Positions 1 through 64,000 of a stretch of 64,000 bases of DNA are shown here, piece by piece (the first letter of the stretch is position 1; each line of letters begins with the position of its first letter). This DNA is from Novosphingobium sp. ERN07 (lineage in GTDB: Bacteria; Pseudomonadota; Alphaproteobacteria; Sphingomonadales; Sphingomonadaceae). Under the pieces are notes generated by a model, which did no database searches, was not told the origin of the DNA, and worked only from the letters and a program-made list of their open reading frames with translations. Where the stretch lies: contig NZ_JABAID010000006.1 in assembly GCF_012641335.1 (NCBI RefSeq), forward strand, positions 124,001 to 188,000, given 5' to 3'. Position numbers and translations under genes: made by a program.

Positions 1-1576
1 GCACGCTGTCTGCATCCGAGGGCTGGCCATAAAGAAAGCCTTGCCCCTTGAACGATCCATACTTTCGCAGTTCATCAAGAACTTGCGTGTTTTCGATGCC
101 CTCGGCCGTGATCGGCAGGTTGAGCCCTTTGCCGAGCGAGGAGATCGCTTCGATGATCGTGTCGCTATCCTTGTTCTTGCCAAGATTCGATACGAAGAAG
201 CGGTCGATCTTGATCTGGTCAAAGGGCAGGGTGCGAAGCTGCGCCAGCGAGGAATAGCCTGTGCCGAAATCGTCAAGGCTGATGCGGATGCCCTGATTCT
301 TGAGGCTGGTGATCAGTGTGCGCACCACGCCGATGTTTTCGTGCAGGCAGGTCTCGGTGATCTCGATATCCAGCCGGTGCGGTGGAAAGTTGGCTTCTAC
401 TAGGAGCTTGAGCAACTTTTGTGCAAACCACGGGTCACGCAACTGTAGGGGCGAGATGTTGACCGAGAGTGTCAGGCGTGGATCCCATTCGCGGGCGTCC
501 TGCAATGCTTGACGGATCAGACTTTCCGACAGTTCTGAAATCAGGCCAATTTCTTCGGCAATCGGAATGAAGATTTCGGGCGAAAGCAGGCCGTGCTTCG
601 GGCATTTCCAGCGGGCGAGCATTTCGAAACCGGTGAGTTCGCCGGTATCGAGATCGACCTGCTTTTCGTAGAAGGGCACGAATTCGCCCTTCGGAATACC
701 ATCACGGATGCCGCGTTCCAGTTCGCTGCGGAAACGCAACTCGCTTTCCATGCTCTGTTCGAACCAGCAATAGCGGTTGCGACCGGATTTCTTGGCCTGA
801 TACATTGCAAGATCGGCCCGGTGCATGAGCTTGGCTGCGATATCTTCCGAAGCGCCATTGGCTTTTTCGGCGGATGTAGCGAGGCCAAACGATGCCGTGA
901 CATCAAGGACCACGCCTTCGAGTTCGATCGGCCGCGCAATGGCGGCGCTGATCCGGGCCATGAGCCGATCAATGGCATCGACGTGATCGGGATCGTAGAT
1001 AGCCGCAAAGGCGAATTCATCGCCTCCAAGCCGGGCCATGACCGAACGGTCGGGAAGAATTTCACCAATGCGGTGTGCGGTCTGCAACAGCACGGCATCC
1101 CCAGCCTGATGGCCATGCGCGTCGTTCGAGCGTTTGAAGTTATCGAGATCCATCATCATGACGACGACTTCGTGCCCTGTAGTCCGCGCAGTGGCGATCA
1201 TCTCTTCGAGAGCGGGGCCGATGCTGCGGCGGTTGAGGCAACCGGTGAGCGGATCGGTGTGAGCAAGGCGGTGCGCCGTTTCTTCCGCTTGGCGGCGCTG
1301 ACCGACTTCTTTGGTGAGATCGACGTAACGACGCCAGCCAAACAGCAGCAGCGCGATGTTGAGGATGAGCGCAACGCTGAGCATCGGTTCGCGCGGGGGC
1401 GTGCCATTAATGACTGAGCGGAGGAAGTCGGTGAGGACCGTAGAGCCATTGGCAACGAACAGCAGCACTGCCGCCACGATAATGCCAAGACCTACGATAT
1501 CATGTACGGGCTTGTCCGCCGCTTCGGCTCCAAGTTCCGTTTCAATTGGCTCAATTGCCATTGGCGTCGATGCCAT
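1..1576 (-). CDS. GGDEF/EAL cyclic-di-GMP signalling protein (partial, C-terminus beyond window)
   Basis: This membrane-bound protein would make and/or degrade cyclic di-GMP. The first 525 codons are visible and the stop lies beyond base 1. Residues about 27-47 and 60-80 are two hydrophobic segments. A GGDEF domain follows, with an intact signature (RLGGDEFAF). An EAL domain follows in turn: its signature reads EMLARW rather than EALLRW, but later EAL motifs (LDDFGTGYSSL, FDQIKIDRFF, ITAEGIEN) are conserved. The GGDEF site therefore looks able to bind GTP, while phosphodiesterase activity with EML in place of EAL is uncertain. The ATG at 1576 has GGAAG nine bases upstream; a second in-frame ATG lies at 1561. 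Its substrate and signal are unknown, as no periplasmic sensor domain is evident. Confidence 0.9.
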   Translation of the reverse strand, partial: MASTPMAIEPIETELGAEAADKPVHDIVGLGIIVAAVLLFVANGSTVLTDFLRSVINGTPPREPMLSVALILNIALLLFGWRRYVDLTKEVGQRRQAEETAHRLAHTDPLTGCLNRRSIGPALEEMIATARTTGHEVVVMMMDLDNFKRSNDAHGHQAGDAVLLQTAHRIGEILPDRSVMARLGGDEFAFAAIYDPDHVDAIDRLMARISAAIARPIELEGVVLDVTASFGLATSAEKANGASEDIAAKLMHRADLAMYQAKKSGRNRYCWFEQSMESELRFRSELERGIRDGIPKGEFVPFYEKQVDLDTGELTGFEMLARWKCPKHGLLSPEIFIPIAEEIGLISELSESLIRQALQDAREWDPRLTLSVNISPLQLRDPWFAQKLLKLLVEANFPPHRLDIEITETCLHENIGVVRTLITSLKNQGIRISLDDFGTGYSSLAQLRTLPFDQIKIDRFFVSNLGKNKDSDTIIEAISSLGKGLNLPITAEGIENTQVLDELRKYGSFKGQGFLYGQPSDADSV

Positions 1577-1901
1577 AACCCCTGCTTCCGTCCTGCCTTC
1601 CCGATCTACGGGAACCCCTTTTAAACGGCGCTAACCGTCCTACTGACACCTAGGTGAACGTCCTGAAGTTTTGGTTAAGATTACCTTTGCACCGGGCCGG
1701 CACGATGGCCCACGCAGCAAATGCTTGTGTTTGAATGCGACCGGGGCTATGGGCGGCGCAGCGAGAGGCATGGCCTTTTGCGTTCTTACAACGGCCCCTG
1801 TTCAGGATGCCACACGCTGGTCGGCGAGGTTTCGCCCACCGGCGTTTTTCGCGTTACGCGAAAATGGCATTCTTTCAAGGGCATGGCGATGGGAATTGGG
1901 C
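1577..1901. other. Intergenic region between the GGDEF/EAL gene and ffh
   Basis: About 325 bases separate the divergent genes. I see no convincing gene; the ffh frame is open back to 1671 but the extra residues match nothing in the Ffh family. An 8-bp perfect inverted repeat (TTTTCGCG, TTA, CGCGAAAA) lies at 1846-1864, about 40 bases before the ffh start. Promoters for both genes should be here, but no -35/-10 pair is clear enough to annotate. Confidence 0.5.
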
Positions 1902-3377
1902 GTGTTCGATAGTCTTTCAGACCGGCTTGGAGGCGTGTTTGACCGCCTGCGTGGCCGCGGCGCGCTGCGTGAGGAAGACGTTCTGGCCGCAATGCGCGAA
2001 GTGCGTATCGCGCTGCTGGAAGCGGACGTTGCGCTGCCTGTCGTGCGTCGATTTATTGAATCCGTTTCGGAGCAGGCTGTTGGCCAGTCGGTGCTCAAAT
2101 CGGTCACGCCCGGCCAGCAGGTCGTCAAGATCGTCAACGATGCACTCGTTGAAATGCTGGGTGGCGGAACTGCCGAGCTTGATCTGAACGCTGCCCCGCC
2201 GGTGGTGATCATGATGGTCGGCCTGCAGGGCTCGGGCAAGACGACCAGCACCGCCAAGATCGCCAAGTTGCTGAAGGAAAAGCAGGGCAAGAAGGTGCTG
2301 ATGGCATCGCTGGACGTCAATCGTCCGGCGGCGCAGGAGCAGCTTCGCGTGCTGGGCGAACAGGCCGGCGTTGCCACACTGCCGATCATCGCCGGGCAGA
2401 TGCCGGTGGATATCGCTACGCGCGCGGTGAACGCGGCAAAGTTGCAAGCGGTGGATGTGCTGCTGCTCGATACGGCAGGCCGTCTGCACGTCGATGCGGC
2501 CCTGATGGACGAGATGAAGGCGGTTGCTGCCGTCTCTACCCCCAAGGAAACGCTGCTCGTCGTCGATTCCCTTACCGGGCAGGACGCGGTCAACGTCGCG
2601 CAGTCGTTCGCGGGCGAAGTGGACCTGACCGGCGTTGTGCTGACCCGCATGGACGGCGACGCGCGCGGCGGTGCGGCGCTTTCGATGCGGGCTGTTACCG
2701 GCAAGCCGATCAAGTTTGCGGGCACCGGCGAAAAGCTCGACGCGATGGAGCCGTTCCATCCTGAGCGCGTGGCTGGCCGTATTCTTGGCATGGGCGATAT
2801 CGTGTCCATCGTCGAAAAGGCGGCGGCAACGATTCAGGCTGAAGACGCCGAAAAGCTGGCGCAGCGCATGGCCAAGGGGCAGTTCGACATGAACGATCTG
2901 CGCACCCAGTTGCGCCAGATGCAGAACATGGGCGGGCTTGGTGCGCTTGCGGGCATGATGCCGGGCATGAAAAAGGCCAAGGCTGCGATGGCGCAGTCTG
3001 GCATGGACGACAAGGTGCTGCTGCGCATGGACGCCATCATCGGATCGATGACGCCCAAGGAACGCGAGCGCCCTGAACTGCTCAACGCCAAGCGCAAGAT
3101 CCGTGTGGCCAAGGGTTCCGGCACGCAAGTGCAGGACGTGAACAAGCTTCTGAAAATGCATCAGGAAATGGCCAAGGCCATGAAGCAGATCAAGAAGATG
3201 GGCGGCCTCAAGGGTCTTGGTGCGCTGTTCGGCAAGGGTGGCCTTGGTGCTGCGATGCCGGGGCTGGACCAGCAGATGGGGCCGGGTGGTCTTGGTGGTG
3301 GCGGCATGGGCGGATTGCCCGGCTTGGGTTCAGGCGGTTTGCCGGGCAATCTCGGCGATCTGCTCAAGAAGAAATGA
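1902..3377 (+). CDS. ffh: Signal recognition particle protein Ffh (SRP54)
   Basis: Ffh is the GTPase of the signal recognition particle. It binds signal sequences of nascent membrane and secreted proteins with 4.5S RNA and hands the ribosome to FtsY. The 491-residue product has the N domain (1-90), a G domain with P-loop GLQGSGKTT near 107, DTAGR near 189 and TRMDGDARGG near 247, and a methionine-rich M domain from about 300. The last 50 residues are a glycine-rich tail. The open frame runs further upstream, but the family N-terminus (MFDSLSDRLGG) begins at the GTG at 1902, so I use that start. It heads the rpsP-rimM-trmD-rplS cluster, with 45 bases before rpsP. Confidence 0.96.
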   Translation: MFDSLSDRLGGVFDRLRGRGALREEDVLAAMREVRIALLEADVALPVVRRFIESVSEQAVGQSVLKSVTPGQQVVKIVNDALVEMLGGGTAELDLNAAPPVVIMMVGLQGSGKTTSTAKIAKLLKEKQGKKVLMASLDVNRPAAQEQLRVLGEQAGVATLPIIAGQMPVDIATRAVNAAKLQAVDVLLLDTAGRLHVDAALMDEMKAVAAVSTPKETLLVVDSLTGQDAVNVAQSFAGEVDLTGVVLTRMDGDARGGAALSMRAVTGKPIKFAGTGEKLDAMEPFHPERVAGRILGMGDIVSIVEKAAATIQAEDAEKLAQRMAKGQFDMNDLRTQLRQMQNMGGLGALAGMMPGMKKAKAAMAQSGMDDKVLLRMDAIIGSMTPKERERPELLNAKRKIRVAKGSGTQVQDVNKLLKMHQEMAKAMKQIKKMGGLKGLGALFGKGGLGAAMPGLDQQMGPGGLGGGGMGGLPGLGSGGLPGNLGDLLKKK

Positions 3378-3422
3378 GTTTCGGTTTTTCCAGTTTCCAG
3401 TTTTGATTGAAAGGTAGTTCAC

Positions 3423-3854
3423 ATGTCCGTTTCGATGCGTCTTTCGCGTGGTGGTTCGAAGAAGCGCCCGTACTACAAGGTTGTCGTTTCCAACAGCCGC
3501 GCCCCGCGCGATGGCAAGTATCTGGAACAGGTCGGCACCTACAACCCGCTGCTCGCCAAGGATGACGAAAACCGCGTGCGTCTGGTCGAAGACCGCGTGC
3601 GCTACTGGCTGGGCGTTGGCGCTCAGCCGACCGACCGCGTTGCCCGTATGCTCGACAAGGCCGGGATCAAGGAACGCGCTGCGACCAACAACCCGCAGAA
3701 GGCCGAACCCGGTGCCAAGGCCAAGGAACGCGCCGAGGAAAAGGCCGAGAAGGCTCGTGAAGCTGCAGAAGCCGCTGCTGCTGCATCGGCGGCTCCGGCC
3801 GCTGAAGAAGCTCCGGCTGCTGAAGCTGCTGCTGAAGAGCAGACGGAAGCCTGA
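3423..3854 (+). CDS. rpsP: 30S ribosomal protein S16
   Basis: S16 binds 16S rRNA and is needed for 30S assembly. The S16 core ([21 protein letters not shown] onwards, with ARMLDKAGI near 77) ends about residue 85. It is followed by a roughly 58-residue tail made almost only of Ala, Glu and Lys, giving 143 residues against about 80 for the shortest homologues. Long acidic/alanine tails on S16 are common in alphaproteobacteria. GAAAGG precedes the ATG. The stop lies two bases before the TTG of rimM, so translation is probably coupled. Confidence 0.97.
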
Positions 3855-3856
3855 TC

Positions 3857-4345
3857 TTGCGCGACCGGCCTGTCACGCTCGCCGCCATCATTGGCGCACA
3901 TGGGGTGACGGGCGAGGTCCGCCTGAAACTGTTCGGGGAAGGCGTGGTGGCTCTCAAGAGCTACCGCGCCTTCTGCGATTCCACGCTGACGGTCGTGAAG
4001 CTGAAGGATGACGGCAAGGGCGGGGCGATTGCCCGCTTTGCCGAAGTGACTGATCGCACGGCGGCGGAAAAGCTGCGCGGCACGGCGCTGACCGTGCCAA
4101 GATCCTCGCTGCCCGCGCTGGCCGAAGGCGAATATTACCATGCCGACCTGATCGGCCTGCCCGCAGTCTCGACCGAGGGCGAGGCGATTGGCGAATGCGT
4201 CGGCGTGGAGAACTTCGGCGCGGGCGACGTGATCGAGATCCGCAAACCCGACGGCAAGAAGTTCATGGTGCCGATGAAGGCACAAGCAGTGCCGGAATGG
4301 GATGATGAGCGGATTGTGATTGAGGCGGGGTGGGTCGATCAATGA
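3857..4345 (+). CDS. rimM: 16S rRNA processing / ribosome maturation factor RimM
   Basis: RimM binds S19 in the head of the 30S subunit and assists maturation of the 3' domain of 16S rRNA. The 162-residue product has the N-terminal RimM barrel ([19 protein letters not shown]) and a C-terminal PRC-barrel half beginning near YYHADLIGL. The initiation codon is TTG two bases after the rpsP stop. No ATG fits the family N-terminus, and GGAAG sits just upstream. The stop overlaps the trmD ATG (ATGA at 4342), as expected for this operon. Confidence 0.95.
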
Positions 4346-5082
4346 CCTTCGCTGCTACCGTTCTCACGCTATACCCTGAGATGTTCCCCGGCCCGCTGGG
4401 CGTCAGCCTTGCCGGGCGCGCGTTGCGTGAAGGCGCTTGGGCGATGGATGCGGTGCAGATTCGGGACTTTGCCATCGACAAGCACAAGACCGTTGATGAC
4501 ACGCCGGCAGGCGGCGGGGCGGGGATGGTTTTGCGGGTGGATGTTCTTGCCAAGGCTATCGACCATGCGCGGGAAAGCCATCCCGGTTGCCCGGTGATTG
4601 CCATGACACCACGGGGCAAGCCGCTGACGCAGGAGCGGGTGCGGGAGCTTGCCGAGGGGCCGGGCGTGATCGTGGTTTGCGGTCGATTTGAGGGTTTTGA
4701 CGAGCGCATTTTCGAAGGCCGCGACGTCGAGGAAGTCTCGGTCGGTGATATTGTTTTGTCCGGCGGCGAATGTGCGGCTTTGATGCTGCTCGACGCTTGC
4801 ATTCGGTTGCTTCCCGGCGTAATGGGCGCGGCTTCTAGCGGGCATGAGGAGTCGTTTGAGAACGGCCTCCTTGAATACCCGCACTATACCCGACCCCAAG
4901 AGTGGGAAGGGCGCACGATTCCTGAAGTGCTGCGATCGGGGGATCATGCGAAAATCGCGGAATGGCGGAAACGTCGTTCGGAAGACGATACACGGTTACG
5001 CAGGCCGGACCTTTGGGAGCGCCACATCGGCGTTCGGGTCCAGTCTGCCTCTGGCGCGCAGCGTGAAGTGCAGGACGATTGA
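4342..5082 (+). CDS. trmD: tRNA (guanine-N1)-methyltransferase TrmD
   Basis: TrmD methylates N1 of G37 next to the anticodon using S-adenosylmethionine, which prevents +1 frameshifting. The 246-residue protein has the knotted SPOUT fold signatures: [11 protein letters not shown] at the N-terminus, the substrate loop [21 protein letters not shown] and [15 protein letters not shown] twelve bases upstream is also open, but the ATG at 4342 overlaps the rimM stop by four bases and matches the family start. It is followed directly by rplS. Confidence 0.96.
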
Positions 5083-5084
5083 AA

Positions 5085-5453
5085 ATGAACCTGATTCAGC
5101 AGCTTGAAGCTGAAGCCATCGCCGAATTCAAGGCGAAGAAGGAAATTCCGGACTTCCGCGCAGGCGACACCGTCCGCGTCGGCGTGCGCGTGGTTGAAGG
5201 CGAACGCACCCGCGTTCAGGCCTACGAAGGCGTGTGCATCGCGCGTTCGAACCGTGGCCTCGGCTCGAACTTCACCGTTCGCAAGATTTCGTTCGGTGAA
5301 GGCGTGGAGCGCGTGTTCCCGCTCTATTCGCCCAACATCGATTCGATTACCGTGGTGCGCCGTGGTGTCGTGCGTCGTGCGAAGCTCTACTATCTTCGTG
5401 GCCGCACCGGTAAATCGGCGCGTATTGCTGAGCGTAAGGTCACCAAGGCCTGA
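5085..5453 (+). CDS. rplS: 50S ribosomal protein L19
   Basis: L19 lies at the 30S-50S interface. The 122-residue protein shows the family motifs [25 protein letters not shown] and [19 protein letters not shown] six bases upstream is in frame, but the ATG at 5085, two bases after the trmD stop, gives the standard N-terminus (MNLIQQLE). It is the last gene of the ffh-rplS cluster and is followed by a strong terminator. Confidence 0.97.
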
Positions 5454-5486
5454 GCCGACCAACGCCGCAACACCGGTAACGTGTTC

Positions 5487-5523
5487 AAAAGGCGTCCTGG
5501 CTCAGAGCCGGGGCGCCTTTTTT
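5487..5523 (+). terminator. Rho-independent terminator after rplS
   Basis: AAAAGGCG pairs with CGCCTTTT around a loop that itself contains GGCTC/GAGCC, and six T residues follow. It lies 33 bases after the rplS stop and marks the end of the ffh-rplS transcription unit. Confidence 0.9.
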
Positions 5524-5609
5524 GCTTTCATACGCAACCATTTCGGGCCACCCAAGGGGCATTGCGAATATGCCCGGCCACGGCACGGGCCAGAGGATAC
5601 CGAAACATC

Positions 5610-7868
5610 ATGCGCCACTTCCGCCTGCTCGCCGCCTGCGCGCTGACTCCTATTGTCACTACGCCAGCGCTTGCCCAACAGGGAACCCAGATGACTGCGA
5701 ATGCGCCTGTCGATGCCGCCGCGCTGACTTTCGAGCGCGTTTTCGCCAGTCCCGGCCTGAACGGGCCAGCGCCGCGCGCGGTGAAGCTTTCGCCTGATGG
5801 CCGTTATCTGACGCTGCTGAAGAACCGTGGGGATGACCGTGAGCGGTACGACTTGTGGGGCTTTGACCGGCAGACCAGCGAATGGAAGATGCTGGTGGAT
5901 TCGCTCAAGCTTTCATCCGGGCGGCAGCTTTCGGAAGCCGAGAAGATGCAGCGCGAGCGGCAGCGGATTGGCGATCTGAAGGGTATCGTTTCCTATGAAT
6001 GGGCTGCCGATGGCAAGTCGGTGCTGGTGCCGGTGGATGGCGAACTGTTCCTTGCCGGGCTGGATGGTTCGGTGCGCAAGGTTGAAGGCACCAAGGGCGG
6101 CGAACTGACGCCCAAGCTGGGGCCGAAGGGCGAGCATATCGCCTATGTGCGCGACCGGCGGCTGTGGGCCGGGCCGGTGACGGGCGCTGCGGCGCAGGCG
6201 ATCACGCCTGAGGAGGCGAACGTTGACGTCCACTGGGGCGAGGCCGAGTTTGTGGCGCAGGAGGAAATGAACCGCTTCAACGGGTTCTGGTGGTCACCCG
6301 ATGAAAAGCGCATTGCGGTGGAGCGCTTTGACGAAAGCATGGTTGGCGTGGTGACGCGCACGGCCATCGGCGCTGAGGATACGCGGACGTATCAGCAGCG
6401 CTACCCGGCGGCGGGCACGCCCAATGCCGAAGTTTCGCTGTGGGTGATGGGGCCGGACGGATCGAACCGGGTGCAGGTTGATCTGGGGGCGGACAAGGAC
6501 ATTTATCTGGCGCGCGTGGACTGGGCGCCAGATGGCAAGGCGCTTTATGTGCAGCGGATGAACCGCGAACAGACGGTGCTGGACATGCTCAAGGTCGATC
6601 CGGCCACGGGCAAGGCCAGCGTGATGTTCACCGAAAAGGCGGCGGAAAAGCACTGGATCGATCTGTCGGACAGCTATCGGTTCCTCAGCGACGGCAGCCT
6701 GATCTGGTGGTCACAGCGCGATGGGTTCGGGCATCTCTACCGTTTGAAAGGTGACAAGTGGAGCCAGTTGACCAAAGGTGACTGGGTGGTCACGGGGCTG
6801 GTCGGCGTGGATGAGAAAGGTGGCAAGCTCTACCTGACCGCCACCAAGGACGATGTGCTGGCGCAGCAGGTCTATGCGATGGACCTGAAGGCACCCGGTA
6901 AGCTGACGCGGATCACCGAACTCGGCTGGGTCAACAGCGCTTCTATGGACCGCACGGGCCAGACGCTGATGATCTCGCGCGCGTCGGATGCGCAGCCTGC
7001 ACAGTCCTATATCGCGGACACAGGCGGCAAGCGGCTGGCCTGGATCGAGGAGAACAAGGTGGCGGGCGCGCATCCTTATGCGCCCTACCTTGCCAGCCAT
7101 CGCCCGGCGCAGTTCGGCACAATCCCGGCTGCGGACGGCACACCGCTGCACTACATGATGATTACGCCGCCTCTGGAGCCGGGGAAGAAGTATCCGGTGT
7201 TCACGTACCACTATGGTGGGCCTACGTCGCAGGTGGTGGCCAAGGGCTTTCAGGGGGCGCTGGCGCAGGCGATTGTCGACAAGGGGTACATCTACTTCGC
7301 CATCGATAATCGCGGGTCAGAAAACCGGGGCGTGAAGTTCGCCTCGGCGCTGCATCATGCGATGGGGGCGGTCGAAGTGGAAGACCAGCTTGCGGGCGCG
7401 ATGTGGCTGAAAAAGCAGACGTTCGTCGATGTCGAAAAGATCAGCACGTTCGGCTGGTCCTATGGCGGGTATATGTCGATCAAGATGCTGGAAGCCAATC
7501 CGGGTGCCTATGCGGCAGGGATCGCGGTGGCTCCGGTGACGAAGTGGCAGCTTTATGACACCACTTATACCGAGCGTTATCTGGGTGATCCCAATAAGTT
7601 GCCACAGGTCTATGAGAAGGCGAACGCGCTGGCCGATACTGGCAAGATCAGCGATCCGTTGCTGATCATTCATGGCATGGCGGATGACAATGTGGTGTTC
7701 GAGAATGCCAGCGCGATCATCGCCAAAATGCAGGGCGAGGCGGTGCCGTTCGAGATGATGCTCTATCCCGGCTACACCCACCGCATCAGCGGGCCGAAGG
7801 TGAGCCAGCATTTGTATGAGACGATTTTCGGTTTCCTTGATCGTAACGGGGCAGGGAGCGGGAAGTAG
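5610..7868 (+). CDS. Dipeptidyl-peptidase IV-like S9 family serine peptidase
   Basis: This is a periplasmic or surface prolyl-type exopeptidase expected to release dipeptides from proline- or alanine-containing peptides. The 752-residue product starts with a signal peptide (hydrophobic core and TPALAQ cleavage site near 23). A DPP IV N-terminal beta-propeller follows (about 60-480), then an alpha/beta-hydrolase domain. The catalytic triad is visible: Ser617 in GWSYGGY, Asp692/693 in HGMADDNV and His724 in YTHR. The propeller carries EEMNRF, the DPP IV glutamate motif that anchors the substrate N-terminus. The frame is open from 5481, but that part overlaps the rplS terminator, so the ATG at 5610 is used. 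Confidence 0.92.
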   Translation: MRHFRLLAACALTPIVTTPALAQQGTQMTANAPVDAAALTFERVFASPGLNGPAPRAVKLSPDGRYLTLLKNRGDDRERYDLWGFDRQTSEWKMLVDSLKLSSGRQLSEAEKMQRERQRIGDLKGIVSYEWAADGKSVLVPVDGELFLAGLDGSVRKVEGTKGGELTPKLGPKGEHIAYVRDRRLWAGPVTGAAAQAITPEEANVDVHWGEAEFVAQEEMNRFNGFWWSPDEKRIAVERFDESMVGVVTRTAIGAEDTRTYQQRYPAAGTPNAEVSLWVMGPDGSNRVQVDLGADKDIYLARVDWAPDGKALYVQRMNREQTVLDMLKVDPATGKASVMFTEKAAEKHWIDLSDSYRFLSDGSLIWWSQRDGFGHLYRLKGDKWSQLTKGDWVVTGLVGVDEKGGKLYLTATKDDVLAQQVYAMDLKAPGKLTRITELGWVNSASMDRTGQTLMISRASDAQPAQSYIADTGGKRLAWIEENKVAGAHPYAPYLASHRPAQFGTIPAADGTPLHYMMITPPLEPGKKYPVFTYHYGGPTSQVVAKGFQGALAQAIVDKGYIYFAIDNRGSENRGVKFASALHHAMGAVEVEDQLAGAMWLKKQTFVDVEKISTFGWSYGGYMSIKMLEANPGAYAAGIAVAPVTKWQLYDTTYTERYLGDPNKLPQVYEKANALADTGKISDPLLIIHGMADDNVVFENASAIIAKMQGEAVPFEMMLYPGYTHRISGPKVSQHLYETIFGFLDRNGAGSGK

Positions 7869-7891
7869 GACCGAACCCCAGTTCTTAATCC

Positions 7892-7980
7892 GTCACGCTG
7901 AACTTGTTTCAGGGTCCATGTCTGTGTTGAGAGGTTCGGCCTGATCGGCGCGATGGATCGTGAAACGAGTTCAGGATGAC
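7892..7980. repeat. Intergenic inverted-repeat element (REP-like), family A
   Basis: A 28-base arm at 7892-7919 (GTCACGCTGAACTTGTTTCA...) and its imperfect inverse at 7953-7980 (...TGAAACGAGTTCAGGATGAC) agree at about 22 of 28 positions around a 33-base loop. This is the layout of repetitive extragenic palindromes. I recall CACGCTGAACTTGTTTCAGG-like sequences as recurrent in sphingomonad genomes; copy number cannot be seen from one window. Confidence 0.65.
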
Positions 7981-8018
7981 AATTATCGGGCATGGTAACG
8001 GCGTGTTCTGGGGCAAGC

Positions 8019-8045
8019 GGGGGTGTTTCGCCCCCAAGCGTTTTT
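8019..8045 (+). terminator. Probable terminator in the asd upstream region
   Basis: GGGGG (8019-8023) pairs with CCCCC (8031-8035), and TTTTT follows five bases later (8041-8045). It would end transcription of the upstream peptidase gene. The spacing between stem and T-run makes it less certain than the rplS terminator. Confidence 0.5.
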
Positions 8046-8050
8046 AACTT

Positions 8051-8068
8051 GGCTGGTTGGAACCAGCC
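8051..8068. repeat. Short perfect palindrome upstream of asd
   Basis: GGCTGGTT and AACCAGCC form an 8-bp perfect dyad 55 bases before the asd start. It could be an operator or part of the terminator region; nothing further supports either reading. Confidence 0.4.
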
Positions 8069-8122
8069 GCTAGGGAACGGCTCGTCTGCAAGTGAACGGC
8101 GGGCCGCAGGAAGGGAAGTAAG

Positions 8123-9148
8123 ATGGGTTACCGGGTTGTAGTGGTCGGTGCGACGGGAAATGTGGGCCGCGAGATGCTCAACATTCTGGCCGAGCGCGAG
8201 TTTCCCTGCGACGAGATCGCGGCAGTCGCTTCGTCGCGCTCGCAGGGTACCGAGATCGAGTTCGGCGAAACGGGCCGGATGCTGAAGGTCCAGAACGTCG
8301 ACAACTTCGATTTCACCGGCTGGGACATCGCTCTTTTCGCTGCAGGGTCCGGCCCGACGCAGGTTCATGCGCCACGCGCTGCGGCTGCGGGCTGCGTGGT
8401 GATCGACAACTCGTCGCTCTACCGCATGGACCCGGACGTGCCGCTGATCGTGCCAGAAGTGAACCCGGATGCCATTGATGGCTATACCGCCAAGAACATC
8501 ATCGCGAACCCCAACTGCTCTACCGCGCAGATGGTGGTGGCACTGAAGCCGCTGCATGATGCCGCGAAGATCAAGCGCGTCGTTGTCTCCACCTACCAGT
8601 CGGTTTCCGGCGCGGGCAAGGAAGGCATGGACGAGCTGTTCGAACAGAGCCGCGCCATCTTCGTCAACGATCCGATCGAACCCAAGAAGTTCACCAAACA
8701 GATCGCCTTCAACGTGATCCCGCACATCGACGTCTTCCTTGACGATGGTTCGACGAAGGAAGAGTGGAAGATGGTCGCCGAGACCAAGAAGATCCTGGAC
8801 CCCAAGGTTAAGGTCACGGCTACCTGCGTGCGCGTACCTGTTTTCGTCGGCCACTCTGAATCGATTAATATCGAGTTCGAGAACGAGATCTCGGCCGAAG
8901 AAGCGCAGAACATCCTGCGCGAAGCGCCGGGTGTCATGCTGATCGACAAGCGCGAGAACGGTGGATATGTGACGCCGATCGAATGCGTCGGCGATTTCGC
9001 CACCTTTATTTCGCGCGTGCGCGAAGATTCGACCATCGACAATGGCCTCAACATCTGGTGCGTTTCGGATAACTTGCGCAAGGGCGCAGCGCTGAACGCG
9101 GTGCAGATTGCTGAACTGCTTGGTCGCCGCCACCTCAAGAAGGGCTGA
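8123..9148 (+). CDS. asd: Aspartate-semialdehyde dehydrogenase
   Basis: Asd reduces aspartyl phosphate to aspartate semialdehyde with NADPH, the branch point to lysine/diaminopimelate, threonine and methionine. The 341-residue protein has the Rossmann motif VVGATGNVGREML at the N-terminus and the catalytic Cys132 in NPNCST. ATG at 8123 follows GGAAGGGAAG. The gene stands alone with hairpins on both sides. dapA, the next enzyme on the lysine branch, lies at 41.8 kb. Confidence 0.96.
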   Translation: MGYRVVVVGATGNVGREMLNILAEREFPCDEIAAVASSRSQGTEIEFGETGRMLKVQNVDNFDFTGWDIALFAAGSGPTQVHAPRAAAAGCVVIDNSSLYRMDPDVPLIVPEVNPDAIDGYTAKNIIANPNCSTAQMVVALKPLHDAAKIKRVVVSTYQSVSGAGKEGMDELFEQSRAIFVNDPIEPKKFTKQIAFNVIPHIDVFLDDGSTKEEWKMVAETKKILDPKVKVTATCVRVPVFVGHSESINIEFENEISAEEAQNILREAPGVMLIDKRENGGYVTPIECVGDFATFISRVREDSTIDNGLNIWCVSDNLRKGAALNAVQIAELLGRRHLKKG

Positions 9149-9160
9149 TTGAGTTTATAG

Positions 9161-9186
9161 CTGGCGGGTGCGATAGTGCCCGCCAG
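9161..9186 (+). terminator. Hairpin after asd
   Basis: CTGGCGGG and CCCGCCAG form a perfect 8-bp stem with a 10-base loop, 13 bases after the asd stop. There is no T-run, so it may be only a transcript-end stabilising hairpin. Confidence 0.45.
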
Positions 9187-9338
9187 TCGCCCTGATCCCT
9201 ATATCGGGCGGACAGGCTGATAGCTGTATTCCCAACTCCTAAAGTAGAGATTTTTCAAACGACCCATTGCGCAGGACATAAAGGAAGCGTTATGTGCGGT
9301 GCAGCAAGGCGATAGCCAGGCGGTTCCGTGGGGGTTTG

Positions 9339-10121
9339 ATGCTCGAACATTTTGACATTCTCCACGGCGTAGCAGGCCTGCTTGTGGGCGTGCTGGTGGG
9401 ATTGACCGGCGTAGGCGGCGGTTCGCTGATGACGCCGATTCTGGTGTTGATGTTCGGGGTGACCCCGGCAACAGCAGTGGGGACCGACCTTCTTTTTGCA
9501 GCGATCACCAAGATCGGCGGATCATTCGTGCACAACAAGCACGAAAGCGTCGACTGGAAGATCATGAAGCGTCTGGCCGCAGGCAGTGTTCCGGCGGCAA
9601 TCGTGACGCTGATCGGCGTTTCATATTTCGGCAAAGTCGGCAAGGATTCGAGCGGGATAATCCTGCTGGTGCTGGGCACCATGCTGGTGCTGACCGCATT
9701 TGCCACGCTGTTTCAAAAGCAGCTTGCGCGCTTTGCCAAGACGCATGAGCGGCTGGACGATTCCCACGCAACGGTGCCCACGGTGGCGCTGGGCGCGGTG
9801 CTGGGTGTGGCTGTGTCGATATCGTCGGTGGGAGCAGGCGCGATTGGTGTAACGGCGCTGCTGATGCTCTACCCGGCGCTGCGGGTTTCGCGGATCGTGG
9901 GCACCGATATCGCCCACGCAGTTCCACTGACGCTGGTGGCCGGGTTCGGGCACTGGCTGATCGGCGGGGTGGACCCCTATTTGCTGCTGAATCTGCTGAT
10001 GGGATCGCTGCCCGGCGTGGCCATCGGCAGCATGTTGTCTGCCCGCTCGCCCGACAAGGTTTTGCGTCCGGCGTTGGCCGCAGTCCTGTTGTTCTCCGGC
10101 GTGAAGCTGCTGACGGCATGA
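9339..10121 (+). CDS. TSUP family permease (TauE/SafE, sulfite/organosulfur exporter-like)
   Basis: This is an inner-membrane transporter of the TauE/SafE (TSUP) family, whose members move small organic or sulfur-containing anions such as sulfite, sulfoacetate or taurine. The 260-residue product has about eight hydrophobic segments and two family repeats (GVLVGLTGVGGGSLMTP near 16; GVAVSISSVGAGAIGV near 166). The frame is open from 9294, but the ATG at 9339 has a GTGGGGG site and gives a proper membrane start. The last four bases overlap the next gene (ATGA), so the pair is probably co-translated. The substrate cannot be read from the sequence. Confidence 0.88.
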   Translation: MLEHFDILHGVAGLLVGVLVGLTGVGGGSLMTPILVLMFGVTPATAVGTDLLFAAITKIGGSFVHNKHESVDWKIMKRLAAGSVPAAIVTLIGVSYFGKVGKDSSGIILLVLGTMLVLTAFATLFQKQLARFAKTHERLDDSHATVPTVALGAVLGVAVSISSVGAGAIGVTALLMLYPALRVSRIVGTDIAHAVPLTLVAGFGHWLIGGVDPYLLLNLLMGSLPGVAIGSMLSARSPDKVLRPALAAVLLFSGVKLLTA

Positions 10122-10876
10122 CCGTTTCGACGGAATTTTTTGAAGGGTTTGGCGGGGCGCGATTGGCCCTGCACCGGTTGGGGGCGGGACGGCCCGTGCT
10201 GCTGTTGCACGGGCTGTTCTCTTCGGCCGAAGTCAACTGGATCAAGTTCGGTACGGCGGCAAAGTTGGCCGACGCAGGTTTTGAATGCCTGATGCCAGAC
10301 TTGCGCGTGCATGGGCAGAGCGCCGCGCCCGACGATCCTGCGGCCTATCCGCAGGACGTGCTGGTGCGCGATTTGGAAGCACTGGTGGCGCATCTTGGCT
10401 TGCTGGACTTTGACCTTGTGGGCTTTTCGCTCGGATCGCGCACTTCGGCGCGGGCGGTGATTGCGGGGGTAAAGCCGCGGCGTCTGGTGCTTTCGGGGAT
10501 GGGACTGCAAGGGCTGGCCGGATGGGCGCGCAGGCAGGATTTCTTCGTGGATGTGATCGACCGTTTCGGAACGATCAAGCGCGACGACCCAGCCTATTTC
10601 GCGCAGCAGTTCCTGAAAACGATGGGGACCGACCGCGAGGCAGCGCGGCTGCTGTTGGGCACGATGGCTGATACCGACCCGGCAGAACTGGCAGCGATCA
10701 CGATGCCCTGCCTCGTGCTGTGTGGCGATCAGGACAATGACAACGGTTCGGCGCAGCAATTGGCCGAGGCTTTGCCCTATGCGCGGCTGGCGCTGATCCC
10801 CGGCACGCACATGAGCAGTGTGACAATGCCGCAACTTGGCGATGAACTGGTGCGGTTCCTTACTTCGCAGGGTTGA
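10118..10876 (+). CDS. Alpha/beta-fold hydrolase
   Basis: This 252-residue cytoplasmic hydrolase has the oxyanion region VLLLHGLFSSAEVNW near 23, the nucleophile elbow GFSLGSR with Ser near 107, a likely acid Asp in VLCGDQDNDNG and a late His in GTHMSSV. It overlaps the permease stop by four bases. The family includes esterases, haloperoxidase-like enzymes and C-C hydrolases, and I cannot assign a substrate. Coupling to a TauE-type exporter might suggest handling of an ester or acid that is then expelled, but that is only inference. Confidence 0.85.
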   Translation: MTVSTEFFEGFGGARLALHRLGAGRPVLLLHGLFSSAEVNWIKFGTAAKLADAGFECLMPDLRVHGQSAAPDDPAAYPQDVLVRDLEALVAHLGLLDFDLVGFSLGSRTSARAVIAGVKPRRLVLSGMGLQGLAGWARRQDFFVDVIDRFGTIKRDDPAYFAQQFLKTMGTDREAARLLLGTMADTDPAELAAITMPCLVLCGDQDNDNGSAQQLAEALPYARLALIPGTHMSSVTMPQLGDELVRFLTSQG

Positions 10877-10964
10877 CCCCGAAGGTTTCACCGGTAACCA
10901 GAAGGCAAGCCCTTCGGCGTCGCGCCTTGCGATGCGGGCATCGTCCTTCAGGGAGACCGTAATC

Positions 10965-12782
10965 ATGAAATCGCTCGTTTCGGGTATGGCGCTGGGTGTT
11001 GTCGTGCTGGCCACGCAGGCCAATGGGCAGGAGAGCGCGCTTGCCACCGATGCCGCCGGGGTGGCAGACTGGGTGAAGAAGGCAGAGGCAGAGATGCTGG
11101 CTTCCTCGCAGATCACTTCGCGCGCAAGCTGGATCTACGCCACCAACATTACCTATGACACCGCATCGCTGACCGCCGATGCCAATGCGGCCAGCACCGC
11201 GATGGTTGTTGCGCAGGCTAAGCAGGCGGCGGATTATGCCAAAGTCGGCGGGCTATCGCCCGATGTGGCGCGCAAGCTGGTGATGATGCGCACGCGCATC
11301 ACCGGTCCCGCACCAAGCACACCGGGAGCGACGAAGGAATTCGCCTCGCTCCAAGCCGGGATGCAGGGCGTCTATGGCAAGGGCATGGGCACGCTGAAGG
11401 GACAGCCGATCAACGGCAGTGACATTGAGGAAGCGATGGGCACCAATCGCAATCCCGATGAACTGAAAGAGATGTGGCTGAGCTGGCATGACAATGTCGG
11501 CGCGCCGATGAAGGCAGACTACGCGCGCATGATCGCCATCGGCAATACCGGCGCACAGGAACTGGGCTTTGCCGATATGGGCGCGCTGTGGCGGTCGAAC
11601 TACGACATGCCGCCGGAAGAATTCGCCGCGCTGACCGAGAAGATCTGGAACGAGGTCAAGCCGCTGTACAACCAGCTTCACTGCTACACCCGCATGAAGC
11701 TGAATGAGAAGTATGGCGATGCGGTGCAGCCTAAATCCGGCCCGATCCGTGCCGACCTGCTCGGCAATATGTGGGCGCAGGAGTGGGGCAATATTTACCC
11801 GCTTGTCGCGCCTGCCGGGGCAGGGGACATTGGCTATGATGTGGGCGAACTGCTTACCGCCAAGGCTTATGATCCCGTGAAGATGGTCAAGGCGGGCGAG
11901 GGGTTCTATTCCTCGCTGGGCATGGCGCCCATGCCGCAAACGTTCTGGCAGCGCTCACAGTTCGTGAAGCCGCGTGATCGGGATGTGGTGTGCCATGCGT
12001 CCGCGTGGAACCTCAACAATGTGGACGATCTGCGTATCAAGATGTGCATCAAGGTGAATGGCGACGATTTTGTCACGATCCACCACGAATTGGGCCACAA
12101 CTACTACCAGCGCGCCTATAACAAGCAGGATGCGCTCTATTTGGGCGGGGCCAACGACGGCTTTCACGAGGCGATCGGGGATTTCGTGGCGCTTTCGATC
12201 ACGCCAGAATACCTCGTCCAGATCGGGCTGCTCGACCGGTCCAAGGTGCCGTCAGAGGCCAAGGATACCGGACTGCTGCTGCGCCAGGCGATGGACAAGA
12301 TCGCGTTCCTGCCGTTCGGTCTGCTGATCGACCGCTATCGCTGGGATGTGTTCAGCGGAAAGATTGCGCCTGCCGATTACCAGAAGGGCTGGGATGCGAT
12401 GCGGCTGAAGTATCAGGGCGTGGTGCCGCCTGCTGCGCGACCCGCCGATGCGTTTGATGCTGGCGCGAAGTATCATGTGCCGGCGAACGTGCCCTATACG
12501 CGCTATTTTCTCGCTCGCGTGCTGCAGTTCCAGTTTTATGAAGCGGCGTGCAAGCAGGCGGGCTGGAAAGGGCCGCTTCATCGTTGCAGCTTCTATGGCA
12601 ACAAGGAGGTTGGCGCGAAGCTGAACGCGATGCTGGAAATGGGCGCTTCGAAGCCCTGGCCCGATGCTTTGCAGGCCTTTACTGGCAGCCGCGAGATGAG
12701 CGGCAAGGCGATGATCCGTTATTTCGCACCGCTGACCAAGTGGTTGGACAGCCAGACCAAGGGCCAATCTTGCGGTTGGTAA
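10965..12782 (+). CDS. M2 family zinc peptidase (bacterial angiotensin-converting-enzyme homologue)
   Basis: This periplasmic dipeptidyl carboxypeptidase-like metallopeptidase belongs to family M2. The 605-residue protein begins with a signal peptide ending near residue 21. The zinc site is H374-E375-x-x-H378 within HHELGHN, and the third ligand Glu402 lies in HEAIGD, 24 residues after the second His, exactly as in ACE. No membrane anchor or second catalytic domain is seen, so it is a single-domain secreted form. The frame is open from 10836, but the ATG at 10965 begins the signal peptide. With the DPP IV-like enzyme at 5.6 kb it suggests appetite for extracellular peptides. Confidence 0.93.
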   Translation: MKSLVSGMALGVVVLATQANGQESALATDAAGVADWVKKAEAEMLASSQITSRASWIYATNITYDTASLTADANAASTAMVVAQAKQAADYAKVGGLSPDVARKLVMMRTRITGPAPSTPGATKEFASLQAGMQGVYGKGMGTLKGQPINGSDIEEAMGTNRNPDELKEMWLSWHDNVGAPMKADYARMIAIGNTGAQELGFADMGALWRSNYDMPPEEFAALTEKIWNEVKPLYNQLHCYTRMKLNEKYGDAVQPKSGPIRADLLGNMWAQEWGNIYPLVAPAGAGDIGYDVGELLTAKAYDPVKMVKAGEGFYSSLGMAPMPQTFWQRSQFVKPRDRDVVCHASAWNLNNVDDLRIKMCIKVNGDDFVTIHHELGHNYYQRAYNKQDALYLGGANDGFHEAIGDFVALSITPEYLVQIGLLDRSKVPSEAKDTGLLLRQAMDKIAFLPFGLLIDRYRWDVFSGKIAPADYQKGWDAMRLKYQGVVPPAARPADAFDAGAKYHVPANVPYTRYFLARVLQFQFYEAACKQAGWKGPLHRCSFYGNKEVGAKLNAMLEMGASKPWPDALQAFTGSREMSGKAMIRYFAPLTKWLDSQTKGQSCGW

Positions 12783-12819
12783 GTCCTGAACCACCCTTTT
12801 TGCATTCCCCGTTCAGGCC

Positions 12820-12879
12820 CTCTTGCCGGATCGCTTCGTTAGTGGCAGCTTCAGCTATCAACGAACGGACCGGCAAGAG
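12820..12879 (+). promoter_or_regulatory. Long hairpin in the leader of the YbjN-like gene
   Basis: CTCTTGCCGG (12820-12829) pairs perfectly with CCGGCAAGAG (12870-12879), and inside it TTCGTT pairs with AACGAA. It ends about 20 bases before the start codon at 12901. It may terminate the peptidase transcript or control translation of the next gene; there is no T-run. Confidence 0.45.
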
Positions 12880-12900
12880 TCCTATCGGGATTGAGGAAGC

Positions 12901-13389
12901 ATGACGGTTAAAGGTATGCTTGCGGCGCTCGCCGTAAGCGTTCTGGTCCCTTCGATGGCCAGTGCTGCCGCTGGATCGACGGCAACGGTATCTGCAGTAA
13001 AGCCCGAAGGCGTGGCCGAAGCGCTGAAGAATCTTGGCTATACTGCGGAATTGGCAAAGGACGCCAATGGCGATCCGTTGATCAACGCCGATATCGGCGG
13101 CTGGCAGGCTGCGCTGCTGTTCTACGAATGCAACGAGAAAACCCATGATGGTTGCCAGTCGTTGCAGTTCGTGGCGAATTTCACCGCAGAGAAGAAGTTT
13201 ACAGCCGAAGATGCCGTGCGTTTCAACCGCAACACCCGCTTTGCCTCGGTTTCGCTGGGCAAAGATGATGCGGTGATGATGACGTGGGATGTGGTGACGG
13301 GCAAAGGCATCGACTTTGAGGTGTTCTCAAACTCGGTCGACATGTTCCGAAGTGCAATGGACACGCTGGGCACCGAAGTCTTTAAATGA
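12901..13389 (+). CDS. Secreted YbjN-domain protein
   Basis: This 162-residue protein has a signal peptide (SMASAAAG, cleavage near residue 22) followed by a domain that resembles YbjN/DUF2583-like type III chaperone-fold proteins: VAEALKNLGYTAELAKDANGDPLI, then FNRNTRFASVSLGKDDAVMMTWDV. Cytoplasmic YbjN relatives affect motility and stress responses in enterobacteria; the role of secreted forms is unknown. Two Cys residues (YECNEKTHDGCQ) could form a disulfide in the periplasm. A GAGGAAG site lies just before the ATG, and a good terminator follows. Confidence 0.7.
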   Translation: MTVKGMLAALAVSVLVPSMASAAAGSTATVSAVKPEGVAEALKNLGYTAELAKDANGDPLINADIGGWQAALLFYECNEKTHDGCQSLQFVANFTAEKKFTAEDAVRFNRNTRFASVSLGKDDAVMMTWDVVTGKGIDFEVFSNSVDMFRSAMDTLGTEVFK

Positions 13390-13434
13390 TTTGAACCCCG
13401 CTCCGGCCACCCCGGAGCGCTGGGACGCAACCTT

Positions 13435-13480
13435 GGCAATCCGCAAGCAGGGCTAGCTGCTTCGGATTGCCTTTTCTTTT
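13435..13480 (+). terminator. Rho-independent terminator after the YbjN-like gene
   Basis: GGCAATCCG and CGGATTGCC enclose a second stem AAGCAG/CTGCTT, and TTTTCTTTT follows. It ends the plus-strand unit before the convergent amn gene. Confidence 0.85.
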
Positions 13481-13492
13481 GGCGTCATGCCG

Positions 13493-14929
13493 TCAGCGGA
13501 ACGGTGGTTCGTTAAACGCGCGCAGCTTGCGGCTGTGGAGGCGTGGGCCTTCCTTGCGGAGCAGATCACAGGTGGTGGTGCCGATGGCGAGATGGGCGGC
13601 GATGGCTTCTTCGTAAAAGCGGTTGGCCTGTCCCGGTAGCTTGATTTCGCCGTGTAGCGGCTTGTCCGATACGCAAAGCAGGGTGCCGTAGGGCACACGG
13701 AAGCGATAGCCCTGTGCGGCGATGGTGGCGCTTTCCATATCGATGCCAACCGCGCGGCTGAGCGACAGGCGGCGGGCCGAGTGGGAATAGCGCAGTTCCC
13801 AGTTCCGATCATCGGTGGTGACGATGGTGCCCGTGCGCATCCGCTTTTTCAGGTCTGTGCCACCTTCGCCCGATACGAGTTCCGCTGCTTTTTGCAGGGC
13901 TACCTGTACTTCGGCAATGGCGGGAATGGGGATTTCCGGCGGCAGAACCGGATCAAGCACGTGATCATCGCGCAGATATGCGTGAGCCAGAACATAGTCC
14001 CCGATCTTCTGCGTGGGGCGCAGGCCGCCACAGTGGCCGATCATCAACCATGCTTCCGGGCGCAGCACGGCGAGGTGGTCGCAGATCGTCTTCGCATTCG
14101 ATGGACCCACGCCGATGTTGACCAGCGTTATGCCCGACCGATCCGGTGCGACGAGATGGTAGGCCGGCATCTGATGACGCCGCCATGCGGTGTCCGACAG
14201 GCGCGCACGTGCGTTCTCGGTGCGAGCATCGAGCGATAGGCCGCCGGCGCCGGTCAGTGCGATATAGTCCTCACCATCGATACGTTGGCCTGCCCAGTCG
14301 ACGAATTCGTCGACGTAGCGATGGTAGTTGGTGAACAGGATATAGCGCTGAAAATCCTCGATCCGCGTGCCGGTGTAATGGGCGAGGCGAGCGAGGCTGA
14401 AATCGGTGCGCAAACCGTCAAACAGCGACAGCGGCATTGGTCCATCACCGACGTTGTATTCGGCATCTGCAATCTCGTCACCGATATGGGCAAGGTCAGT
14501 CGTTGGAAAGTGCTTGGCCAGTTCCTGCGGGCTGACGCGGCCGATCTGCGCGCCGTAGGCACCATCGAGCACATAGGGGAAGGGCATCTCCTGCCGTGAC
14601 CGCGCAACTTCGATCTCCACCGGGTAGGATGACCGGATGAGTTCAATCTGTTCGGCAAGGTAATCGGCAAAGAGTGCAGGCCGTGTGACGGTGCAGGCAT
14701 AGTCGCCACGCTGCGTGAGGCGCCCAAAAGCGCGGCCTAGCGATTCATTTTCAGGATCGGTATCCAACCTGACGCGCAGTTCGGGATAGCAGTAGCTTCC
14801 GTCATGCCGCTTGTTTGGCGCGGGTATAACCCCGGTGTTGGCATAGTGCGCGATATCATCGCGAAGCTGGGAAACGGCGCTGTCGTAAAGACGGTTGAGT
14901 TCGGCAAGGATCGCTTCGGTTGTTTTCAT
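13493..14929 (-). CDS. amn: AMP nucleosidase
   Basis: Amn hydrolyses AMP to adenine and ribose 5-phosphate and so adjusts the adenylate pool. The 478-residue length matches the family. The N-terminal Amn-specific domain is followed by a nucleoside-phosphorylase-like catalytic domain with MIGHCGGLRPTQKIGDYVLAHAYLRDD and VGIDMESATIAAQGYRFRVPYG, where ME is the usual ribose-binding pair. The ATG at 14929 is the first Met of the frame. It converges with the YbjN-like gene across the terminator. Confidence 0.92.
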   Translation of the reverse strand: MKTTEAILAELNRLYDSAVSQLRDDIAHYANTGVIPAPNKRHDGSYCYPELRVRLDTDPENESLGRAFGRLTQRGDYACTVTRPALFADYLAEQIELIRSSYPVEIEVARSRQEMPFPYVLDGAYGAQIGRVSPQELAKHFPTTDLAHIGDEIADAEYNVGDGPMPLSLFDGLRTDFSLARLAHYTGTRIEDFQRYILFTNYHRYVDEFVDWAGQRIDGEDYIALTGAGGLSLDARTENARARLSDTAWRRHQMPAYHLVAPDRSGITLVNIGVGPSNAKTICDHLAVLRPEAWLMIGHCGGLRPTQKIGDYVLAHAYLRDDHVLDPVLPPEIPIPAIAEVQVALQKAAELVSGEGGTDLKKRMRTGTIVTTDDRNWELRYSHSARRLSLSRAVGIDMESATIAAQGYRFRVPYGTLLCVSDKPLHGEIKLPGQANRFYEEAIAAHLAIGTTTCDLLRKEGPRLHSRKLRAFNEPPFR

Positions 14930-15078
14930 CTGTAATCATGTAGCGCGCCCAGGTTGCGCTGCAAAGACGGGTGGTGGACTTTCACGTTATCCGCATCGCG
15001 GAAAAATAATGGCGAGGATTGCATCGGAACGCAAACCATCTGATAACGCTGTCAAACATTACAAATGGAGACATGAGG

Positions 15079-16074
15079 ATGCGCGTTACACTTACTTTGC
15101 TTGCCGGAATGGCTCTCGCAGGAAGCGGAAGTGCTTCTGCGCAGAATACGTCTTCTGAAGTTGCTCCGATCATCGATGTCCACATGCACGCAATGGACGA
15201 TGCCCCGTGGGCCACGCCTGTTTGCCCCAATCAGGCACGGTTTGAGGCTTCTGATCCGAAGAACGGGCCGGAAGCGTCGTTCGGCTGGTCGAAAGAGGAA
15301 TGCTCGCCCAAGCTCTATCCAGCGCCCAAGGGCGAATACATGAAGATGGTGCTGGCCGAGATGGAGCGCCTGAATGTGCGCGGCGTGGTTTTTGGCGAAC
15401 CGGATCAGGTGAAGAAATGGCAGGCGGCATCGCCCGCGCGGGTAATTCCCGGCACGTCATTCGGACGCGTGGCCGGTAGTGATTCTGCAAAGCAGCTCAA
15501 GATGCTGGAAGTCGCCTTCGGGAAAGACGGCTTCAAGGTGATGGGCGAAATCGGCCTTCAGTATGAAGGCATCTCGCCATCGGACATGCGGGCGGACCAA
15601 TACTTCGCCTTGGCCGAAAAGCTGGATATCCCGGTAGCAATCCACATGGGCACCGGCGGATCGGGACGCGCCAATGTGGCAATGCCGACATTCCGTGGAT
15701 CGATGGGCGATCCGTTGCTTCTGGAAGATCTGCTGGCGCGTCACCCCAAGCTGCGGGTGCAGGTGATGCACGCTGGCTATCCGATGATCGACAACATGCT
15801 GACGCTGTTGCAGGCCAACAGCCACGTCTATGTCGATATCGCCGGACTGATCTGGAGCTATCCGCGCAAGGAAGTGAACCGTTATATCGAGCGGATGGTC
15901 GATGCGGGGTTTGGAGACCGCGTGATGTACGGCACGGACCAACTCGCCTGGCCGGGGCTGATGGCCTATTCGATCGGCCTGATCCAGAATGCTGACTATC
16001 TCAGCCAAGAACAGAAGCGCGATATTCTTTACAACAATGCTTCCCGGTTCCTGCGATTGGAGCAGCCGAAGTAG
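15079..16074 (+). CDS. Secreted amidohydrolase-2 family metal-dependent hydrolase
   Basis: This TIM-barrel hydrolase of the amidohydrolase-2 group is predicted to be exported. The 331-residue product starts with a signal peptide ending ASA-QN. The metal motif DVHMHA is at the start of the mature barrel, and HMGTGG, VMHAGYP and MYGTDQLAW supply further ligands expected for this superfamily. Both 15073 and 15079 are in-frame ATGs; GGAG at 15067-15070 is better spaced for 15079. Related proteins are decarboxylases or lactonases acting on aromatic acids; the substrate here is unknown. Confidence 0.82.
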   Translation: MRVTLTLLAGMALAGSGSASAQNTSSEVAPIIDVHMHAMDDAPWATPVCPNQARFEASDPKNGPEASFGWSKEECSPKLYPAPKGEYMKMVLAEMERLNVRGVVFGEPDQVKKWQAASPARVIPGTSFGRVAGSDSAKQLKMLEVAFGKDGFKVMGEIGLQYEGISPSDMRADQYFALAEKLDIPVAIHMGTGGSGRANVAMPTFRGSMGDPLLLEDLLARHPKLRVQVMHAGYPMIDNMLTLLQANSHVYVDIAGLIWSYPRKEVNRYIERMVDAGFGDRVMYGTDQLAWPGLMAYSIGLIQNADYLSQEQKRDILYNNASRFLRLEQPK

Positions 16075-16082
16075 GCATAACG

Positions 16083-16111
16083 AAAAAGGGGCGTCCGGCA
16101 GGACGCCCCTT
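16083..16111 (-). terminator. Bidirectional terminator between the amidohydrolase gene and rplI
   Basis: AAGGGGCGTCC and GGACGCCCCTT form a perfect 11-bp stem with a four-base loop. On the minus strand it is followed by TTTTT, a strong terminator for rpsF-rpsR-rplI. On the plus strand it can also end the amidohydrolase transcript. Confidence 0.92.
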
Positions 16112-16140
16112 GATCTTTTGCCGAAGCGTGAAGGAAAGCC

Positions 16141-16743
16141 TCAGGCTTCCGCTTCTGATTCTTCGCCACCGTCCAGCAGATCGGTCGGGATTTCGCCCGG
16201 TTCTGCGTTTGGATCGTAGGCTTCGGTGAAGCCGCCGACTTCGGTGTCGAACATTGCGTCGATGACGTTGACGCCCTGCGACTGCAGTTCGGCTTCGTCA
16301 GGCGAACGGGCAACGTTGACCTTCACGGCAACCGAAACTTCAGGGTGCAGCGAAACCTTGACGGTATAGACACCAAGCGTCTTGATCGGGCGTTCAAGCA
16401 CGACCATCGACTTGGTAACCTTGGCGCCCTGTTCGGCCAGTGCGTCCGAGATGTCGCGAACCGAAACCGAGCCATAAAGCTGGCCGGAGTTGGAGGAAGC
16501 GCGGATGAGCACCACTTCCTTGCCTTCGACGTTGCTGGACTCAGCCTTTGCGTCTTCGCGACGAGCAGCGTTTTCAGCTTCGATGCGGGCGCGGTTGGCT
16601 TCGAAGACCTTGCGGTTGGCTTCGTTGGCGCGCAGCGCCTTCTTGTTGGGCAGCAGGAAGTTGCGGGCGTAGCCGTCCTTGACGGTCACTTCGTCGCCAA
16701 TGGCGCCCAGCTTCTCGATGCGCTCGAGCAGGATGATCTGCAT
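16141..16743 (-). CDS. rplI: 50S ribosomal protein L9
   Basis: L9 binds 23S rRNA at the base of the L1 stalk and limits frameshifting. The 200-residue protein shows MQIILLERIEKLGAIGDEVTVKDGYARNFLLP, written here only as the family N-terminal block with DGYARNFLLP as its hallmark, then the long connecting helix and the C-terminal domain. An acidic tail of about 50 residues extends beyond the usual 150-residue length. AGGAGCG precedes the ATG. It is the third gene of rpsF-rpsR-rplI. Confidence 0.96.
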   Translation of the reverse strand: MQIILLERIEKLGAIGDEVTVKDGYARNFLLPNKKALRANEANRKVFEANRARIEAENAARREDAKAESSNVEGKEVVLIRASSNSGQLYGSVSVRDISDALAEQGAKVTKSMVVLERPIKTLGVYTVKVSLHPEVSVAVKVNVARSPDEAELQSQGVNVIDAMFDTEVGGFTEAYDPNAEPGEIPTDLLDGGEESEAEA

Positions 16744-16755
16744 GGGTAGCGCTCC

Positions 16756-16980
16756 TTACTTCACGATGTAGGGCAGGAGGCCGATGTGCCGGGCGCGCTT
16801 GATCGCCTGGCTCAGCTCACGCTGCTTCTTGGCCGAGACGGCCGTGATGCGGCTGGGAACGATCTTGCCACGTTCGGACATGAAGCCCTGCAGCAGGCGC
16901 ACGTCCTTGTAGTCGATCTTCGGAGCGTTCTTGCCCGAGAAGGGGCAGCTCTTGCGGCGGCGGAAAAACGGACGAGCCAT
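16756..16980 (-). CDS. rpsR: 30S ribosomal protein S18
   Basis: S18 pairs with S6 on the 30S platform. The 74-residue protein contains the hallmark [19 protein letters not shown] and ends with [13 protein letters not shown]. It sits three bases after rpsF and twelve before rplI in the standard order. Confidence 0.97.
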
Positions 16981-16983
16981 CTC

Positions 16984-17346
16984 TTATTCCCCTTCGCGTT
17001 CGCGGCGGCGGCTGCGCTCGCGGTCATTTTTGCGCATCATCACCGAAGGGCCAGCTTCATGTTCGTCAACGCGGACAGTCATGTAGCGGATCACATCTTC
17101 GTTGATCTGCGTCTGACGCTCAAGTTCAGCGATCACGTCGCCACCGGCTTCGATGTTCAGCAGCACGAAGTGCGCCTTGCGGTTCTTCTGGATCTTGTAT
17201 GCCAGCGAGCGAAGGCCCCACGTCTCGGTCTTGGTGACCTTGCCGTTGTTGCTTTCGACGATTTCGGTGGCGGTAGCGGCAAGCGCATCAACCTGAGCCT
17301 GGCTCAGATCCTGGCGCGCCAGAAACACATGCTCGTACATCGGCAT
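16984..17346 (-). CDS. rpsF: 30S ribosomal protein S6
   Basis: S6 forms a heterodimer with S18 in the 30S platform. The 120-residue protein has the family start [13 protein letters not shown], the central [15 protein letters not shown] and a basic/acidic C-terminal tail rich in Arg and Glu. ATGs at 17346 and 17340 are both possible; the first matches homologous starts. It heads the operon. Confidence 0.97.
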
Positions 17347-17493
17347 GGCTCGCGTCCTTCATCAATCTAACCGATCGCTGGCTTGTCCGCGGGATTGCGG
17401 GGCCCCTCCGGCTTTCTTCCTTCCATCAGCGTGTTGCCGATGAAGGGGCGGCGCATAGCGATTCTGGTGCGGAAAGCAAGGCCGAACTGCGCG

Positions 17494-18651
17494 TCAGTGC
17501 GCGTTTGCCGATGGATGCGTCGATACGGTCGGGCTTGGCGTGGGTGTTGTGCCGCAGAACAGCACCGATGTAATGCTATTGGAGCGCACGATAAGGTAGC
17601 TGGCAACGGCGAGTAGCATCACAGCGCCCGATGCTATCAGCCACTGCGCTTCGGCTGGAACGGGCAAGGCGCGCACTTGTGGCAATACAAGCATCGCCCA
17701 AAGCAGGTGGAACAGATATATCGCGAGGGCGCCATCAACAAAGAACGTGATCGTGCGGCTTGGCCCCTTTACAGCCCAAGCGAGAAGGCGGAACAGCGCC
17801 AGCGATATCAGCAGGGCAAGCGGCAGTTCTATGGCACGTAGGGTCAGCGTTCCAGCCAGATCAGGATAGATTTCCTTGCCCAGCGCGGGCCGCAACAGCG
17901 GGTCAAGCGCAAGGTAAGGGATCAGAAGCAAGACAATCCCCGGTATGATCCACCGGCTGCGCAGCGCAAAGAACTGGGGGCCGATGCGCGCGTGCCATGC
18001 TATCACGCCAAGTGCGAAGCCGGCGGCGTGAAACAGAAACTGCTGCCACAACAGCGATTCGATTGGCGCATCGGGGATGGGCGGAACCTGTTCTGCGGCG
18101 TAGCGGATCAGCCCCCAAAGGGCGAGCAGTGCCAGCAGCACAAGGCTTTCCGACCCCGCCAGCAGCATTGCGCGCCGAGTCTTTTCCCCCGGAGCCATGC
18201 TGGCAAAGGGAATGGCGGCGTAAGTGGCACAAAAGCCAAGCAACACCACAAGAAACCACAAGTGGTCGAGCGCCAGCGGCAGGCCGAGAAATCGCGGCGA
18301 TGGCTGGTGCAACACCATGTCCTGCAACTGGAACTGGACCGCGCCCAGCGTCAGGAGACTGGCGAGAAACGGCAGGCCTAGACGGCGAACCCGTTCGTCA
18401 AGCCACGCCCGTGTGCCTTTGCGTTCGCGGATCATGCCCGCGAAATAGCCTGCGAGCAGGAAGAACGCGAACATGCGGAAGGCATGGGTGACCGATGCCC
18501 AACCACCAATCAGCAGTGATTGCTGGAAATCGACAGCCGCCGGATCGCTTTCGAAAATGGCCTTCGTCGCCACATGGAACGGCAGGCCAAGCAGCAGTAG
18601 CAACGCGCGCGCGGCGTCAAGGTGGTGCAGGCGGGGTGCTGGCGTGGCCAT
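17494..18651 (-). CDS. Acyltransferase-3 family membrane protein
   Basis: This inner-membrane acyltransferase (OafA/OpgC-like) would move acyl groups onto periplasmic sugars or glucans. The 385-residue protein has about ten hydrophobic segments and begins with the family motif HHLDAARALLLLLGLPFHVA, where the His is the usual catalytic residue. The arrangement with an early D-ARA and later LDHLWFLVVLL matches OpgC-type proteins more than peptidoglycan O-acetylases. The substrate is not readable. It stands alone, with about 150 bases of featureless sequence before rpsF. Confidence 0.82.
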   Translation of the reverse strand: MATPAPRLHHLDAARALLLLLGLPFHVATKAIFESDPAAVDFQQSLLIGGWASVTHAFRMFAFFLLAGYFAGMIRERKGTRAWLDERVRRLGLPFLASLLTLGAVQFQLQDMVLHQPSPRFLGLPLALDHLWFLVVLLGFCATYAAIPFASMAPGEKTRRAMLLAGSESLVLLALLALWGLIRYAAEQVPPIPDAPIESLLWQQFLFHAAGFALGVIAWHARIGPQFFALRSRWIIPGIVLLLIPYLALDPLLRPALGKEIYPDLAGTLTLRAIELPLALLISLALFRLLAWAVKGPSRTITFFVDGALAIYLFHLLWAMLVLPQVRALPVPAEAQWLIASGAVMLLAVASYLIVRSNSITSVLFCGTTPTPSPTVSTHPSANAH

Positions 18652-18789
18652 GCGCAGCCCCTATAGCAATTTTGCAGAGGTTTGAAGCGGAACGAAGTTG
18701 TGTGCAAAGCGCTGCGTACTTGCGCTTGGCCCCGGCTTACCGCAAATCGGCTGCCTGAACGCGAACCCATTCAAGGATTTTCCCACCCC

Positions 18790-19731
18790 ATGCCTACCGG
18801 TCTTGTCGCCCTGCTTGACGACGTGTCCGTCATTGCCCGCGCGGCAGCCGCATCGCTTGACGATGTGAGCGCCGCTGCCGCCAAGGCCGGGTCGAAAGCG
18901 GCGGGTGTGGTAATCGATGATGCGGCGGTAACGCCGTCCTACGTCACAGATTTTACGCCCGACCGCGAACTGCCGGTTATCGCGCGGATCGCCAAGGGCA
19001 GCTTGTTCAACAAGCTGGTCATCCTCTTGCCCGCCGCCTTGCTGCTCAGCGCATTCCTGCCCGGTGCGATCACGCCCATCTTGATGGCGGGCGGTCTTTT
19101 CCTGTGCTTTGAAGGCGCTGAGAAGATCATGGAGAAGCTGGGCGCGGAAAAGCATGGGCAGACGTTGGAGGATCACCCCACAGATGTTGCCGCGTTCGAG
19201 GAACAGCGCGTTTCGGGTGCGGTGCGCACCGATCTGATCCTGTCGGCTGAAATCATGGCTATCGCCTTGGCCGAGGTTGCAGACGAAAGCATCGTGCAGC
19301 AGGGGATCATCCTTGCCGTGGTGGGCATCGCGATCACGATCGCGGTCTACGGCGCGGTTGGCCTGATCGTGAAGATGGATGATATCGGCCTGCATCTGGT
19401 CAAGAAGTCCTCCGCCGCGGCGCGTGGTGTCGGCGCCTTGCTGCTTAAAGCCATGCCGGTTCTGCTGACGCTGCTTGCCACCGTGGGCACCTTGGCGATG
19501 CTTTGGGTTGGTGGCGGGATCATCCTGCACGGCAGCGAGGAACTGGGCCTGCATGGTCCTGCGGAACTGGCCCATGCAGCGCAGCACGCAGTGGAACACG
19601 CCACCGGTCCGCTGGGTGGCGTTCTTGGCTGGCTGACCTATGCGGTGATTTCGGCAATCGTCGGGCTGGTGTTGGGCGCAATCGTTGCGTGGATCGTGCA
19701 CCTCATTGGCAAAGCGCGCGGGAAGCACTGA
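18790..19731 (+). CDS. DUF808 (YedI-like) inner-membrane protein
   Basis: This 313-residue polytopic membrane protein belongs to the DUF808/YedI family of unknown function. Family features include the N-terminal GLVALLDDVSVIARAAAASLDDV, then AGSKAAGVVIDDAAVTPSYV and the EGAEKIMEKLG segment. Hydrophobic segments lie near 80-100, 170-190, 225-245 and 285-310. The frame is open from 18682, but the ATG at 18790 matches the family start. It diverges from the acyltransferase gene and no operon partner is seen. Confidence 0.85.
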   Translation: MPTGLVALLDDVSVIARAAAASLDDVSAAAAKAGSKAAGVVIDDAAVTPSYVTDFTPDRELPVIARIAKGSLFNKLVILLPAALLLSAFLPGAITPILMAGGLFLCFEGAEKIMEKLGAEKHGQTLEDHPTDVAAFEEQRVSGAVRTDLILSAEIMAIALAEVADESIVQQGIILAVVGIAITIAVYGAVGLIVKMDDIGLHLVKKSSAAARGVGALLLKAMPVLLTLLATVGTLAMLWVGGGIILHGSEELGLHGPAELAHAAQHAVEHATGPLGGVLGWLTYAVISAIVGLVLGAIVAWIVHLIGKARGKH

Positions 19732-19755
19732 TTGTCAACGCGCTTTGCCGCGCGG

Positions 19756-20124
19756 TCAGGCCGCGTGGCGAACGGGGTGCGGCTTTGGTGCTGCGGCTTC
19801 GCGGTAGTGCTTGATCGCAAATTCGCTGACGAGGCTTTCGAACACTTCGTCGTGCAAAGCACGTTCGAACTCCAGACCGCTCACCCGCTCGCGGCTCCAG
19901 ACCACAAAAGCCAGCTTTGGCTGGAGGCCGGGGAGCATGAGGTGGATCGGCTCATCGATCCGCAGCTTTTCAAGGCCTTCTATCCGTGCGCCATATTGGT
20001 TGAGATCCTTAAGGATCACCGTTGACCGTTCGGTGCCGTGCTTGCAGCGCACCGGCAATTCGATTCCAACGCGCGCCGCGCGGCGCTTGGCGTCGAATTC
20101 CCCGTTTTCGGTATCAAGCCACAT
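19756..20124 (-). CDS. PilZ-domain protein (probable cyclic-di-GMP binder)
   Basis: This 122-residue single-domain protein has the PilZ ligand motifs: an Arg cluster KRRAARVGI (RxxxR) near residue 13, and LKDLNQYGARIEG, close to the [D/N]xSxxG motif but with Asn in place of Ser. C-di-GMP binding is therefore likely but not assured. The ATG at 20124 has GGAGG seven bases upstream; the frame extends to a GTG at 20151 that would bury that site. Two GGDEF/EAL proteins and a second PilZ domain also occur in the window. Confidence 0.82.
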   Translation of the reverse strand: MWLDTENGEFDAKRRAARVGIELPVRCKHGTERSTVILKDLNQYGARIEGLEKLRIDEPIHLMLPGLQPKLAFVVWSRERVSGLEFERALHDEVFESLVSEFAIKHYREAAAPKPHPVRHAA

Positions 20125-20348
20125 GGCAAATCCTCCACTTGCGTTAACCACAAGCCTTAGGACGGTTTACCGCGCAAAAGTTTCAGGGGGCCTAACGTTA
20201 TTTTGCTCCCACGTGCGCTTTGTGCAATCGCTGCCGCCGACTTTGCATTCTGTTCACCGTGCCCAACTTGCGCTGGATCAACGCCGCAGGTGCTAAGGCC
20301 TTTAGAACGCCGCTTCAGGAAGACCCAGCAACCTGAGGAGACGTTGAA

Positions 20349-20879
20349 ATGACTGCCGCAACTCTTGCCGAACTGGCAGCCGTGCGACAATTCACTACCC
20401 GCGATGGCCTGCTGCTGGACGTGCGCCCAGCCTTTGCCGAGGATGAGGCGCTGCTGGAAGACTTCTTTGAAAAGGTCAGCGAAGAAGACCGCCGCTTTCG
20501 TTTTCTCGCTGCCAGCAAGCACGTGGGGCATGATCAGCTTGTCCCACTGACCCATGTCGACCACTGGCGAACCGAAAGCTTTCTGGCATTCGAACGGCAA
20601 AGCGGTGCGCTGGTGGCTTCGGCCATGCTGGCTGGCGATGCGGCGATGGACACAGGCGAAATCGCCGTTTCAATCCGCAACGACTTTCGTGGCCGGGGCG
20701 TGGGTTGGACGATGCTTGATCTGATCGCGGAAGAAGCGCGCAAGCGCGGCCTCAAGCGCGTGATCTCGATCGAGGACCGTGACAATCACGCTGCAATCGA
20801 ACTGGAGCGCGAAAAAGGCTTCGTCGCCCACGGGATCGATGGGGATCCGCATCTCGTGATGCTTGAAAAGAGCTTCTGA
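20349..20879 (+). CDS. GNAT family N-acetyltransferase
   Basis: This 176-residue protein has the GNAT fold. The acetyl-CoA motif A appears as IRNDFRGRGVGWTMLDLIAEEARKRG around residue 105, with the Q/RxxGxG loop reading RGRGVG. The N-terminal segment (RFRFLAASKHVGHDQLVPLTHVDH) resembles domains fused to acetyl-CoA synthetase-type acetyltransferases such as Pat. A role in protein lysine acetylation is thus possible but not shown. GAGGAGACG precedes the ATG. Confidence 0.82.
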   Translation: MTAATLAELAAVRQFTTRDGLLLDVRPAFAEDEALLEDFFEKVSEEDRRFRFLAASKHVGHDQLVPLTHVDHWRTESFLAFERQSGALVASAMLAGDAAMDTGEIAVSIRNDFRGRGVGWTMLDLIAEEARKRGLKRVISIEDRDNHAAIELEREKGFVAHGIDGDPHLVMLEKSF

Positions 20880-20918
20880 AAGCCCTCGGGTCGCAACCTT
20901 CGGAGGAAGGGCCGGGGT

Positions 20919-20956
20919 GAAAGGCTGGGTCGCGCGGAGGCGCGATCCGGCCTTTC
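20919..20956. terminator. Hairpin between convergent GNAT and Mur ligase genes
   Basis: GAAAGGC...TCGCG pairs with CGCGA...GCCTTTC with two mismatches in between. It lies between the two stop codons and is symmetrical, so it could serve either direction; there is no long T-run. Confidence 0.5.
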
Positions 20957-20959
20957 GTT

Positions 20960-22387
20960 TCAGACGCGGTGCAGAATGTCGCGGGCGAAAAGCGATAGGG
21001 TATCGTCACGCGCGCCCATCACGACGACACGATCACCCTCTTGGGCCAGGGCCACGATGCGATCTGCGCAGTCTGCCCGCGCGGCGATGTGTTCAGCCTT
21101 CCCGCCATGCTCGCGGATCATTCCGACGATGCGCTCCGAACCGACCGAACGATCCACCGTGCCGCCGAAATAGACCGGATCGCACAGGATTGTCATGTCA
21201 TCCGGGCCAAGCCGTGTTGCAAGAACTTCGGCCAGTTCATGCCCCATCTGCCGCAGCGGTCCAAACCCGTGCGGTTGGAAGAACGCGATGACGCGGCCGG
21301 GATGGGCTTTCAGCGTGGCAAGGGTCGCGGCGACTTTCTCAGGATTATGCCCGAAATCGTCGATCACCGTCACGCCTGAGGCCGACGTTCCCACGATGTC
21401 GAACCGGCGGGCCAGTCCGGCAAAAGTCCCAAGGTGTCGCACCGCATCTTCCAGTGCCAAGCCGGCAGCATCCGCCGCTGCCAGTGCCGCCAGCGCGTTG
21501 GTGAGGTTGTGGCGTCCCGGCACTTGCAGCGTCAGCGGATGAACATCCCCGCTGCGGCGATCCGCGATGCGCGCGGAAATCGAGGTCGGACCTTCACTTA
21601 TCGAGCCAAGTTCAACCGAAATTTGCGCATCGGCACCGAAGCCGAAAGTGATTGCAGCCTTTGCCCGTCCGATCAGCGCCATGCTTTCTGCATCGTCGGC
21701 ATTGACCACTGCCGTTCCTGATCGTGCAAGGAAATCGCCAAACAGTTCGCGCAGTTCCTCAAGGCTCTTGTGATCGAGGCTAACATTGTTGAGCACGGCG
21801 ACAGCCGGGTTGTAGAGTGCGATAGAGCCATCGCTCTCGTCCACTTCGGAAACGAAAATACCGCCCCCGCCGACCCGGGCCGAAGCAAAGGGCGCATCGT
21901 CGGCCACGAAGTTCTTCATCACCGCGCCGTTCATAATTGTGGGATCGCGGCCTGCCTCGGTCAGGATCCAGCCGATCATGCCGGTGACGGTCGATTTGCC
22001 GCTCGTTCCGCCAACGGCAATGCCTTGGGGTGCGGCGTTGAACAGAGCCGATAGCAATTGCGCCCGGCTCATCCGCGCGCAGCCCAACGCTTTTGCCCGC
22101 ACCATTTCCGGCACGGTTTCTTCTACCGCAGCGGATGCGATCAGCACCTGATCTGCTGAGGAAATCCCTGAGCCATCCTGCGCAAAAAGCTGAAATCCGA
22201 GGCTTTCCAGCCATGCAAACTTTTCTGGCGTGCGGCCCTGATCACGGCTCCGGTCCGATCCAGCAACCGTCGCACCAATGCCGCGCAGAATGAGTGCCAA
22301 AGGCAGCATTCCTGAACCGCCGATTCCGCAGAAGAACCACTCGCGGGTTGCAAGTTCAGTCGGGGTAAAAGGTTGTGCGTCGGTCAT
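20960..22387 (-). CDS. mpl: Mur ligase, probably murein-peptide ligase Mpl (MurC-like)
   Basis: This ATP-dependent Mur ligase has 475 residues. It shows the UDP-sugar motif FFCGIGGSGM near 20, the P-loop GGTSGKSTVTG near 122, SEVDESDGS, GRHNLTNALAAL and VIDDFGHNPEK. The family contains MurC, which adds L-Ala, and Mpl, which reattaches recycled tripeptide to UDP-MurNAc. The gene is isolated from the usual division cluster and divergent from an LD-carboxypeptidase, so recycling (Mpl) fits better than MurC; the call is inference. The ATG at 22387 is used, since an upstream extension is unlike the family. Confidence 0.75.
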   Translation of the reverse strand: MTDAQPFTPTELATREWFFCGIGGSGMLPLALILRGIGATVAGSDRSRDQGRTPEKFAWLESLGFQLFAQDGSGISSADQVLIASAAVEETVPEMVRAKALGCARMSRAQLLSALFNAAPQGIAVGGTSGKSTVTGMIGWILTEAGRDPTIMNGAVMKNFVADDAPFASARVGGGGIFVSEVDESDGSIALYNPAVAVLNNVSLDHKSLEELRELFGDFLARSGTAVVNADDAESMALIGRAKAAITFGFGADAQISVELGSISEGPTSISARIADRRSGDVHPLTLQVPGRHNLTNALAALAAADAAGLALEDAVRHLGTFAGLARRFDIVGTSASGVTVIDDFGHNPEKVAATLATLKAHPGRVIAFFQPHGFGPLRQMGHELAEVLATRLGPDDMTILCDPVYFGGTVDRSVGSERIVGMIREHGGKAEHIAARADCADRIVALAQEGDRVVVMGARDDTLSLFARDILHRV

Positions 22388-22473
22388 GGCAGTGCGGTAT
22401 GCGCACGCGCCGCCGGTGACAACCTCCCGATTGCGGCTTTCACCCGATGCGTGAAACGGGCTAGGGTCGGGCA

Positions 22474-23295
22474 ATGATCAGCCGGATCGCCATTTGCGCC
22501 CCGTCGACGCCCTTTTTGCGTGAGGACGCGGCACGTCTTGATGCGCTGGCAAAGGCTGAGTTTCCGCAACTCGAACTGGCCTTTCACGAACAGTGCTTCG
22601 CCAGCGAAGGGCACTTTGCCGGGCCTGATGCACAGCGCCTTGCCGCATTTGTGGAATGCGCGAACGATCCCCGGTTCGATGCAGTGTGGTTTGCACGGGG
22701 CGGATATGGTGCGAACCGTATTGCGATGGACGCCCTTCCGTTGCTGGGGCCTGAAGCTTACGACAAGCAGTATCTCGGCTATTCGGATGGCGGCACGCTG
22801 CTGGGCGCGCTCTATCGCGCAGGGATCGGGCGTCCGGTCCACGCCCCGATGGCCAACGATATTCGGCGCTCAGGCGGCGAAGCGGCGGTGCGCCGGACGC
22901 TGGGTTGGCTTGCTGGTACCCGAGAGGGGCTTGAGCCTTCTTTGGGCGATGGCCGCCCCGCCGTGGCGTTCAACCTGATGACGCTGGCGATGTTGTGCGG
23001 CACGCCCCTGATGCCCGATCTTTCCGGCCATGTTGTGATGATCGAGGAAGTGGCGGAATATCAATATGCGGTGGACCGCCTGCTGTTCCACCTGACCAGC
23101 AATCTGGCGTCGGCAGATATCGCCGGGCTGCGGCTGGGCAGGATAAGCGATGTGCCGGAAAATGATCGCCCGTTCGGTTGTGAGATAGAAGACATGGTGC
23201 GTCACTGGTGCGGCCGCACCGGCATTGCATGGCGGGGCAGGGCGGATATCGGCCACGATGTTGACAACAGGATCGTGCCGTTCGGTATTGCCTGA
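22474..23295 (+). CDS. ldcA: LD-carboxypeptidase (S66 family, LdcA-like)
   Basis: LdcA removes the terminal D-alanine from cytoplasmic murein tetrapeptides, making the tripeptide that Mpl reuses. The 273-residue protein has the family motifs AICAPSTPF, FARGGYGANR and the nucleophile Ser104 in GYSDGGT. The Glu region is VMIEEVAEYQYAVDR, and the C-terminal GHDVDNRIVPFG contains the catalytic His. No signal peptide is present, matching a cytoplasmic enzyme. It is divergent from the Mur ligase gene, with 86 bases between the two starts. Confidence 0.88.
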   Translation: MISRIAICAPSTPFLREDAARLDALAKAEFPQLELAFHEQCFASEGHFAGPDAQRLAAFVECANDPRFDAVWFARGGYGANRIAMDALPLLGPEAYDKQYLGYSDGGTLLGALYRAGIGRPVHAPMANDIRRSGGEAAVRRTLGWLAGTREGLEPSLGDGRPAVAFNLMTLAMLCGTPLMPDLSGHVVMIEEVAEYQYAVDRLLFHLTSNLASADIAGLRLGRISDVPENDRPFGCEIEDMVRHWCGRTGIAWRGRADIGHDVDNRIVPFGIA

Positions 23296-23367
23296 TCGGC
23301 AGCGTCGGAATAGGGCGCGCCACCGTTTGCGCCGTCCTATCGCAGGGTCGCACAGCAGGAGAGTGAG

Positions 23368-24303
23368 ATGCGAGCGTTCGTTTTTCCGGGGCAGGGCAGC
23401 CAGAAGGTTGGCATGGGTCTCGAACTTGCCGAGGCCAGTGCTGCCGCGCGCGAAGTGTTCGAGGAAGTTGACGATGCGCTGGGGCAAAAGCTCTTCCAGA
23501 TCATGAAGGAAGGCCCGGAAGACGTTCTGACGCTTACTGAAAACGCCCAGCCCGCAATCATGGCCAACGCCATCGCCGTGCTGCGCGTGCTTGAGCGGGA
23601 AGGCGGCATCACACTGGCTGAAAAGGCAGATTTCGTCGCAGGGCATAGCCTTGGCGAATATACCGCGCTTTGTGCTGCTGGCGCTTTCAGTCTTGCCGAT
23701 ACGGCGCGCCTGCTCAAACTGCGCGGCCAGTCGATGCAGGCTGCCGTTCCGGTGGGTGTTGGTGCGATGTGCGCTCTTTTGGGGGCCGATATCGAAAAGG
23801 CCAGCGCGCTGGCTAAAGCGGCTGCGGAAGGCGAAGTATGCACCGTCGCCAACGACAACGATCCCACGCAAGTCGTGCTGTCCGGCCACAAGGCTGCGAT
23901 CGAGCGGGCGGTGGCGATGGTCAAGGATCATGGCATCAAGCGCGGCGTGCTTCTGCCCGTATCGGCACCGTTCCACTGTCCGCTGATGCAACCCGCTGCC
24001 GACGCAATGGCCGAGGCGTTCGAAAAGACCCCACCCGCCGCCTTACGCGTGGCGCTTTTCGCCAATGTCACCGCATCGGTGGTCACCGATCCGGCGGAGG
24101 TAAAGCGCCTGCTGGTCGAGCAGGTCACCGGCCGTGTCCGTTGGCGTGAAAGCGTCATCGCGATGCAGGCGGCAGGCGTAGAGCAGTTCGTCGAACTCGG
24201 CGGCAAAGTCCTGAGTCCGATGATCAACCGCTCGGTCGCTGATGTCTCTGTCACCAGCGTTGTCGGCATGGCCGACATCGAAGCCTTGCTGAAGGAGCTT
24301 TGA
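23368..24303 (+). CDS. fabD: Malonyl-CoA:acyl carrier protein transacylase
   Basis: FabD loads malonyl groups onto ACP for fatty acid synthesis. The 311-residue length is normal. FVFPGQGSQ opens the protein, Ser94 lies in GHSLGEYTAL, and the catalytic His is in VSAPFHCPLM. AGGAGAG lies before the ATG. It is followed four bases later by fabG, so the two form an operon. acpP and fabF, often next in line, are absent here. Confidence 0.96.
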   Translation: MRAFVFPGQGSQKVGMGLELAEASAAAREVFEEVDDALGQKLFQIMKEGPEDVLTLTENAQPAIMANAIAVLRVLEREGGITLAEKADFVAGHSLGEYTALCAAGAFSLADTARLLKLRGQSMQAAVPVGVGAMCALLGADIEKASALAKAAAEGEVCTVANDNDPTQVVLSGHKAAIERAVAMVKDHGIKRGVLLPVSAPFHCPLMQPAADAMAEAFEKTPPAALRVALFANVTASVVTDPAEVKRLLVEQVTGRVRWRESVIAMQAAGVEQFVELGGKVLSPMINRSVADVSVTSVVGMADIEALLKEL

Positions 24304-24307
24304 GCTT

Positions 24308-25072
24308 ATGGAAAACCGCCTTTTCGATCTTACCGGCATGACCGCCCTCGTCACCGGCGCGGCTGGTGGCATCGGTTCGTCCATTTGCCATGCGCTGGCG
24401 AAACAGGGCGCCCGCATTGCGCTTTCGGGCACGAATCCGGCCAAGCTGCGCGCTTTCCGTGAGGAACTGAACGACACGTATGGTCACGATCATGTCGAGA
24501 TTACCTGCGATCTTTCGAACACCGAACAGGTCGAACATCTCGTGCCCGCCGCGATGGATACGCTGGGCAAGCTCGACATTTTGGTGAACAACGCCGGGAT
24601 CACGCGCGATAATCTGGCGATGCGGATGAAGGATGATGAGTGGGACGCGGTCATCCGCGTGAACCTCGAAGCCGCATTCCGGCTGATGCGTGCTGCCACC
24701 AAGCCAATGATGAAGGCACGCTTTGGTCGTATCGTTTCAGTCACCAGCGTTGTTGGCGCAACCGGCAATCCGGGCCAGGTGAACTATGCTGCGGCAAAGG
24801 CGGGCCTTGTCGGCATGTCGAAATCGTTGGGGCAGGAACTTGCCAGCCGTGGCGTGACCGTGAACTGCGTGGCCCCCGGCTTCATCCGCACCGCGATGAC
24901 CGACATTCTGCCCGATGGCCAGAAGGACGCGCTTAACGCGCGCATTCCGATGGGCCGCATGGGCGAAGGTTCGGATATTGGAGCTGCCGTCGCCTATCTC
25001 GCGTCGAAGGAAGCCGGATACGTCACTGGGCAGACGCTGCACGTCAACGGCGGCATGGCGATGTTGTCTTGA
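24308..25072 (+). CDS. fabG: 3-oxoacyl-[acyl carrier protein] reductase
   Basis: FabG uses NADPH to reduce beta-ketoacyl-ACP in fatty acid elongation. The 254-residue SDR protein has the cofactor motif TGAAGGIG, NNAGITRDN, the catalytic Ser in VSVTSVVG and YAAAKAG with the active Tyr and Lys. GFIRTAMTD and TGQTLHVNGGMAM are typical FabG C-terminal signatures. It follows fabD with a four-base gap. Confidence 0.95.
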   Translation: MENRLFDLTGMTALVTGAAGGIGSSICHALAKQGARIALSGTNPAKLRAFREELNDTYGHDHVEITCDLSNTEQVEHLVPAAMDTLGKLDILVNNAGITRDNLAMRMKDDEWDAVIRVNLEAAFRLMRAATKPMMKARFGRIVSVTSVVGATGNPGQVNYAAAKAGLVGMSKSLGQELASRGVTVNCVAPGFIRTAMTDILPDGQKDALNARIPMGRMGEGSDIGAAVAYLASKEAGYVTGQTLHVNGGMAMLS

Positions 25073-25262
25073 GCCACATGGAGGCGATTTCAGGGTCTTT
25101 TATCCCCAACTTAGGCCCAATGGGCGGGAGTGGCGCTTGCCGAGTCCCGCCTCTGCGTTAAGACAGGTAGTCCGAACCAAACGCCGGGGGGCGTGATTCC
25201 CCGGTTCAGTCATATCTGCGGGGCAGGGCGGATGCCCGCTTCCCTGGGGGATCGAGACGAGA

Positions 25263-26390
25263 ATGAAGGCGACGATCGAACGCGCGACTCTCCTGCGCTG
25301 CCTGTCCCACGTCCAGTCGGTGGTTGAACGCCGCAACACGATTCCGATCCTGTCGAACGTGCTGATCGAGGCTTCGCCTGACAGCACCGTGCGCCTGATG
25401 GCAACTGACCTTGATCTACAGATCGTGGAAACGATGGCGGCTGTATCGGTCGAAGGGCCGGGCGCCATTACCGTTTCAGCGCACCTGCTGTTCGACATCG
25501 CGCGCAAGTTGCAGGATGGCTCCCAGGTCAGTCTTGAAACGTCTGACAACCGCATGATCGTCAAGGCGGGGCGCAGCCGCTTCCAGTTGCCCACGCTCCC
25601 GCGTGACGATTTCCCGGTGATTGTTGAAGGCGATCTGCCTACCAGTTTCGAAGTGCCCGCACGCACTCTGGCCGAACTGATTGATCGCACCCGTTTTGCG
25701 ATCTCCACGGAAGAGACGCGGTATTACCTCAATGGCATTTTCCTGCACGTTTCGGACGAAGCACAGCCTGTGTTGAAGGCTGCGGCCACCGATGGCCACC
25801 GTCTTGCCCGGTTCACCATCGCGCGTCCCGATGGGGCTGAGGGTATGCCCGACGTGATCGTTCCCCGCAAATGCGTGGGCGAACTGCGCAAACTGCTGGA
25901 AGAAGTGCTCGATTCCGCTGTTCTCATTGATCTTTCTGCCAGCAAGGTTCGCTTCACGCTGGGTGGTGAAAACGGTGTGGTCCTCACCAGCAAGCTGATC
26001 GACGGAACTTTTCCTGATTACAGCCGCGTGATCCCCACCGGGAACGACAAGCTTCTCAAGCTCGATCCACGCTCGTTCTTCGAAGGCGTGGATCGCGTGG
26101 CCACGATCGCTACTGAAAAGACCCGTGCGGTGAAGATGGCGCTCGAAAATGATCGCGTGACGCTTTCGGTCACCAGCCCGGACAACGGCACTGCTGCCGA
26201 AGAACTGCCCGCAGATTACAGCTCTGCCGGATTTGAGATCGGCTTTAACGCCAATTATCTCAAGGATATCCTGAGCCAGATCGATGGTGATACAGTGGAA
26301 CTGCATCTTGCCGATGCCGGCGCTCCCACGCTGATTCGCAAGGACGACAAGAGCGCTGCGCTCTATGTTCTGATGCCAATGCGGGTCTGA
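25263..26390 (+). CDS. dnaN: DNA polymerase III sliding clamp (beta subunit)
   Basis: DnaN is the ring-shaped processivity clamp of the replicative polymerase. The 375-residue protein shows the family start MKATIERATLLRCLSHVQSVVERRNTIPIL, of which ERRNTIPIL is diagnostic. It also has LLFDIARKL, TDGHRLARF and the terminal YVLMPMRV. It is not beside dnaA, as is common in alphaproteobacteria. A 190-base spacer after fabG holds no other gene and probably contains its promoter. Confidence 0.97.
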   Translation: MKATIERATLLRCLSHVQSVVERRNTIPILSNVLIEASPDSTVRLMATDLDLQIVETMAAVSVEGPGAITVSAHLLFDIARKLQDGSQVSLETSDNRMIVKAGRSRFQLPTLPRDDFPVIVEGDLPTSFEVPARTLAELIDRTRFAISTEETRYYLNGIFLHVSDEAQPVLKAAATDGHRLARFTIARPDGAEGMPDVIVPRKCVGELRKLLEEVLDSAVLIDLSASKVRFTLGGENGVVLTSKLIDGTFPDYSRVIPTGNDKLLKLDPRSFFEGVDRVATIATEKTRAVKMALENDRVTLSVTSPDNGTAAEELPADYSSAGFEIGFNANYLKDILSQIDGDTVELHLADAGAPTLIRKDDKSAALYVLMPMRV

Positions 26391-26397
26391 CGAAATG

Positions 26398-26435
26398 TGC
26401 CGGAACAGGCGGTTTTTTTTACCGCCGGTCCGGCA
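26398..26435 (+). terminator. Hairpin with T-rich loop after dnaN
   Basis: TGCCGGA (26398) pairs with TCCGGCA (ending 26435), and inside it GGCGGT pairs with ACCGCC around a run of T. The T-run lies in the loop rather than after the stem, so this is not a standard terminator although its position after dnaN suggests that role. Confidence 0.5.
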
Positions 26436-26541
26436 TTGGTTAACAATCATTTGCGGTTTGTCTGAGTAGGCCCACTCTGGACCAAATTACCTGATTTGAA
26501 CGGCGTTAAGCGTAACCCGGTTCCCGACAGGAGTACCGAGG

Positions 26542-27984
26542 ATGGACACCGTTTACGACTTGCAGGCCGTTGCCAAGAAGCTGGCATTCTACAACATCGG
26601 GAGCGATGATCTAGCGCGCTTCCCGTTGATCGCTTCGGCTCTGCGGACGCACGCGCCGCCTGCGCTCGACAAGCTGTACGATCAGATCGCGGCCACGCCC
26701 GAAACGGCAAAGTTCTTTGGTTCGCGACAGATGATGAATCATGCCCGCGACAAGCAGATCGAGCATTGGGCCGGCATGTTCAGTGGTAGCGTTGATCGTG
26801 CCTATTTTGATAGCGCTGAACGGATCGGCAACGTTCACGCTCGTATCGGGCTGGAGCCAGCTTGGTACATTGGTGCTTACGCATCGGTGCTTGAAAATGT
26901 CCTAAACAAGATGTTTGCTGGGGTCGGCGCGATCTTCCGCCGTCGTAAAATTGCCCGTTCCGCCGGCTCGATGATCAAGATGGCGCTGCTCGATATGGAA
27001 GTGGCGCTTTCGACCTACTTCAAGGCAGAAGAAGCGGCCCGAATTGCCGTGATCGACGAAGTTAGTGCCGCGCTTCGCAAGATGGCTGACGGTGATTTCG
27101 CTACGCGCGCTCCTGACCTGCCCGCTGCCTTCGCGGAATTGCAGAAGCATCTCGATGACATGCGGCTGCAGGTTTCCGGTGCGCTTAGCCACGTCTCTGA
27201 AACCTCAAGCTCTGTTGATGTGGGGGCCAAACAGATTCGGCAGGCATCGGACGACCTTGCGCGGCGCACCGAACAGCAAGCAGCCAGCCTTGAAGAAGCT
27301 TCAGCGGCGATGACCACGTTGGCCTCAAACGTCAGAACGGCTGCAGATGATGCCGTCCACATGCACGATTCGGTTCAGCAGGCGCACGGCGAAGCCATGA
27401 AGGGCGGGGAGGTCGTGGGCGAAGCGGTCTCTGCAATGAACGACATTCACCACTCTGCGCAGGAAATCGGCAAGATCATCTCGGTCATTGATGGTATCGC
27501 GTTTCAGACCAACCTGCTGGCACTTAATGCAGGCGTAGAGGCGGCGCGCGCGGGTGATGCCGGGCGCGGCTTTGCTGTTGTCGCCACGGAAGTGCGCGCC
27601 CTTGCCCAGCGCACTGCCGATGCAGCGCGCGATATCAAGACGCTGATCGTAGACAGTTCGGTTCAAGTCGAACGCGGCGTCAATTTGGTTGGCCAGACGG
27701 GCGAGACGTTTTCAGTGATCGTGGAGCAGGTCGGCCATGTCGCCCAGCTTGCCAGCAGCATTGCGCAGATGGCACACGAACAAGCCACCAGCATCGGTCA
27801 GGTGCGCGAAACGGTCCGCGATATGGACACGATGACGCAGCAGAACGCCGCGATGGTCGAAGAAGCGACGGCTGCGGCGCGCAGCCTTGCGACCGAGGCA
27901 GATCGCCTTTCGACCCTCGTGGCCCGATTCCGCCTTGGGCGGGACGGACTGGAACAGCGCAGTCATTACCGGAATGCGGCCTGA
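26542..27984 (+). CDS. Soluble globin-coupled chemotaxis transducer (HemAT-like)
   Basis: This 480-residue cytoplasmic signal transducer would sense oxygen through haem and signal to CheA. The N-terminal 160 residues form a globin-coupled sensor domain with the likely proximal His99 in VHARIGLEPAWYIGAY. A HAMP-like linker (about 170-220) leads to the MCP signalling domain. Its conserved hairpin tip, IAFQTNLLALNAGVEAARAGD, written in part only, lies near residue 318. There is no transmembrane segment. The C-terminus lacks an obvious CheR/CheB pentapeptide. No che genes lie nearby. The ATG at 26542 follows GGAG. Confidence 0.92.
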   Translation: MDTVYDLQAVAKKLAFYNIGSDDLARFPLIASALRTHAPPALDKLYDQIAATPETAKFFGSRQMMNHARDKQIEHWAGMFSGSVDRAYFDSAERIGNVHARIGLEPAWYIGAYASVLENVLNKMFAGVGAIFRRRKIARSAGSMIKMALLDMEVALSTYFKAEEAARIAVIDEVSAALRKMADGDFATRAPDLPAAFAELQKHLDDMRLQVSGALSHVSETSSSVDVGAKQIRQASDDLARRTEQQAASLEEASAAMTTLASNVRTAADDAVHMHDSVQQAHGEAMKGGEVVGEAVSAMNDIHHSAQEIGKIISVIDGIAFQTNLLALNAGVEAARAGDAGRGFAVVATEVRALAQRTADAARDIKTLIVDSSVQVERGVNLVGQTGETFSVIVEQVGHVAQLASSIAQMAHEQATSIGQVRETVRDMDTMTQQNAAMVEEATAAARSLATEADRLSTLVARFRLGRDGLEQRSHYRNAA

Positions 27985-27997
27985 ATGCAGGCTTGCG

Positions 27998-28047
27998 GTC
28001 CTGTCACGGTGCCAGTCGCTCTCTCAACCGGCGCGCCGTGACAGGAC
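27998..28047. terminator. Perfect 12-bp inverted repeat between convergent genes
   Basis: GTCCTGTCACGG (27998-28009) and CCGTGACAGGAC (28036-28047) are exact complements with a 26-base loop. It lies between the globin-transducer and D-aminoacylase stop codons and may end both transcripts; no T-run is present. Confidence 0.5.
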
Positions 28048-28057
28048 TACCAATCCC

Positions 28058-29806
28058 TTATTCTGCGGCCTCCAAGAGGTCGGCACGCTGCGGACCGCGG
28101 ATGAGGTTGCCCGGCGTCGCCCCGGTCCATTCGCCGTTGCGGAACGTCACCTTTCCGCCCTTGATGGTGCAGTCATACCCTTCGGCTTTCTGAAGCAAGC
28201 GTTTGCCCCCCGCCGGCAGATCGAATGCCAGCCAGGGCTTGAGCAGCCGGACATTTTCGAAATCTATCACGTTGATATCGGCCATGTAGCCCGGCGCGAT
28301 CACGCCGCGATCATCAAGACCATAGAGCCTCGCCGTATCGTGGCATTGGCGCTTCACAGCGTGTTCAAGGCTGATCCTGCCCCCTCGCGCACGATCACGC
28401 ACCCAGTGTTGCAGCATGAACGTGGGGCTGGCGGCATCGCAAATCGTCCCGCAATGCGCGCCGCCGTCTGATAGCGAGTTCACCGTATCGTCAGAGGCTT
28501 GCAAGGCTTCAAGGAAATCGAGATTGCCGTCGGCGTAGTTGAGGATCGGCAGGTAGATGAAGCCCGTCCCGTCATTTTCCATCAACTTGTCATAGGCATA
28601 GGCATCAGGTGCCATGCCAGCGACCTTGGCCCGCGCCAGCACGCTGGCGTCTTCCTGTGGCTCGTAGTCGAATCCTTCATCCATGATGAACTGGTTGTGC
28701 CAGCCTTCAGCGATCATCATGAACAGGCCGATTATGTCGCTTTCGGGATAGGCGTTGGCTTCGGCCAGAACCTTGGCGCGGAAAGCCGGATCTTTGAGAT
28801 GGGCCAGTTGCTCGTCCCACGGCAGGTCTGCGATCGCAACATAGCTGGGGCGGAAGCGGAAGGGGTGGATGGTGCCCTGCCACGCCATGATCACGCCATT
28901 GCCGCGCAGGGCGATCTGGGCGACGATGTTCGCGCCTTGAGCATTCTGGCGGCGCATCTCTTCGATCTGCTCGCTCAGCGGCATTTCCTTGGCGATGGAT
29001 TGCAGGGCGGCATAGGTTACCGGCAGGCCGGTTTCGCGGCTGAGCGCGCCCATCCAGCCGAATTCGTCCCATTCGCGCTTCATGTCAGAAGCCATTTCAA
29101 ACACGCCATAGCCGACACGGCCCATCGCGCGGCCGATTTCGATCAGCTCTTCTGCGGTGGCCGTCGTCCCCGGCACCACTTCGCCATCGACCGATTTGTG
29201 GATCACCGTGCGGCTGGTGGAAAAGCCCAGCGCACCGGCGCGCACGCCTTCTTCCACGATATCGGCCATCTGGCGGATGTCATCGGCGGTGGGAATGGCG
29301 CCGGGCTTTTCGCGTTCGCCCAGCACATAGGCTCGCACCGCGCCGTGCGGAACGTGCGTGCCGATGTCCACTGCGCGCGGCATCTGTTCCAGCGCGTCAA
29401 GATACTCGGGGAACGTCTCCCAGTTCCACTTCATGCCCTCGGCCAGCGCGGTGCCGGGAATGTCTTCCACACCTTCCATCAGGCCGATCAGCCAATCGTG
29501 CCGATCAGGCGCGGCAGGGGCAAAGCCTACGCCGCAGTTGCCCATGATCACCGTGGTCACGCCATGCCACGAAGAGGGTGCCATTTCGGCATCCCACGTG
29601 GCCTGCCCATCGTAGTGGGTGTGAACATCGACCCAGCCGGGCGCAACGATCCGGCCCGTAGCATCGATTTCTTCGGCAGCATCGCCGCGCACCGTGCCAA
29701 TAGCGGCGATCAGCCCGTCCTTTACCGCAATATCGCCGGCAAAGCGTGGAGCGCCGGTTCCGTCGACGATCGTTCCGTTCCTGATGATAAGGTCATAGGC
29801 AGACAT
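28058..29806 (-). CDS. N-acyl-D-amino-acid deacylase (D-aminoacylase family amidohydrolase)
   Basis: This zinc amidohydrolase of the D-aminoacylase family removes acyl groups from N-acyl-D-amino acids or related amides. The 582-residue protein begins with the family strand [14 protein letters not shown]. The metal site HTHYDGQ is near residue 62, [10 protein letters not shown] follows, and a late DGGAHCG segment is also typical. There is no signal peptide, so it is cytoplasmic. It is last of a same-strand series after the ferredoxin-NADP reductase gene, separated by 98 bases. The natural substrate is uncertain, as this family is functionally broad. Confidence 0.85.
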
Positions 29807-29904
29807 GGACAGCTCCTTCTCCCCGCGCAGGCCGACTCGCAGCGGCAGCCTTCCGCGTTAACCGTTCGATTAGGTCAGAGCGCGGCTATGCGGTCAATCG
29901 CAGT

Positions 29905-31212
29905 TCATTGACCGATTGCTCGGATCATGTCGCCTACGTCCACGAACTTTTCCCGTGGAGCGCCATCACGCGCGCGTGCTTGTTCTGCCTCTTCGATGCG
30001 CTTCCAGTCACGGAAGGTCACGATATCGAGCTTGCGCTCCGCCGCCAGCGCATCGAAGCCGGGGCGGCCTGATTTTCGACCAGCCTGCGGCATGTCCTGT
30101 GCGATCAATTCGATCACGCCAAAACCATCGGGCCGGTTGGTGCCGATCGTGCCCGATGGCCCACGCCGCGCCCATCCTACGCAATAGAGGCCCGGCAGGA
30201 TGCGTCCCTGATCGTTGGCGAAACGACCTGCGCGTTCATCAAACGGCACGCCTGCAATCGGTGACGTCTGATATCCGATGCACGAGACCACAAGGTCTGC
30301 TGGGATTTCGTAAAACTCGCCCGTGCCTACGGCCCGACCCGCCTCAATCCGGGTCCGCTCCACCGAAATCGCCTGTACTTTGCCTTCTCCAATCAGGCCG
30401 CGCGGAGCAGCGAAGAAATCGAACTCCACTTCAAGCGGAAGATCGGCCCGATGGCTTTCCGGGATCGCCGCGAAAGACCGCAAGTGGGTTACCGACTTGC
30501 GGATGCCGGGTTCCAGCATGGCATCGTCATCCAGATCGGGTAGGTCTTGCGGATCGACTCTTGGTGCGGCGCGGGAAAGATGGCCCAGTTCACCCAGTTC
30601 CTTGGGCGTCATCATGATCTGGTGCGGGCCGCGCCGCCCAAGGATCACGATGCGCTGGATAGTCGATCCCATCAGCGTATCGAGCGCATGGCCCACGATA
30701 TCGCTGCCTGCGAACTCATCACGCGTCTTGGCCAGAATGCGCGTCACGTCGAGCGCGACATTGCCCATGCCGATAACCACGGCGGTCTTGCCCGAAAGGT
30801 CTGGTTCGAGGGCTGCGAATTCAGGATGGCCATTGTACCAGCCGACAAAGCCCGCACTGCCGAAGACATTGCCCAGATGATCACCCGGCAGATCGATGGG
30901 CCGATCCCGCGGCGCACCTGTGGCAAGGACAACTGCGTCGTAAAGCCCCTGCAATTTGGCCACCGACACGTCCTGACCGACCTTGATATTGCCGACAAAC
31001 CGCACATTGTTGGAAAGCGCGGTCTGTTCATATCGGCGCGTTACGCCCTTGATCGACTGGTGATCGGGCGCGACGCCGAACCGGATCAGACCATAAGGCA
31101 CTGGCAGCATATCGAATATATCGATGCTTACATCGTCGCCCCACTGCTTCTGCGCTGCTTCTGCCGTGTAATATCCGGCCGGACCCGAACCGACGATCGC
31201 GATATGCCGCAT
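29905..31212 (-). CDS. Ferredoxin-NADP reductase (FprA/adrenodoxin-reductase type)
   Basis: This flavoprotein passes electrons between NADPH and ferredoxin, as for mycobacterial FprA and mitochondrial adrenodoxin reductase. The 435-residue protein has the FAD motif IAIVGSGPAGYYTAE at the N-terminus, PVPYGLIRFGVAPDH near 39, the NADP motif VIGMGNVALDVTRIL near 153, and GWARRGPSGTIGTNRPDG near 345. The last block is diagnostic of this family. A partner ferredoxin or P450 gene is not in the window. Confidence 0.93.
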   Translation of the reverse strand: MRHIAIVGSGPAGYYTAEAAQKQWGDDVSIDIFDMLPVPYGLIRFGVAPDHQSIKGVTRRYEQTALSNNVRFVGNIKVGQDVSVAKLQGLYDAVVLATGAPRDRPIDLPGDHLGNVFGSAGFVGWYNGHPEFAALEPDLSGKTAVVIGMGNVALDVTRILAKTRDEFAGSDIVGHALDTLMGSTIQRIVILGRRGPHQIMMTPKELGELGHLSRAAPRVDPQDLPDLDDDAMLEPGIRKSVTHLRSFAAIPESHRADLPLEVEFDFFAAPRGLIGEGKVQAISVERTRIEAGRAVGTGEFYEIPADLVVSCIGYQTSPIAGVPFDERAGRFANDQGRILPGLYCVGWARRGPSGTIGTNRPDGFGVIELIAQDMPQAGRKSGRPGFDALAAERKLDIVTFRDWKRIEEAEQARARDGAPREKFVDVGDMIRAIGQ

Positions 31213-31307
31213 GGCCTCTCCTCAGCCGTTTGACTCCGCTCCTGCCATCGGCGCGCTCTGAGTCCTGTCCAGCGATGCTAACGCCGGATCGGCAAAAAGA
31301 AAGCGGT

Positions 31308-32105
31308 CTAAGCTGCGTCCAGAAAGCTGCGCAGGCTGGCAACGAACCGGTCCCGTTGTGACAGCATGAACAGATGGCCGCCGCCGCTGAACATCTCGAT
31401 CCGGCTGTGCGGAATGGCGTTGTGCAGCAGGTGCGCGTTTGCCGGTGGGACCAACTGGTCTTCTTCATCGGCCATGACCAGCACCGGCATTCGCAGCAAT
31501 GGCAGGAACGGCAAGCTGCTCCATGTCGCGAAGGCGGCAAGCTGGTAGGAGAATCCGAGCGGCGAAGGGGCCTTGGCTGCGTTAAGCGAAACGCGCCCAC
31601 TGCCACCGCCGTTGTAGATCGAGGCAAGATTGCGCTTCAGCGTGCGTTCGACGGTATATTCCAGCGGGTCTGTCAAGTGGGCGAGCATCGCGGGATTGCC
31701 CGGCACCATCGTTGCCCCGGCAGCCGTGGCCGCAAGGATTAGGTTGCCGGTACGCGCCCGGTGCTGAAACGCGAACTGCTGTGCCAGCGCACCGCCCCAA
31801 CTGATACCCAGAATGTCAACCTCGGCCAGATCGAGCCGGTCGAGCAGCGCTGCCGTCGTCAGCGCCATATTGGAAATGGTGTAAGGAAGAACCGGATCGG
31901 GCGAACTGCCGATCCCCGGCATGTCGAAGCAGACGACCTCACGTTCGGGCAGCGCCCGTGCCAGCGGTGCTAGCAACTCAAGATTCATGCCGATCCCGTT
32001 AAGCATCAGCAGTGGCCGGTGTTCCGTCTTGCCCACATGCCAGCGAGCAAGATGGAGCCTGCGCCCGCCCACGCCAATCAGGGATTTTTCCGCCGTATCT
32101 GCCAT
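31308..32105 (-). CDS. Alpha/beta hydrolase resembling intracellular poly(3-hydroxyalkanoate) depolymerase
   Basis: The 265-residue product resembles the medium-chain PHA depolymerase (PhaZ) group. LLMLNGIGMNLELLAPLARAL forms the oxyanion region (quoted in part), GISWGGALAQQFA is the nucleophile elbow, LAATAAGATMVPG matches the family closely, and GGHLFML holds the late His. A role in mobilising stored polyester is likely, but no PHA synthase or phasin gene is nearby, so a related esterase is possible. The ATG at 32105 follows GGAGCGTGGGG; the frame is open to a GTG at 32138. Confidence 0.75.
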   Translation of the reverse strand: MADTAEKSLIGVGGRRLHLARWHVGKTEHRPLLMLNGIGMNLELLAPLARALPEREVVCFDMPGIGSSPDPVLPYTISNMALTTAALLDRLDLAEVDILGISWGGALAQQFAFQHRARTGNLILAATAAGATMVPGNPAMLAHLTDPLEYTVERTLKRNLASIYNGGGSGRVSLNAAKAPSPLGFSYQLAAFATWSSLPFLPLLRMPVLVMADEEDQLVPPANAHLLHNAIPHSRIEMFSGGGHLFMLSQRDRFVASLRSFLDAA

Positions 32106-32207
32106 AATTACCCCACGCTCCGGTGGCGTGCCTAGCACCTTCGCATTCGCAGCAAAAGCGTTTGGATTGCCGTCGCTTTAACGCTTTCGAAATTGGAGAT
32201 GAGGCAA

Positions 32208-34898
32208 GTGCGAAGCATGTCTGCAGATGCCTCCGTCGAAGCAACCGGGCCGACCGGTCAAACGCGCGATTTTGCGCGTACCCGACGCCGTGAGAAAATT
32301 GCGCCCGCCAGCCCGCGCGAAGCTGGTGCCAGCTTCTTGTTCGGCAGCGATCCCGGCAACCGGCTTGTCGCATCGGAATGGCCTCGTCTGGCAATGCCGA
32401 TTGTGCTGTTGCCGATGGGTATTGCGGCTTTCAACCTGACTGTTCCAGGGCTGCTCGCCAGCTTGCTCGTGGCGATTGCGGCGCTTGTAACCTGGCTGTC
32501 GCACATCGTGGTTCGGCTTGAAAACGAACGCAATTTTGCAACCGGCCAGCGGATGGCGCTGGTCGGAGCCGTCGTTGCTCTGCCGATGTTTCTGTTTGGT
32601 TCGGCAATGGGCCTTTGGGGCGCATCGGGCGAGATCGACTGGTTCTATTGCCTCGTTGCTGTGGCCACGCTTTCGCTGCTGGCAACGGTTGCCCAGTCGG
32701 GGCGGTTGGTGGGTGTGTTGGCAGCCCAGGTCGCCGTCTGGTCGGGCATTACTTGCGTCGCATCGACCATTGCGGGATATTTTTCGCTGATCGTGGGCGT
32801 CGGCATCGCGGTTGTTGCCTATATGCGCCAGCGCAAGATCGACCTTGTTCTGCGCGAAAAGGCGGAGAACGACGCGCGCGTCCAGACCCGTGCGCAAGAA
32901 ATTCTCGCAGATTATGAAGAGACGGGGCAGGGCTGGTTCTGGGAAACAGACCGCCGTGGCCACCTGACCTACCTGTCCGCGCCTGTTGCCGAAATTCTTG
33001 GGCGCAAAGTGCATGACCTGATCGGTCGCCCGTTCGCGGAATTGTTCAATCTTGCCGAACAATCGGGCGAGGGGGAGCGCACATTGGCGTTTCACCTTTC
33101 TGCACGATCCAGTTTTAGCGAACTGGCGGTGCGCGCAGCCGTGCGCGATGAAGAGCGATGGTGGTCGATCACGGGCCGTCCCACATACGACACCTTCAAC
33201 AATTTCACGGGTTTTCGCGGTTCCGGCACCGATCTTACGGAAAAGCGGCGCTCGCAAGAACACGCCTCGCGCCTGGCGCACTTCGATTCGCTCACCGGCC
33301 TGTCGAATCGCTTCCGCATGTCGCAGACGCTCGAAAAGATTCTGCTTACGCCGCAGGTCCAGAATCGCGCCTGTTCGGTATTCCTTCTCGATCTCGACCG
33401 GTTCAAGCAGGTCAACGATACGCTTGGCCATCCGGCGGGCGACGCGCTGCTCAAGCAGGTTGCACAGCGGCTTGAACGGGTGGTGGGCAAGATGGGCCGC
33501 GTTGGTCGCCTTGGCGGAGACGAATTCCAGGTCATCCTGCCCGGCAAGATCGAACGTGAACAGCTTGGCCACCTTGCGGGGCGGATCATCGAAAGCCTGT
33601 CGCAGCCCTATTCGATCGAAGGCAGCCGCGTGATGATTGGCGCATCCGTCGGCATCGCCATCGCGCCCGACGATGGCGTGACCAGCGAAGCGCTGATCCG
33701 AAATGCGGATCTTGCACTTTATGCTGCCAAAGATGGCGGGCGTGGTCGCCATCACTTCTACGCGCCAGATCTCCATAGCGATGCTGAAGAGCGCCGCCAG
33801 ATGGAGGAAGACCTGCGCGATGCGGTCGCCAATGGCGGGCTGGAACTGTACTATCAGCCGGTCGTCCAGACCGCGACCGAGAAGATCACCGGCTTCGAAG
33901 CGCTACTGCGATGGAACCACCCTCAACAAGGGTGGATCAGCCCTTCGCGTTTCATTCCCGTGGCCGAGGATACCGGCCTTATTGCACCGATCGGCGAGTG
34001 GGCCTTGCGCACCGCTTGCCAGGATCTGGCGCGCTGGCCGGACAACGTGCGTGTCGCGGTCAATGTTTCGCCTCTGCAATTCGCCAACCCCGCGCTGCCA
34101 ACCATCGTTACCAATGCCCTGGCAAACGCGCAGGTCGCAGCCGAGCGCCTTGAACTGGAAATCACTGAAAGCGTGTTCCTCAACGATGATGAGGGCACCG
34201 ACCAAATGTTCAAAGCGTTGAAGGGGATCGGCGTTCGTCTCGCGCTCGATGATTTCGGTACGGGCTATTCGTCACTCGGCTATCTGCGCTCGGCACCATT
34301 CGACAAGATCAAGATCGATCAGTCCTTCGTGCGCGGCGCAACCCAGCCCGGTAGCCGCAATGGTGCCATCATCGCCTCGATCGTCAGTCTTGCCGAAGCG
34401 CTCGGCATGGAAACCACGGCAGAGGGCGTTGAAACGCTGGACGAGCTTGATCTCGTCCGCATGTTGGGCTGCAGCCACGTGCAGGGCTATATCTACGAGC
34501 GTCCGCTCAGTTCCATGAACGCTGCCGCGCGTCTTTCAACCGGGCTGATGGCCATTGCCCAAGGGCCGCGTTCGGCCCGCGCCGCGCGCCAGTCCATGCT
34601 GCGCAAGGTCGTGCTCGATCATGGCGGACATCGCTACAACGGGATGATCCGTAACATCAGCCAGACGGGCGCTCTGATCGAAGGGCTGTGGAATGTGCCA
34701 TCAGGCACGATCTTCCGCGTCGTTCTGGCCGACAACCACGTCGTCACCGCCACTTGTCGCTGGTCGCATGAAGACCGGCTTGGCGTTGAGTTTTCCCTGC
34801 CGCTGCGGCTTGACGAAACCGGCCGCATCGCTGCCGTTGCCGCCCGCCCGCCAGCCAGCGTGGAGACTGAGGGAACTGCCCAGCGCAAAGTCGGCTGA
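32208..34898 (+). CDS. PAS-GGDEF-EAL-PilZ cyclic-di-GMP protein
   Basis: This inner-membrane protein combines synthesis, breakdown and binding modules for cyclic di-GMP in one chain of about 896 residues. Several hydrophobic segments occupy about 60-225. A PAS domain spans about 245-350, then GGDEF (RLGGDEFQVIL near 433) and EAL (FEALLRWNHP near 562, DDFGTGYSSLGYLR). A C-terminal PilZ domain follows (RQSMLRK, then NISQTGALIEG near 818). All core motifs look intact. Starts at 32193 (TTG), 32199 (ATG), 32208 (GTG) and 32217 (ATG) are possible; GGAG nine bases upstream favours 32208, with low certainty. Confidence 0.93.
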   Translation: MRSMSADASVEATGPTGQTRDFARTRRREKIAPASPREAGASFLFGSDPGNRLVASEWPRLAMPIVLLPMGIAAFNLTVPGLLASLLVAIAALVTWLSHIVVRLENERNFATGQRMALVGAVVALPMFLFGSAMGLWGASGEIDWFYCLVAVATLSLLATVAQSGRLVGVLAAQVAVWSGITCVASTIAGYFSLIVGVGIAVVAYMRQRKIDLVLREKAENDARVQTRAQEILADYEETGQGWFWETDRRGHLTYLSAPVAEILGRKVHDLIGRPFAELFNLAEQSGEGERTLAFHLSARSSFSELAVRAAVRDEERWWSITGRPTYDTFNNFTGFRGSGTDLTEKRRSQEHASRLAHFDSLTGLSNRFRMSQTLEKILLTPQVQNRACSVFLLDLDRFKQVNDTLGHPAGDALLKQVAQRLERVVGKMGRVGRLGGDEFQVILPGKIEREQLGHLAGRIIESLSQPYSIEGSRVMIGASVGIAIAPDDGVTSEALIRNADLALYAAKDGGRGRHHFYAPDLHSDAEERRQMEEDLRDAVANGGLELYYQPVVQTATEKITGFEALLRWNHPQQGWISPSRFIPVAEDTGLIAPIGEWALRTACQDLARWPDNVRVAVNVSPLQFANPALPTIVTNALANAQVAAERLELEITESVFLNDDEGTDQMFKALKGIGVRLALDDFGTGYSSLGYLRSAPFDKIKIDQSFVRGATQPGSRNGAIIASIVSLAEALGMETTAEGVETLDELDLVRMLGCSHVQGYIYERPLSSMNAAARLSTGLMAIAQGPRSARAARQSMLRKVVLDHGGHRYNGMIRNISQTGALIEGLWNVPSGTIFRVVLADNHVVTATCRWSHEDRLGVEFSLPLRLDETGRIAAVAARPPASVETEGTAQRKVG

Positions 34899-34910
34899 GG
34901 CGCGCCAGCC

Positions 34911-36209
34911 TCAGCCCAGCGCTGCCTGCTTTTCTTCCGCGAGCCTATCAAGTTCGGCCCGGCTTTTCTTCTCCGCAGCCGTTTTCAACTGCCCACACGC
35001 CGCATCGATATCTCGCCCGCGCGGGGTCCGCACTGGCGCGCTGATCCCTGCGTCGAACACGATCTTGGCAAAGCTCTTGATCCGGTCCGGGCTTGAACAT
35101 TCATAGGGCGCGCCGTCCCACGGATTGAACGGGATGAGGTTGACCTTGGCGGGCAGCTTGTACTGCTTGATCAGCCGTACCAGTTCGCGCGCATGATCGT
35201 CGCTGTCGTTCTTGTCCTTCAGCATCACATATTCAAACGTGATGCGCCGCGCGTTTGATGCGCCCGGATAGTCGGCACAGGCCTGCAACAGTTCCTCAAT
35301 GCCGTACTTGCGGTTGATCGGCACGATCTCGTCACGCACGTCCTTGGTTACGGCGTGCAGCGAAACGGCAAGGTTCACCCCGATTTCCTCCCCGCACCGC
35401 GCCATCATCGGCACGACACCGCTGGTAGAAAGCGTGATGCGCCGCTTCGAAAGTGCCAGCCCATCGCCATCCATCACCAGCTTCAACGCATCGCGCACGT
35501 TGTCGAAGTTATAAAGCGGCTCGCCCATGCCCATCATCACGATGTTGGTCAGCAAGCGGCCATCGGGAGTGTATGCGGTGGCAGCTTCTTCATCGTCGTC
35601 GTCGAAGTCCAGCCCCGCCATCGTGCCGCCGGCTTTTGGCCACTCGCCCAGTGAATCGCGTGCCAGCATTACCTGCCCCACGATCTCGCCCGGCGTCAGG
35701 TTGCGCACGAGCCGCATCGTGCCGGTATGGCAGAAACGACAGTTCAGCGTGCAACCGACCTGGCTTGAAACGCACAGGGTTCCGCGGTCGGCGTCGGGAA
35801 TGAACACCATTTCGAAGTCGTGATTGTCTGCCGTCCGCAGCAGCCATTTGCGGGTGCCATCGGTTGAAACCTGTGCCTCGACGATCTCTGGCCGTCCGAT
35901 CACGAAGCGTTCGGCCAGCCACGGACGCATGGTTTTGGCGATATCGGTCATGCCCTCAAAATCGGTCACGCCGCGATGGTACAGCCAGTGATAGACCTGC
36001 TTGGCGCGCAGCTTCGCCGCTTTCGCATCCAGCCCCGCTGTTTCAAACAGTGCCGCGATCTGCTTTTTGGGCAAACCGATCAGATCGACGCGCCCATCCT
36101 CTCGCGGAGTAACCTCCCGCGGGACTGGTACGGGATCGATATGCCCGGCAATGGGCATGTTGGCGGGGAGCGACGGTTCGGGATCGATGGGAAGCTGCAT
36201 CGCGCGCAT
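34911..36209 (-). CDS. rlmN: Dual-specificity 23S rRNA/tRNA adenine-C2 methyltransferase RlmN
   Basis: RlmN is a radical SAM enzyme that methylates C2 of A2503 in 23S rRNA and A37 in tRNAs. The 432-residue protein has the [4Fe-4S] motif C153-x3-C157-x2-C160 in [13 protein letters not shown], then [13 protein letters not shown] and the SAM-site region [22 protein letters not shown] matches the family near the C-terminus, and CGQL supplies the mechanistic second Cys. ATGs at 36209 and 36200 are equally possible, as neither has a clear ribosome-binding site. The N-terminal 40 residues are longer than in E. coli. Confidence 0.95.
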
Positions 36210-36444
36210 ATAGTGATTCGGAGACCAAGGCGCAAACCGGCTCGCGCGAACGCTTCTCAGTATAATGGGTTCCAGCCGTCCGTCGCGTTAAGCGCTCCGA
36301 ATATCGCAAAATATGTGGCTGAAATACAACAGTTTCTTGTTGTGTGAGGTTCAGGAAACCGGATGCAGTTCCGCTCATTCCACCGGTCACTGTCGGGTCG
36401 CAATGACAACGAGAACCGGCAGGAAGTTTCGAATGGAGTGAAAC

Positions 36445-37116
36445 ATGAAGAAGATCTGCGCAATCCTCGCCGCCGGTACTGCCATTGCCGCCACGCCGGC
36501 CTTCGCGCAGGACGCGACGCCCGCCGAGGCGTTCAGCGGTTTCCGCGCCGAAGCTCTGGTTGGTTATGACCACCACCGCTCTGGCAGCAGCGAAGACGTC
36601 GACAATACCCGCGATCTCAAGCAGTCGATCGATGGTGTGACCTACGGCGGTGCCATCGGTTATGATATCCCGCTTGGCAGCAACCTCGTGGTCGGTGCCG
36701 AAGCTGAAATTACGGAAAGCAGCGCGGGTTGGGACAACAACAACGACCAGCCCAATGTGTTCAACCTTGGACGCGTCGATGCCGGTCGCCAGTACTATGT
36801 CGGCGGTCGCGTAGGCTATGCAATGTCGCCCAGCACGATGGTCTACGCCAAGGGCGGCTACAGCAACCAGCGTTACCTTCTGCAGGGCACCGATGGCACC
36901 ACCAGCCTGCGCCAGCGGCTTGATACCGACGGCTACCGCGTGGGCGCGGGTGTTGAGCAGAAGCTCGGCGCCAACAGCTATGTGAAGGTTGAATACAACT
37001 ACAACAACTACAGCAAGGGCGAGTTCGATTTCAACGGCAACACGCCGGATTCGAGCCGCTTTGACATCGACACTGACCGTCACGTCGTGATGGCTGGCGT
37101 CGGCGTCCGCTTCTAA
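36445..37116 (+). CDS. Outer-membrane beta-barrel protein (porin-like, OMP_b-brl type)
   Basis: This small outer-membrane barrel has 223 residues including a signal peptide cleaved after FAQ near residue 22. The rest alternates hydrophobic and polar residues in eight-strand style: GFRAEALVGYDHH, VTYGGAIGYDI, YYVGGRVGYAM, YVKVEYNYNNY and the terminal VMAGVGVRF. The last residue is Phe, as required for assembly by the Bam complex. Its function may be structural or adhesive; no ligand can be read. GGAG precedes the ATG, and a 330-base divergent spacer from rlmN contains ACAACA/TGTTGT at 36326-36343. Confidence 0.85.
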   Translation: MKKICAILAAGTAIAATPAFAQDATPAEAFSGFRAEALVGYDHHRSGSSEDVDNTRDLKQSIDGVTYGGAIGYDIPLGSNLVVGAEAEITESSAGWDNNNDQPNVFNLGRVDAGRQYYVGGRVGYAMSPSTMVYAKGGYSNQRYLLQGTDGTTSLRQRLDTDGYRVGAGVEQKLGANSYVKVEYNYNNYSKGEFDFNGNTPDSSRFDIDTDRHVVMAGVGVRF

Positions 37117-37138
37117 GCCTCACGCACTGAAGCAAGGG

Positions 37139-37169
37139 AAGGGCGGGCCACAAGTCTCGCCCTTTTTCT
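37139..37169 (+). terminator. Rho-independent terminator after the barrel gene
   Basis: AAGGGCG pairs with CGCCCTT and is followed by TTTCTT, 22 bases after the stop codon. It ends the single-gene transcript before the convergent gene at 37169. Confidence 0.82.
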
Positions 37170-37651
37170 TACCGCGCGCACCCCAGCGCTGCCGCGTCCA
37201 TCGCTGAACCCGCGCCTGCCAGTACATAGGTATCGCGGAACTTGCGCCCATCGGCACCTTGCCCGATCACTGTCACGCGCGAAGCGCTCCGCAGTTGCGC
37301 AATTATCCCGGCATTGGCGCGTTGATCGGCAGGCCAGGCATCGGCTTGCCCTGCTTGCAATGTGAAGTTCGCTTCAGGAAATGAGACGTTGACCGAAGAC
37401 CCCGGCGCCAGCCGCCGCGCCAGCCGCACATGAACAGCGCCGCGTATTCCGCGCTTGGGCCAATAGCCCACAGTAAAATAGGGTTGAAACGCCTGCTCCC
37501 ACCCGCGCACTTTCTCTGCCATCGCAATGGCATAGCAGCGTGGCACGGCGGAATCGCGAAATGCGCCCCAGTTGTCGAACACGCCAAGGCTATCGCGCGC
37601 AGAGGCAGTTCCCGCCATTAGCAGCGCGCCGAGAACCAGCAGCTTCCTCAT
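37169..37651 (-). CDS. Secreted hypothetical protein (possibly invasion-associated locus B-like)
   Basis: I do not recognise this 160-residue protein with confidence. It has a signal peptide (MRKLLVLGALLMAGTASA, cleavage near 18) and two Cys residues in the mature part (PRCYAIAM and the penultimate LGCAR), which could form a disulfide. DNWGAFRDSAVPRCYAIA recalls IalB-type proteins. Its start overlaps the stop of the DUF4169 gene by four bases, so the two are translated together. A periplasmic location is likely. Confidence 0.65.
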   Translation of the reverse strand: MRKLLVLGALLMAGTASARDSLGVFDNWGAFRDSAVPRCYAIAMAEKVRGWEQAFQPYFTVGYWPKRGIRGAVHVRLARRLAPGSSVNVSFPEANFTLQAGQADAWPADQRANAGIIAQLRSASRVTVIGQGADGRKFRDTYVLAGAGSAMDAAALGCAR

Positions 37652-37827
37652 TGCTCTTCCCGCTTCGCGCCATCAAGCAACCGCGCCGCGCGTTCGGCCT
37701 CGTGCTGATCGCGCGCCTTCTCACCCTTGGTCCGCCCGAACTTCGCCCGGTTCGCCTGCGCTTCTACCGCACGTGCATCGCGCTCCTTGGCCTTGCGCAC
37801 CGCCCGCAGGTTAACGACATCGCCCAT
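37648..37827 (-). CDS. Small DUF4169-family protein
   Basis: This 59-residue basic, helical protein fits DUF4169, an alphaproteobacterial family of unknown function. It starts MGDVVNLRAVRKAKERDAR and continues with AKFGRTKGEKARDQHEAERAARLLDGAKREEQ in two blocks. The composition (many Arg, Lys, Ala, Glu, no hydrophobic core) suggests a nucleic-acid- or ribosome-associated peptide, which is only inference. The ATG overlaps the upstream phosphatase stop, and its stop overlaps the next ATG. The three genes are therefore coupled. Confidence 0.75.
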   Translation of the reverse strand: MGDVVNLRAVRKAKERDARAVEAQANRAKFGRTKGEKARDQHEAERAARLLDGAKREEQ

Positions 37828-38456
37828 CAGGCGTGCTCTATACCGCGTTCGGAGCCATAGAGCACGCGCTCCTCGCCGTTCTCCACCAGCGCGATGGAGC
37901 CTTGCACCAGCGAAGGTGCAATCGGCGCGCCGTGCAGCGGATGCACAGGATAGCCCGCCATGATCCCGCGCAGCACCCGGCTTGAAATGCCGTGCATCAC
38001 CACGATGTGATCCCCGCCCATATCATCCAGCCGATCGATCCACCGGTTCAGCCGCGCGGCAATCATCGGATAGTCCTCACCATCCGGGGCCGGGCGCAGC
38101 AGGTGGTCCTCGATCACAATGGGGCCAACTTCGTCCTCCACCTCGCCATAAGAGCGCCCGCACCACGATCCCATGTCGATCTCTTTAAGGTCCATCGTGC
38201 GTCGCGATGCAAACCAGTCCAGCCCCAGTTCCTCGGCAATCAGAGCCGCTGTCTGCAATGCGCGCCCGGTGTCAGAGATGTGCAGAGTGACGTCAGGCCG
38301 CTCGCCCAGTTCCCGCCGCAGCGCGCAGCCCATCGCCACCGCCTGTTCAAAGCCCTGCCGCGTCAGCGGCGTGTGGATGTTGTTCGCCTGCAGCCGACGG
38401 GTAGCGTTATAGACCGTCTCGCCGTGGCGCATGATGAAGAAGCGACCCTGTTTCAT
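37827..38456 (-). CDS. Histidine phosphatase family protein (phosphoglycerate-mutase-like)
   Basis: This 209-residue phosphatase of the histidine phosphatase superfamily has the nucleophile motif FIMRHGETVYNA near residue 9, the second Arg in LQANNIHTPLTRQG, the catalytic MDLKEIDMGSW and the second His in HIVVMHGIS. It may act on a sugar phosphate, alpha-ribazole phosphate or another small phosphoester; nothing decides which. The ATG at 38456 is favoured over longer starts as it places the RHG motif at the normal position. It lies 11 bases after greB. Confidence 0.88.
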   Translation of the reverse strand: MKQGRFFIMRHGETVYNATRRLQANNIHTPLTRQGFEQAVAMGCALRRELGERPDVTLHISDTGRALQTAALIAEELGLDWFASRRTMDLKEIDMGSWCGRSYGEVEDEVGPIVIEDHLLRPAPDGEDYPMIAARLNRWIDRLDDMGGDHIVVMHGISSRVLRGIMAGYPVHPLHGAPIAPSLVQGSIALVENGEERVLYGSERGIEHA

Positions 38457-38467
38457 GGGGGAGCGCT

Positions 38468-38959
38468 TTAGCCTGTGGCGTCGGGATAGGAAATGCTCAT
38501 GATCTCCCACTCCTTCTCCCCCGAAGGCAGCCGCACGATCCGCAAATCCCCCACCCGCGCCCCGCGCAAGGCCTTGGCAATCGGCGCGCTCCAGCCGATC
38601 AGGTTGTTGCTGGCATTCTGCTCGTCATCGCCAACCAGCGTCAGTACGCGGCGGTTATCGTCCTCGTCAGCAATCTCCACCGTCGCGCCAAATAGCACGC
38701 GGCTGCGATCTTCCATGCGCGCCGGATCGACCACCCGCGCCGCCTTCATCCGCCGCGCAAGGAAAGCCAGCTCCCGATCAATCTCCCGCATCCGCTTGCG
38801 CCCATAGAGATAATCGCCGTTCTCGCTACGGTCGCCATTGCCCGCCGCCCAACTGACGATCTCGACAATCGCGGGACGTTCGGTGCCCAACAGTTGATCA
38901 TACCGCGCGCGCAAGGCGGCAAATCCGGCGGGGGTGATGGGATGACCGTCAGGCTTCAT
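38468..38959 (-). CDS. greB: Transcription elongation factor GreB
   Basis: GreB rescues backtracked RNA polymerase by stimulating cleavage of the transcript. The 163-residue protein has the N-terminal coiled coil with the GreB pattern ERPAIVEIVSWAAGNGDRSENGDYLYGRKR, of which GDRSENGDYLYGRKR holds the acidic catalytic tip. A C-terminal domain (LVGDDEQNASNNLIGWSAPIAKAL) follows. GreA would read KEARKNGDLSEN, so GreB is preferred. It heads the greB-phosphatase-DUF4169 group. Confidence 0.9.
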   Translation of the reverse strand: MKPDGHPITPAGFAALRARYDQLLGTERPAIVEIVSWAAGNGDRSENGDYLYGRKRMREIDRELAFLARRMKAARVVDPARMEDRSRVLFGATVEIADEDDNRRVLTLVGDDEQNASNNLIGWSAPIAKALRGARVGDLRIVRLPSGEKEWEIMSISYPDATG

Positions 38960-39019
38960 GGGGTGGCTTTAAGTCGAGACCAAAACCTATGCAAACGGCA
39001 CAAGCATCTCGCCCTCACA

Positions 39020-39100
39020 TCGTCATCCCGGGCTTGACCCGGGATCCCACTTTCTTCTTCCCTGTCCCATCAGAGGCAGCGGGACCCCGGGTCAAGCTGT
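39020..39100. repeat. Intergenic inverted-repeat element, family B
   Basis: GCTTGACCCGGGATCCCACT (39032-39051) is nearly the inverse of AGCGGGACCCCGGGTCAAGC (39078-39097), with two mismatches. The GTCATCCCGGGCTTGACCCGGGATCC type of palindrome is one I recall as widespread in alphaproteobacterial intergenic DNA. It differs from the element at 7892. Confidence 0.7.
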
Positions 39101-39253
39101 ACAGATCGGGGAGACGGGGAATGGCCGGAGGTCGCTTGCACTACGGTCGCGTCTTGCTGCGCAAGCAAGCAAGTGTATCTTTCGTGCGATGACAACGAGT
39201 CTATTTGATGGCGTACCCTACAGCGCCCGCATCACATCCTTCGCGATAACCTC

Positions 39254-39673
39254 GTGCGCGATCATCGCTCGTTGGCATTCATCGCCGTTTTTGCACAAAA
39301 CGAGCCGTTCGAACGCAGTCAGGTCGTTGGCTGTTATGTAGCCCCACAGGCTCCGTCACTTGAAATCGGATTGAACGAAATTCGGGTTATAGAACTTGAG
39401 CAGCGAAAACTAAACTATGAACCTCAACCATCCAAAACGAGTTATGTATTAAACGTTCGCCCTGCATTGCAGCTAAAGCCTACGGCCAACGGCCAATACA
39501 CCTTTGAACAGGTGCGGGGCATCGGCTACTTCTGGTCGCTGCTGCCCGAAGACGGCGTGAATAGGAATCGCATCAGGCACCCTGATGAGTATTCCGGGCG
39601 CTTTGAAATCCATGCTTCGGATGGCAAGCGGCTGGTGTATGTCAGGCAAACCACGTCAAGGCTCTGCGAGTGA
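39254..39673 (+). CDS. Hypothetical protein, possibly 5'-truncated
   Basis: I do not recognise this 139-residue product. The recognisable part begins VVGCYVAPQAPSLEIGLNEIRVIE and ends LVYVRQTTSRLCE. It looks like a small secreted or lipoprotein-type beta domain whose homologues would be expected to have a signal peptide. Here only SLAFIAVFAQN precedes it, no good ribosome-binding site is seen, and the GTG start is weak. The DNA from 39300 to 39480 is visibly richer in A and T than its neighbours, which suggests transfer or a different evolutionary history. It may be a remnant. Confidence 0.5.
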   Translation: MRDHRSLAFIAVFAQNEPFERSQVVGCYVAPQAPSLEIGLNEIRVIELEQRKLNYEPQPSKTSYVLNVRPALQLKPTANGQYTFEQVRGIGYFWSLLPEDGVNRNRIRHPDEYSGRFEIHASDGKRLVYVRQTTSRLCE

Positions 39674-39679
39674 AGCTGA

Positions 39680-41698
39680 TCACCCCGGCTCCCGCTTCCC
39701 AATGAAGTAACTCATCGGATTGCTTCCCCGATAGGTCGCAAACTGCGGGTTCATCGCCTCATAGACCACCGCATTTTCCAGCACGCGCTGCACATAGTTG
39801 CGCGTTTCGGACAGCGGAATCTTTTCGATCCATTCCACCCAGTCCACGCCGCCATTGCGCGGGTCGCCATTGGCGCGCAGGAACTTGTTCACGTTGCCGG
39901 GGCCAGCGTTATAGGCCGCCACGGCCAGCGGCCACGATCCGTTGTAATAGTCCAGCATCCGCGCAAAATAGCCCGCGCCAAGCTGGATGTTATAGCCCGC
40001 ATCCTCGGTCAGCGCGCCGGGGCGGTAGGACAGGCCAAGCTTGCCCGCCTGCTCGTTCGCCGTGCCCGGCATAAGCTGCATGAGCCCGCGCGCGCCCGCA
40101 TGGCTGACGGCATTCTGCGCGAACTGGCTCTCCTGGCGGCTGATCGCGTGAACGCTGGTCCACTTGCTTTCATATCCCGGCGGCACCGGGATCAGCGGAA
40201 AGGCGATGTGCTGAAAATCAAGATAGCCGCGCGCTGCCGCGGCTTGCCCCACGATTACGCCCAGATCGCGCCGCCCCAGATCGCGCGCCAATTGCGCCAC
40301 CATCATGTGCTGGCCTTCGGTCTGCTGCTGTTCGGCCACTTCCTTGAAGAAGCGGATCGTGGTGCGCCAATCGCCATTGCGCGCCACTTCGCGCACGGCC
40401 AGCGTCAGCGGCTGGTTGTAGAACCGGGTGCGTTCGTCAGGCGTAGCTTGCGCGTTCGAATCCGCAGCGAACTGCGGCACCGGGCGGCCCAGCCGTTCCA
40501 ATGCCAGCAGGCCGTAGAACTGGTCGGCATATTGCGCGGCCATCTCGAAGTAGCGCCGCGCTTCGGCCTGCTGTCCGCCGCGCGCTGCCGCTTTCCCGGC
40601 CCAGTAAAAGCCCTTTGATCGTGTGCCCGGCGTCCGCGCTGCTGCGCCATAGCGCCAGAACAGCGGGGCCGCGCCCGCATAGTCGCCAATGTTGAAATAG
40701 GCCTGCGTGCCGCCCAGCCACATCAATGATGTGTAATCGTCGCGCATGTCATAGGCGAGTTGGCTGACATCCTCACCCGCAGCGAAGGCATCGTCGATCC
40801 CCGCCGCAATCCGCATCGCCGCGCGCGCATCGCCCGATGTTGCCGCGCCGCGCGCGTTGATCAGCAGTTCCTCGACCCACTTCGTCCGGTCCAGCGGCTG
40901 ACGTGCCAGCAGGGGCCGGTTGGCCAGAAACGCCCGCGCACCCGCGCCATTGCCCGCCTTGCGCAATTGCCGCACGCGCTGGAAGACAAAGCCCGGATCG
41001 CTGTTCAGCAGTTGGGTCGAAACGCCCGATACGGCGGCATAAGGATCGCCGCCCTGCATCGCCGCCAGTCGCGCGCCATCGATGCTCTTGCGCGCGGGGC
41101 TGACCCACACCACCTGCCTTGCCGCCTGATCGGTTGCCCCTGCCCAAAGCAGTGCATCCATCCGCGCATCATGATCATCAGCGGTAAAGCTGGTGCCCCA
41201 ATTGGCCAGCAGTGCGCTTTCCGCTGCATCGGTCATCGCCCCGCCGCGCCACGCCGCCCGCGCTGCCTCGCGCGCTTCGGGGCGGCCAAGCTGGGTCAGC
41301 GCCAGCGCATATTGCGCGCGGCCCATATTGGTCAGCGGCGGCTTCTGGGTGAAATAGCTTACCAGTCGCGCCGGATCGACTGCCTCCCGCTCCAGCGAGA
41401 GTTCGGCATAGCGACGCAGCTTTTCTTCATCCGGGAAGCCGGAATAGGTCACAACGAAATTCGAATAGTCGGAAAACCCAAAACGGTTCGAACTGCTCAG
41501 CAGTTTCCACCGTTCCACCGCCGCCATCATCGGGCCGCCCTGGCTCATCGCCAGATTCGCCCGCGCGCGGTCCCAGTCCGATCCATTGGCGCTTTCGCCG
41601 CCGCTCGCATGAACCACGCTCGACGCCGCCAGCGTCTGCAATAGCGCACCGGCAACACCCCAGCGCAACATCAAGGCTTTCACGTCCATGCCGGACAT
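39680..41698 (-). CDS. slt: Soluble lytic murein transglycosylase
   Basis: This periplasmic enzyme cleaves the MurNAc-GlcNAc bond of peptidoglycan with formation of 1,6-anhydro ends. The 672-residue protein has a signal peptide (cleavage near 31), a long alpha-helical superhelix (about 50-490) and a C-terminal SLT goose-lysozyme domain. The catalytic residue is Glu523 in ISRQESQF, with GARGLMQLMPGTA and VAAYNAGPGNVNKF following. Its products feed the recycling steps represented by ldcA and mpl at 21-23 kb. AAGGAG lies 12 bases before the ATG. Confidence 0.92.
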   Translation of the reverse strand: MSGMDVKALMLRWGVAGALLQTLAASSVVHASGGESANGSDWDRARANLAMSQGGPMMAAVERWKLLSSSNRFGFSDYSNFVVTYSGFPDEEKLRRYAELSLEREAVDPARLVSYFTQKPPLTNMGRAQYALALTQLGRPEAREAARAAWRGGAMTDAAESALLANWGTSFTADDHDARMDALLWAGATDQAARQVVWVSPARKSIDGARLAAMQGGDPYAAVSGVSTQLLNSDPGFVFQRVRQLRKAGNGAGARAFLANRPLLARQPLDRTKWVEELLINARGAATSGDARAAMRIAAGIDDAFAAGEDVSQLAYDMRDDYTSLMWLGGTQAYFNIGDYAGAAPLFWRYGAAARTPGTRSKGFYWAGKAAARGGQQAEARRYFEMAAQYADQFYGLLALERLGRPVPQFAADSNAQATPDERTRFYNQPLTLAVREVARNGDWRTTIRFFKEVAEQQQTEGQHMMVAQLARDLGRRDLGVIVGQAAAARGYLDFQHIAFPLIPVPPGYESKWTSVHAISRQESQFAQNAVSHAGARGLMQLMPGTANEQAGKLGLSYRPGALTEDAGYNIQLGAGYFARMLDYYNGSWPLAVAAYNAGPGNVNKFLRANGDPRNGGVDWVEWIEKIPLSETRNYVQRVLENAVVYEAMNPQFATYRGSNPMSYFIGKREPG

Positions 41699-41798
41699 AC
41701 TATGGAGCGGCTCCTTATCAGGCGCTGAACAGACCCCTTCAGGGTTCGACTTGTTGTAAGCCGAACTGCTTTATGGGGCAAATTGAGGGATACTGTCC

Positions 41799-42680
41799 AT
41801 GTTTTCCGGCTCCATTCCGGCCCTTGTCACCCCTTTTCGCGATGGAGCGTTTGACGAGAAAACCTTTCGCCGTCTGGTAGACTGGCAGATCGAAAACGGC
41901 TCCTCCGCGCTGGTGCCCTGCGGCACCACCGGAGAGGCATCGACGCTTTCGAACGCCGAACACCATCGCGTGATCGAAGTCTGCGTTGAGCAGGCCGCCG
42001 GTCGTGTGCCGGTGATCGCGGGCTGTGGCAGCAATGATACGATGAACGCGCTGCTGCACATGAACTTTTCCAAGAAGTGCGGCGCGCAGGCCGCACTTTG
42101 CGTTGCGCCCTACTACAACCGCCCGAGCCAGGCGGGCATCATCGCGCACTTCAGCTACCTTGCCGAACACAACGATCTGCCCATCGTGCTCTACAACGTG
42201 CCGGGCCGCACGGTGACCGACATCCTGCCCGAAACGGTGTGCGAACTGGCGAAGCGTTACCCGGACAAGATCGTGGCGATCAAGGATGCGAGCGGCGATC
42301 TTAGCCGCGTTACCGACCACCGCATGGGCATAGGCAAGAACTTCTGCCAGCTTTCGGGCGACGATGAACTGGCGCTTCCGGCCAATGCCGCAGGCGCTGT
42401 CGGCTGCATTTCAGTAACAGCCAACGTCGCGCCTCGGCTCTGCGCCGATTTTCAGGCCGCGTGTGCCGAAAACGATTTCGAAAAGGCGCGTGAACTGAAC
42501 GACAAGCTCTATCCGCTGCACTACGCGATGTTCTCCGACGCATCGCCCGCGCCGCTCAAGTATGCGCTGTCCCGCGTGTTTGAAGGCCTGACCGATGAAC
42601 TGCGTCTGCCGCTCGTCCCCGCCAGCGCCGAAGCCCGCGCCAAGGTGGACGCCGCGCTGGAGCATGCCGGGCTGATCTGA
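41799..42680 (+). CDS. dapA: 4-hydroxy-tetrahydrodipicolinate synthase
   Basis: DapA condenses pyruvate with aspartate semialdehyde, the first committed step to diaminopimelate and lysine. The 293-residue TIM-barrel protein has the pyruvate-binding GTTGE motif in [11 protein letters not shown]. The catalytic Tyr is in [11 protein letters not shown] and the Schiff-base Lys in [20 protein letters not shown] is also typical. It is divergent from the transglycosylase gene, with 100 bases between the starts. Confidence 0.97.
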
Positions 42681-42687
42681 GTGTTTC

Positions 42688-42729
42688 GCCCCGACAAAGT
42701 GTGAAGTTCCCCTTCCGCTTTGCCGGGGC
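42688..42729. repeat. Hairpin between dapA and smpB
   Basis: GCCCCGACAAAG (42688-42699) pairs with CTTTGCCGGGGC (42718-42729) with one mismatch around an 18-base loop. It may end the dapA transcript or stabilise its 3' end; no T-run follows. Confidence 0.45.
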
Positions 42730-42750
42730 AGCGCCTACATGGGCGGGATT

Positions 42751-43233
42751 ATGGCACGCCCCGTACATCCCGAATTCGACAAGAAGAAGATCGTTGCCGA
42801 AAACCGCCGTGCGCGGTTCGAGTATTTTATCGAGGATACCTATGAGGCGGGGATCTGCCTGACGGGGACCGAGGTGAAATCGCTGCGCTTTGGCGAAGGC
42901 TCGATTGCCGAATCCTATGCCGAGGTGAAGGGCGGCGAGGTCTGGCTCGTCAATTCCAACGTGCCCGAATTCAGCCACGGCAACCGCTTCAACCACGTGC
43001 CCAAGCGACCGCGCAAGCTGCTGCTGAAAGAGCGGCAGATTGCCCGCTTTACCGGCGCGGTTGAACGCAAGGGCATGACGCTGGTGCCGCTATCGATCTA
43101 CTTCAACAGCCGGGGCCGCGCGAAGGTTGAACTTGCGCTGGCCAAGGGCAAGAATGTGGCCGACAAGCGCGCGACGATCAAGGAACGCGACTGGAAGCGC
43201 GACAAGGCGCGGATCATGAAAGATCATGGATAA
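42751..43233 (+). CDS. smpB: SsrA-binding protein SmpB
   Basis: SmpB carries tmRNA to ribosomes stalled on broken messages. The 160-residue protein shows [20 protein letters not shown], then [12 protein letters not shown] and a basic C-terminal tail ([21 protein letters not shown] in part) that enters the mRNA channel. An ATG at 42739 is also open; the ATG at 42751, with GGGCGGG upstream, matches the family N-terminus MARP. Confidence 0.96.
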
Positions 43234-43335
43234 GCGATGCAGCGTGACCTGCTTCACCGACCGGCAAGCTTTTAAGGGCTAAGGGTCTGGCGGCCCGTGG
43301 CAGGGCAGGCGAAAAACGGATACAGCAAGGGCACG

Positions 43336-43896
43336 ATGTTCAACAGGATCGTCAACTGGGCACGGGCCAACATGCCAACGCGCGAGCAGATGGAGCACAA
43401 CCGCTTCGCCCGCCCGCTCGCAGCACGGCATGAACTTTGGCGCTTCACCCGGCGGTCGGTTCCGCGCGGTGTGGCGGCAGGCTTGTTCATTGGCATTTTC
43501 GCTCTGATCCCCGGCGTGCAGATCGTTGGCGCGGCGCTGATGTGTGTGCCGTGCCGGGGCAATATTCCGCTGGCTGTGCTGATGACCTTCATTTCGATCC
43601 CGCCGACCACCCTGTTCGTGTTCCTTCCCGGTGCCATCGCAGTAGGCAACAGCTTCGGCTTCCACGCCGATTTCGCCACAGTGAGCGATATGGTTACGAC
43701 CGGGGCAAGCGTGGGTGATTGGCTGGCATGGCTCGGGTCGGACGCCGCACCCTCGCTGGTAATTGGCCTCTTCCTCATCTCGATTGTAGCGGCGGCGCTT
43801 GGCTATGCCATTTCCGCACTGGGCTGGCGCTGGTGGACCGCGCACAAGCGCAAGGCTCGGCAGCTTCGTTTTGCAGCGCGGGATTTTCCTGACTGA
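43336..43896 (+). CDS. DUF2062 membrane protein
   Basis: This 186-residue membrane protein belongs to the DUF2062 family of unknown function. After a basic N-terminal helix (RARHELWRFTRRSVPRG region) it has hydrophobic segments near 45-70, 80-105 and 140-165, including the family motif GLFIGIFALIPGVQI. The frame is open from 43297; the ATG at 43336 follows AAGG and is preferred. The stop overlaps the start of cckA by one base (TGATGG), suggesting co-expression of the two. Confidence 0.8.
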   Translation: MFNRIVNWARANMPTREQMEHNRFARPLAARHELWRFTRRSVPRGVAAGLFIGIFALIPGVQIVGAALMCVPCRGNIPLAVLMTFISIPPTTLFVFLPGAIAVGNSFGFHADFATVSDMVTTGASVGDWLAWLGSDAAPSLVIGLFLISIVAAALGYAISALGWRWWTAHKRKARQLRFAARDFPD

Positions 43897-46334
43897 TGGC
43901 AAGTCTGGGGGGCGAGGCTGAACGGACGGGGGCGGAAACCACGCCCCTGCGCGATTGGCTGATGCTCGGCGGGGCGGTTGTGGCAAGCGGCGCGGCTTTG
44001 TGGGCCGTATCAGGCCAACCGCTGGTGGTCGGTGGCTTCCTTGGAGGCGTGGGCGTGATCGGCGCTGCGTTGCGTCTGGCGCATCGTCCACAACGGACGG
44101 CGGCTCCCACCGATTTTGCCGTGCCCGATTGGTCGGTCACCAATGCCGCCATCGAAAGCGCGGACACGGCCATCGCCATCACCGATCGCGCCGGGCGGCT
44201 GGTCTGCGCCAACGCGCTGATGAACGAATGGTTCGGCGCAGGTCTTGCGCCGCCGCGCCTGCCGTTGGACAAGACCTCGGTCGAGGCGCTGGAAGATGCG
44301 CTTCGCGGGGCGTGGCGCGATGGGCAGGCCAGCGCCGATGCCCTGACGTCGGCTAAGGGAACCTGGCGTGCCAAGCTCAGCCGTGCCGGGCGGGGTGAGG
44401 ACTTCCTGATTTGGCGTTTCCTCCCGGTGGTCACGCAGAATCTCGTGGCCGATATGGCTGCGCACGTTGCCGGAAAGCTGGGCCGAGCGCTGGCGCGCGA
44501 AGGCTTTCAGGCGGTTGTGGTCAACCCCGAAGGCACTGTGTTGGCTGCCAATAGCGCCTTCGCTCAACGCGCGACGGGCAATGCGGGCAGCGAGATGGCT
44601 GGAACCGACTTCGTGTCATACCTTGCCAGCGACGATTCCGAGCGCGTGTTTTACGCCCGCGAAGGCGGCAAGGGCGCGCCGGTGCGGCTGGTCCACTTGC
44701 CGGTGGCCGACCCTGACGGCATTGCGAATACCGATCCGGCACGCACCGCATCGCTGTTTCTGCTGATCGACAACCAGCAGAGCGTGGGCGATATTCGCGC
44801 TGGCCTGCCGCAGATCGAAGCGCTGCTGTCGCGCCTGCCGCTGGGCCTTGCGATGACCGACCGCGACGGGCGCTTCCTCTTTGCCAATGCCGCGTTCCTG
44901 CGCGCGGCGGGGCATGAAGACAATTTCCCGCCGCCCTATCCTGCCGATCTTGTGATCAAGGAAGACAAGGGCGCGCTGGTCGATGCCGTTCGCCGCTATG
45001 CCCAAGGGCAGGCGACGGCAGGCGATGTGGCCGTGCGGTTGCGTGCTGCACCGGAAGAGCCGGTGTCGCTCAGCCTTGCGGGCGTGCGCGGGCTGGGGGA
45101 TGGCGCGGTGCTGCTGAGCCTCAAGGATTCATCCGAGGAAACCCGGCTGAAGCGCGAGATTGCGCAGGCTACCAAGATGCAGGCAGTGGGCCAATTGGCG
45201 GGTGGCGTGGCGCACGATTTCAACAACGTGCTGACCGCGATCATCGGCTACTGTGACCTCATGCTGATGCGCCACACGCCGGGCGATAGCGATTATGACG
45301 ATATCCAGCAGATCAAGGCCAATTCGAACCGCGCGGCATCGCTGACGCGGCAACTGCTGGCATTCTCTCGCCAGCAGACGCTGCGCCCGCAAGTGCTGCA
45401 ACTTCCCGATGTGGTGGCCGAGGTTTCGGCTCTGCTGAAGCGGCTGATCGGTGAGAAGATCACGCTGGAAGTGACGCACGACCGCGATCTGGGCTTCGTG
45501 CGTGCCGACCCGACCCAACTCGAACAAGTGCTGTTGAACCTTGCCGTCAACGCGCGCGATGCGATCACCGATCGACTGGCGGCGGGCGGTGGGAAAGGCC
45601 CGGCAGGGGTGGTCAAGCTGATCACCCGGCGCGTGACCGCAGCGGATGTGCGCGCGATGAAGAGCGAAATTCTGCCCATCGGTGACTACACCGCGCTGAT
45701 GGTGGAGGACAATGGCCACGGCATCAAGCCGACCCAGATCGGCAAGATTTTCGAACCTTTCTTCACCACAAAGGAGAAGGGCAAGGGTACTGGGCTTGGC
45801 CTTTCCACCGTCTACGGCATCGTCAAGCAATCGGGCGGGTTCATCTTCGCTGAAAGCGACGTGGGCAAGTTCACGCGCTTCAGCATCTATCTGCCGGTCC
45901 ACCATCCCGATGCGGCGGAACTGGCGCAAGCCACAAAACCTGCCGCTGCTGAGCCGAAGCGCGAGTGGTCAGGCGGGGGTAAGGTGCTGTTGGTGGAAGA
46001 CGAGGAAACCGTGCGCGCAGTGGCTGAACGTGCGCTGGTGCGGCAGGGCTATGAAGTGACCACTGCGTCCGACGGCGAGGAAGGGCTGGAAGCCATTGGG
46101 CGTGGCACCTTCGATCTTGTTGTTTCGGACGTGGTGATGCCGACGATGGACGGCCCGGCGATGGCCCGCGAAATTCGTGCGTTGAAGCCCGACCTGCCGT
46201 TCCTGTTCATGTCGGGCTATGCCGAGGAGCAGCTTCGGCGCGAGATCGACATTCCGAACATGCACTTTCTGGCCAAGCCGTTTTCAGTCCAGCAGATTTG
46301 TGAGGCGGTGGAAATGGTGCTGCGGCGGCGGTAA
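43896..46334 (+). CDS. cckA: Hybrid histidine kinase, CckA homologue
   Basis: CckA heads the CckA-ChpT-CtrA phosphorelay that controls cell cycle and motility in alphaproteobacteria. The 812-residue protein has two N-terminal hydrophobic segments (24-66), PAS-like regions (about 85-410) and a dimerisation domain with His440 in GGVAHDFNNVLTAIIGYCD. ATPase motifs (NLAVNARDAI, EDNGHGI, GTGLGLSTVYGIVKQSGG) follow. The receiver domain holds Asp745 in VVSDVVMPTMDGP, and FMSGYAEE and FLAKPFS complete it. The CckA-type combination of HDFNN and the terminal receiver is distinctive. Confidence 0.93.
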   Translation: MASLGGEAERTGAETTPLRDWLMLGGAVVASGAALWAVSGQPLVVGGFLGGVGVIGAALRLAHRPQRTAAPTDFAVPDWSVTNAAIESADTAIAITDRAGRLVCANALMNEWFGAGLAPPRLPLDKTSVEALEDALRGAWRDGQASADALTSAKGTWRAKLSRAGRGEDFLIWRFLPVVTQNLVADMAAHVAGKLGRALAREGFQAVVVNPEGTVLAANSAFAQRATGNAGSEMAGTDFVSYLASDDSERVFYAREGGKGAPVRLVHLPVADPDGIANTDPARTASLFLLIDNQQSVGDIRAGLPQIEALLSRLPLGLAMTDRDGRFLFANAAFLRAAGHEDNFPPPYPADLVIKEDKGALVDAVRRYAQGQATAGDVAVRLRAAPEEPVSLSLAGVRGLGDGAVLLSLKDSSEETRLKREIAQATKMQAVGQLAGGVAHDFNNVLTAIIGYCDLMLMRHTPGDSDYDDIQQIKANSNRAASLTRQLLAFSRQQTLRPQVLQLPDVVAEVSALLKRLIGEKITLEVTHDRDLGFVRADPTQLEQVLLNLAVNARDAITDRLAAGGGKGPAGVVKLITRRVTAADVRAMKSEILPIGDYTALMVEDNGHGIKPTQIGKIFEPFFTTKEKGKGTGLGLSTVYGIVKQSGGFIFAESDVGKFTRFSIYLPVHHPDAAELAQATKPAAAEPKREWSGGGKVLLVEDEETVRAVAERALVRQGYEVTTASDGEEGLEAIGRGTFDLVVSDVVMPTMDGPAMAREIRALKPDLPFLFMSGYAEEQLRREIDIPNMHFLAKPFSVQQICEAVEMVLRRR

Positions 46335-46339
46335 ACCTG

Positions 46340-46388
46340 TTCAGGAAACGAGGTGGTTTCCTGAAGGGGGTTTACACAGTTTACACAG
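46340..46388. repeat. Hairpin plus tandem TTTACACAG after cckA
   Basis: TTCAGGAAAC (46340-46349) and GTTTCCTGAA (46356-46365) form a perfect 10-bp stem with a 6-base loop, starting five bases after the stop codon. Two exact tandem copies of TTTACACAG follow at 46371-46388. The stem may end the cckA transcript; the tandem motif is unexplained. Confidence 0.6.
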
Positions 46389-46542
46389 TCCAGAGAGAAT
46401 AATTCAGGGGGCCTTGTAAGGGCATTGGGGCGCACCTCGACCCGGCGGAAAGCACCGGGATTGCGAGGGTTTGCGCAGGCGATTGACAGTTCAAGGAGCG
46501 GCGCAGAGACTGCCTTGCCGCCGGGCCTGTAGGACAGCCGAT

Positions 46543-47577
46543 TTACAACCGGAATGGTGGGACCGGCTGGGCCAAGCCGCTGCGTGCGGCCTCTGCCGCA
46601 GCTCCGACCACGGCCATCACGGCGAGCGACTGCTCTGGCGTGACGTCGAGCGGCGTGCCTTTGAGCGCGGCTGCAATTCCGGCATAGAAGCGCGGGTAAT
46701 CGCCGGGAAGCACATCAAGGCAGTGGGCGGTGCCTTGTGCGTCGTAGCGGGTGAGGGGGGCAGGCTCCTTGCCCCAATCCATCGCACCGGGGCGCAGGCC
46801 TTCGATCAACTGGCCTTCCTGCGGATCAAGGCCGTGCTTGATCAGACTGCCTTCACTACCGTGCACCACGAAGCGAGGGGAGCCGCCTGCCACCAGCATT
46901 CCGGCGTGGAGCACACAGCGGAGGGTCGGGTATTCCAGCACGATATGCGCCCAGTCATCGGTCTGCGCACCTTCGCGCAACGCGCCGAGGCTGGCCATGA
47001 CGCCCGTCGGCAGGCCGAACAGGCACAGCGCCTGATCGACAAGGTGCGGTCCAAGATCGGCCCAGACGCCGCTGCCGGGGCAGGGGTTCTCGCGCCAGCG
47101 ATTGCGCACCGTGGGGCGGAAGCGGTCGAAGTGGCTTTCGAAATGGGCGACCTTGCCGATCATCCCGGTTGCGACGGCCTGCTGGATGGTGAGGAAATCG
47201 CCATCCCAGCGGCGGTTATGAAACACGCTGAGCAGCGTGCCGCGCTCACCTGCGTGGGCGGCGATCTGGCGTGCTTCGGCAAGGGTAAGCGCCAGGGGCT
47301 TGTCGACCACCAGCGCCTTGACCGCATCAATCGCGGCGTGGGCGAGGGGAGCGTGGCTGTCGTTCGGGGTGGCGATGACGATCAGGTCTATCGCCGGGTC
47401 GGCCAGCACGGAAGCGATGTCTGGCTCCACCCGCATTCCGGGCAGGTCTGCATGGACCTTCGTGGCGTCTCGGGAGACGACAGCGGCAAGGCGTAAGCCG
47501 GGTTCGGCCATGATCAGAGGGGCGTGGAAGGTCTTTCCGGCGTAGCCGTAGCCAATAAGCGCGACGTTGTGGGGCAA
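46543..47577 (-). CDS. Gfo/Idh/MocA family oxidoreductase
   Basis: This NAD(P)-dependent sugar or polyol dehydrogenase-like protein has 344 residues. The Rossmann motif VALIGYGYAGKTFHAPLI is at the N-terminus, IVIATPNDSHAPLA follows, and the catalytic-type VDKPLALT motif (EKP in many members) lies near 90. HFDRFRPTVRNRWREN resembles the YdgJ subgroup. The open frame continues upstream into an intergenic repeat, but TTG at 47577 has AAAGGA seven bases ahead and gives the family start, so I use it. The substrate is unknown. Confidence 0.87.
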   Translation of the reverse strand: MPHNVALIGYGYAGKTFHAPLIMAEPGLRLAAVVSRDATKVHADLPGMRVEPDIASVLADPAIDLIVIATPNDSHAPLAHAAIDAVKALVVDKPLALTLAEARQIAAHAGERGTLLSVFHNRRWDGDFLTIQQAVATGMIGKVAHFESHFDRFRPTVRNRWRENPCPGSGVWADLGPHLVDQALCLFGLPTGVMASLGALREGAQTDDWAHIVLEYPTLRCVLHAGMLVAGGSPRFVVHGSEGSLIKHGLDPQEGQLIEGLRPGAMDWGKEPAPLTRYDAQGTAHCLDVLPGDYPRFYAGIAAALKGTPLDVTPEQSLAVMAVVGAAAEAARSGLAQPVPPFRL

Positions 47578-47629
47578 GTTGTGGTCCTTTGGTTCAGCGA
47601 TATTATATCGCAGCGCCTCAAGTGCAGTA

Positions 47630-47712
47630 CACCCACCCCCAACGCCTCCCTCAAGGGAGGGGAGCGAGACTTGCGCTTGGCTTGCCAAGCGTTAGTCGCA
47701 GCGGGGAGGGCT
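47630..47712. repeat. Intergenic repeat element, family C, with nested palindromes
   Basis: The element contains CCTCCCT/AGGGAGG (47645-47660) and the perfect dyad CGCTTGGC/GCCAAGCG (47674-47691), flanked by ACCCCCAACGCCTCCC-like and GCGGGGAGGG ends. The layout recalls small palindromic elements in sphingomonads. It lies between the oxidoreductase and DUF1905 genes and creates a false N-terminal extension of the former. Confidence 0.65.
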
Positions 47713-47748
47713 TCCAACGCTGTCGTATTTGCGATCCGCGTGGTCCGC

Positions 47749-48069
47749 TTAGAATGTCAACGTCAGCGCAAAAGCTTCACCTTCAATCAGCCCCTCGGTT
47801 TTGCGCACAGCGGCCTTGATCGGGACGATCCAGCCCTGTTCCTTCGACGGAAAGGCCGAGGTGCGCCATGCGGTTTCGCCCACCTGCACGCCCAGCTTCA
47901 CCGATCCCCAGCCAGAACGTCGCCCGGTTTCCAGACGGTGCATCAGTGCGGTCGCGGAAAGCGCCTCGCCCGCTTCGCCATCAATGGTGACGAAGAACCA
48001 GTCGGTCGCTTTGGGGCCGCCGGACCAGCGCCAGAGCGTGGCCGTCAGGTCATAGGCGGTGTCGCTCAT
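47749..48069 (-). CDS. DUF1905-domain protein
   Basis: This 106-residue protein matches the DUF1905 fold family of unknown function. Family features are TATLWRWSGGPKATDWFFVTI, of which WFFVTI is typical, then GWGSVKLGVQVGETAWRTSAFPSKEQGWIVPIKAAVRKTEGL (quoted in overlapping blocks: GWGSVKLGVQVG, TAWRTSAFPSK, IVPIKAAVRK). Members are small soluble proteins. Its ATG overlaps the stop of the disrupted cyclophilin gene upstream by four bases. Confidence 0.82.
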   Translation of the reverse strand: MSDTAYDLTATLWRWSGGPKATDWFFVTIDGEAGEALSATALMHRLETGRRSGWGSVKLGVQVGETAWRTSAFPSKEQGWIVPIKAAVRKTEGLIEGEAFALTLTF

Positions 48070-49146
48070 TTGCGGCGACGGATGGGCACGGGCACGTTGC
48101 AGATGTCCACGCCGCCTGCGGGCTGGATATAGAAGGCATCGCGGCGATTGGCGCGGGCATCGCTGTAGCGGGCGAAGCTTGCGCTTTCGGTGCCGAGATA
48201 TTCGAACGCGGGCAGATCGGGCACATCAGGGCCGTTGCGGATGGCGCGGATCGGCGTGCGTTCGGGCGCGGTCTTGTAAAAGCCCAGATCGCCGGTGCCG
48301 CGCGGCAGGGTGGACAGATGCTCCATCCCCTCGATCACCCGGCCGACGACAGCAATGTTGCGATCAAGCTGGCGCGGCATGCCCGATGACGGCATAGAGT
48401 TCTGCGCCGGTGCCGGTGTCTGGCGGCTCGTTGCGGCCCACGCCGATGGTGCCGTAGCAGTGGATGGGCCAGTGTGTGTACGTATCCGGCTTGTCTGGTC
48501 GATCAGACGGCTCGTCAGATAGGCGATGACTTCCTATGGGCCATCCGGCGAAAAAACTCACCATATCGGAATACACGTCTTCATAAAACCAATCGTGTCG
48601 ACCTACTCGTCGGCCATCTTCTATGTGGATGCCAGATGCCTCGTCAGCCGTTTCCTTTGCAGCTTTTGCTGAAGATATGGCGATCTTTTGCTGTATTCCA
48701 CGTAGGATATTCTGGGTGGCTTCTAAGGTGCCATATAGCTGAATATCACTATACGCATATTGGCCCTGCGGCACTACCACCAACCCCTCCGGCAAAGCCT
48801 TGGCCTTCACCTTGTCCTCGCCATCGGGATCGCCCCACTGCACCACGTAATTGTCCTGCGCGCGGTTGATCGAGGTGCCATCCCACCAATGCGCGGCGGC
48901 GAGCTTGCGGATATTGCCGACCCACCTTTGGGAAAAGGGCGCGGGCAGAAGCTGGATCACCACGCGGCGCGCCTTGCCTTGCGCATCGGGCGCAAGGTCC
49001 ATCACCAGCAGGTCTGACGGGGCAATCGTAATCCAATCTGCAGCAGGCGCGGCAGCCACGATTTCAGCCGGGGCAAGCGCCTTTTCGGGCGCACTGACAG
49101 GTTCGGACGAGGCCGCAAGAGCGGCAAGCAGGGCAAGCAGCGACAT
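48066..49146 (-). pseudogene. Peptidyl-prolyl cis-trans isomerase (cyclophilin type), frameshifted
   Basis: This would be a secreted cyclophilin. The N-terminal part (signal-like MSLLALLAALAASSE, then VVIQLLPAPFSQRWVGNIRKL, GTSINRAQDNYVVQWGD and ELYAVIGHA) and the C-terminal part (RQLDRNIAVVGRVIEGMEHLSTLPRGTG) are in different frames. The break is at about 48375. Reading the second part from GHA needs one base fewer or two more in the GCCGCGCC run, so this is a small indel or a sequencing error. The stretch from 48480 to 48760 is unusually A/T-rich and encodes an atypical insert. It overlaps DUF1905 by four bases. Confidence 0.8.
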
Positions 49147-49223
49147 ATCTTCATCATTACAGGAACCGACGCCTTGCGAAAGCGATCTTGTGCGGCTAGG
49201 GGGCCACTTCCAGAGCAAGATGC

Positions 49224-49314
49224 GGAGCGGTGGCCGAGTGGTCGAAGGCGCTCGCCTGGAAAGTGAGTATACGCCAAAAGCGTATCGAGGGTTCGAATCC
49301 CTCCCGCTCCGCCA
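49224..49314 (+). tRNA. tRNA-Ser (anticodon GGA)
   Basis: A complete class II tRNA of 91 bases: acceptor stem GGAGCGG/CCGCTCC, anticodon stem CTCGC/GTGAG with loop CTGGAAA (anticodon GGA, reading UCC and UCU), and a long variable arm TACGC/GCGTA typical of tRNA-Ser. The T arm is GAGGG-TTCGAAT-CCCTC. The discriminator G and CCA are encoded. A protein-coding frame on the opposite strand runs through it and is not real there. Confidence 0.97.
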
Positions 49315-49388
49315 AACACCTTTCAACATGTCCCGACAATTCGACTGACTTGCTGCGCCGGTCGCAGGTCATTGCACGGATTGCGGGC

Positions 49389-49418
49389 AAAAAACGGGCC
49401 GGTTCGATGCCGGCCCGT
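49389..49418 (-). terminator. Rho-independent terminator of ribB
   Basis: On the minus strand ACGGGCCGG and CCGGCCCGT form a perfect 9-bp stem, followed by six T. It lies 26 bases after the ribB stop. Confidence 0.92.
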
Positions 49419-49443
49419 CGCAACAATTTTCAAGCTGGGTGCA

Positions 49444-50718
49444 TCAGATAGCAGGGATGGCCCGTTCTCCGGTGATGTTCAGGCCATAGCCTTCCAGCGC
49501 CACGAGGTTGTGGCGCGAATTGGTCAGCAGCACCATGTCGTGGATCCCAAGATCGGCAAGAATCTGCGCACCGATGCCATAGCTGCGCAGTTCCATATCA
49601 TGCCCGGCTGTGCCGCCAACTTCGCGGATGAGCTGTTCGGGATCGGTTGGCATCAACAGCACGATCACGCCCGCGCCCGCTTCGCCCATTTCTCCCATTG
49701 CGCGTTGCAGAATGCGCTTGCGCGGACCGGGCTGGCCCAGCACGTCGGACAGGACCGAGATCGAGTGCATACGCACCAGCGTCGGCTGGCCCGGAACGAT
49801 GGCACCTTTTTGCAGGACGAGATGCGCGGAGCCATCAATCTTGTTGCGATAGGTCTTGAGCGTCCAGTCGCCGCCGTAATCGGTGTGGAACGGTGCCTGA
49901 TTGACGCATTCGACTAGATGATCGTTGCGGCGACGGTATTCGATCAGATCGCGGATCGTGCCGATCTTCAGCCCGTGCTTGCGCGCAAATGGGATCAGAT
50001 CGTTGAGGCGCGCCATCGTGCCGTCGTCGTTCATGATCTCGCAGATTACGCCGGATGGATTGAGGCCGGCTAGGCGAGGGAGATCGACGGCCGCTTCGGT
50101 GTGTCCGGCGCGCACCAGCACGCCGCCATCGCGCGCGATCAGCGGGAAGACGTGGCCGGGCGTGACGATATCGTCGCGCGTCTTGGTGGCGTCCACCGCA
50201 ACCGCAACGGTGCGGGCGCGGTCTGCCGCCGAGATGCCGGTGTCCACGCCTTCGCGCGCTTCGATGGATACTGTGAAGGCCGTGCCGTGGCGCGTGCCAT
50301 TGTTGCGGCTCATCAGTTCAAGGCCAAGCTGGTTGCAGCGGTCTGCGGTGAGACACAGGCAGATCAGTCCGCGTCCGTGGGTGGCCATGAAGTTGATCGA
50401 TTCGGGCGTGGCCATCTGCGCCGGGATCAGCAGGTCGCCCTCGTTTTCGCGGTCTTCGTCATCCACCAGAATGACCATGCGGCCATTGCGCACTTCTGCG
50501 ATGATCTCTTCTACCGAAGCGAGTTCGAACTCGTCATCCTCGCTATCGTCCATTGCCCGTTCCAGCTTGGTCAGGGTATCAACCGTGGGATTCCAGTCGG
50601 GCAGTAGCGCATCACGCAAGGTGTTGGGATGCAACCCGGCCGCGCGGGCGAGGGCGGCCCGTGAAATGACCCGATCTTCGATGAGCTTGCGCGCACGCGC
50701 TACAATGTCCTGTGCCAT
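49444..50718 (-). CDS. ribB: 3,4-dihydroxy-2-butanone-4-phosphate synthase with N-terminal HTH and degenerate GTP cyclohydrolase II domain
   Basis: RibB converts ribulose 5-phosphate to the four-carbon precursor of riboflavin. The 424-residue protein has three parts. Residues 1-55 look like a lambda-repressor-type helix-turn-helix (ISRAALARAAGLHPNTLRDAL). Residues about 65-270 are the RibB domain with DDEDRENEGDL and the catalytic RAGHTEAAVDL. From about 280 comes a GTP-cyclohydrolase II-like domain that lacks the zinc Cys cluster (VRMHSISVLSDVLG in place of CxLTGD...RCDC). It keeps SYGIGAQIL but is probably inactive. It lies 43 bases upstream of cobU on the same strand and has its own terminator. 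Confidence 0.92.
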   Translation of the reverse strand: MAQDIVARARKLIEDRVISRAALARAAGLHPNTLRDALLPDWNPTVDTLTKLERAMDDSEDDEFELASVEEIIAEVRNGRMVILVDDEDRENEGDLLIPAQMATPESINFMATHGRGLICLCLTADRCNQLGLELMSRNNGTRHGTAFTVSIEAREGVDTGISAADRARTVAVAVDATKTRDDIVTPGHVFPLIARDGGVLVRAGHTEAAVDLPRLAGLNPSGVICEIMNDDGTMARLNDLIPFARKHGLKIGTIRDLIEYRRRNDHLVECVNQAPFHTDYGGDWTLKTYRNKIDGSAHLVLQKGAIVPGQPTLVRMHSISVLSDVLGQPGPRKRILQRAMGEMGEAGAGVIVLLMPTDPEQLIREVGGTAGHDMELRSYGIGAQILADLGIHDMVLLTNSRHNLVALEGYGLNITGERAIPAI

Positions 50719-50761
50719 AGCGCGTTGTGTTGCACATTGCTGTGGCGAGCGTCAATGGGTA

Positions 50762-51286
50762 TCACATTTGAGTGTTGATTTGTTTTAGCTGCAGCGGCAA
50801 TCCGGCAGCGACAAACACCACTTCGTCCGCGGCACTGGCTAGCTTCTGGTTGAGCCGGCCCGCTTCGTCGCGAAAGCGGCGCGCTAAAGCGTTTTCAGGC
50901 ACGATGCTCAAACCCACTTCATTGGCGATCAGCGCAATGGGAATGCGGCATTTGCGGATTGAGCGCAGCAGGGCGTTGCTGGCATTGGTCAGATCGTGAT
51001 CGCCAAGCATCAGGTTTGATAGCCATAGGGTGAGGCAATCCACAAGGATCGCGTCGGCTGTGGCGGGCGCCTCGTCGATAGCGCAGGGCAGGGTGATCGG
51101 GGCTTCTATGGTGTGCCAGCGCGGGCCTCTGTCTTGCTGGTGCCTGGCGATACGGTTGGCCATTTCCGCATCGCCTGCTTCTGCGGTGGCAATATAGGCA
51201 AGGCGGCCTTCGTGCGCTTCGATACGGCTTTGCGCATAGCGGCTTTTGCCCGACCGCGCACCGCCAAGCACCAGCAGGCTGGTCAT
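50762..51286 (-). CDS. cobU: Adenosylcobinamide kinase / adenosylcobinamide-phosphate guanylyltransferase
   Basis: CobU (CobP) phosphorylates adenosylcobinamide and transfers GMP to form GDP-cobinamide. The 174-residue protein has the P-loop VLGGARSGKSRYAQ at the start, the His-GMP region RIARHQQDRGPRW and VDCLTLWLSNLML. ANEVGLSIVPENALARRFRDEAGRLNQ is the family C-terminal block (NEVGLSIVPE is enough to recognise it). The start overlaps the cobQ stop by four bases. It is the last gene in the nine-gene leftward cob run. Confidence 0.95.
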   Translation of the reverse strand: MTSLLVLGGARSGKSRYAQSRIEAHEGRLAYIATAEAGDAEMANRIARHQQDRGPRWHTIEAPITLPCAIDEAPATADAILVDCLTLWLSNLMLGDHDLTNASNALLRSIRKCRIPIALIANEVGLSIVPENALARRFRDEAGRLNQKLASAADEVVFVAAGLPLQLKQINTQM

Positions 51287-52743
51287 CGCAATGTTCCTTG
51301 CGTCAGCGCCAAAAGACCATCGATATCAAGATGCTGTTCAAGCGCACTGGCCAGATCGTTCAGTGCGGCATCGACCAGCGCGCCATGATCTTGCCCTGAA
51401 CTTTGCACACCGATGCGGGTCAGTAGGGCCTTGCGCAGGTCGGGGCGCTCAAACAGCCCGTGGCAATATGTGCCCATGACGCGCCCATCGGCGCTGATCG
51501 CGCCATCCCGGCGTTGGCCTTCCAGCATGGCGAAGGGACGGGCCGTATCTGGCCCGCTGGTTTCGCCCATATGCATTTCGAAACCAGCGAACGCCGCACC
51601 CAACGCTTGTCCGGAAACGCGCAGCAGGGCCTTGCGCGGCGTCAGTTCGGTCGTCACGTTTAGCAGGCCAAGGCCGTTGATCTTGCCTGCAGGGCCTTCG
51701 ATGCCAAGCGGATCGGCAATTGTCCGGCCCAGCATCTGATAGCCGCCGCAAAGCCCCAGAATCATCCCGCCGCGCCGGTGATGCGCAAGGATGTCGATGT
51801 CCCAACCCTGCTGGCGCACGAAGGCCAGGTCAGCGATAGTGGCTTTCGTGCCGGGCAGAATGATCAGGTCGGCCTCTGCCGGGATCACTGACCCTGGCGG
51901 GATCATCGCCAGTTCGACATCCGGTTCCTGCCGCAGCGGATCAAGATCGTCGAAGTTGGCGATGCGCGGCAGCATCGGGCAGGCGATCAGCTTACGGGAA
52001 GTGGCACGTTGGGGCCTGCGTTCAAGTATAACCGCATCCTCGCTGGGCAATGTGGCGATGCACGGCAGCCACGGCACAAGGCCGAACCCGCGCCAGCCCG
52101 AAAGCTGCTCAATCGCGCCATAGCCATCCTCGAACAGCGCCGGATCGCCGCGAAACTTGTTGACGATGAAGCCGTGCACCATCGCCGCATCGGTAGAGTC
52201 GATAACCGTTCGCGTTCCCACCAGCGATGCGATCACCCCGCCGCGGTCGATATCGCCAACCAGCACCACCGGCACATCGGCAGCGCGGGCAAAGCCCATG
52301 TTGGCAATATCGCCCGCGCGCAGGTTTATCTCTGCCGGAGAGCCTGCACCTTCGACCATCACGATATCGCACCGGCTTTGCAGACGTTGCCAGCTTTCCA
52401 GCACTTCGGGCAGCAGCGTGCGTCTGCCTTCGCGAAAGTTCGCTGCGCCCAGCGTGCCGCGCACCTGCCCATGCACGATCAGTTGCGATGTATGGTCGGC
52501 CTGGGGTTTGAGCAGCACCGGGTTCATGTCGGTATGCGGTTCGACACGCGCGGCAAGGGCCTGAAGCGCTTGTGCGCGGCCAATCTCGCCGCCATCGATG
52601 GTCACGGCGGCATTGTTTGACATGTTCTGGGGCTTGAATGGCAAAACGCGCAGGCCCCGGTTGGACAGTGCGCGGCACAGGCCAGCGACCAGCACAGACT
52701 TGCCCACATCCGATCCGGTTCCCTGTAACATCAGGCCAGCCAT
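51283..52743 (-). CDS. cobQ: Adenosylcobyric acid synthase
   Basis: CobQ amidates four side chains of adenosylcobyrinic acid a,c-diamide with glutamine as nitrogen donor. The 486-residue protein has the N-terminal ATPase with GTGSDVGKSVLVAGLCR and FKPQNMSNNAAVT. A class I glutamine amidotransferase domain follows, with the nucleophile Cys in LGLCGGYQMLG and a terminal GTYCHGLFE. The ATG at 52743 follows GGAGGG and overlaps the end of cobD. The longer frame is not used. Confidence 0.96.
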   Translation of the reverse strand: MAGLMLQGTGSDVGKSVLVAGLCRALSNRGLRVLPFKPQNMSNNAAVTIDGGEIGRAQALQALAARVEPHTDMNPVLLKPQADHTSQLIVHGQVRGTLGAANFREGRRTLLPEVLESWQRLQSRCDIVMVEGAGSPAEINLRAGDIANMGFARAADVPVVLVGDIDRGGVIASLVGTRTVIDSTDAAMVHGFIVNKFRGDPALFEDGYGAIEQLSGWRGFGLVPWLPCIATLPSEDAVILERRPQRATSRKLIACPMLPRIANFDDLDPLRQEPDVELAMIPPGSVIPAEADLIILPGTKATIADLAFVRQQGWDIDILAHHRRGGMILGLCGGYQMLGRTIADPLGIEGPAGKINGLGLLNVTTELTPRKALLRVSGQALGAAFAGFEMHMGETSGPDTARPFAMLEGQRRDGAISADGRVMGTYCHGLFERPDLRKALLTRIGVQSSGQDHGALVDAALNDLASALEQHLDIDGLLALTQGTLR

Positions 52744-53663
52744 GCAATCCCTCCTGCAATTACCCAGCACAGCGCGCAGGCGCGGTGATAGACGCGCCTT
52801 GCCCGTATCAGCGCTTCCAGGCTCGCCTCACCGCCTTCGCCAATCCACGGTTTGTCCATGATCTCTCCGTCGTAGCTGGTTGGGCCTGCGAGACGGACAT
52901 TCAGCACACCGGCCATTGCCGCTTCGGGCCAGCCTGCGTTGGGCGAAGCATGTGCGTTGCGATAGCGCCAGCAGATTGTCCACCCGCCCGCTCCGCCCAG
53001 GCAGATCAACATCGCGGAAATCCTTGCAGGCGCGAAATTCAGCACGTCGTCCAGCCGTGCAGCGGCCCAGCCGAAATCGCGATAGGGTTCTTCCTTATGG
53101 CCGATCAGGCTATCAGCGGTGTTCACGGCTTTGACTATCCAGATGCCCGGAAGGCCTGCCATCAGCAGCCAGAACAGCGGGGCAACCACGCCATCGCAGA
53201 AGCTTTCCGCAAGGCTTTCGATGGCCGCGCGTGAAACAGCAGCTTGATTCATCGCTGCGGTATCGCGCCCTACGATCATCCCGACAGCAGTTCTTGCCGT
53301 CTCGATATCATCGGCCCGAAGCGCTCTGATCACCGGCACGACATGCTGGTCCAGACTGCGCTGCGCCAATGCGGGCCATGCCAGCAGCGCAATGATCAGC
53401 CATTCGGCGCTGCCCAGCGTTTGGGCAGCAAGCGTCAGCAGCAGCCCGCTACACCCTGAGACCGTCACAAGCGCCAGAACTATCACCACACCCCAGGCCT
53501 TGCGTGCGAGGCGGCTGCGATCAGTTCTGTTCCAGTGTCGGTCGCAAAGGGCGATCAGCCGCGCGAACGCGCCAACCGGATGTCCCACCACCGCGTAAAG
53601 CCGCACAGGCCAGCCAAGCGCAGCATCGATTGCCATCGCGGCCAGCGCCACCGGATCAGCCAT
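52731..53663 (-). CDS. cobD: Adenosylcobinamide-phosphate synthase (CobD/CbiB)
   Basis: This integral membrane enzyme attaches (R)-1-aminopropan-2-ol (phosphate) to adenosylcobyric acid. The 310-residue protein has several hydrophobic segments and family blocks AAIDAALGWPVRLY, then DIETARTAVGMIVGRDTA and AESFCDGVVAPLFW. YRDFGWAAARLDDVLNFAPAR follows with its conserved Asp and Arg residues, and NVRLAG lies near the C-terminus. The ATG at 53663 overlaps cobC; the stop overlaps cobQ by thirteen bases. Confidence 0.95.
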   Translation of the reverse strand: MADPVALAAMAIDAALGWPVRLYAVVGHPVGAFARLIALCDRHWNRTDRSRLARKAWGVVIVLALVTVSGCSGLLLTLAAQTLGSAEWLIIALLAWPALAQRSLDQHVVPVIRALRADDIETARTAVGMIVGRDTAAMNQAAVSRAAIESLAESFCDGVVAPLFWLLMAGLPGIWIVKAVNTADSLIGHKEEPYRDFGWAAARLDDVLNFAPARISAMLICLGGAGGWTICWRYRNAHASPNAGWPEAAMAGVLNVRLAGPTSYDGEIMDKPWIGEGGEASLEALIRARRVYHRACALCWVIAGGIAWLA

Positions 53664-54645
53664 CGGCCAACACCGCGTCCAGCCGCGCCAGCCCCGCATC
53701 GTCTGGTGGCAGGCCGATGCGCAGAAGGTCGGCATACTCCACGAAGGGTCGGGTCAGGATCTGGCGCTGGGCCAACCGTCCGAAAAGGCGGGCCGCATCC
53801 AGCGTGGTGACCAGCCGGAACAGCGGGCAATCGCCCGTTACGGGAAGGCCGTGGCGCAGCAGCACTGCGTCGAGTGCTGCCGCGTGGCGTACAAGGCTCT
53901 TCCGCGTCTGCGCGATCCAGCCGGGGTCGTCATAGGCCGCTGTGCCGAAAGCCAGCGCAGCAGTATGAACGGGCCAATCGCCAAGGCCTGCGCGCAAGCC
54001 GCAAAGCACTTCTGGCGGCGCGATGGTGAAGCCCAGTCGCAAGCCCGCAAGGCCAAAGAACTTGCCGAACGACCGCAGCACTATCAATCGTCGCCCTACC
54101 GCAACTGAGTTGGCAATGCTCCAGCCGGGATCGCAATCGGCAAAGGCCTCATCCACGATCAGCCAGCCGCCGTGCCGTTCCTGATAGTCGAGCAGCGCGA
54201 GCAGTTCCGCGTGCGATGACACACTGCCATCGGGGTTGTTTGGATTGCCGATCACCAGAACAGTGGCGCGCCGGGGAAGGGCGGACAGATCGGGAATCGC
54301 CTGAGCATGGTGGAAAGCCCTGCGATAGGTGCCATAGGACAGCGGTTGGTGCAGGCCGGGTAGGTTTAGCGCTCGCGCGATCTGGCGAAAGCCCGTCTCG
54401 CTGCCCGGCACCGCAGTGCACAGTGCAGGATCGCACCCGAAGTATCCCGCTGCCGCTCGTTCCAGTTGTGATATTGCCAGAGGGTCGGGTAGCGCGCGCC
54501 AGTCAACTTCCAGCGCGGTTGGTGGCTGCCAGCCGCGCGGATTGATCCCAGTCGAAAGATCCATCCAGTCGGCTGCCTGGCCACCATAGCGTTCGCAGGC
54601 CTCGGCCAGACGGCCACCATGATAGCTGAAGCCGTTGTTCATCAT
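53656..54645 (-). CDS. cobC: Threonine-phosphate decarboxylase (alpha-type CobC)
   Basis: This PLP enzyme decarboxylates L-threonine O-3-phosphate to aminopropanol phosphate, the linker of the nucleotide loop. The 329-residue aminotransferase-fold protein begins YHGGRLAEACERYGG, has STGINPRGWQP and IGNPNNPDGS, and the PLP-binding Lys in LRSFGKFFGLAGLRLG. Naming follows the Pseudomonas denitrificans system (Salmonella CobD). The ATG at 54645 overlaps the cobS stop (ATGA). Its stop lies eight bases inside cobD. Confidence 0.92.
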   Translation of the reverse strand: MMNNGFSYHGGRLAEACERYGGQAADWMDLSTGINPRGWQPPTALEVDWRALPDPLAISQLERAAAGYFGCDPALCTAVPGSETGFRQIARALNLPGLHQPLSYGTYRRAFHHAQAIPDLSALPRRATVLVIGNPNNPDGSVSSHAELLALLDYQERHGGWLIVDEAFADCDPGWSIANSVAVGRRLIVLRSFGKFFGLAGLRLGFTIAPPEVLCGLRAGLGDWPVHTAALAFGTAAYDDPGWIAQTRKSLVRHAAALDAVLLRHGLPVTGDCPLFRLVTTLDAARLFGRLAQRQILTRPFVEYADLLRIGLPPDDAGLARLDAVLADG

Positions 54646-55352
54646 ACTAGGACCAGCACGATCAAACCCGCCGTTTCGACCAGTTCGATGCCCGCGCCGT
54701 GCCCATCGCCTGATATCCCGCCGATCCGCTTGCGCAGCCACAGTGCCCACAATGGCAGCGCCACCACCGCGATGATCAGCATCGGGCTGAACAGTAAAGC
54801 CACGCCACTCCACGCCATCAGCCAGCACGCCAGCACCGGCCAGTTCGCGCCCTTGCGGAACATCGTGCCAAAGCCGTCATGCAGCGGCGGCAAAAGCAGC
54901 GTCCATGCCAGAGGGCCGACCCGCGCCAGAACTGGCGCCAGCACCAGCCATGCCGCATTCGCGCCCGCCAGCAAACATTGCAGCAAAACGAACTTCGCCA
55001 GCAGTTGCAGTGTGATGGCGACCATGCCGAAGCTGCCGATATGGGGATCGGCCAGCACTGCCGAAACACGCGAACGATCCGCATGAGCCGCGCCTGCAGC
55101 ATCGGCCATGTCGCCCAACCCATCAAGGTGTAGCGCGCCGGTAAGGCCAACCCATGCCGCCAGTCCCAGCAATGCGCCCAGCGCCGGATCGCGCATCGCC
55201 CCGACCAGCGCGGCTGCCCACACCCCGACCCCAACCACGCATCCAACCACCGGAAACCACCGGATAGCCTTGCCGTAATCCTCCGCGCTCACCGCAATCA
55301 CGGGCAGCGGCAGGCGCGTCATGAACTGCAATGCGAGAAGCAACGGCTTCAT
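54642..55352 (-). CDS. cobS: Adenosylcobinamide-GDP ribazoletransferase (CobS/CobV)
   Basis: CobS joins GDP-cobinamide and alpha-ribazole (phosphate) at the cytoplasmic membrane. The 236-residue protein starts MKPLLLALQFMTRLPLP, then has the hallmark TGALHLDGLGDMADA near 78, DPHIGSFGMVA, and five or six hydrophobic segments. RIGGISGDGHGA is a typical late motif. The ATG at 55352 overlaps the phosphatase stop; the stop overlaps cobC. The longest open frame begins 73 codons earlier but is not used. Confidence 0.94.
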   Translation of the reverse strand: MKPLLLALQFMTRLPLPVIAVSAEDYGKAIRWFPVVGCVVGVGVWAAALVGAMRDPALGALLGLAAWVGLTGALHLDGLGDMADAAGAAHADRSRVSAVLADPHIGSFGMVAITLQLLAKFVLLQCLLAGANAAWLVLAPVLARVGPLAWTLLLPPLHDGFGTMFRKGANWPVLACWLMAWSGVALLFSPMLIIAVVALPLWALWLRKRIGGISGDGHGAGIELVETAGLIVLVLV

Positions 55353-55927
55353 CCCAGCAGTCCTGCGCGCAAGCCAACGATCTGGCCGGTAGCAGCCGCG
55401 CCGGGCCAGACCTTCAGCGACAGCAATGCCCCATATGGCAGGTCGAACGCCCAGACAGCACGGTGATCGAGGCCGGTCAGCACGGCCACTGCCGCCCGCA
55501 TCGCGCCAGCGTGCGTCACCACAAGCGTGCCATCGTCCAGAGCGCCCAGCGCCGCGCCAACGCGCCGGCACAGGGCCGACCAGCGCTCCCCATCGGGCGG
55601 CGGGGAAGCATCGGGATCGTCCCAGAACCGCGCCAGATCATCGCTCGGAACAGTATCTGCCGAAAGCCCGTCCCACGCTCCGAAATCAAGCTCGCGCCAT
55701 CTTGGGTCGATGGCAAGGGGCACCCCGCGCATTGCTGCGAGAACTTCCGCACCGGCCAAGGCGCGCAGCAGATCGGAACTCACCACTCGCCTGATCGCTA
55801 GCCCCTCTGGCACCGCATCGCGCAAACCGCCGGTTGGATCGCACGGCGGCTCGTCCGTTTGACCCAGCATCAGTCCGGTGCGGCGGGGCGGTCCATGCCG
55901 CAGCAAATGAACGGTCCTTGCGCTCAC
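55349..55927 (-). CDS. Histidine phosphatase, probable alpha-ribazole phosphatase
   Basis: This 192-residue phosphatase of the RHG family probably removes phosphate from alpha-ribazole 5'-phosphate or from adenosylcobalamin phosphate in the nucleotide-loop pathway. The nucleophile motif is LLRHGPPRRTG near 9; REDFGAWDG-like LDFGAWDG and VTHAGAMRA contain the other active-site residues. In Salmonella this step is CobC. The role rests on its location: it overlaps cobS by four bases and the cobT stop by four. Confidence 0.85.
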   Translation of the reverse strand: MSARTVHLLRHGPPRRTGLMLGQTDEPPCDPTGGLRDAVPEGLAIRRVVSSDLLRALAGAEVLAAMRGVPLAIDPRWRELDFGAWDGLSADTVPSDDLARFWDDPDASPPPDGERWSALCRRVGAALGALDDGTLVVTHAGAMRAAVAVLTGLDHRAVWAFDLPYGALLSLKVWPGAAATGQIVGLRAGLLG

Positions 55928-56940
55928 AGGCTGCCCGCCACGGCCGCTTCGGCAAAAGTCGCCATGCCATTGTGCGTGGCCAGTGCCGCGCGGACGAGCG
56001 GCACTGCCATCGCTGCGCCCGATCCTTCACCCAGCCGCATCTCTAAGCGCAGCAATGGCTCCAGTCCGAACTGGTTCAGCAGGTACGCGTGGGCCTGTTC
56101 GGCAGAGCAGTGCCCAGCAAGGCAATGCTCGGAAAATCCCGGTTCTGCCGCAACCAGTGGTGCAATTGCTGCGCAGCAAATGAAGCCGTCCAGCAGGACT
56201 GGAATCCGCAGCATCCGCGCTGCCATGATCGCCCCCGCCATCGCCGCAATCTCGCGCCCGCCAAGGCGGCGCAAGGTTTCGAACGGGGTGGTGCAATGCG
56301 GTCCATGCACCGCGATAGCGCTTTCCACCGCCGCGATTTTTCGCGCAACACCGTCTAGATCCACCCCGCTGCCGCGCCCGCACCAGCCTTCAGCGCTGCC
56401 GCCAAAGGCCTGTAGGCACAGCGCGGCGGCAGGGGTGGTGTTGCCAATTCCCATTTCGCCCACCAGCAACAGATCGGTATCGGGTGTGACGACGGCGGCC
56501 CCGGCATTCAGTGCGGCAAGGCATTCGTCGGCGGTCATCGCCGGTTTGTGCGCGATATCGCCGGTCGGCCTGTTCAAGTCGAGCGCAACCACTGTCAGAT
56601 CTGCTCCGCAGGCCGCGGCAAGCTGGTTTATAGCCGCACCGCCTGCGCGAAAATTGCCGACCATCTGTGCGGTCACTTCGGTCGGAAAGGCGCTTACGCC
56701 CCGCGCCGCAACGCCGTGGTTTCCGGCAAAAACCGCCACGCACACCTTGTGCAAAGCGGGAAGGGCGGTGCCCTGCCAGCCCGCCATGAACAGTGCGATG
56801 TCTTCCAGCCGCCCCAGCGATCCGGCTGGCTTGGTCAGCACTTCCTGCCGCTCTGACGCAGCGGCAATCGCCGTTTTATCCGACTGAGGCAAAGCGTCCA
56901 GAGCCTGCGCGAATGTGCGTTCATCGTCGAACCGAATCAT
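55924..56940 (-). CDS. cobT: Nicotinate-nucleotide:dimethylbenzimidazole phosphoribosyltransferase
   Basis: CobT (CobU in P. denitrificans naming) makes alpha-ribazole phosphate from 5,6-dimethylbenzimidazole and nicotinate mononucleotide. The 338-residue protein has TKPAGSLGRLE near 38, VFAGNHGVAARGVSAFP near 75, and GEMGIGNTTPAAAL with the family catalytic surroundings. The C-terminal RLGEGSGAAMA is typical. The ATG at 56940 overlaps the DUF1636 stop by four bases. The longer frame upstream is not used. Confidence 0.95.
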   Translation of the reverse strand: MIRFDDERTFAQALDALPQSDKTAIAAASERQEVLTKPAGSLGRLEDIALFMAGWQGTALPALHKVCVAVFAGNHGVAARGVSAFPTEVTAQMVGNFRAGGAAINQLAAACGADLTVVALDLNRPTGDIAHKPAMTADECLAALNAGAAVVTPDTDLLLVGEMGIGNTTPAAALCLQAFGGSAEGWCGRGSGVDLDGVARKIAAVESAIAVHGPHCTTPFETLRRLGGREIAAMAGAIMAARMLRIPVLLDGFICCAAIAPLVAAEPGFSEHCLAGHCSAEQAHAYLLNQFGLEPLLRLEMRLGEGSGAAMAVPLVRAALATHNGMATFAEAAVAGSL

Positions 56941-57344
56941 GGAACGACGAACCCTTCGGGCGGGGTGCGGGTGATGAAGTGGCCTTTCACCCCTTGCGGC
57001 CATTCGCCATAAGGCACCACGCCTTCGGCGCTTTGCGCATGGCGCGTGGCATATTCAAGGATTGCCCGCGCCTGATCCTCGGCGGGGGCAAACCCGCCGA
57101 GGACATAGCCGATCTTGCCGCGCGCGCGTATATGCACTGCGCAGTGGCGCTGACACGCAAAGAGGCAGGCCATGTCCTGCACCTCCACGCCCGCCAGCGC
57201 TGGTTCTGCTTGCTGCACCGCGCGTAGGGCATCGGCCAGCAGCGCGCCGCCGCGCCGCCCCTGATCGTCTTCGCGCTGTTCGGCGGACAGGCGGCAGGTG
57301 GAACAGACCACCACCGCCGGTCCCGGTTCCACCTGCCGCAGCAT
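56937..57344 (-). CDS. DUF1636 metal-binding (ferredoxin-like) protein
   Basis: This 135-residue protein belongs to DUF1636, found with cobalamin genes in proteobacteria. VVVCSTCRLSAEQ holds a Cys-x2-Cys pair near residue 13, and MACLFACQRHCAVHI holds three further Cys, the layout of thioredoxin-fold [2Fe-2S] proteins. It ends TRTPPEGFVVP. Its function is not known to me; a redox step for corrinoid cobalt is a reasonable inference. It starts at the btuB stop (TAATG) and overlaps cobT by four bases. Confidence 0.8.
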   Translation of the reverse strand: MLRQVEPGPAVVVCSTCRLSAEQREDDQGRRGGALLADALRAVQQAEPALAGVEVQDMACLFACQRHCAVHIRARGKIGYVLGGFAPAEDQARAILEYATRHAQSAEGVVPYGEWPQGVKGHFITRTPPEGFVVP

Positions 57345-59293
57345 TAGAACCGGCTCCGCAGGCCGATATAGACCGTGCGGCCCAGCGCTCCGTATCCGCC
57401 TGCCGTTTCGTAACGCTTGTCGGCAATGTTCTCCACGCGGCCGTTGAACGTCAGCCCATCGGCCACGCGCCATTGCGCGCGAAGGTCCACCAGCCAGTAA
57501 TCGGGCAGAACTGTGGCACCACCTGCGCGGTCAAATGTCCGTCCGGCATAGCGGGCTGCCGCGCTGGCGCGCAGGCCTTGCGGTAGATCGACCCCGCCTT
57601 CGATATTGGCAAGGTGGCGCGGTACACGGGCAAGCTGCCGTCCCAGATCGGCGCTACCGGGCGAACGATCCTCTGCTGCGATCCAGCTATAGTTACCCGA
57701 TGCGAAAAGCACGCCCACTTGCGCTTGCGCTGCCAGTTCCAGCCCCTTTGCATGGGCCTTGCGCACGTTGGCGTAATAGCCGAAGCGGCTCGTCGTCGTG
57801 CCGGGGATGAAGCAGGCCGCAGGTAGGGTGCCGCTGGTGGGGCAATAAGCGAAGTCGATCAGATTGTCGGTATCGCGTTCGAACCATGTGGCAGAAGCGT
57901 GCAGCCCGTCGCCCAGCGTTTGCTCTGCCCCCACGGACCAGCCCTTGGCATTTTCAGGCTGCAATGCCGCAGATCCATAGATGCTGAAAAGCTGGTATAG
58001 CGACGGGGCCTTGAACCCTTCGTCATAGCTGGCGCGCAACACCGTGCGGCCCGCATTCGGCGTATAGACCGCGCCCGCGCTGAACACCGTGCTGCCGCCA
58101 AAGCGCGATTGGTCGTCATGGCGCACGCCGCCATCGATGGTCAGGCCCGCCAGCGGGGTTACGCGCAACTGGGCATAGATGCTGTTGGTGTCGGCTGACT
58201 GCGGCACCAGCGTATAAGCATTGGTGTTGTTGCCGGGCGATGCAGTGGTCATGCGCTGTTCTTCGCGCTCTGCGCCGAGCACCAGTTGCACCGCGTCGGC
58301 AATGTCGAACGATCCCTGATATTCGAAGCGGCGCACGCGGCCATGCGCATCGAAGTTCAGCGGGCGGATGGACCGTGCCGGATCGTAATTCTCGCGGTCG
58401 GTTTCGGTTTGCAACACGGCAAGGCGATTGCTGAACCGGCCATCAAGCAGGGCGAGGTTGACACCCACATAGCCGGTCCATTCGGTGGTCAGGCCATAGG
58501 CCTGCGAATCCCCGGACGTGCCGTCAAAATCGTTGCGGGCATCGGCCCAGTAGCCGCGCAGATCGACTGACAGGTCGGGGGTCAGTTTCAGCGTGGCGGT
58601 GCCGCTGGCGGCGGTGCGCTGATAGCCGTCAGGCTCGGTGCCGTTGCTGCGTGCCGAAATGCCCTGCGTGGTGAAGGTCGAACCGGCAACGCGCCAGTCC
58701 AGCAGCGATCCCGTGCCGCCGATACCGGCCTGTGCGTTGACCGTTTCGTGGGTGCCGGCCTCTACCGCCATGCTGCCTTCCAGCGGCTTTTCGGCGCGCC
58801 GCGTCAGCACGTTGACCACGCCACCGATGGCATCGCTGCCCCACAGGATCGATTGCGGCCCGCGAAGGATTTCCACCCTTTCGATATCGTCGATCAGCAG
58901 GTTGGAGAACGAATAGCCGCCCCCCGTGGCCGAAGGGTCGGAAATGCGCACGCCATCGATCACCATGACCGTCTGCGATGAATCCGCACCGCGAATGCGC
59001 ATGGAGGTTGCCGTGCCGAAGCCGCCATTGCGGGTCAGGCTGATGCCGGGGGTGCGCAGCAGCAGATCGGTCAGCGCAATCGGCTGCAATTGGCGAATGG
59101 CCACTTCATCCAGCACGGTAACAGTGGCCGAAACGCGGGATTGCTCCACCGGGCCGCGCAGGGCGGTAACCACGATAGAGGTATCTGGCGCTTCGCCGGG
59201 CACTGGCTCTTCGGCAAGCGCAGGCGATGCAATCAGGGCGAGAATGGACGCTAAGGTGGTTGCGGATACGACAGGGTATTGGGCAAAGCGCAT
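57344..59293 (-). CDS. btuB: TonB-dependent vitamin B12 receptor (BtuB-like)
   Basis: This outer-membrane receptor imports corrinoids with energy from TonB. The 649-residue protein has a signal peptide (cleavage near 27), a TonB-box region DTSIVVTAL, a plug domain with SMRIRGADSSQTVMVIDGVRI (in part) and ERVEILRGPQSILWGSDAIGG. A 22-strand barrel follows, ending VYIGLRSRF with a C-terminal Phe. It is the first gene of the run below a cobalamin riboswitch, which supports corrinoid specificity. GGGGAG precedes the ATG. Confidence 0.93.
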   Translation of the reverse strand: MRFAQYPVVSATTLASILALIASPALAEEPVPGEAPDTSIVVTALRGPVEQSRVSATVTVLDEVAIRQLQPIALTDLLLRTPGISLTRNGGFGTATSMRIRGADSSQTVMVIDGVRISDPSATGGGYSFSNLLIDDIERVEILRGPQSILWGSDAIGGVVNVLTRRAEKPLEGSMAVEAGTHETVNAQAGIGGTGSLLDWRVAGSTFTTQGISARSNGTEPDGYQRTAASGTATLKLTPDLSVDLRGYWADARNDFDGTSGDSQAYGLTTEWTGYVGVNLALLDGRFSNRLAVLQTETDRENYDPARSIRPLNFDAHGRVRRFEYQGSFDIADAVQLVLGAEREEQRMTTASPGNNTNAYTLVPQSADTNSIYAQLRVTPLAGLTIDGGVRHDDQSRFGGSTVFSAGAVYTPNAGRTVLRASYDEGFKAPSLYQLFSIYGSAALQPENAKGWSVGAEQTLGDGLHASATWFERDTDNLIDFAYCPTSGTLPAACFIPGTTTSRFGYYANVRKAHAKGLELAAQAQVGVLFASGNYSWIAAEDRSPGSADLGRQLARVPRHLANIEGGVDLPQGLRASAAARYAGRTFDRAGGATVLPDYWLVDLRAQWRVADGLTFNGRVENIADKRYETAGGYGALGRTVYIGLRSRF

Positions 59294-59517
59294 GATGCGG
59301 CTCCCCTCTTATACGAACGGCATGGACCTGCCGCTCCGTCCGGCGAAGGAAGCGCGTGCCATTGTCTGCGCCCGCAACAGGCGCAGTTCAAAGCATCGCT
59401 TCCCGCACGGGGCTTCCCGGCAGGCAGTGGCTGTCGTTGCGCGAGGGATTGTCCCACCCTTTGGAGGGAGGGAACCTCGAACGTCCGGTGCACCCTGCCC
59501 GAACGAAGAACGACTGC

Positions 59518-59685
59518 GTCAGGCAGGTCTCCTGGCTCACGGGTCAAGGCCGGTCCGGCCGCCTTCTCAGGACGGTGAAGTCCCAATGGCGTGAATGGCC
59601 GGTCGGCTCGCCGCTTACAGTTGCAGGGGCAGCCGGGGTTTTACACTCCGTTCCCTTTTGATCCCCTTTCGGGGAACCTGTCGCG
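59518..59685 (-). promoter_or_regulatory. Cobalamin riboswitch upstream of btuB-cob operon
   Basis: On the minus strand the RNA contains AAGGGAAC, then GTGTAAAACCCCGGCTGCCCC, the B12 box GCAACTGT (59617-59624) and GCCATTGGGAC. CCTGAGAAGG and AGCCAGGAGACCTGCC follow. The ends CAGGT and ACCTG can form P1. These are the conserved boxes of the adenosylcobalamin-type element. It lies about 225 bases before the btuB start. Binding would lower expression of the operon when corrinoid is plentiful. Confidence 0.95.
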
Positions 59686-59756
59686 GCGCTGCAGGTAGCG
59701 GCGCTTTTCGCGTGCTGCAAGTGCGAATGCTTGCGCCCTTCAAAGGCTTGGCATAT

Positions 59757-59945
59757 CAGGGCCTGTGTAACGGGTGCCCGAAAGGGCTTAATCGGGAAGT
59801 CCGGGCGGCGGTGAAAACCGCTTAATCCGGCACTGCTCCCGCAACTGTAACCGGTGAGCGCTTCGCCACGATGCCATTGGGATTCGTCCTGAGAAGGCGG
59901 CGCAAGCGCGATGATCCGGGAAGTCAGGAAACCGGCCTGTTATCG
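59757..59945 (+). promoter_or_regulatory. Cobalamin riboswitch upstream of the transporter-cobO-cobB genes
   Basis: On the plus strand GGTGCCCGAAAGGGCTTAATCG, quoted only in its GGTGCC core, leads to GGGAAGTCC, GGTGAAAACC, the B12 box GCAACTGT (59841-59848) and GCCATTGGG. CCTGAGAAGGCGG and GGGAAGTCAGGAAACCGGCC complete the set. It is a second, full cobalamin element pointing away from the first. The 70 bases between them must hold both promoters. About 245 bases separate it from the next start codon. Confidence 0.95.
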
Positions 59946-60191
59946 TCGTTTCTCTGCGCGGGCGGGATGCACCGGGCGGACGAAGGCTGATCCTTCGCGG
60001 ACGACACATGTGTGCGTTGTTGCCGAAGGGAGCCTGTGATGATCAGCACCTGACACCGTTCATCCGCGCTGCTCGCTGCGGCGCGTCAGCGGCTCGCCTG
60101 CGTCGGGATTGCCCGATGCTGCGCCGCATTCATCTCCCGCGCCCAGATTTTTCCCACGCTCAGGCATCTCTCACATTCAGGAGGCCGCCAG
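59946..60191 (+). other. Leader between the rightward riboswitch and its first gene
   Basis: This 246-base stretch follows the aptamer. CGAAGG/CCTTCG at about 59982-59998 forms a short hairpin; no T-run follows. A 64-codon open frame starts at 60008 but has no ribosome-binding site and crosses the start of the next gene in another frame, so I do not call it. The expression platform of the riboswitch should lie here. Confidence 0.45.
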
Positions 60192-60764
60192 ATGGTCCGT
60201 AATGCCCGTTTCGATCTCGCCGTGTTCGGCGCGCTCGCCCTCGTCATGCTTATTACCCGCACCCATTCGCTCAGCAATGTCGTCCACTTGCCCGATACCA
60301 GCCTTGCCAGCTTCTTCGTCCTCGGCTTCCTTGTTCGCCGCGCCGTCGCCTTTGGCGGCCTCTTCCTGCTAGGTTACGCGATTGATGTGATCGTAATCGG
60401 CTGGTTCGGCCAGTCCGATTTCTGCTTTACCCCAGCCTACTGGATGCTGGTCCCCGCCTATGGCACGATGTGGCTTGCGGGCCGTTTCGGTGCGGAAAAT
60501 CTGGGTGAACGCGCTTCTGCTCTACCGGCAATAGCGGTGCTTGTCACGGCTGCCACGCTGGTTTCGCAACTCTTCTCCAGCGGCGGTTTCTATTTCCTCG
60601 GCGGGCGCTTCTCTGATCCCACCCTGGCAGGCTTCATGCCGCGCCTTGCACGCTACTTCCCTACGACGCTCTATGCCACGCTGCTGTGGACGGGTGCTGC
60701 GGCGGGCATCGTTGCACTGCTCTCGGTCGCTCGCCCGCAACTGCGCGCAGGCAATCGCAAGTGA
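60192..60764 (+). CDS. Small integral membrane protein under cobalamin control (candidate corrinoid or cobalt transporter)
   Basis: I cannot place this 190-residue protein in a named family with certainty. It has about six hydrophobic segments (8-24, 38-66, 84-100, 113-133, 165-185) and no signal peptide. PDTSLASFFVLGFLVRR and FCFTPAYWMLVPAYGTMWLAGRFG are striking blocks. Its size, topology and place below a cobalamin riboswitch, with cobO overlapping its stop (GTGA), resemble ECF-type substrate-binding membrane components. Import of cobinamide, cobalt or a precursor is inference. AGGAGG precedes the ATG. Confidence 0.8.
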   Translation: MVRNARFDLAVFGALALVMLITRTHSLSNVVHLPDTSLASFFVLGFLVRRAVAFGGLFLLGYAIDVIVIGWFGQSDFCFTPAYWMLVPAYGTMWLAGRFGAENLGERASALPAIAVLVTAATLVSQLFSSGGFYFLGGRFSDPTLAGFMPRLARYFPTTLYATLLWTGAAAGIVALLSVARPQLRAGNRK

Positions 60765-61363
60765 CCAGCGTGGATGAAACGGCCCATCGCGAACGGGCGC
60801 GCAAGCACAAGGCGGTGGTCGATGCCAAAATCGCGGCCGCCAAGCGCGACAAGGGCTTGCTGCTGGTGCTTACCGGCAATGGCAAAGGCAAGTCCTCCAG
60901 CGCCTTCGGCATGGTGGCACGCACGCTCGGCTATGGCCGCAAGGCAGCCGTGTTCCAGTTTATCAAGGGTGCTGAAAACATCGGTGAACGGGCTTTCTTC
61001 TCGGCCCACCCAGATGTCATCTGGGAAAAGTGTGGCGAAGGCTTCACCTGGGAAACCCAGGACCGCAGCCGAGACATAGCCGCCGCCCGCGCGGGTTGGG
61101 AGAAGGCGAAAGCGGCTCTCTCCGATCCCGGCATCAGCCTCGTGGTGCTGGATGAACTTACCTATCTCGTGACCTACCGATACCTTGGGTTGGACGAGAT
61201 CATGCCCGCGATAGAGGCACGTCCCGAAATGCAGCATGTTGTCATCACTGGCCGCGCTGCCGACGATGCGCTGATTGCTGCGGCGGATACGGTCAGCGCG
61301 ATCCGCGACGTGAAGCACGCCTTTCGCGATGGTGTGCGCGCGCAGGAAGGGATCGACCGTTGA
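60761..61363 (+). CDS. cobO: Corrinoid adenosyltransferase (CobO/BtuR type)
   Basis: CobO transfers the adenosyl group of ATP to Co(I) of corrinoids. The 200-residue protein has the P-loop LLVLTGNGKGKSSSA near 33, FIKGAENIGER and WEKCGEGFTWETQDRSRD near 87. VVLDELTYLVTYRYL and HVVITGRAADDALI follow, all typical of this family. The GTG at 60761 overlaps the preceding stop (GTGA) and gives the family length; the longest frame starts earlier. Its own stop overlaps the cobB TTG. Confidence 0.95.
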   Translation: MTSVDETAHRERARKHKAVVDAKIAAAKRDKGLLLVLTGNGKGKSSSAFGMVARTLGYGRKAAVFQFIKGAENIGERAFFSAHPDVIWEKCGEGFTWETQDRSRDIAAARAGWEKAKAALSDPGISLVVLDELTYLVTYRYLGLDEIMPAIEARPEMQHVVITGRAADDALIAAADTVSAIRDVKHAFRDGVRAQEGIDR

Positions 61364-62649
61364 ACGCGGCAGCCTGTCCGGCGCTGATGGTCAGCGCGCC
61401 GGCTTCGGGACAGGGAAAGACCACCGTTACCGCGGCGCTTGCCCGCCGTCACCGGCAGGCAGGGCGGCGGGTGCGGGTGTTCAAGTGCGGGCCGGATTTC
61501 CTTGATCCGATGATACTGGAGCGGGCCAGCGGCGCGCCGGTCCATCAGCTTGACCTGTTCATGTGCGGCGAGGCGCAATGCCGCAGGCTTCTGCGCGAAG
61601 CGGCACAGGACGCGGACATCATCCTTGTGGAAGGGGTGATGGGCCTGTTCGATGGCAAGCCCTCCGCCGCCGATCTTGCGGCGCGGTTCGGGTTACCGGT
61701 GCTGGCGGTGATCGATGGCAGCGCGATGGCGCAGTCTTTCGGGGCCTTGGCGCATGGCCTTGCCAGCTACCGGTCCGATATCCGCGTGGTGGCGGCGCTG
61801 GGCAACCGGGTGCGCAGCGAACGTCATGCCGAAATGCTGGCCGAAAGCCTGCCGCCCGGCCTGCACTGGCTGGGGACGCTGCCGCCTGATGAACAGGCGG
61901 CGCTGCCAGAGCGGCACCTGGGGCTGGTGCAGGCAGGCGAGATCGATGATCTGGACGCGCGGATCGACCGCGCTGCCAGCAACCTTTCGGATGTCGCATT
62001 GTGGTTGCCCGATCCGGTTCCCTTCGCGGATTGCGAGGGGCCGGATTTCGGGCAAAATCTTGCCGGACGGCGCATCGCCGTGGCGCGCGACGCGGCCTTT
62101 GCCTTTATCTATCGTGCCAATATCGGCTGTCTTGAGGCGATGGGGGCGCAGATCACGTTCTTTTCGCCGCTGGCCGATTTTTCGCTGCCGGAATGCGATG
62201 CCCTGTGGCTGCCGGGCGGTTACCCCGAACTACATCTTGACCGTCTTTCTGCGAACCACGCGATGGCACAAAGCATTCGCGCCCATCATGCCGCAGGCAA
62301 GACCATTCTCGCTGAATGCGGCGGTATGCTCTATTGCCTTGATCAGATTGATGACGGGAAGGGGCATCGCGCACCAATGCTGGGGCTGATGCCGGGAGCG
62401 GCGACACTTCAACCACGCTTGGCAGCGCTGGGACCGCAGGCGATCGATTTGCCGAATGGCGCGCTGCGTGGCCACACGTTCCACTATTCCCGGCTTGAAA
62501 CCACGCTCGCTCCGCATGTGCGCGCGCAAACGCCTGAGGGAAGGCCCGGCGAAGCCATGTTCCGTCTGGGATCGCTGTGGGCCAGCTATTTCCACGGCTA
62601 TTTCCCATCGGCACCATCAGCAGTTGCGTCAATTTTAACCGGAGGATGA
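61360..62649 (+). CDS. cobB: Cobyrinic acid a,c-diamide synthase
   Basis: CobB amidates the a and c side chains of (hydrogeno)byrinic or cobyrinic acid with glutamine and ATP. The 429-residue protein has the N-terminal ATPase motif VSAPASGQGKTTVTAALAR and FKCGPDFLDPMIL. The C-terminal glutamine amidotransferase has its Cys in LAECGGMLYCLDQ and a late FHGYFPSAP. The TTG at 61360 overlaps the cobO stop and has GGAAGGG upstream. No corrin-ring enzymes lie nearby to supply its substrate. Confidence 0.95.
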   Translation: MNAAACPALMVSAPASGQGKTTVTAALARRHRQAGRRVRVFKCGPDFLDPMILERASGAPVHQLDLFMCGEAQCRRLLREAAQDADIILVEGVMGLFDGKPSAADLAARFGLPVLAVIDGSAMAQSFGALAHGLASYRSDIRVVAALGNRVRSERHAEMLAESLPPGLHWLGTLPPDEQAALPERHLGLVQAGEIDDLDARIDRAASNLSDVALWLPDPVPFADCEGPDFGQNLAGRRIAVARDAAFAFIYRANIGCLEAMGAQITFFSPLADFSLPECDALWLPGGYPELHLDRLSANHAMAQSIRAHHAAGKTILAECGGMLYCLDQIDDGKGHRAPMLGLMPGAATLQPRLAALGPQAIDLPNGALRGHTFHYSRLETTLAPHVRAQTPEGRPGEAMFRLGSLWASYFHGYFPSAPSAVASILTGG

Positions 62650-62681
62650 TGCTGCTGATTCCGAAGAGTTTTATAACCCTC

Positions 62682-62709
62682 TTGCAAATGCAACCGACTC
62701 GCAATAGCG
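62682..62709. promoter_or_regulatory. Possible Fur site upstream of the siderophore receptor
   Basis: TTGCAAATGCAA and TCGCAATAGCGA form an imperfect dyad that resembles alphaproteobacterial Fur boxes. It lies about 32-60 bases before the TonB receptor start, where iron repression would be expected. No promoter boxes were assigned. Confidence 0.45.
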
Positions 62710-62740
62710 AGGATGCAAGATTCGCTCTTCGGGGAAAAAC

Positions 62741-64000
62741 ATGCGTCGTCTCATTGTTTCCATTCTCTGCGCCACGGCGCTCGTTCCGATTTCCGCACAT
62801 TCGGCAGAAGCAGAAGCTGATGCGGAAACCGGCGCAGACGCACGCACCATAGTCGTTACCGGGGCGAAAAGCGCAGCGACCACTTCGACCAAGACCGACA
62901 CGCCTATTGTCCAGATTCCGCAGCCCATCACGGTGATTGATGATAGCGTGTTTCTGGCGCAGGGTGCGGTGAGCATTGGCGATACGCTGAACTACGTTTC
63001 AGGCGTCACGGCCAATCCCTATGGCCCCGATAGCCGCGTGGACGGCGCTTTCGTGCGCGGGATCAATGCCCTTCAGTTTCGCGACGGGATGCGCGATATC
63101 TTCAGCTATTACGCCAGCATCCGCGCCGATCCATACAATTTTGATCAGGTCGAACTGGTGCGCGGTCCCGCTTCGGTGCTGTTCGGGCAGGGCGCGCTGG
63201 GCGGCATCATGAACCTTGTGTCAAAGCGGCCTGAGTTCGAGACGCGCGGCGAAGTTTCGCTGCGCTATGGCTCCTTCGACCGCAAGGAAGCCCTGTTGGA
63301 CCTTACGGGCCCGCTGGCCGACGGTGTGGCGGCGCGCGTTGTGGCGCGGGTTCGCGATGCGAATACGCAGACGGATTACGTGCCCGACGATCGCGTGATG
63401 GTTTCACCCTCGATCACGTTCAAGCCTTCGTCCGACACGACGTTCACGCTGATCGGCCTGTATCAGGAGGACGACGGCGGTTCCACGGCGCAGTTCCTGC
63501 CGCTCGTCGGCACGATTCTGCCCAATCCCAATGGCAAGCTGGCCAACAGCCTGTTCGTGGGCAAGCCGGGCTGGGATCGATACGATGGCCGCCTGCTGCA
63601 AGGCACGGCGCTGCTGGAACATCGGTTTGACGAGAATGCCCGCATCAATCTGAAGGCACGCTATATCGACAGCGATCTGACCTATTTCACGCACTACCCC
63701 GACAATTACAGCAATCCGACCAACCCCTTCCTTGATGCCGATCAGCGGATCATGGGGCTGTATGTCGATGGCAGCATCGCGCGGATGGAGATTTTCTCTA
63801 CCGACAACAACCTGCAGCTTGATTTCAACACGGGTTCTTCCGTCCGTCACACGGTGCTGACGGGTATCGATTACGCAGCCAACTCCGTTCACAAGACCGG
63901 CGGCTTTGCCTACGAAACGTTCGATATCTACGATATCGATTATGCTGCCTTGTCAAACTACGGCGGCGGGCTTCCGACGCCGACCTACATTGCCGAAGAT
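62741..64000 (+). CDS. TonB-dependent siderophore receptor (partial, C-terminus beyond window)
   Basis: The first 420 codons of an outer-membrane receptor are visible. A signal peptide (MRRLIVSILCATALVPISAHSA, cleavage near 22) precedes a TonB-box-like TIVVTG. The plug has VQIPQPITVIDD, RGINALQFRDGMRD and FDQVELVRGPASVLFGQGALGG. The barrel starts with LVSKRPEFETRGEVSLRYGSFDR in part. The spacing of the QIPQPITVI and FGQGALGGIMNLVSKRP motifs is that of ferric-siderophore (FhuA/FpvA-like) receptors rather than BtuB. No siderophore synthesis gene is in the window, so it may use foreign siderophores. Confidence 0.92.
   Translation, partial: MRRLIVSILCATALVPISAHSAEAEADAETGADARTIVVTGAKSAATTSTKTDTPIVQIPQPITVIDDSVFLAQGAVSIGDTLNYVSGVTANPYGPDSRVDGAFVRGINALQFRDGMRDIFSYYASIRADPYNFDQVELVRGPASVLFGQGALGGIMNLVSKRPEFETRGEVSLRYGSFDRKEALLDLTGPLADGVAARVVARVRDANTQTDYVPDDRVMVSPSITFKPSSDTTFTLIGLYQEDDGGSTAQFLPLVGTILPNPNGKLANSLFVGKPGWDRYDGRLLQGTALLEHRFDENARINLKARYIDSDLTYFTHYPDNYSNPTNPFLDADQRIMGLYVDGSIARMEIFSTDNNLQLDFNTGSSVRHTVLTGIDYAANSVHKTGGFAYETFDIYDIDYAALSNYGGGLPTPTYIAED

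Follow-up and report, generated by a model that had tools for sequence, protein, structure and literature searches.

Background

The closest described system to the gene considered here is BtuM of Thiobacillus denitrificans (BtuM_Td), for which a crystal structure (PDB 6FFV), binding data and a growth assay have been published (PMC6072759). As described there, BtuM_Td supports B12-dependent growth, on cyanocobalamin and also on hydroxycobalamin. It binds cobalamin and cobinamide (cobinamide at ~0.6 uM) with the corrin held base-off, and it removes cyanide from cyanocobalamin. The support offered in that account consists of growth, binding and decyanation rather than a flux assay (PMC6072759). 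Cys80 is reported to be invariant, to be the axial cobalt ligand and to be required for growth. His28 is also described as conserved, and the variants H28A, Y85L and R153A retain binding and decyanation (PMC6072759). Because these variants still bind and decyanate, His28, Tyr85 and Arg153 are not strict criteria for a BtuM. In the same report, btuM and btuR are co-located in T. denitrificans and in the majority of the other host organisms, the hosts of BtuM homologues have no ECF module, with one exception, and BtuM is put forward as the option open to bacteria that lack BtuCDF (PMC6072759).

Two other systems bear on the comparison. The S-components of ECF transporters, e.g., RibU, FolT and ThiT, share the fold of BtuM. 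The BtuCDF ABC importer has the same expected class of cargo, but it is a multiprotein, ATP-driven system (as described in PMC6072759).

The btuM-cobO-cobB operon and its surroundings

The sequence analyzed, termed the window, is a stretch of 64,000 nt from Novosphingobium sp. ERN07. The host genome is a 4.69 Mb draft of 76 contigs that is rated 100% complete. The gene at positions 60192–60764 (+ strand) is an open reading frame of 190 aa with an ATG start. An AGGAGG ribosome-binding site is present in the sequence at 60179–60184 (+), 7 nt 5' of the ATG. The gene is designated btuM, and its product is a predicted solitary, S-component-like importer of corrinoid (vitamin B12) in which Cys78 is the predicted cobalt ligand. 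The btuM TGA stop codon (60762–60764) and the GTG start of cobO (60761) have four bases in common. Locus cobO/btuR (60761–61363, +) encodes a corrinoid adenosyltransferase, as identified by PF02572 (E 1.9e-58) and the NCBIfam model cobA, and represents the predicted trapping step. The cobO/cobB junction is likewise a four-base overlap. The cobB assignment (61360–62649, +) is from PRK01077 (433 bits, cut-off 254) and a CobB tree.

A BtuB-type TonB-dependent receptor gene is on the opposite strand (57344–59293, -). Its best model is TIGR01779, with 301 bits against a cut-off of 599.7, and the product is the predicted outer-membrane step. Genes for late corrinoid assembly follow at 50762–57473 (-). 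They comprise a DUF1636 gene and, by best NCBIfam model, cobT, cobC phosphatase, cobS, threonine-phosphate decarboxylase, cobD/cbiB, cobQ and cobU, where the phosphatase and decarboxylase models score below their own cut-offs. At the far end of the corrinoid cluster, past cobU, is a gene for a RibB/RibA-type riboflavin synthesis protein (49447–50718, -), the RibB part of which scores above its model cut-off. On the other side, a ferrioxamine-receptor-like TonB-dependent receptor gene begins 3' of cobB (62741–64000; best model FoxA, below cut-off) and extends beyond the end of the window.

The btuM-cobO-cobB unit is headed by a cobalamin riboswitch (RF00174) at 59755–59954 (+), which matches the full-length model (1–189) with 98.3 bits (gathering threshold 31.5) and E 2.6e-23. 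The distance from the end of the aptamer to the btuM start codon is 237 nt. A second cobalamin riboswitch (59505–59696, -; 120.2 bits) heads the divergent btuB and corrinoid-assembly cluster. The window operon also has cobB, and btuM has its own riboswitch opposite that of btuB. Abundant cobalamin would be expected to turn the btuM unit off. The 271 nt btuM leader folds no better than shuffled sequences (z 0.25), and no terminator-like site was found between the aptamer and the start codon. The sole such site, at 59634–59650, is 5' of the aptamer (1 found against 0.8 expected).

Identity of the 60192–60764 product

The protein matches no Pfam family at E <= 1; hence it has no PF01032 (BtuC/FecCD), CbiM, CbiN, CbtA or CbtB match and no additional domain. 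The CbiM, CbiN, CbtA and CbtB models of NCBIfam also gave no match. Its best NCBIfam match is a lipoprotein signal peptidase, below cut-off (13.6 bits, E 0.039). A phmmer comparison with PDB sequences gave one strong match, 8c7p/8ovv, 'Cobalamin ABC transporter', with E 4.2e-36 over residues 6–181 of the 190. The titles of these entries are 'Tagless BtuM in complex with cyano-/hydroxycobalamin'. The chain is taken to be BtuM_Td, since His28, Asp67, Cys80, Tyr85 and Arg153 are found at their published numbers in the alignment. No paper mentioning 8C7P was found.

Structure modeling agrees with the sequence match. An AlphaFold model made from 15 natural sequences has a mean pLDDT of 80.7 and a pTM of 0.81. 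It displays six main helices (residues 5–27, 35–47, 51–72, 83–104, 108–127 and 145–180) and two short ones. When the predicted model is compared with the BtuM structure by Foldseek, the result is E 8.9e-07, TM 0.76 and 41% identity. By VIA, the two BtuM-cobalamin structures have Z scores of 18.3 and 18.1, and the next 12 rows are all ECF transporters (Z 8.3 to 11.3) among the 50 matches listed, to which the comparison is confined, such that families beyond these could still match. RibU, FolT and ThiT have the same fold with Z 9.2 to 11.3 but are only 7–12% identical in sequence; the window protein differs from them in its predicted cobalt-ligating cysteine and in a genome that has no EcfT above cut-off.

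The 60192–60764 product is a clear relative of BtuM as judged from the sequence and the predicted model, and no evidence against this identity was found. It resembles BtuM_Td in length, in the six-helix S-component fold, in an identity of about 40% over nearly the whole chain, in the Cys/Asp/Tyr/Arg pocket residues, in the linked adenosyltransferase gene and in that no EcfT was found. The preliminary description, made from the DNA letters, had a 190-residue membrane protein of six segments that lies below a B12 riboswitch, overlaps cobO and is not BtuC, CbiM, CbiN, CbtA or CbtB. The open reading frame, the six main helices, the same-strand riboswitch, the four-base overlap and the lack of a Pfam family bear out each of these features. 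The check for relatedness to S-components that it proposed, run here with Foldseek and VIA, leads to BtuM and then to ECF S-components. That description also proposed a poorly described transporter of corrinoid, cobalt or 5,6-dimethylbenzimidazole (DMB). The corrinoid part is upheld by homology and fold. The family is not poorly described in view of the published structure, binding and growth data, and cobalt and DMB find no support as cargo. BtuM was not among the families that the preliminary description weighed. The window protein is a further member of the already characterized BtuM family, with small lineage features. The assignment gives a name to a product that neither Pfam nor NCBIfam recognizes and that annotation may for this reason leave as hypothetical. 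A literature search found no paper that joins BtuM with Novosphingobium, and nothing on the topic of Novosphingobium B12 auxotrophy.

Pocket residues

In the stretches of the alignment that matter here, each residue number in the BtuM_Td chain is two higher than in the window protein. Cys80, Asp67, Tyr85 and Arg153 of BtuM_Td correspond to Cys78, Asp65, Tyr83 and Arg151. Cys78, Asp65 and Tyr83 are unvarying both in 15 sphingomonad sequences (window included) and in the window protein plus 21 distant copies from across the phylum, which have 28–42% identity. The equivalent of Arg153, Arg151, is variable among the distant copies. Three of the four published pocket residues other than Cys80 (His28, Asp67, Tyr85 and Arg153) are present. 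Unlike BtuM_Td, the window protein has Ser26 (60267–60269) in place of His28. A serine is found at this position in 14 of the 15 sphingomonad sequences and a histidine in all 21 distant copies, which looks like a change of the sphingomonad lineage. The adjoining His25 is invariant in the 15 sphingomonad sequences.

Occurrence in the genus

Matches to BtuM at E <= 1e-3 are found in 27 of 195 genomes of the genus. A same-strand cobalamin riboswitch is upstream of btuM in all 27, and cobO is directly 3' of btuM in 25 (the exceptions are G010 and G080). This answers the question raised in the preliminary description of whether homologues are near cob genes or below riboswitches elsewhere. A chance open reading frame is rejected by conservation in the same context in these 27 genomes. 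Among 14 relatives of the gene with a named source, 10 (the nine best included) are from Novosphingobium, 2 from Sphingobium and the others from Citromicrobium and Alteriqipengyuania. The 15 close sequences and the 27 genomes overlap and are not independent sets.

A proposed import route

No CbiQ/EcfT (PF02361) is present above the Pfam cut-off in any of the 27 BtuM genomes, in a search confined to the EcfT/CbiQ component of the module. The sole weak CbiQ match is in the window's own genome. It is a 50-residue fragment with 21.5 bits, below cut-off and with an internal stop, and is judged to be noise; an open reading frame that overlaps it, whether or not in the same frame, has no CbiQ match in Pfam. 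An ECF-dependent S-component was dropped as an explanation on this basis. With no EcfT above cut-off, BtuM is therefore probably a solitary corrinoid importer, and CobO probably traps its cargo.

A route may be proposed as follows. Corrinoid would pass the outer membrane via the neighboring BtuB-type receptor, if corrinoid is indeed the substrate of that receptor. BtuM would bind it on its periplasmic side, where Cys78 would act as axial ligand of the cobalt and the corrin would be held base-off. Passage across the inner membrane would involve neither an ECF module nor an ATPase and would probably be facilitated diffusion. The movement of BtuM could be an S-component-like toppling without ATP, following the proposal for BtuM_Td (PMC6072759). 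CobO would then adenosylate the incoming corrinoid, which may trap it. Binding, decyanation and transport by the window BtuM are inferred by analogy with the T. denitrificans protein. Taken as a whole, a BtuM that acts as a solitary corrinoid importer with trapping by CobO, in a Novosphingobium-like salvager, is with high confidence the best explanation of the locus.

A probable second importer and the predicted salvage of corrinoids

A third cobalamin riboswitch (43918–44113) heads a btuBFCD-like operon on the same contig (C56:43918–49004, equal to L022 1919–7005). The operon is at 43.9–49.0 kb, 80 kb before the window start at 124,001. Its genes encode a BtuB-like receptor, a periplasmic binding protein, a FecCD permease and an ATPase. 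The permease has BtuC as its best NCBIfam model with 191 bits (cut-off 334), and the best model of the ATPase is that of a haem transporter, with BtuD lower down; the btuBFCD name is for these reasons largely from the riboswitch and gene order. The window BtuM itself differs from this type of importer in that it has no PF01032 match. The statement in the preliminary description that no BtuCDF is present holds for the window but not for the genome, and the argument from absence fails. Since a BtuC-type operon is in the genome, the cell would not have to rely on BtuM for B12, and BtuM probably provides an additional path through the inner membrane.

A BtuC 71–100% identical to that of the operon is present in 25 of the 27 BtuM genomes, and the other two have one of 47% and 51%. 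Replacement of BtuCDF by BtuM is rejected for the genus on these numbers. A BtuC of at least 70% identity is also present in 17 of 20 BtuM-less genomes compared. BtuM and BtuCDF are neither exclusive nor evidently linked in this sample of 27 and 20 genomes. In the genus BtuM is nearly always added to BtuCDF (25/27), which makes a division of substrates between the two a testable question.

Neither CobN nor CbiC/CobH has a match in the window's genome. The organism is predicted from its gene content to be a corrinoid salvager, because CobN and CbiC/CobH are missing and the late assembly genes are present.

CobB and incomplete corrinoids

The presence of cobB in the operon suggests another division of labor. 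The protein would be a BtuM by descent but specialized for incomplete, base-less corrinoids (cobinamide, cobyric acid or cobyrinic acid), which CobB and CobO would amidate and adenosylate, with complete cobamides left to BtuCDF. This is unlikely. The substrate of CobB is reported to be cobyrinate or hydrogenobyrinate (PMC8123684); a non-producer would thus have to import it. Unless amidation-poor corrinoids are imported, it is hard to see what CobB would act on where the ring is not made. A second importer also needs a reason where a close BtuC is present, as in 25 of the 27 BtuM genomes. The cobinamide binding and base-off corrin described for BtuM_Td (PMC6072759) are in line with such a cargo, but so is growth on cyanocobalamin in line with a complete one (PMC6072759), and a close BtuC is as common without BtuM (17/20).

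An operon-type CobB is present in 25 of the 27 BtuM genomes with 66–100% identity; in G031 it is in two pieces (76% and 64%), and in G067 the match has a reported internal stop. Of the remaining two, G064 has none and G066 has one of 39% only. Three of the 20 BtuM-less genomes have an operon-type CobB (G011, G020 and G026). BtuM and CobB are thus not always together, and the Fisher p of 6e-8 for 25/27 versus 3/20 is a description and not a test, given related genomes and operon linkage. CbiC/CobH is absent in 21 of the BtuM genomes, 19 of which have an operon-type CobB, whereas any CobB is present in 2 of 12 BtuM-less genomes examined that lack CbiC/CobH. This contrast among non-producers favors incomplete corrinoids as the cargo; operon linkage alone would also yield the association, and the comparison rests on 20 of 168 BtuM-less genomes, those listed. 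The cobB loci of G011, G020 and G026 (L026, L027 and L028) have one riboswitch, no btuM and no cobO, with a btuB-type gene in two of them, and are read as the loss of a block. These three genomes, and G064 and G066 with btuM but no operon-type CobB, speak against a fixed pair and against the specialized reading.

Another CobB type, 39–42% identical, has CbiC/CobH as a near neighbor (about 6 kb away at most) in 11 of the 14 CobH-bearing genomes; G066 has this type without CobH. In a CobB tree of 20 rows (10 operon-type, 4 of the other type and 6 distant ones found near btuM), the operon type and the four sampled members of the other type are in separate clades. The tree cannot show a CobB type special to BtuM because the distant rows were chosen by proximity to btuM. 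In four CobH-bearing genomes (G037, G044, G082 and G128), the operon CobB is retained together with one of the other type, which favors the specialized reading. In G008 and G080 CobH is present with the operon-type CobB only, and a ring-pathway role is possible there. No PDB sequence matched CobB. The cbiA/cobB gene is reported in 46% of precursor salvagers (PMC6461909), so that the puzzle of CobB is wider than the btuM locus. A still more specific proposal, in which BtuM, CobO and CobB form a module dedicated to taking up and repairing incomplete, base-less corrinoids as far down as cobyrinic acid while BtuCDF handles complete cobamides, is likewise unlikely. If it is true, the cysteine-ligated base-off pocket would be the fit of BtuM to substrates without a lower ligand.

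A solitary corrinoid importer of the BtuM family is also preferred over a membrane protein that serves decyanation or corrinoid sensing and does not itself transport. The S-component fold is common to receptor proteins (as stated in PMC11109136) and BtuM_Td does strip cyanide, but it also supports growth on hydroxycobalamin, where decyanation is unneeded (PMC6072759), and no other domain was found by Pfam in the 190 residues; a non-transporting role is very improbable. A carrier of cobalt or DMB, compatible with a gene below a cobalamin riboswitch and with the same general fold in the cobalt S-component CbiM (5x3x_M, Z 8.3, 7% identity), is rejected as scarcely credible, since BtuM is far closer (Z 18, about 40% identity), a corrin-ligating cysteine is predicted, and in a genome with no CobN or CbiC/CobH no newly made corrin ring would be available to take up free cobalt.

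Distant copies

Across the phylum, 22 btuM copies are found in 19 of 398 genomes, with that of the window included. A cobO gene is near btuM in 8 of 19 stretches from the 18 other genomes. A cobalamin riboswitch is present in 9 of 10 distant stretches scanned, one of which (L080) has it on the strand opposite btuM. At several distant loci btuM follows a BtuB-type receptor gene, unlike in the window.

One branch of BtuM (L088, L089 and L092) has a three-residue insertion before the cysteine, with FW in the insert and HYC at the cysteine. A histone-deacetylase-family gene and lptD are nearby and none of the cob queries is near; L089, the one locus of the three that was scanned, has no cobalamin riboswitch. 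Genome G478 has two adjacent btuM genes in one cobalamin cluster and a third elsewhere (L078 4202–5352 and L079 6404–6949). Genome G554 (L080) has two btuM genes on one contig, one of which adjoins cobO-cobB. The cysteine is kept in all five btuM copies of these two genomes.
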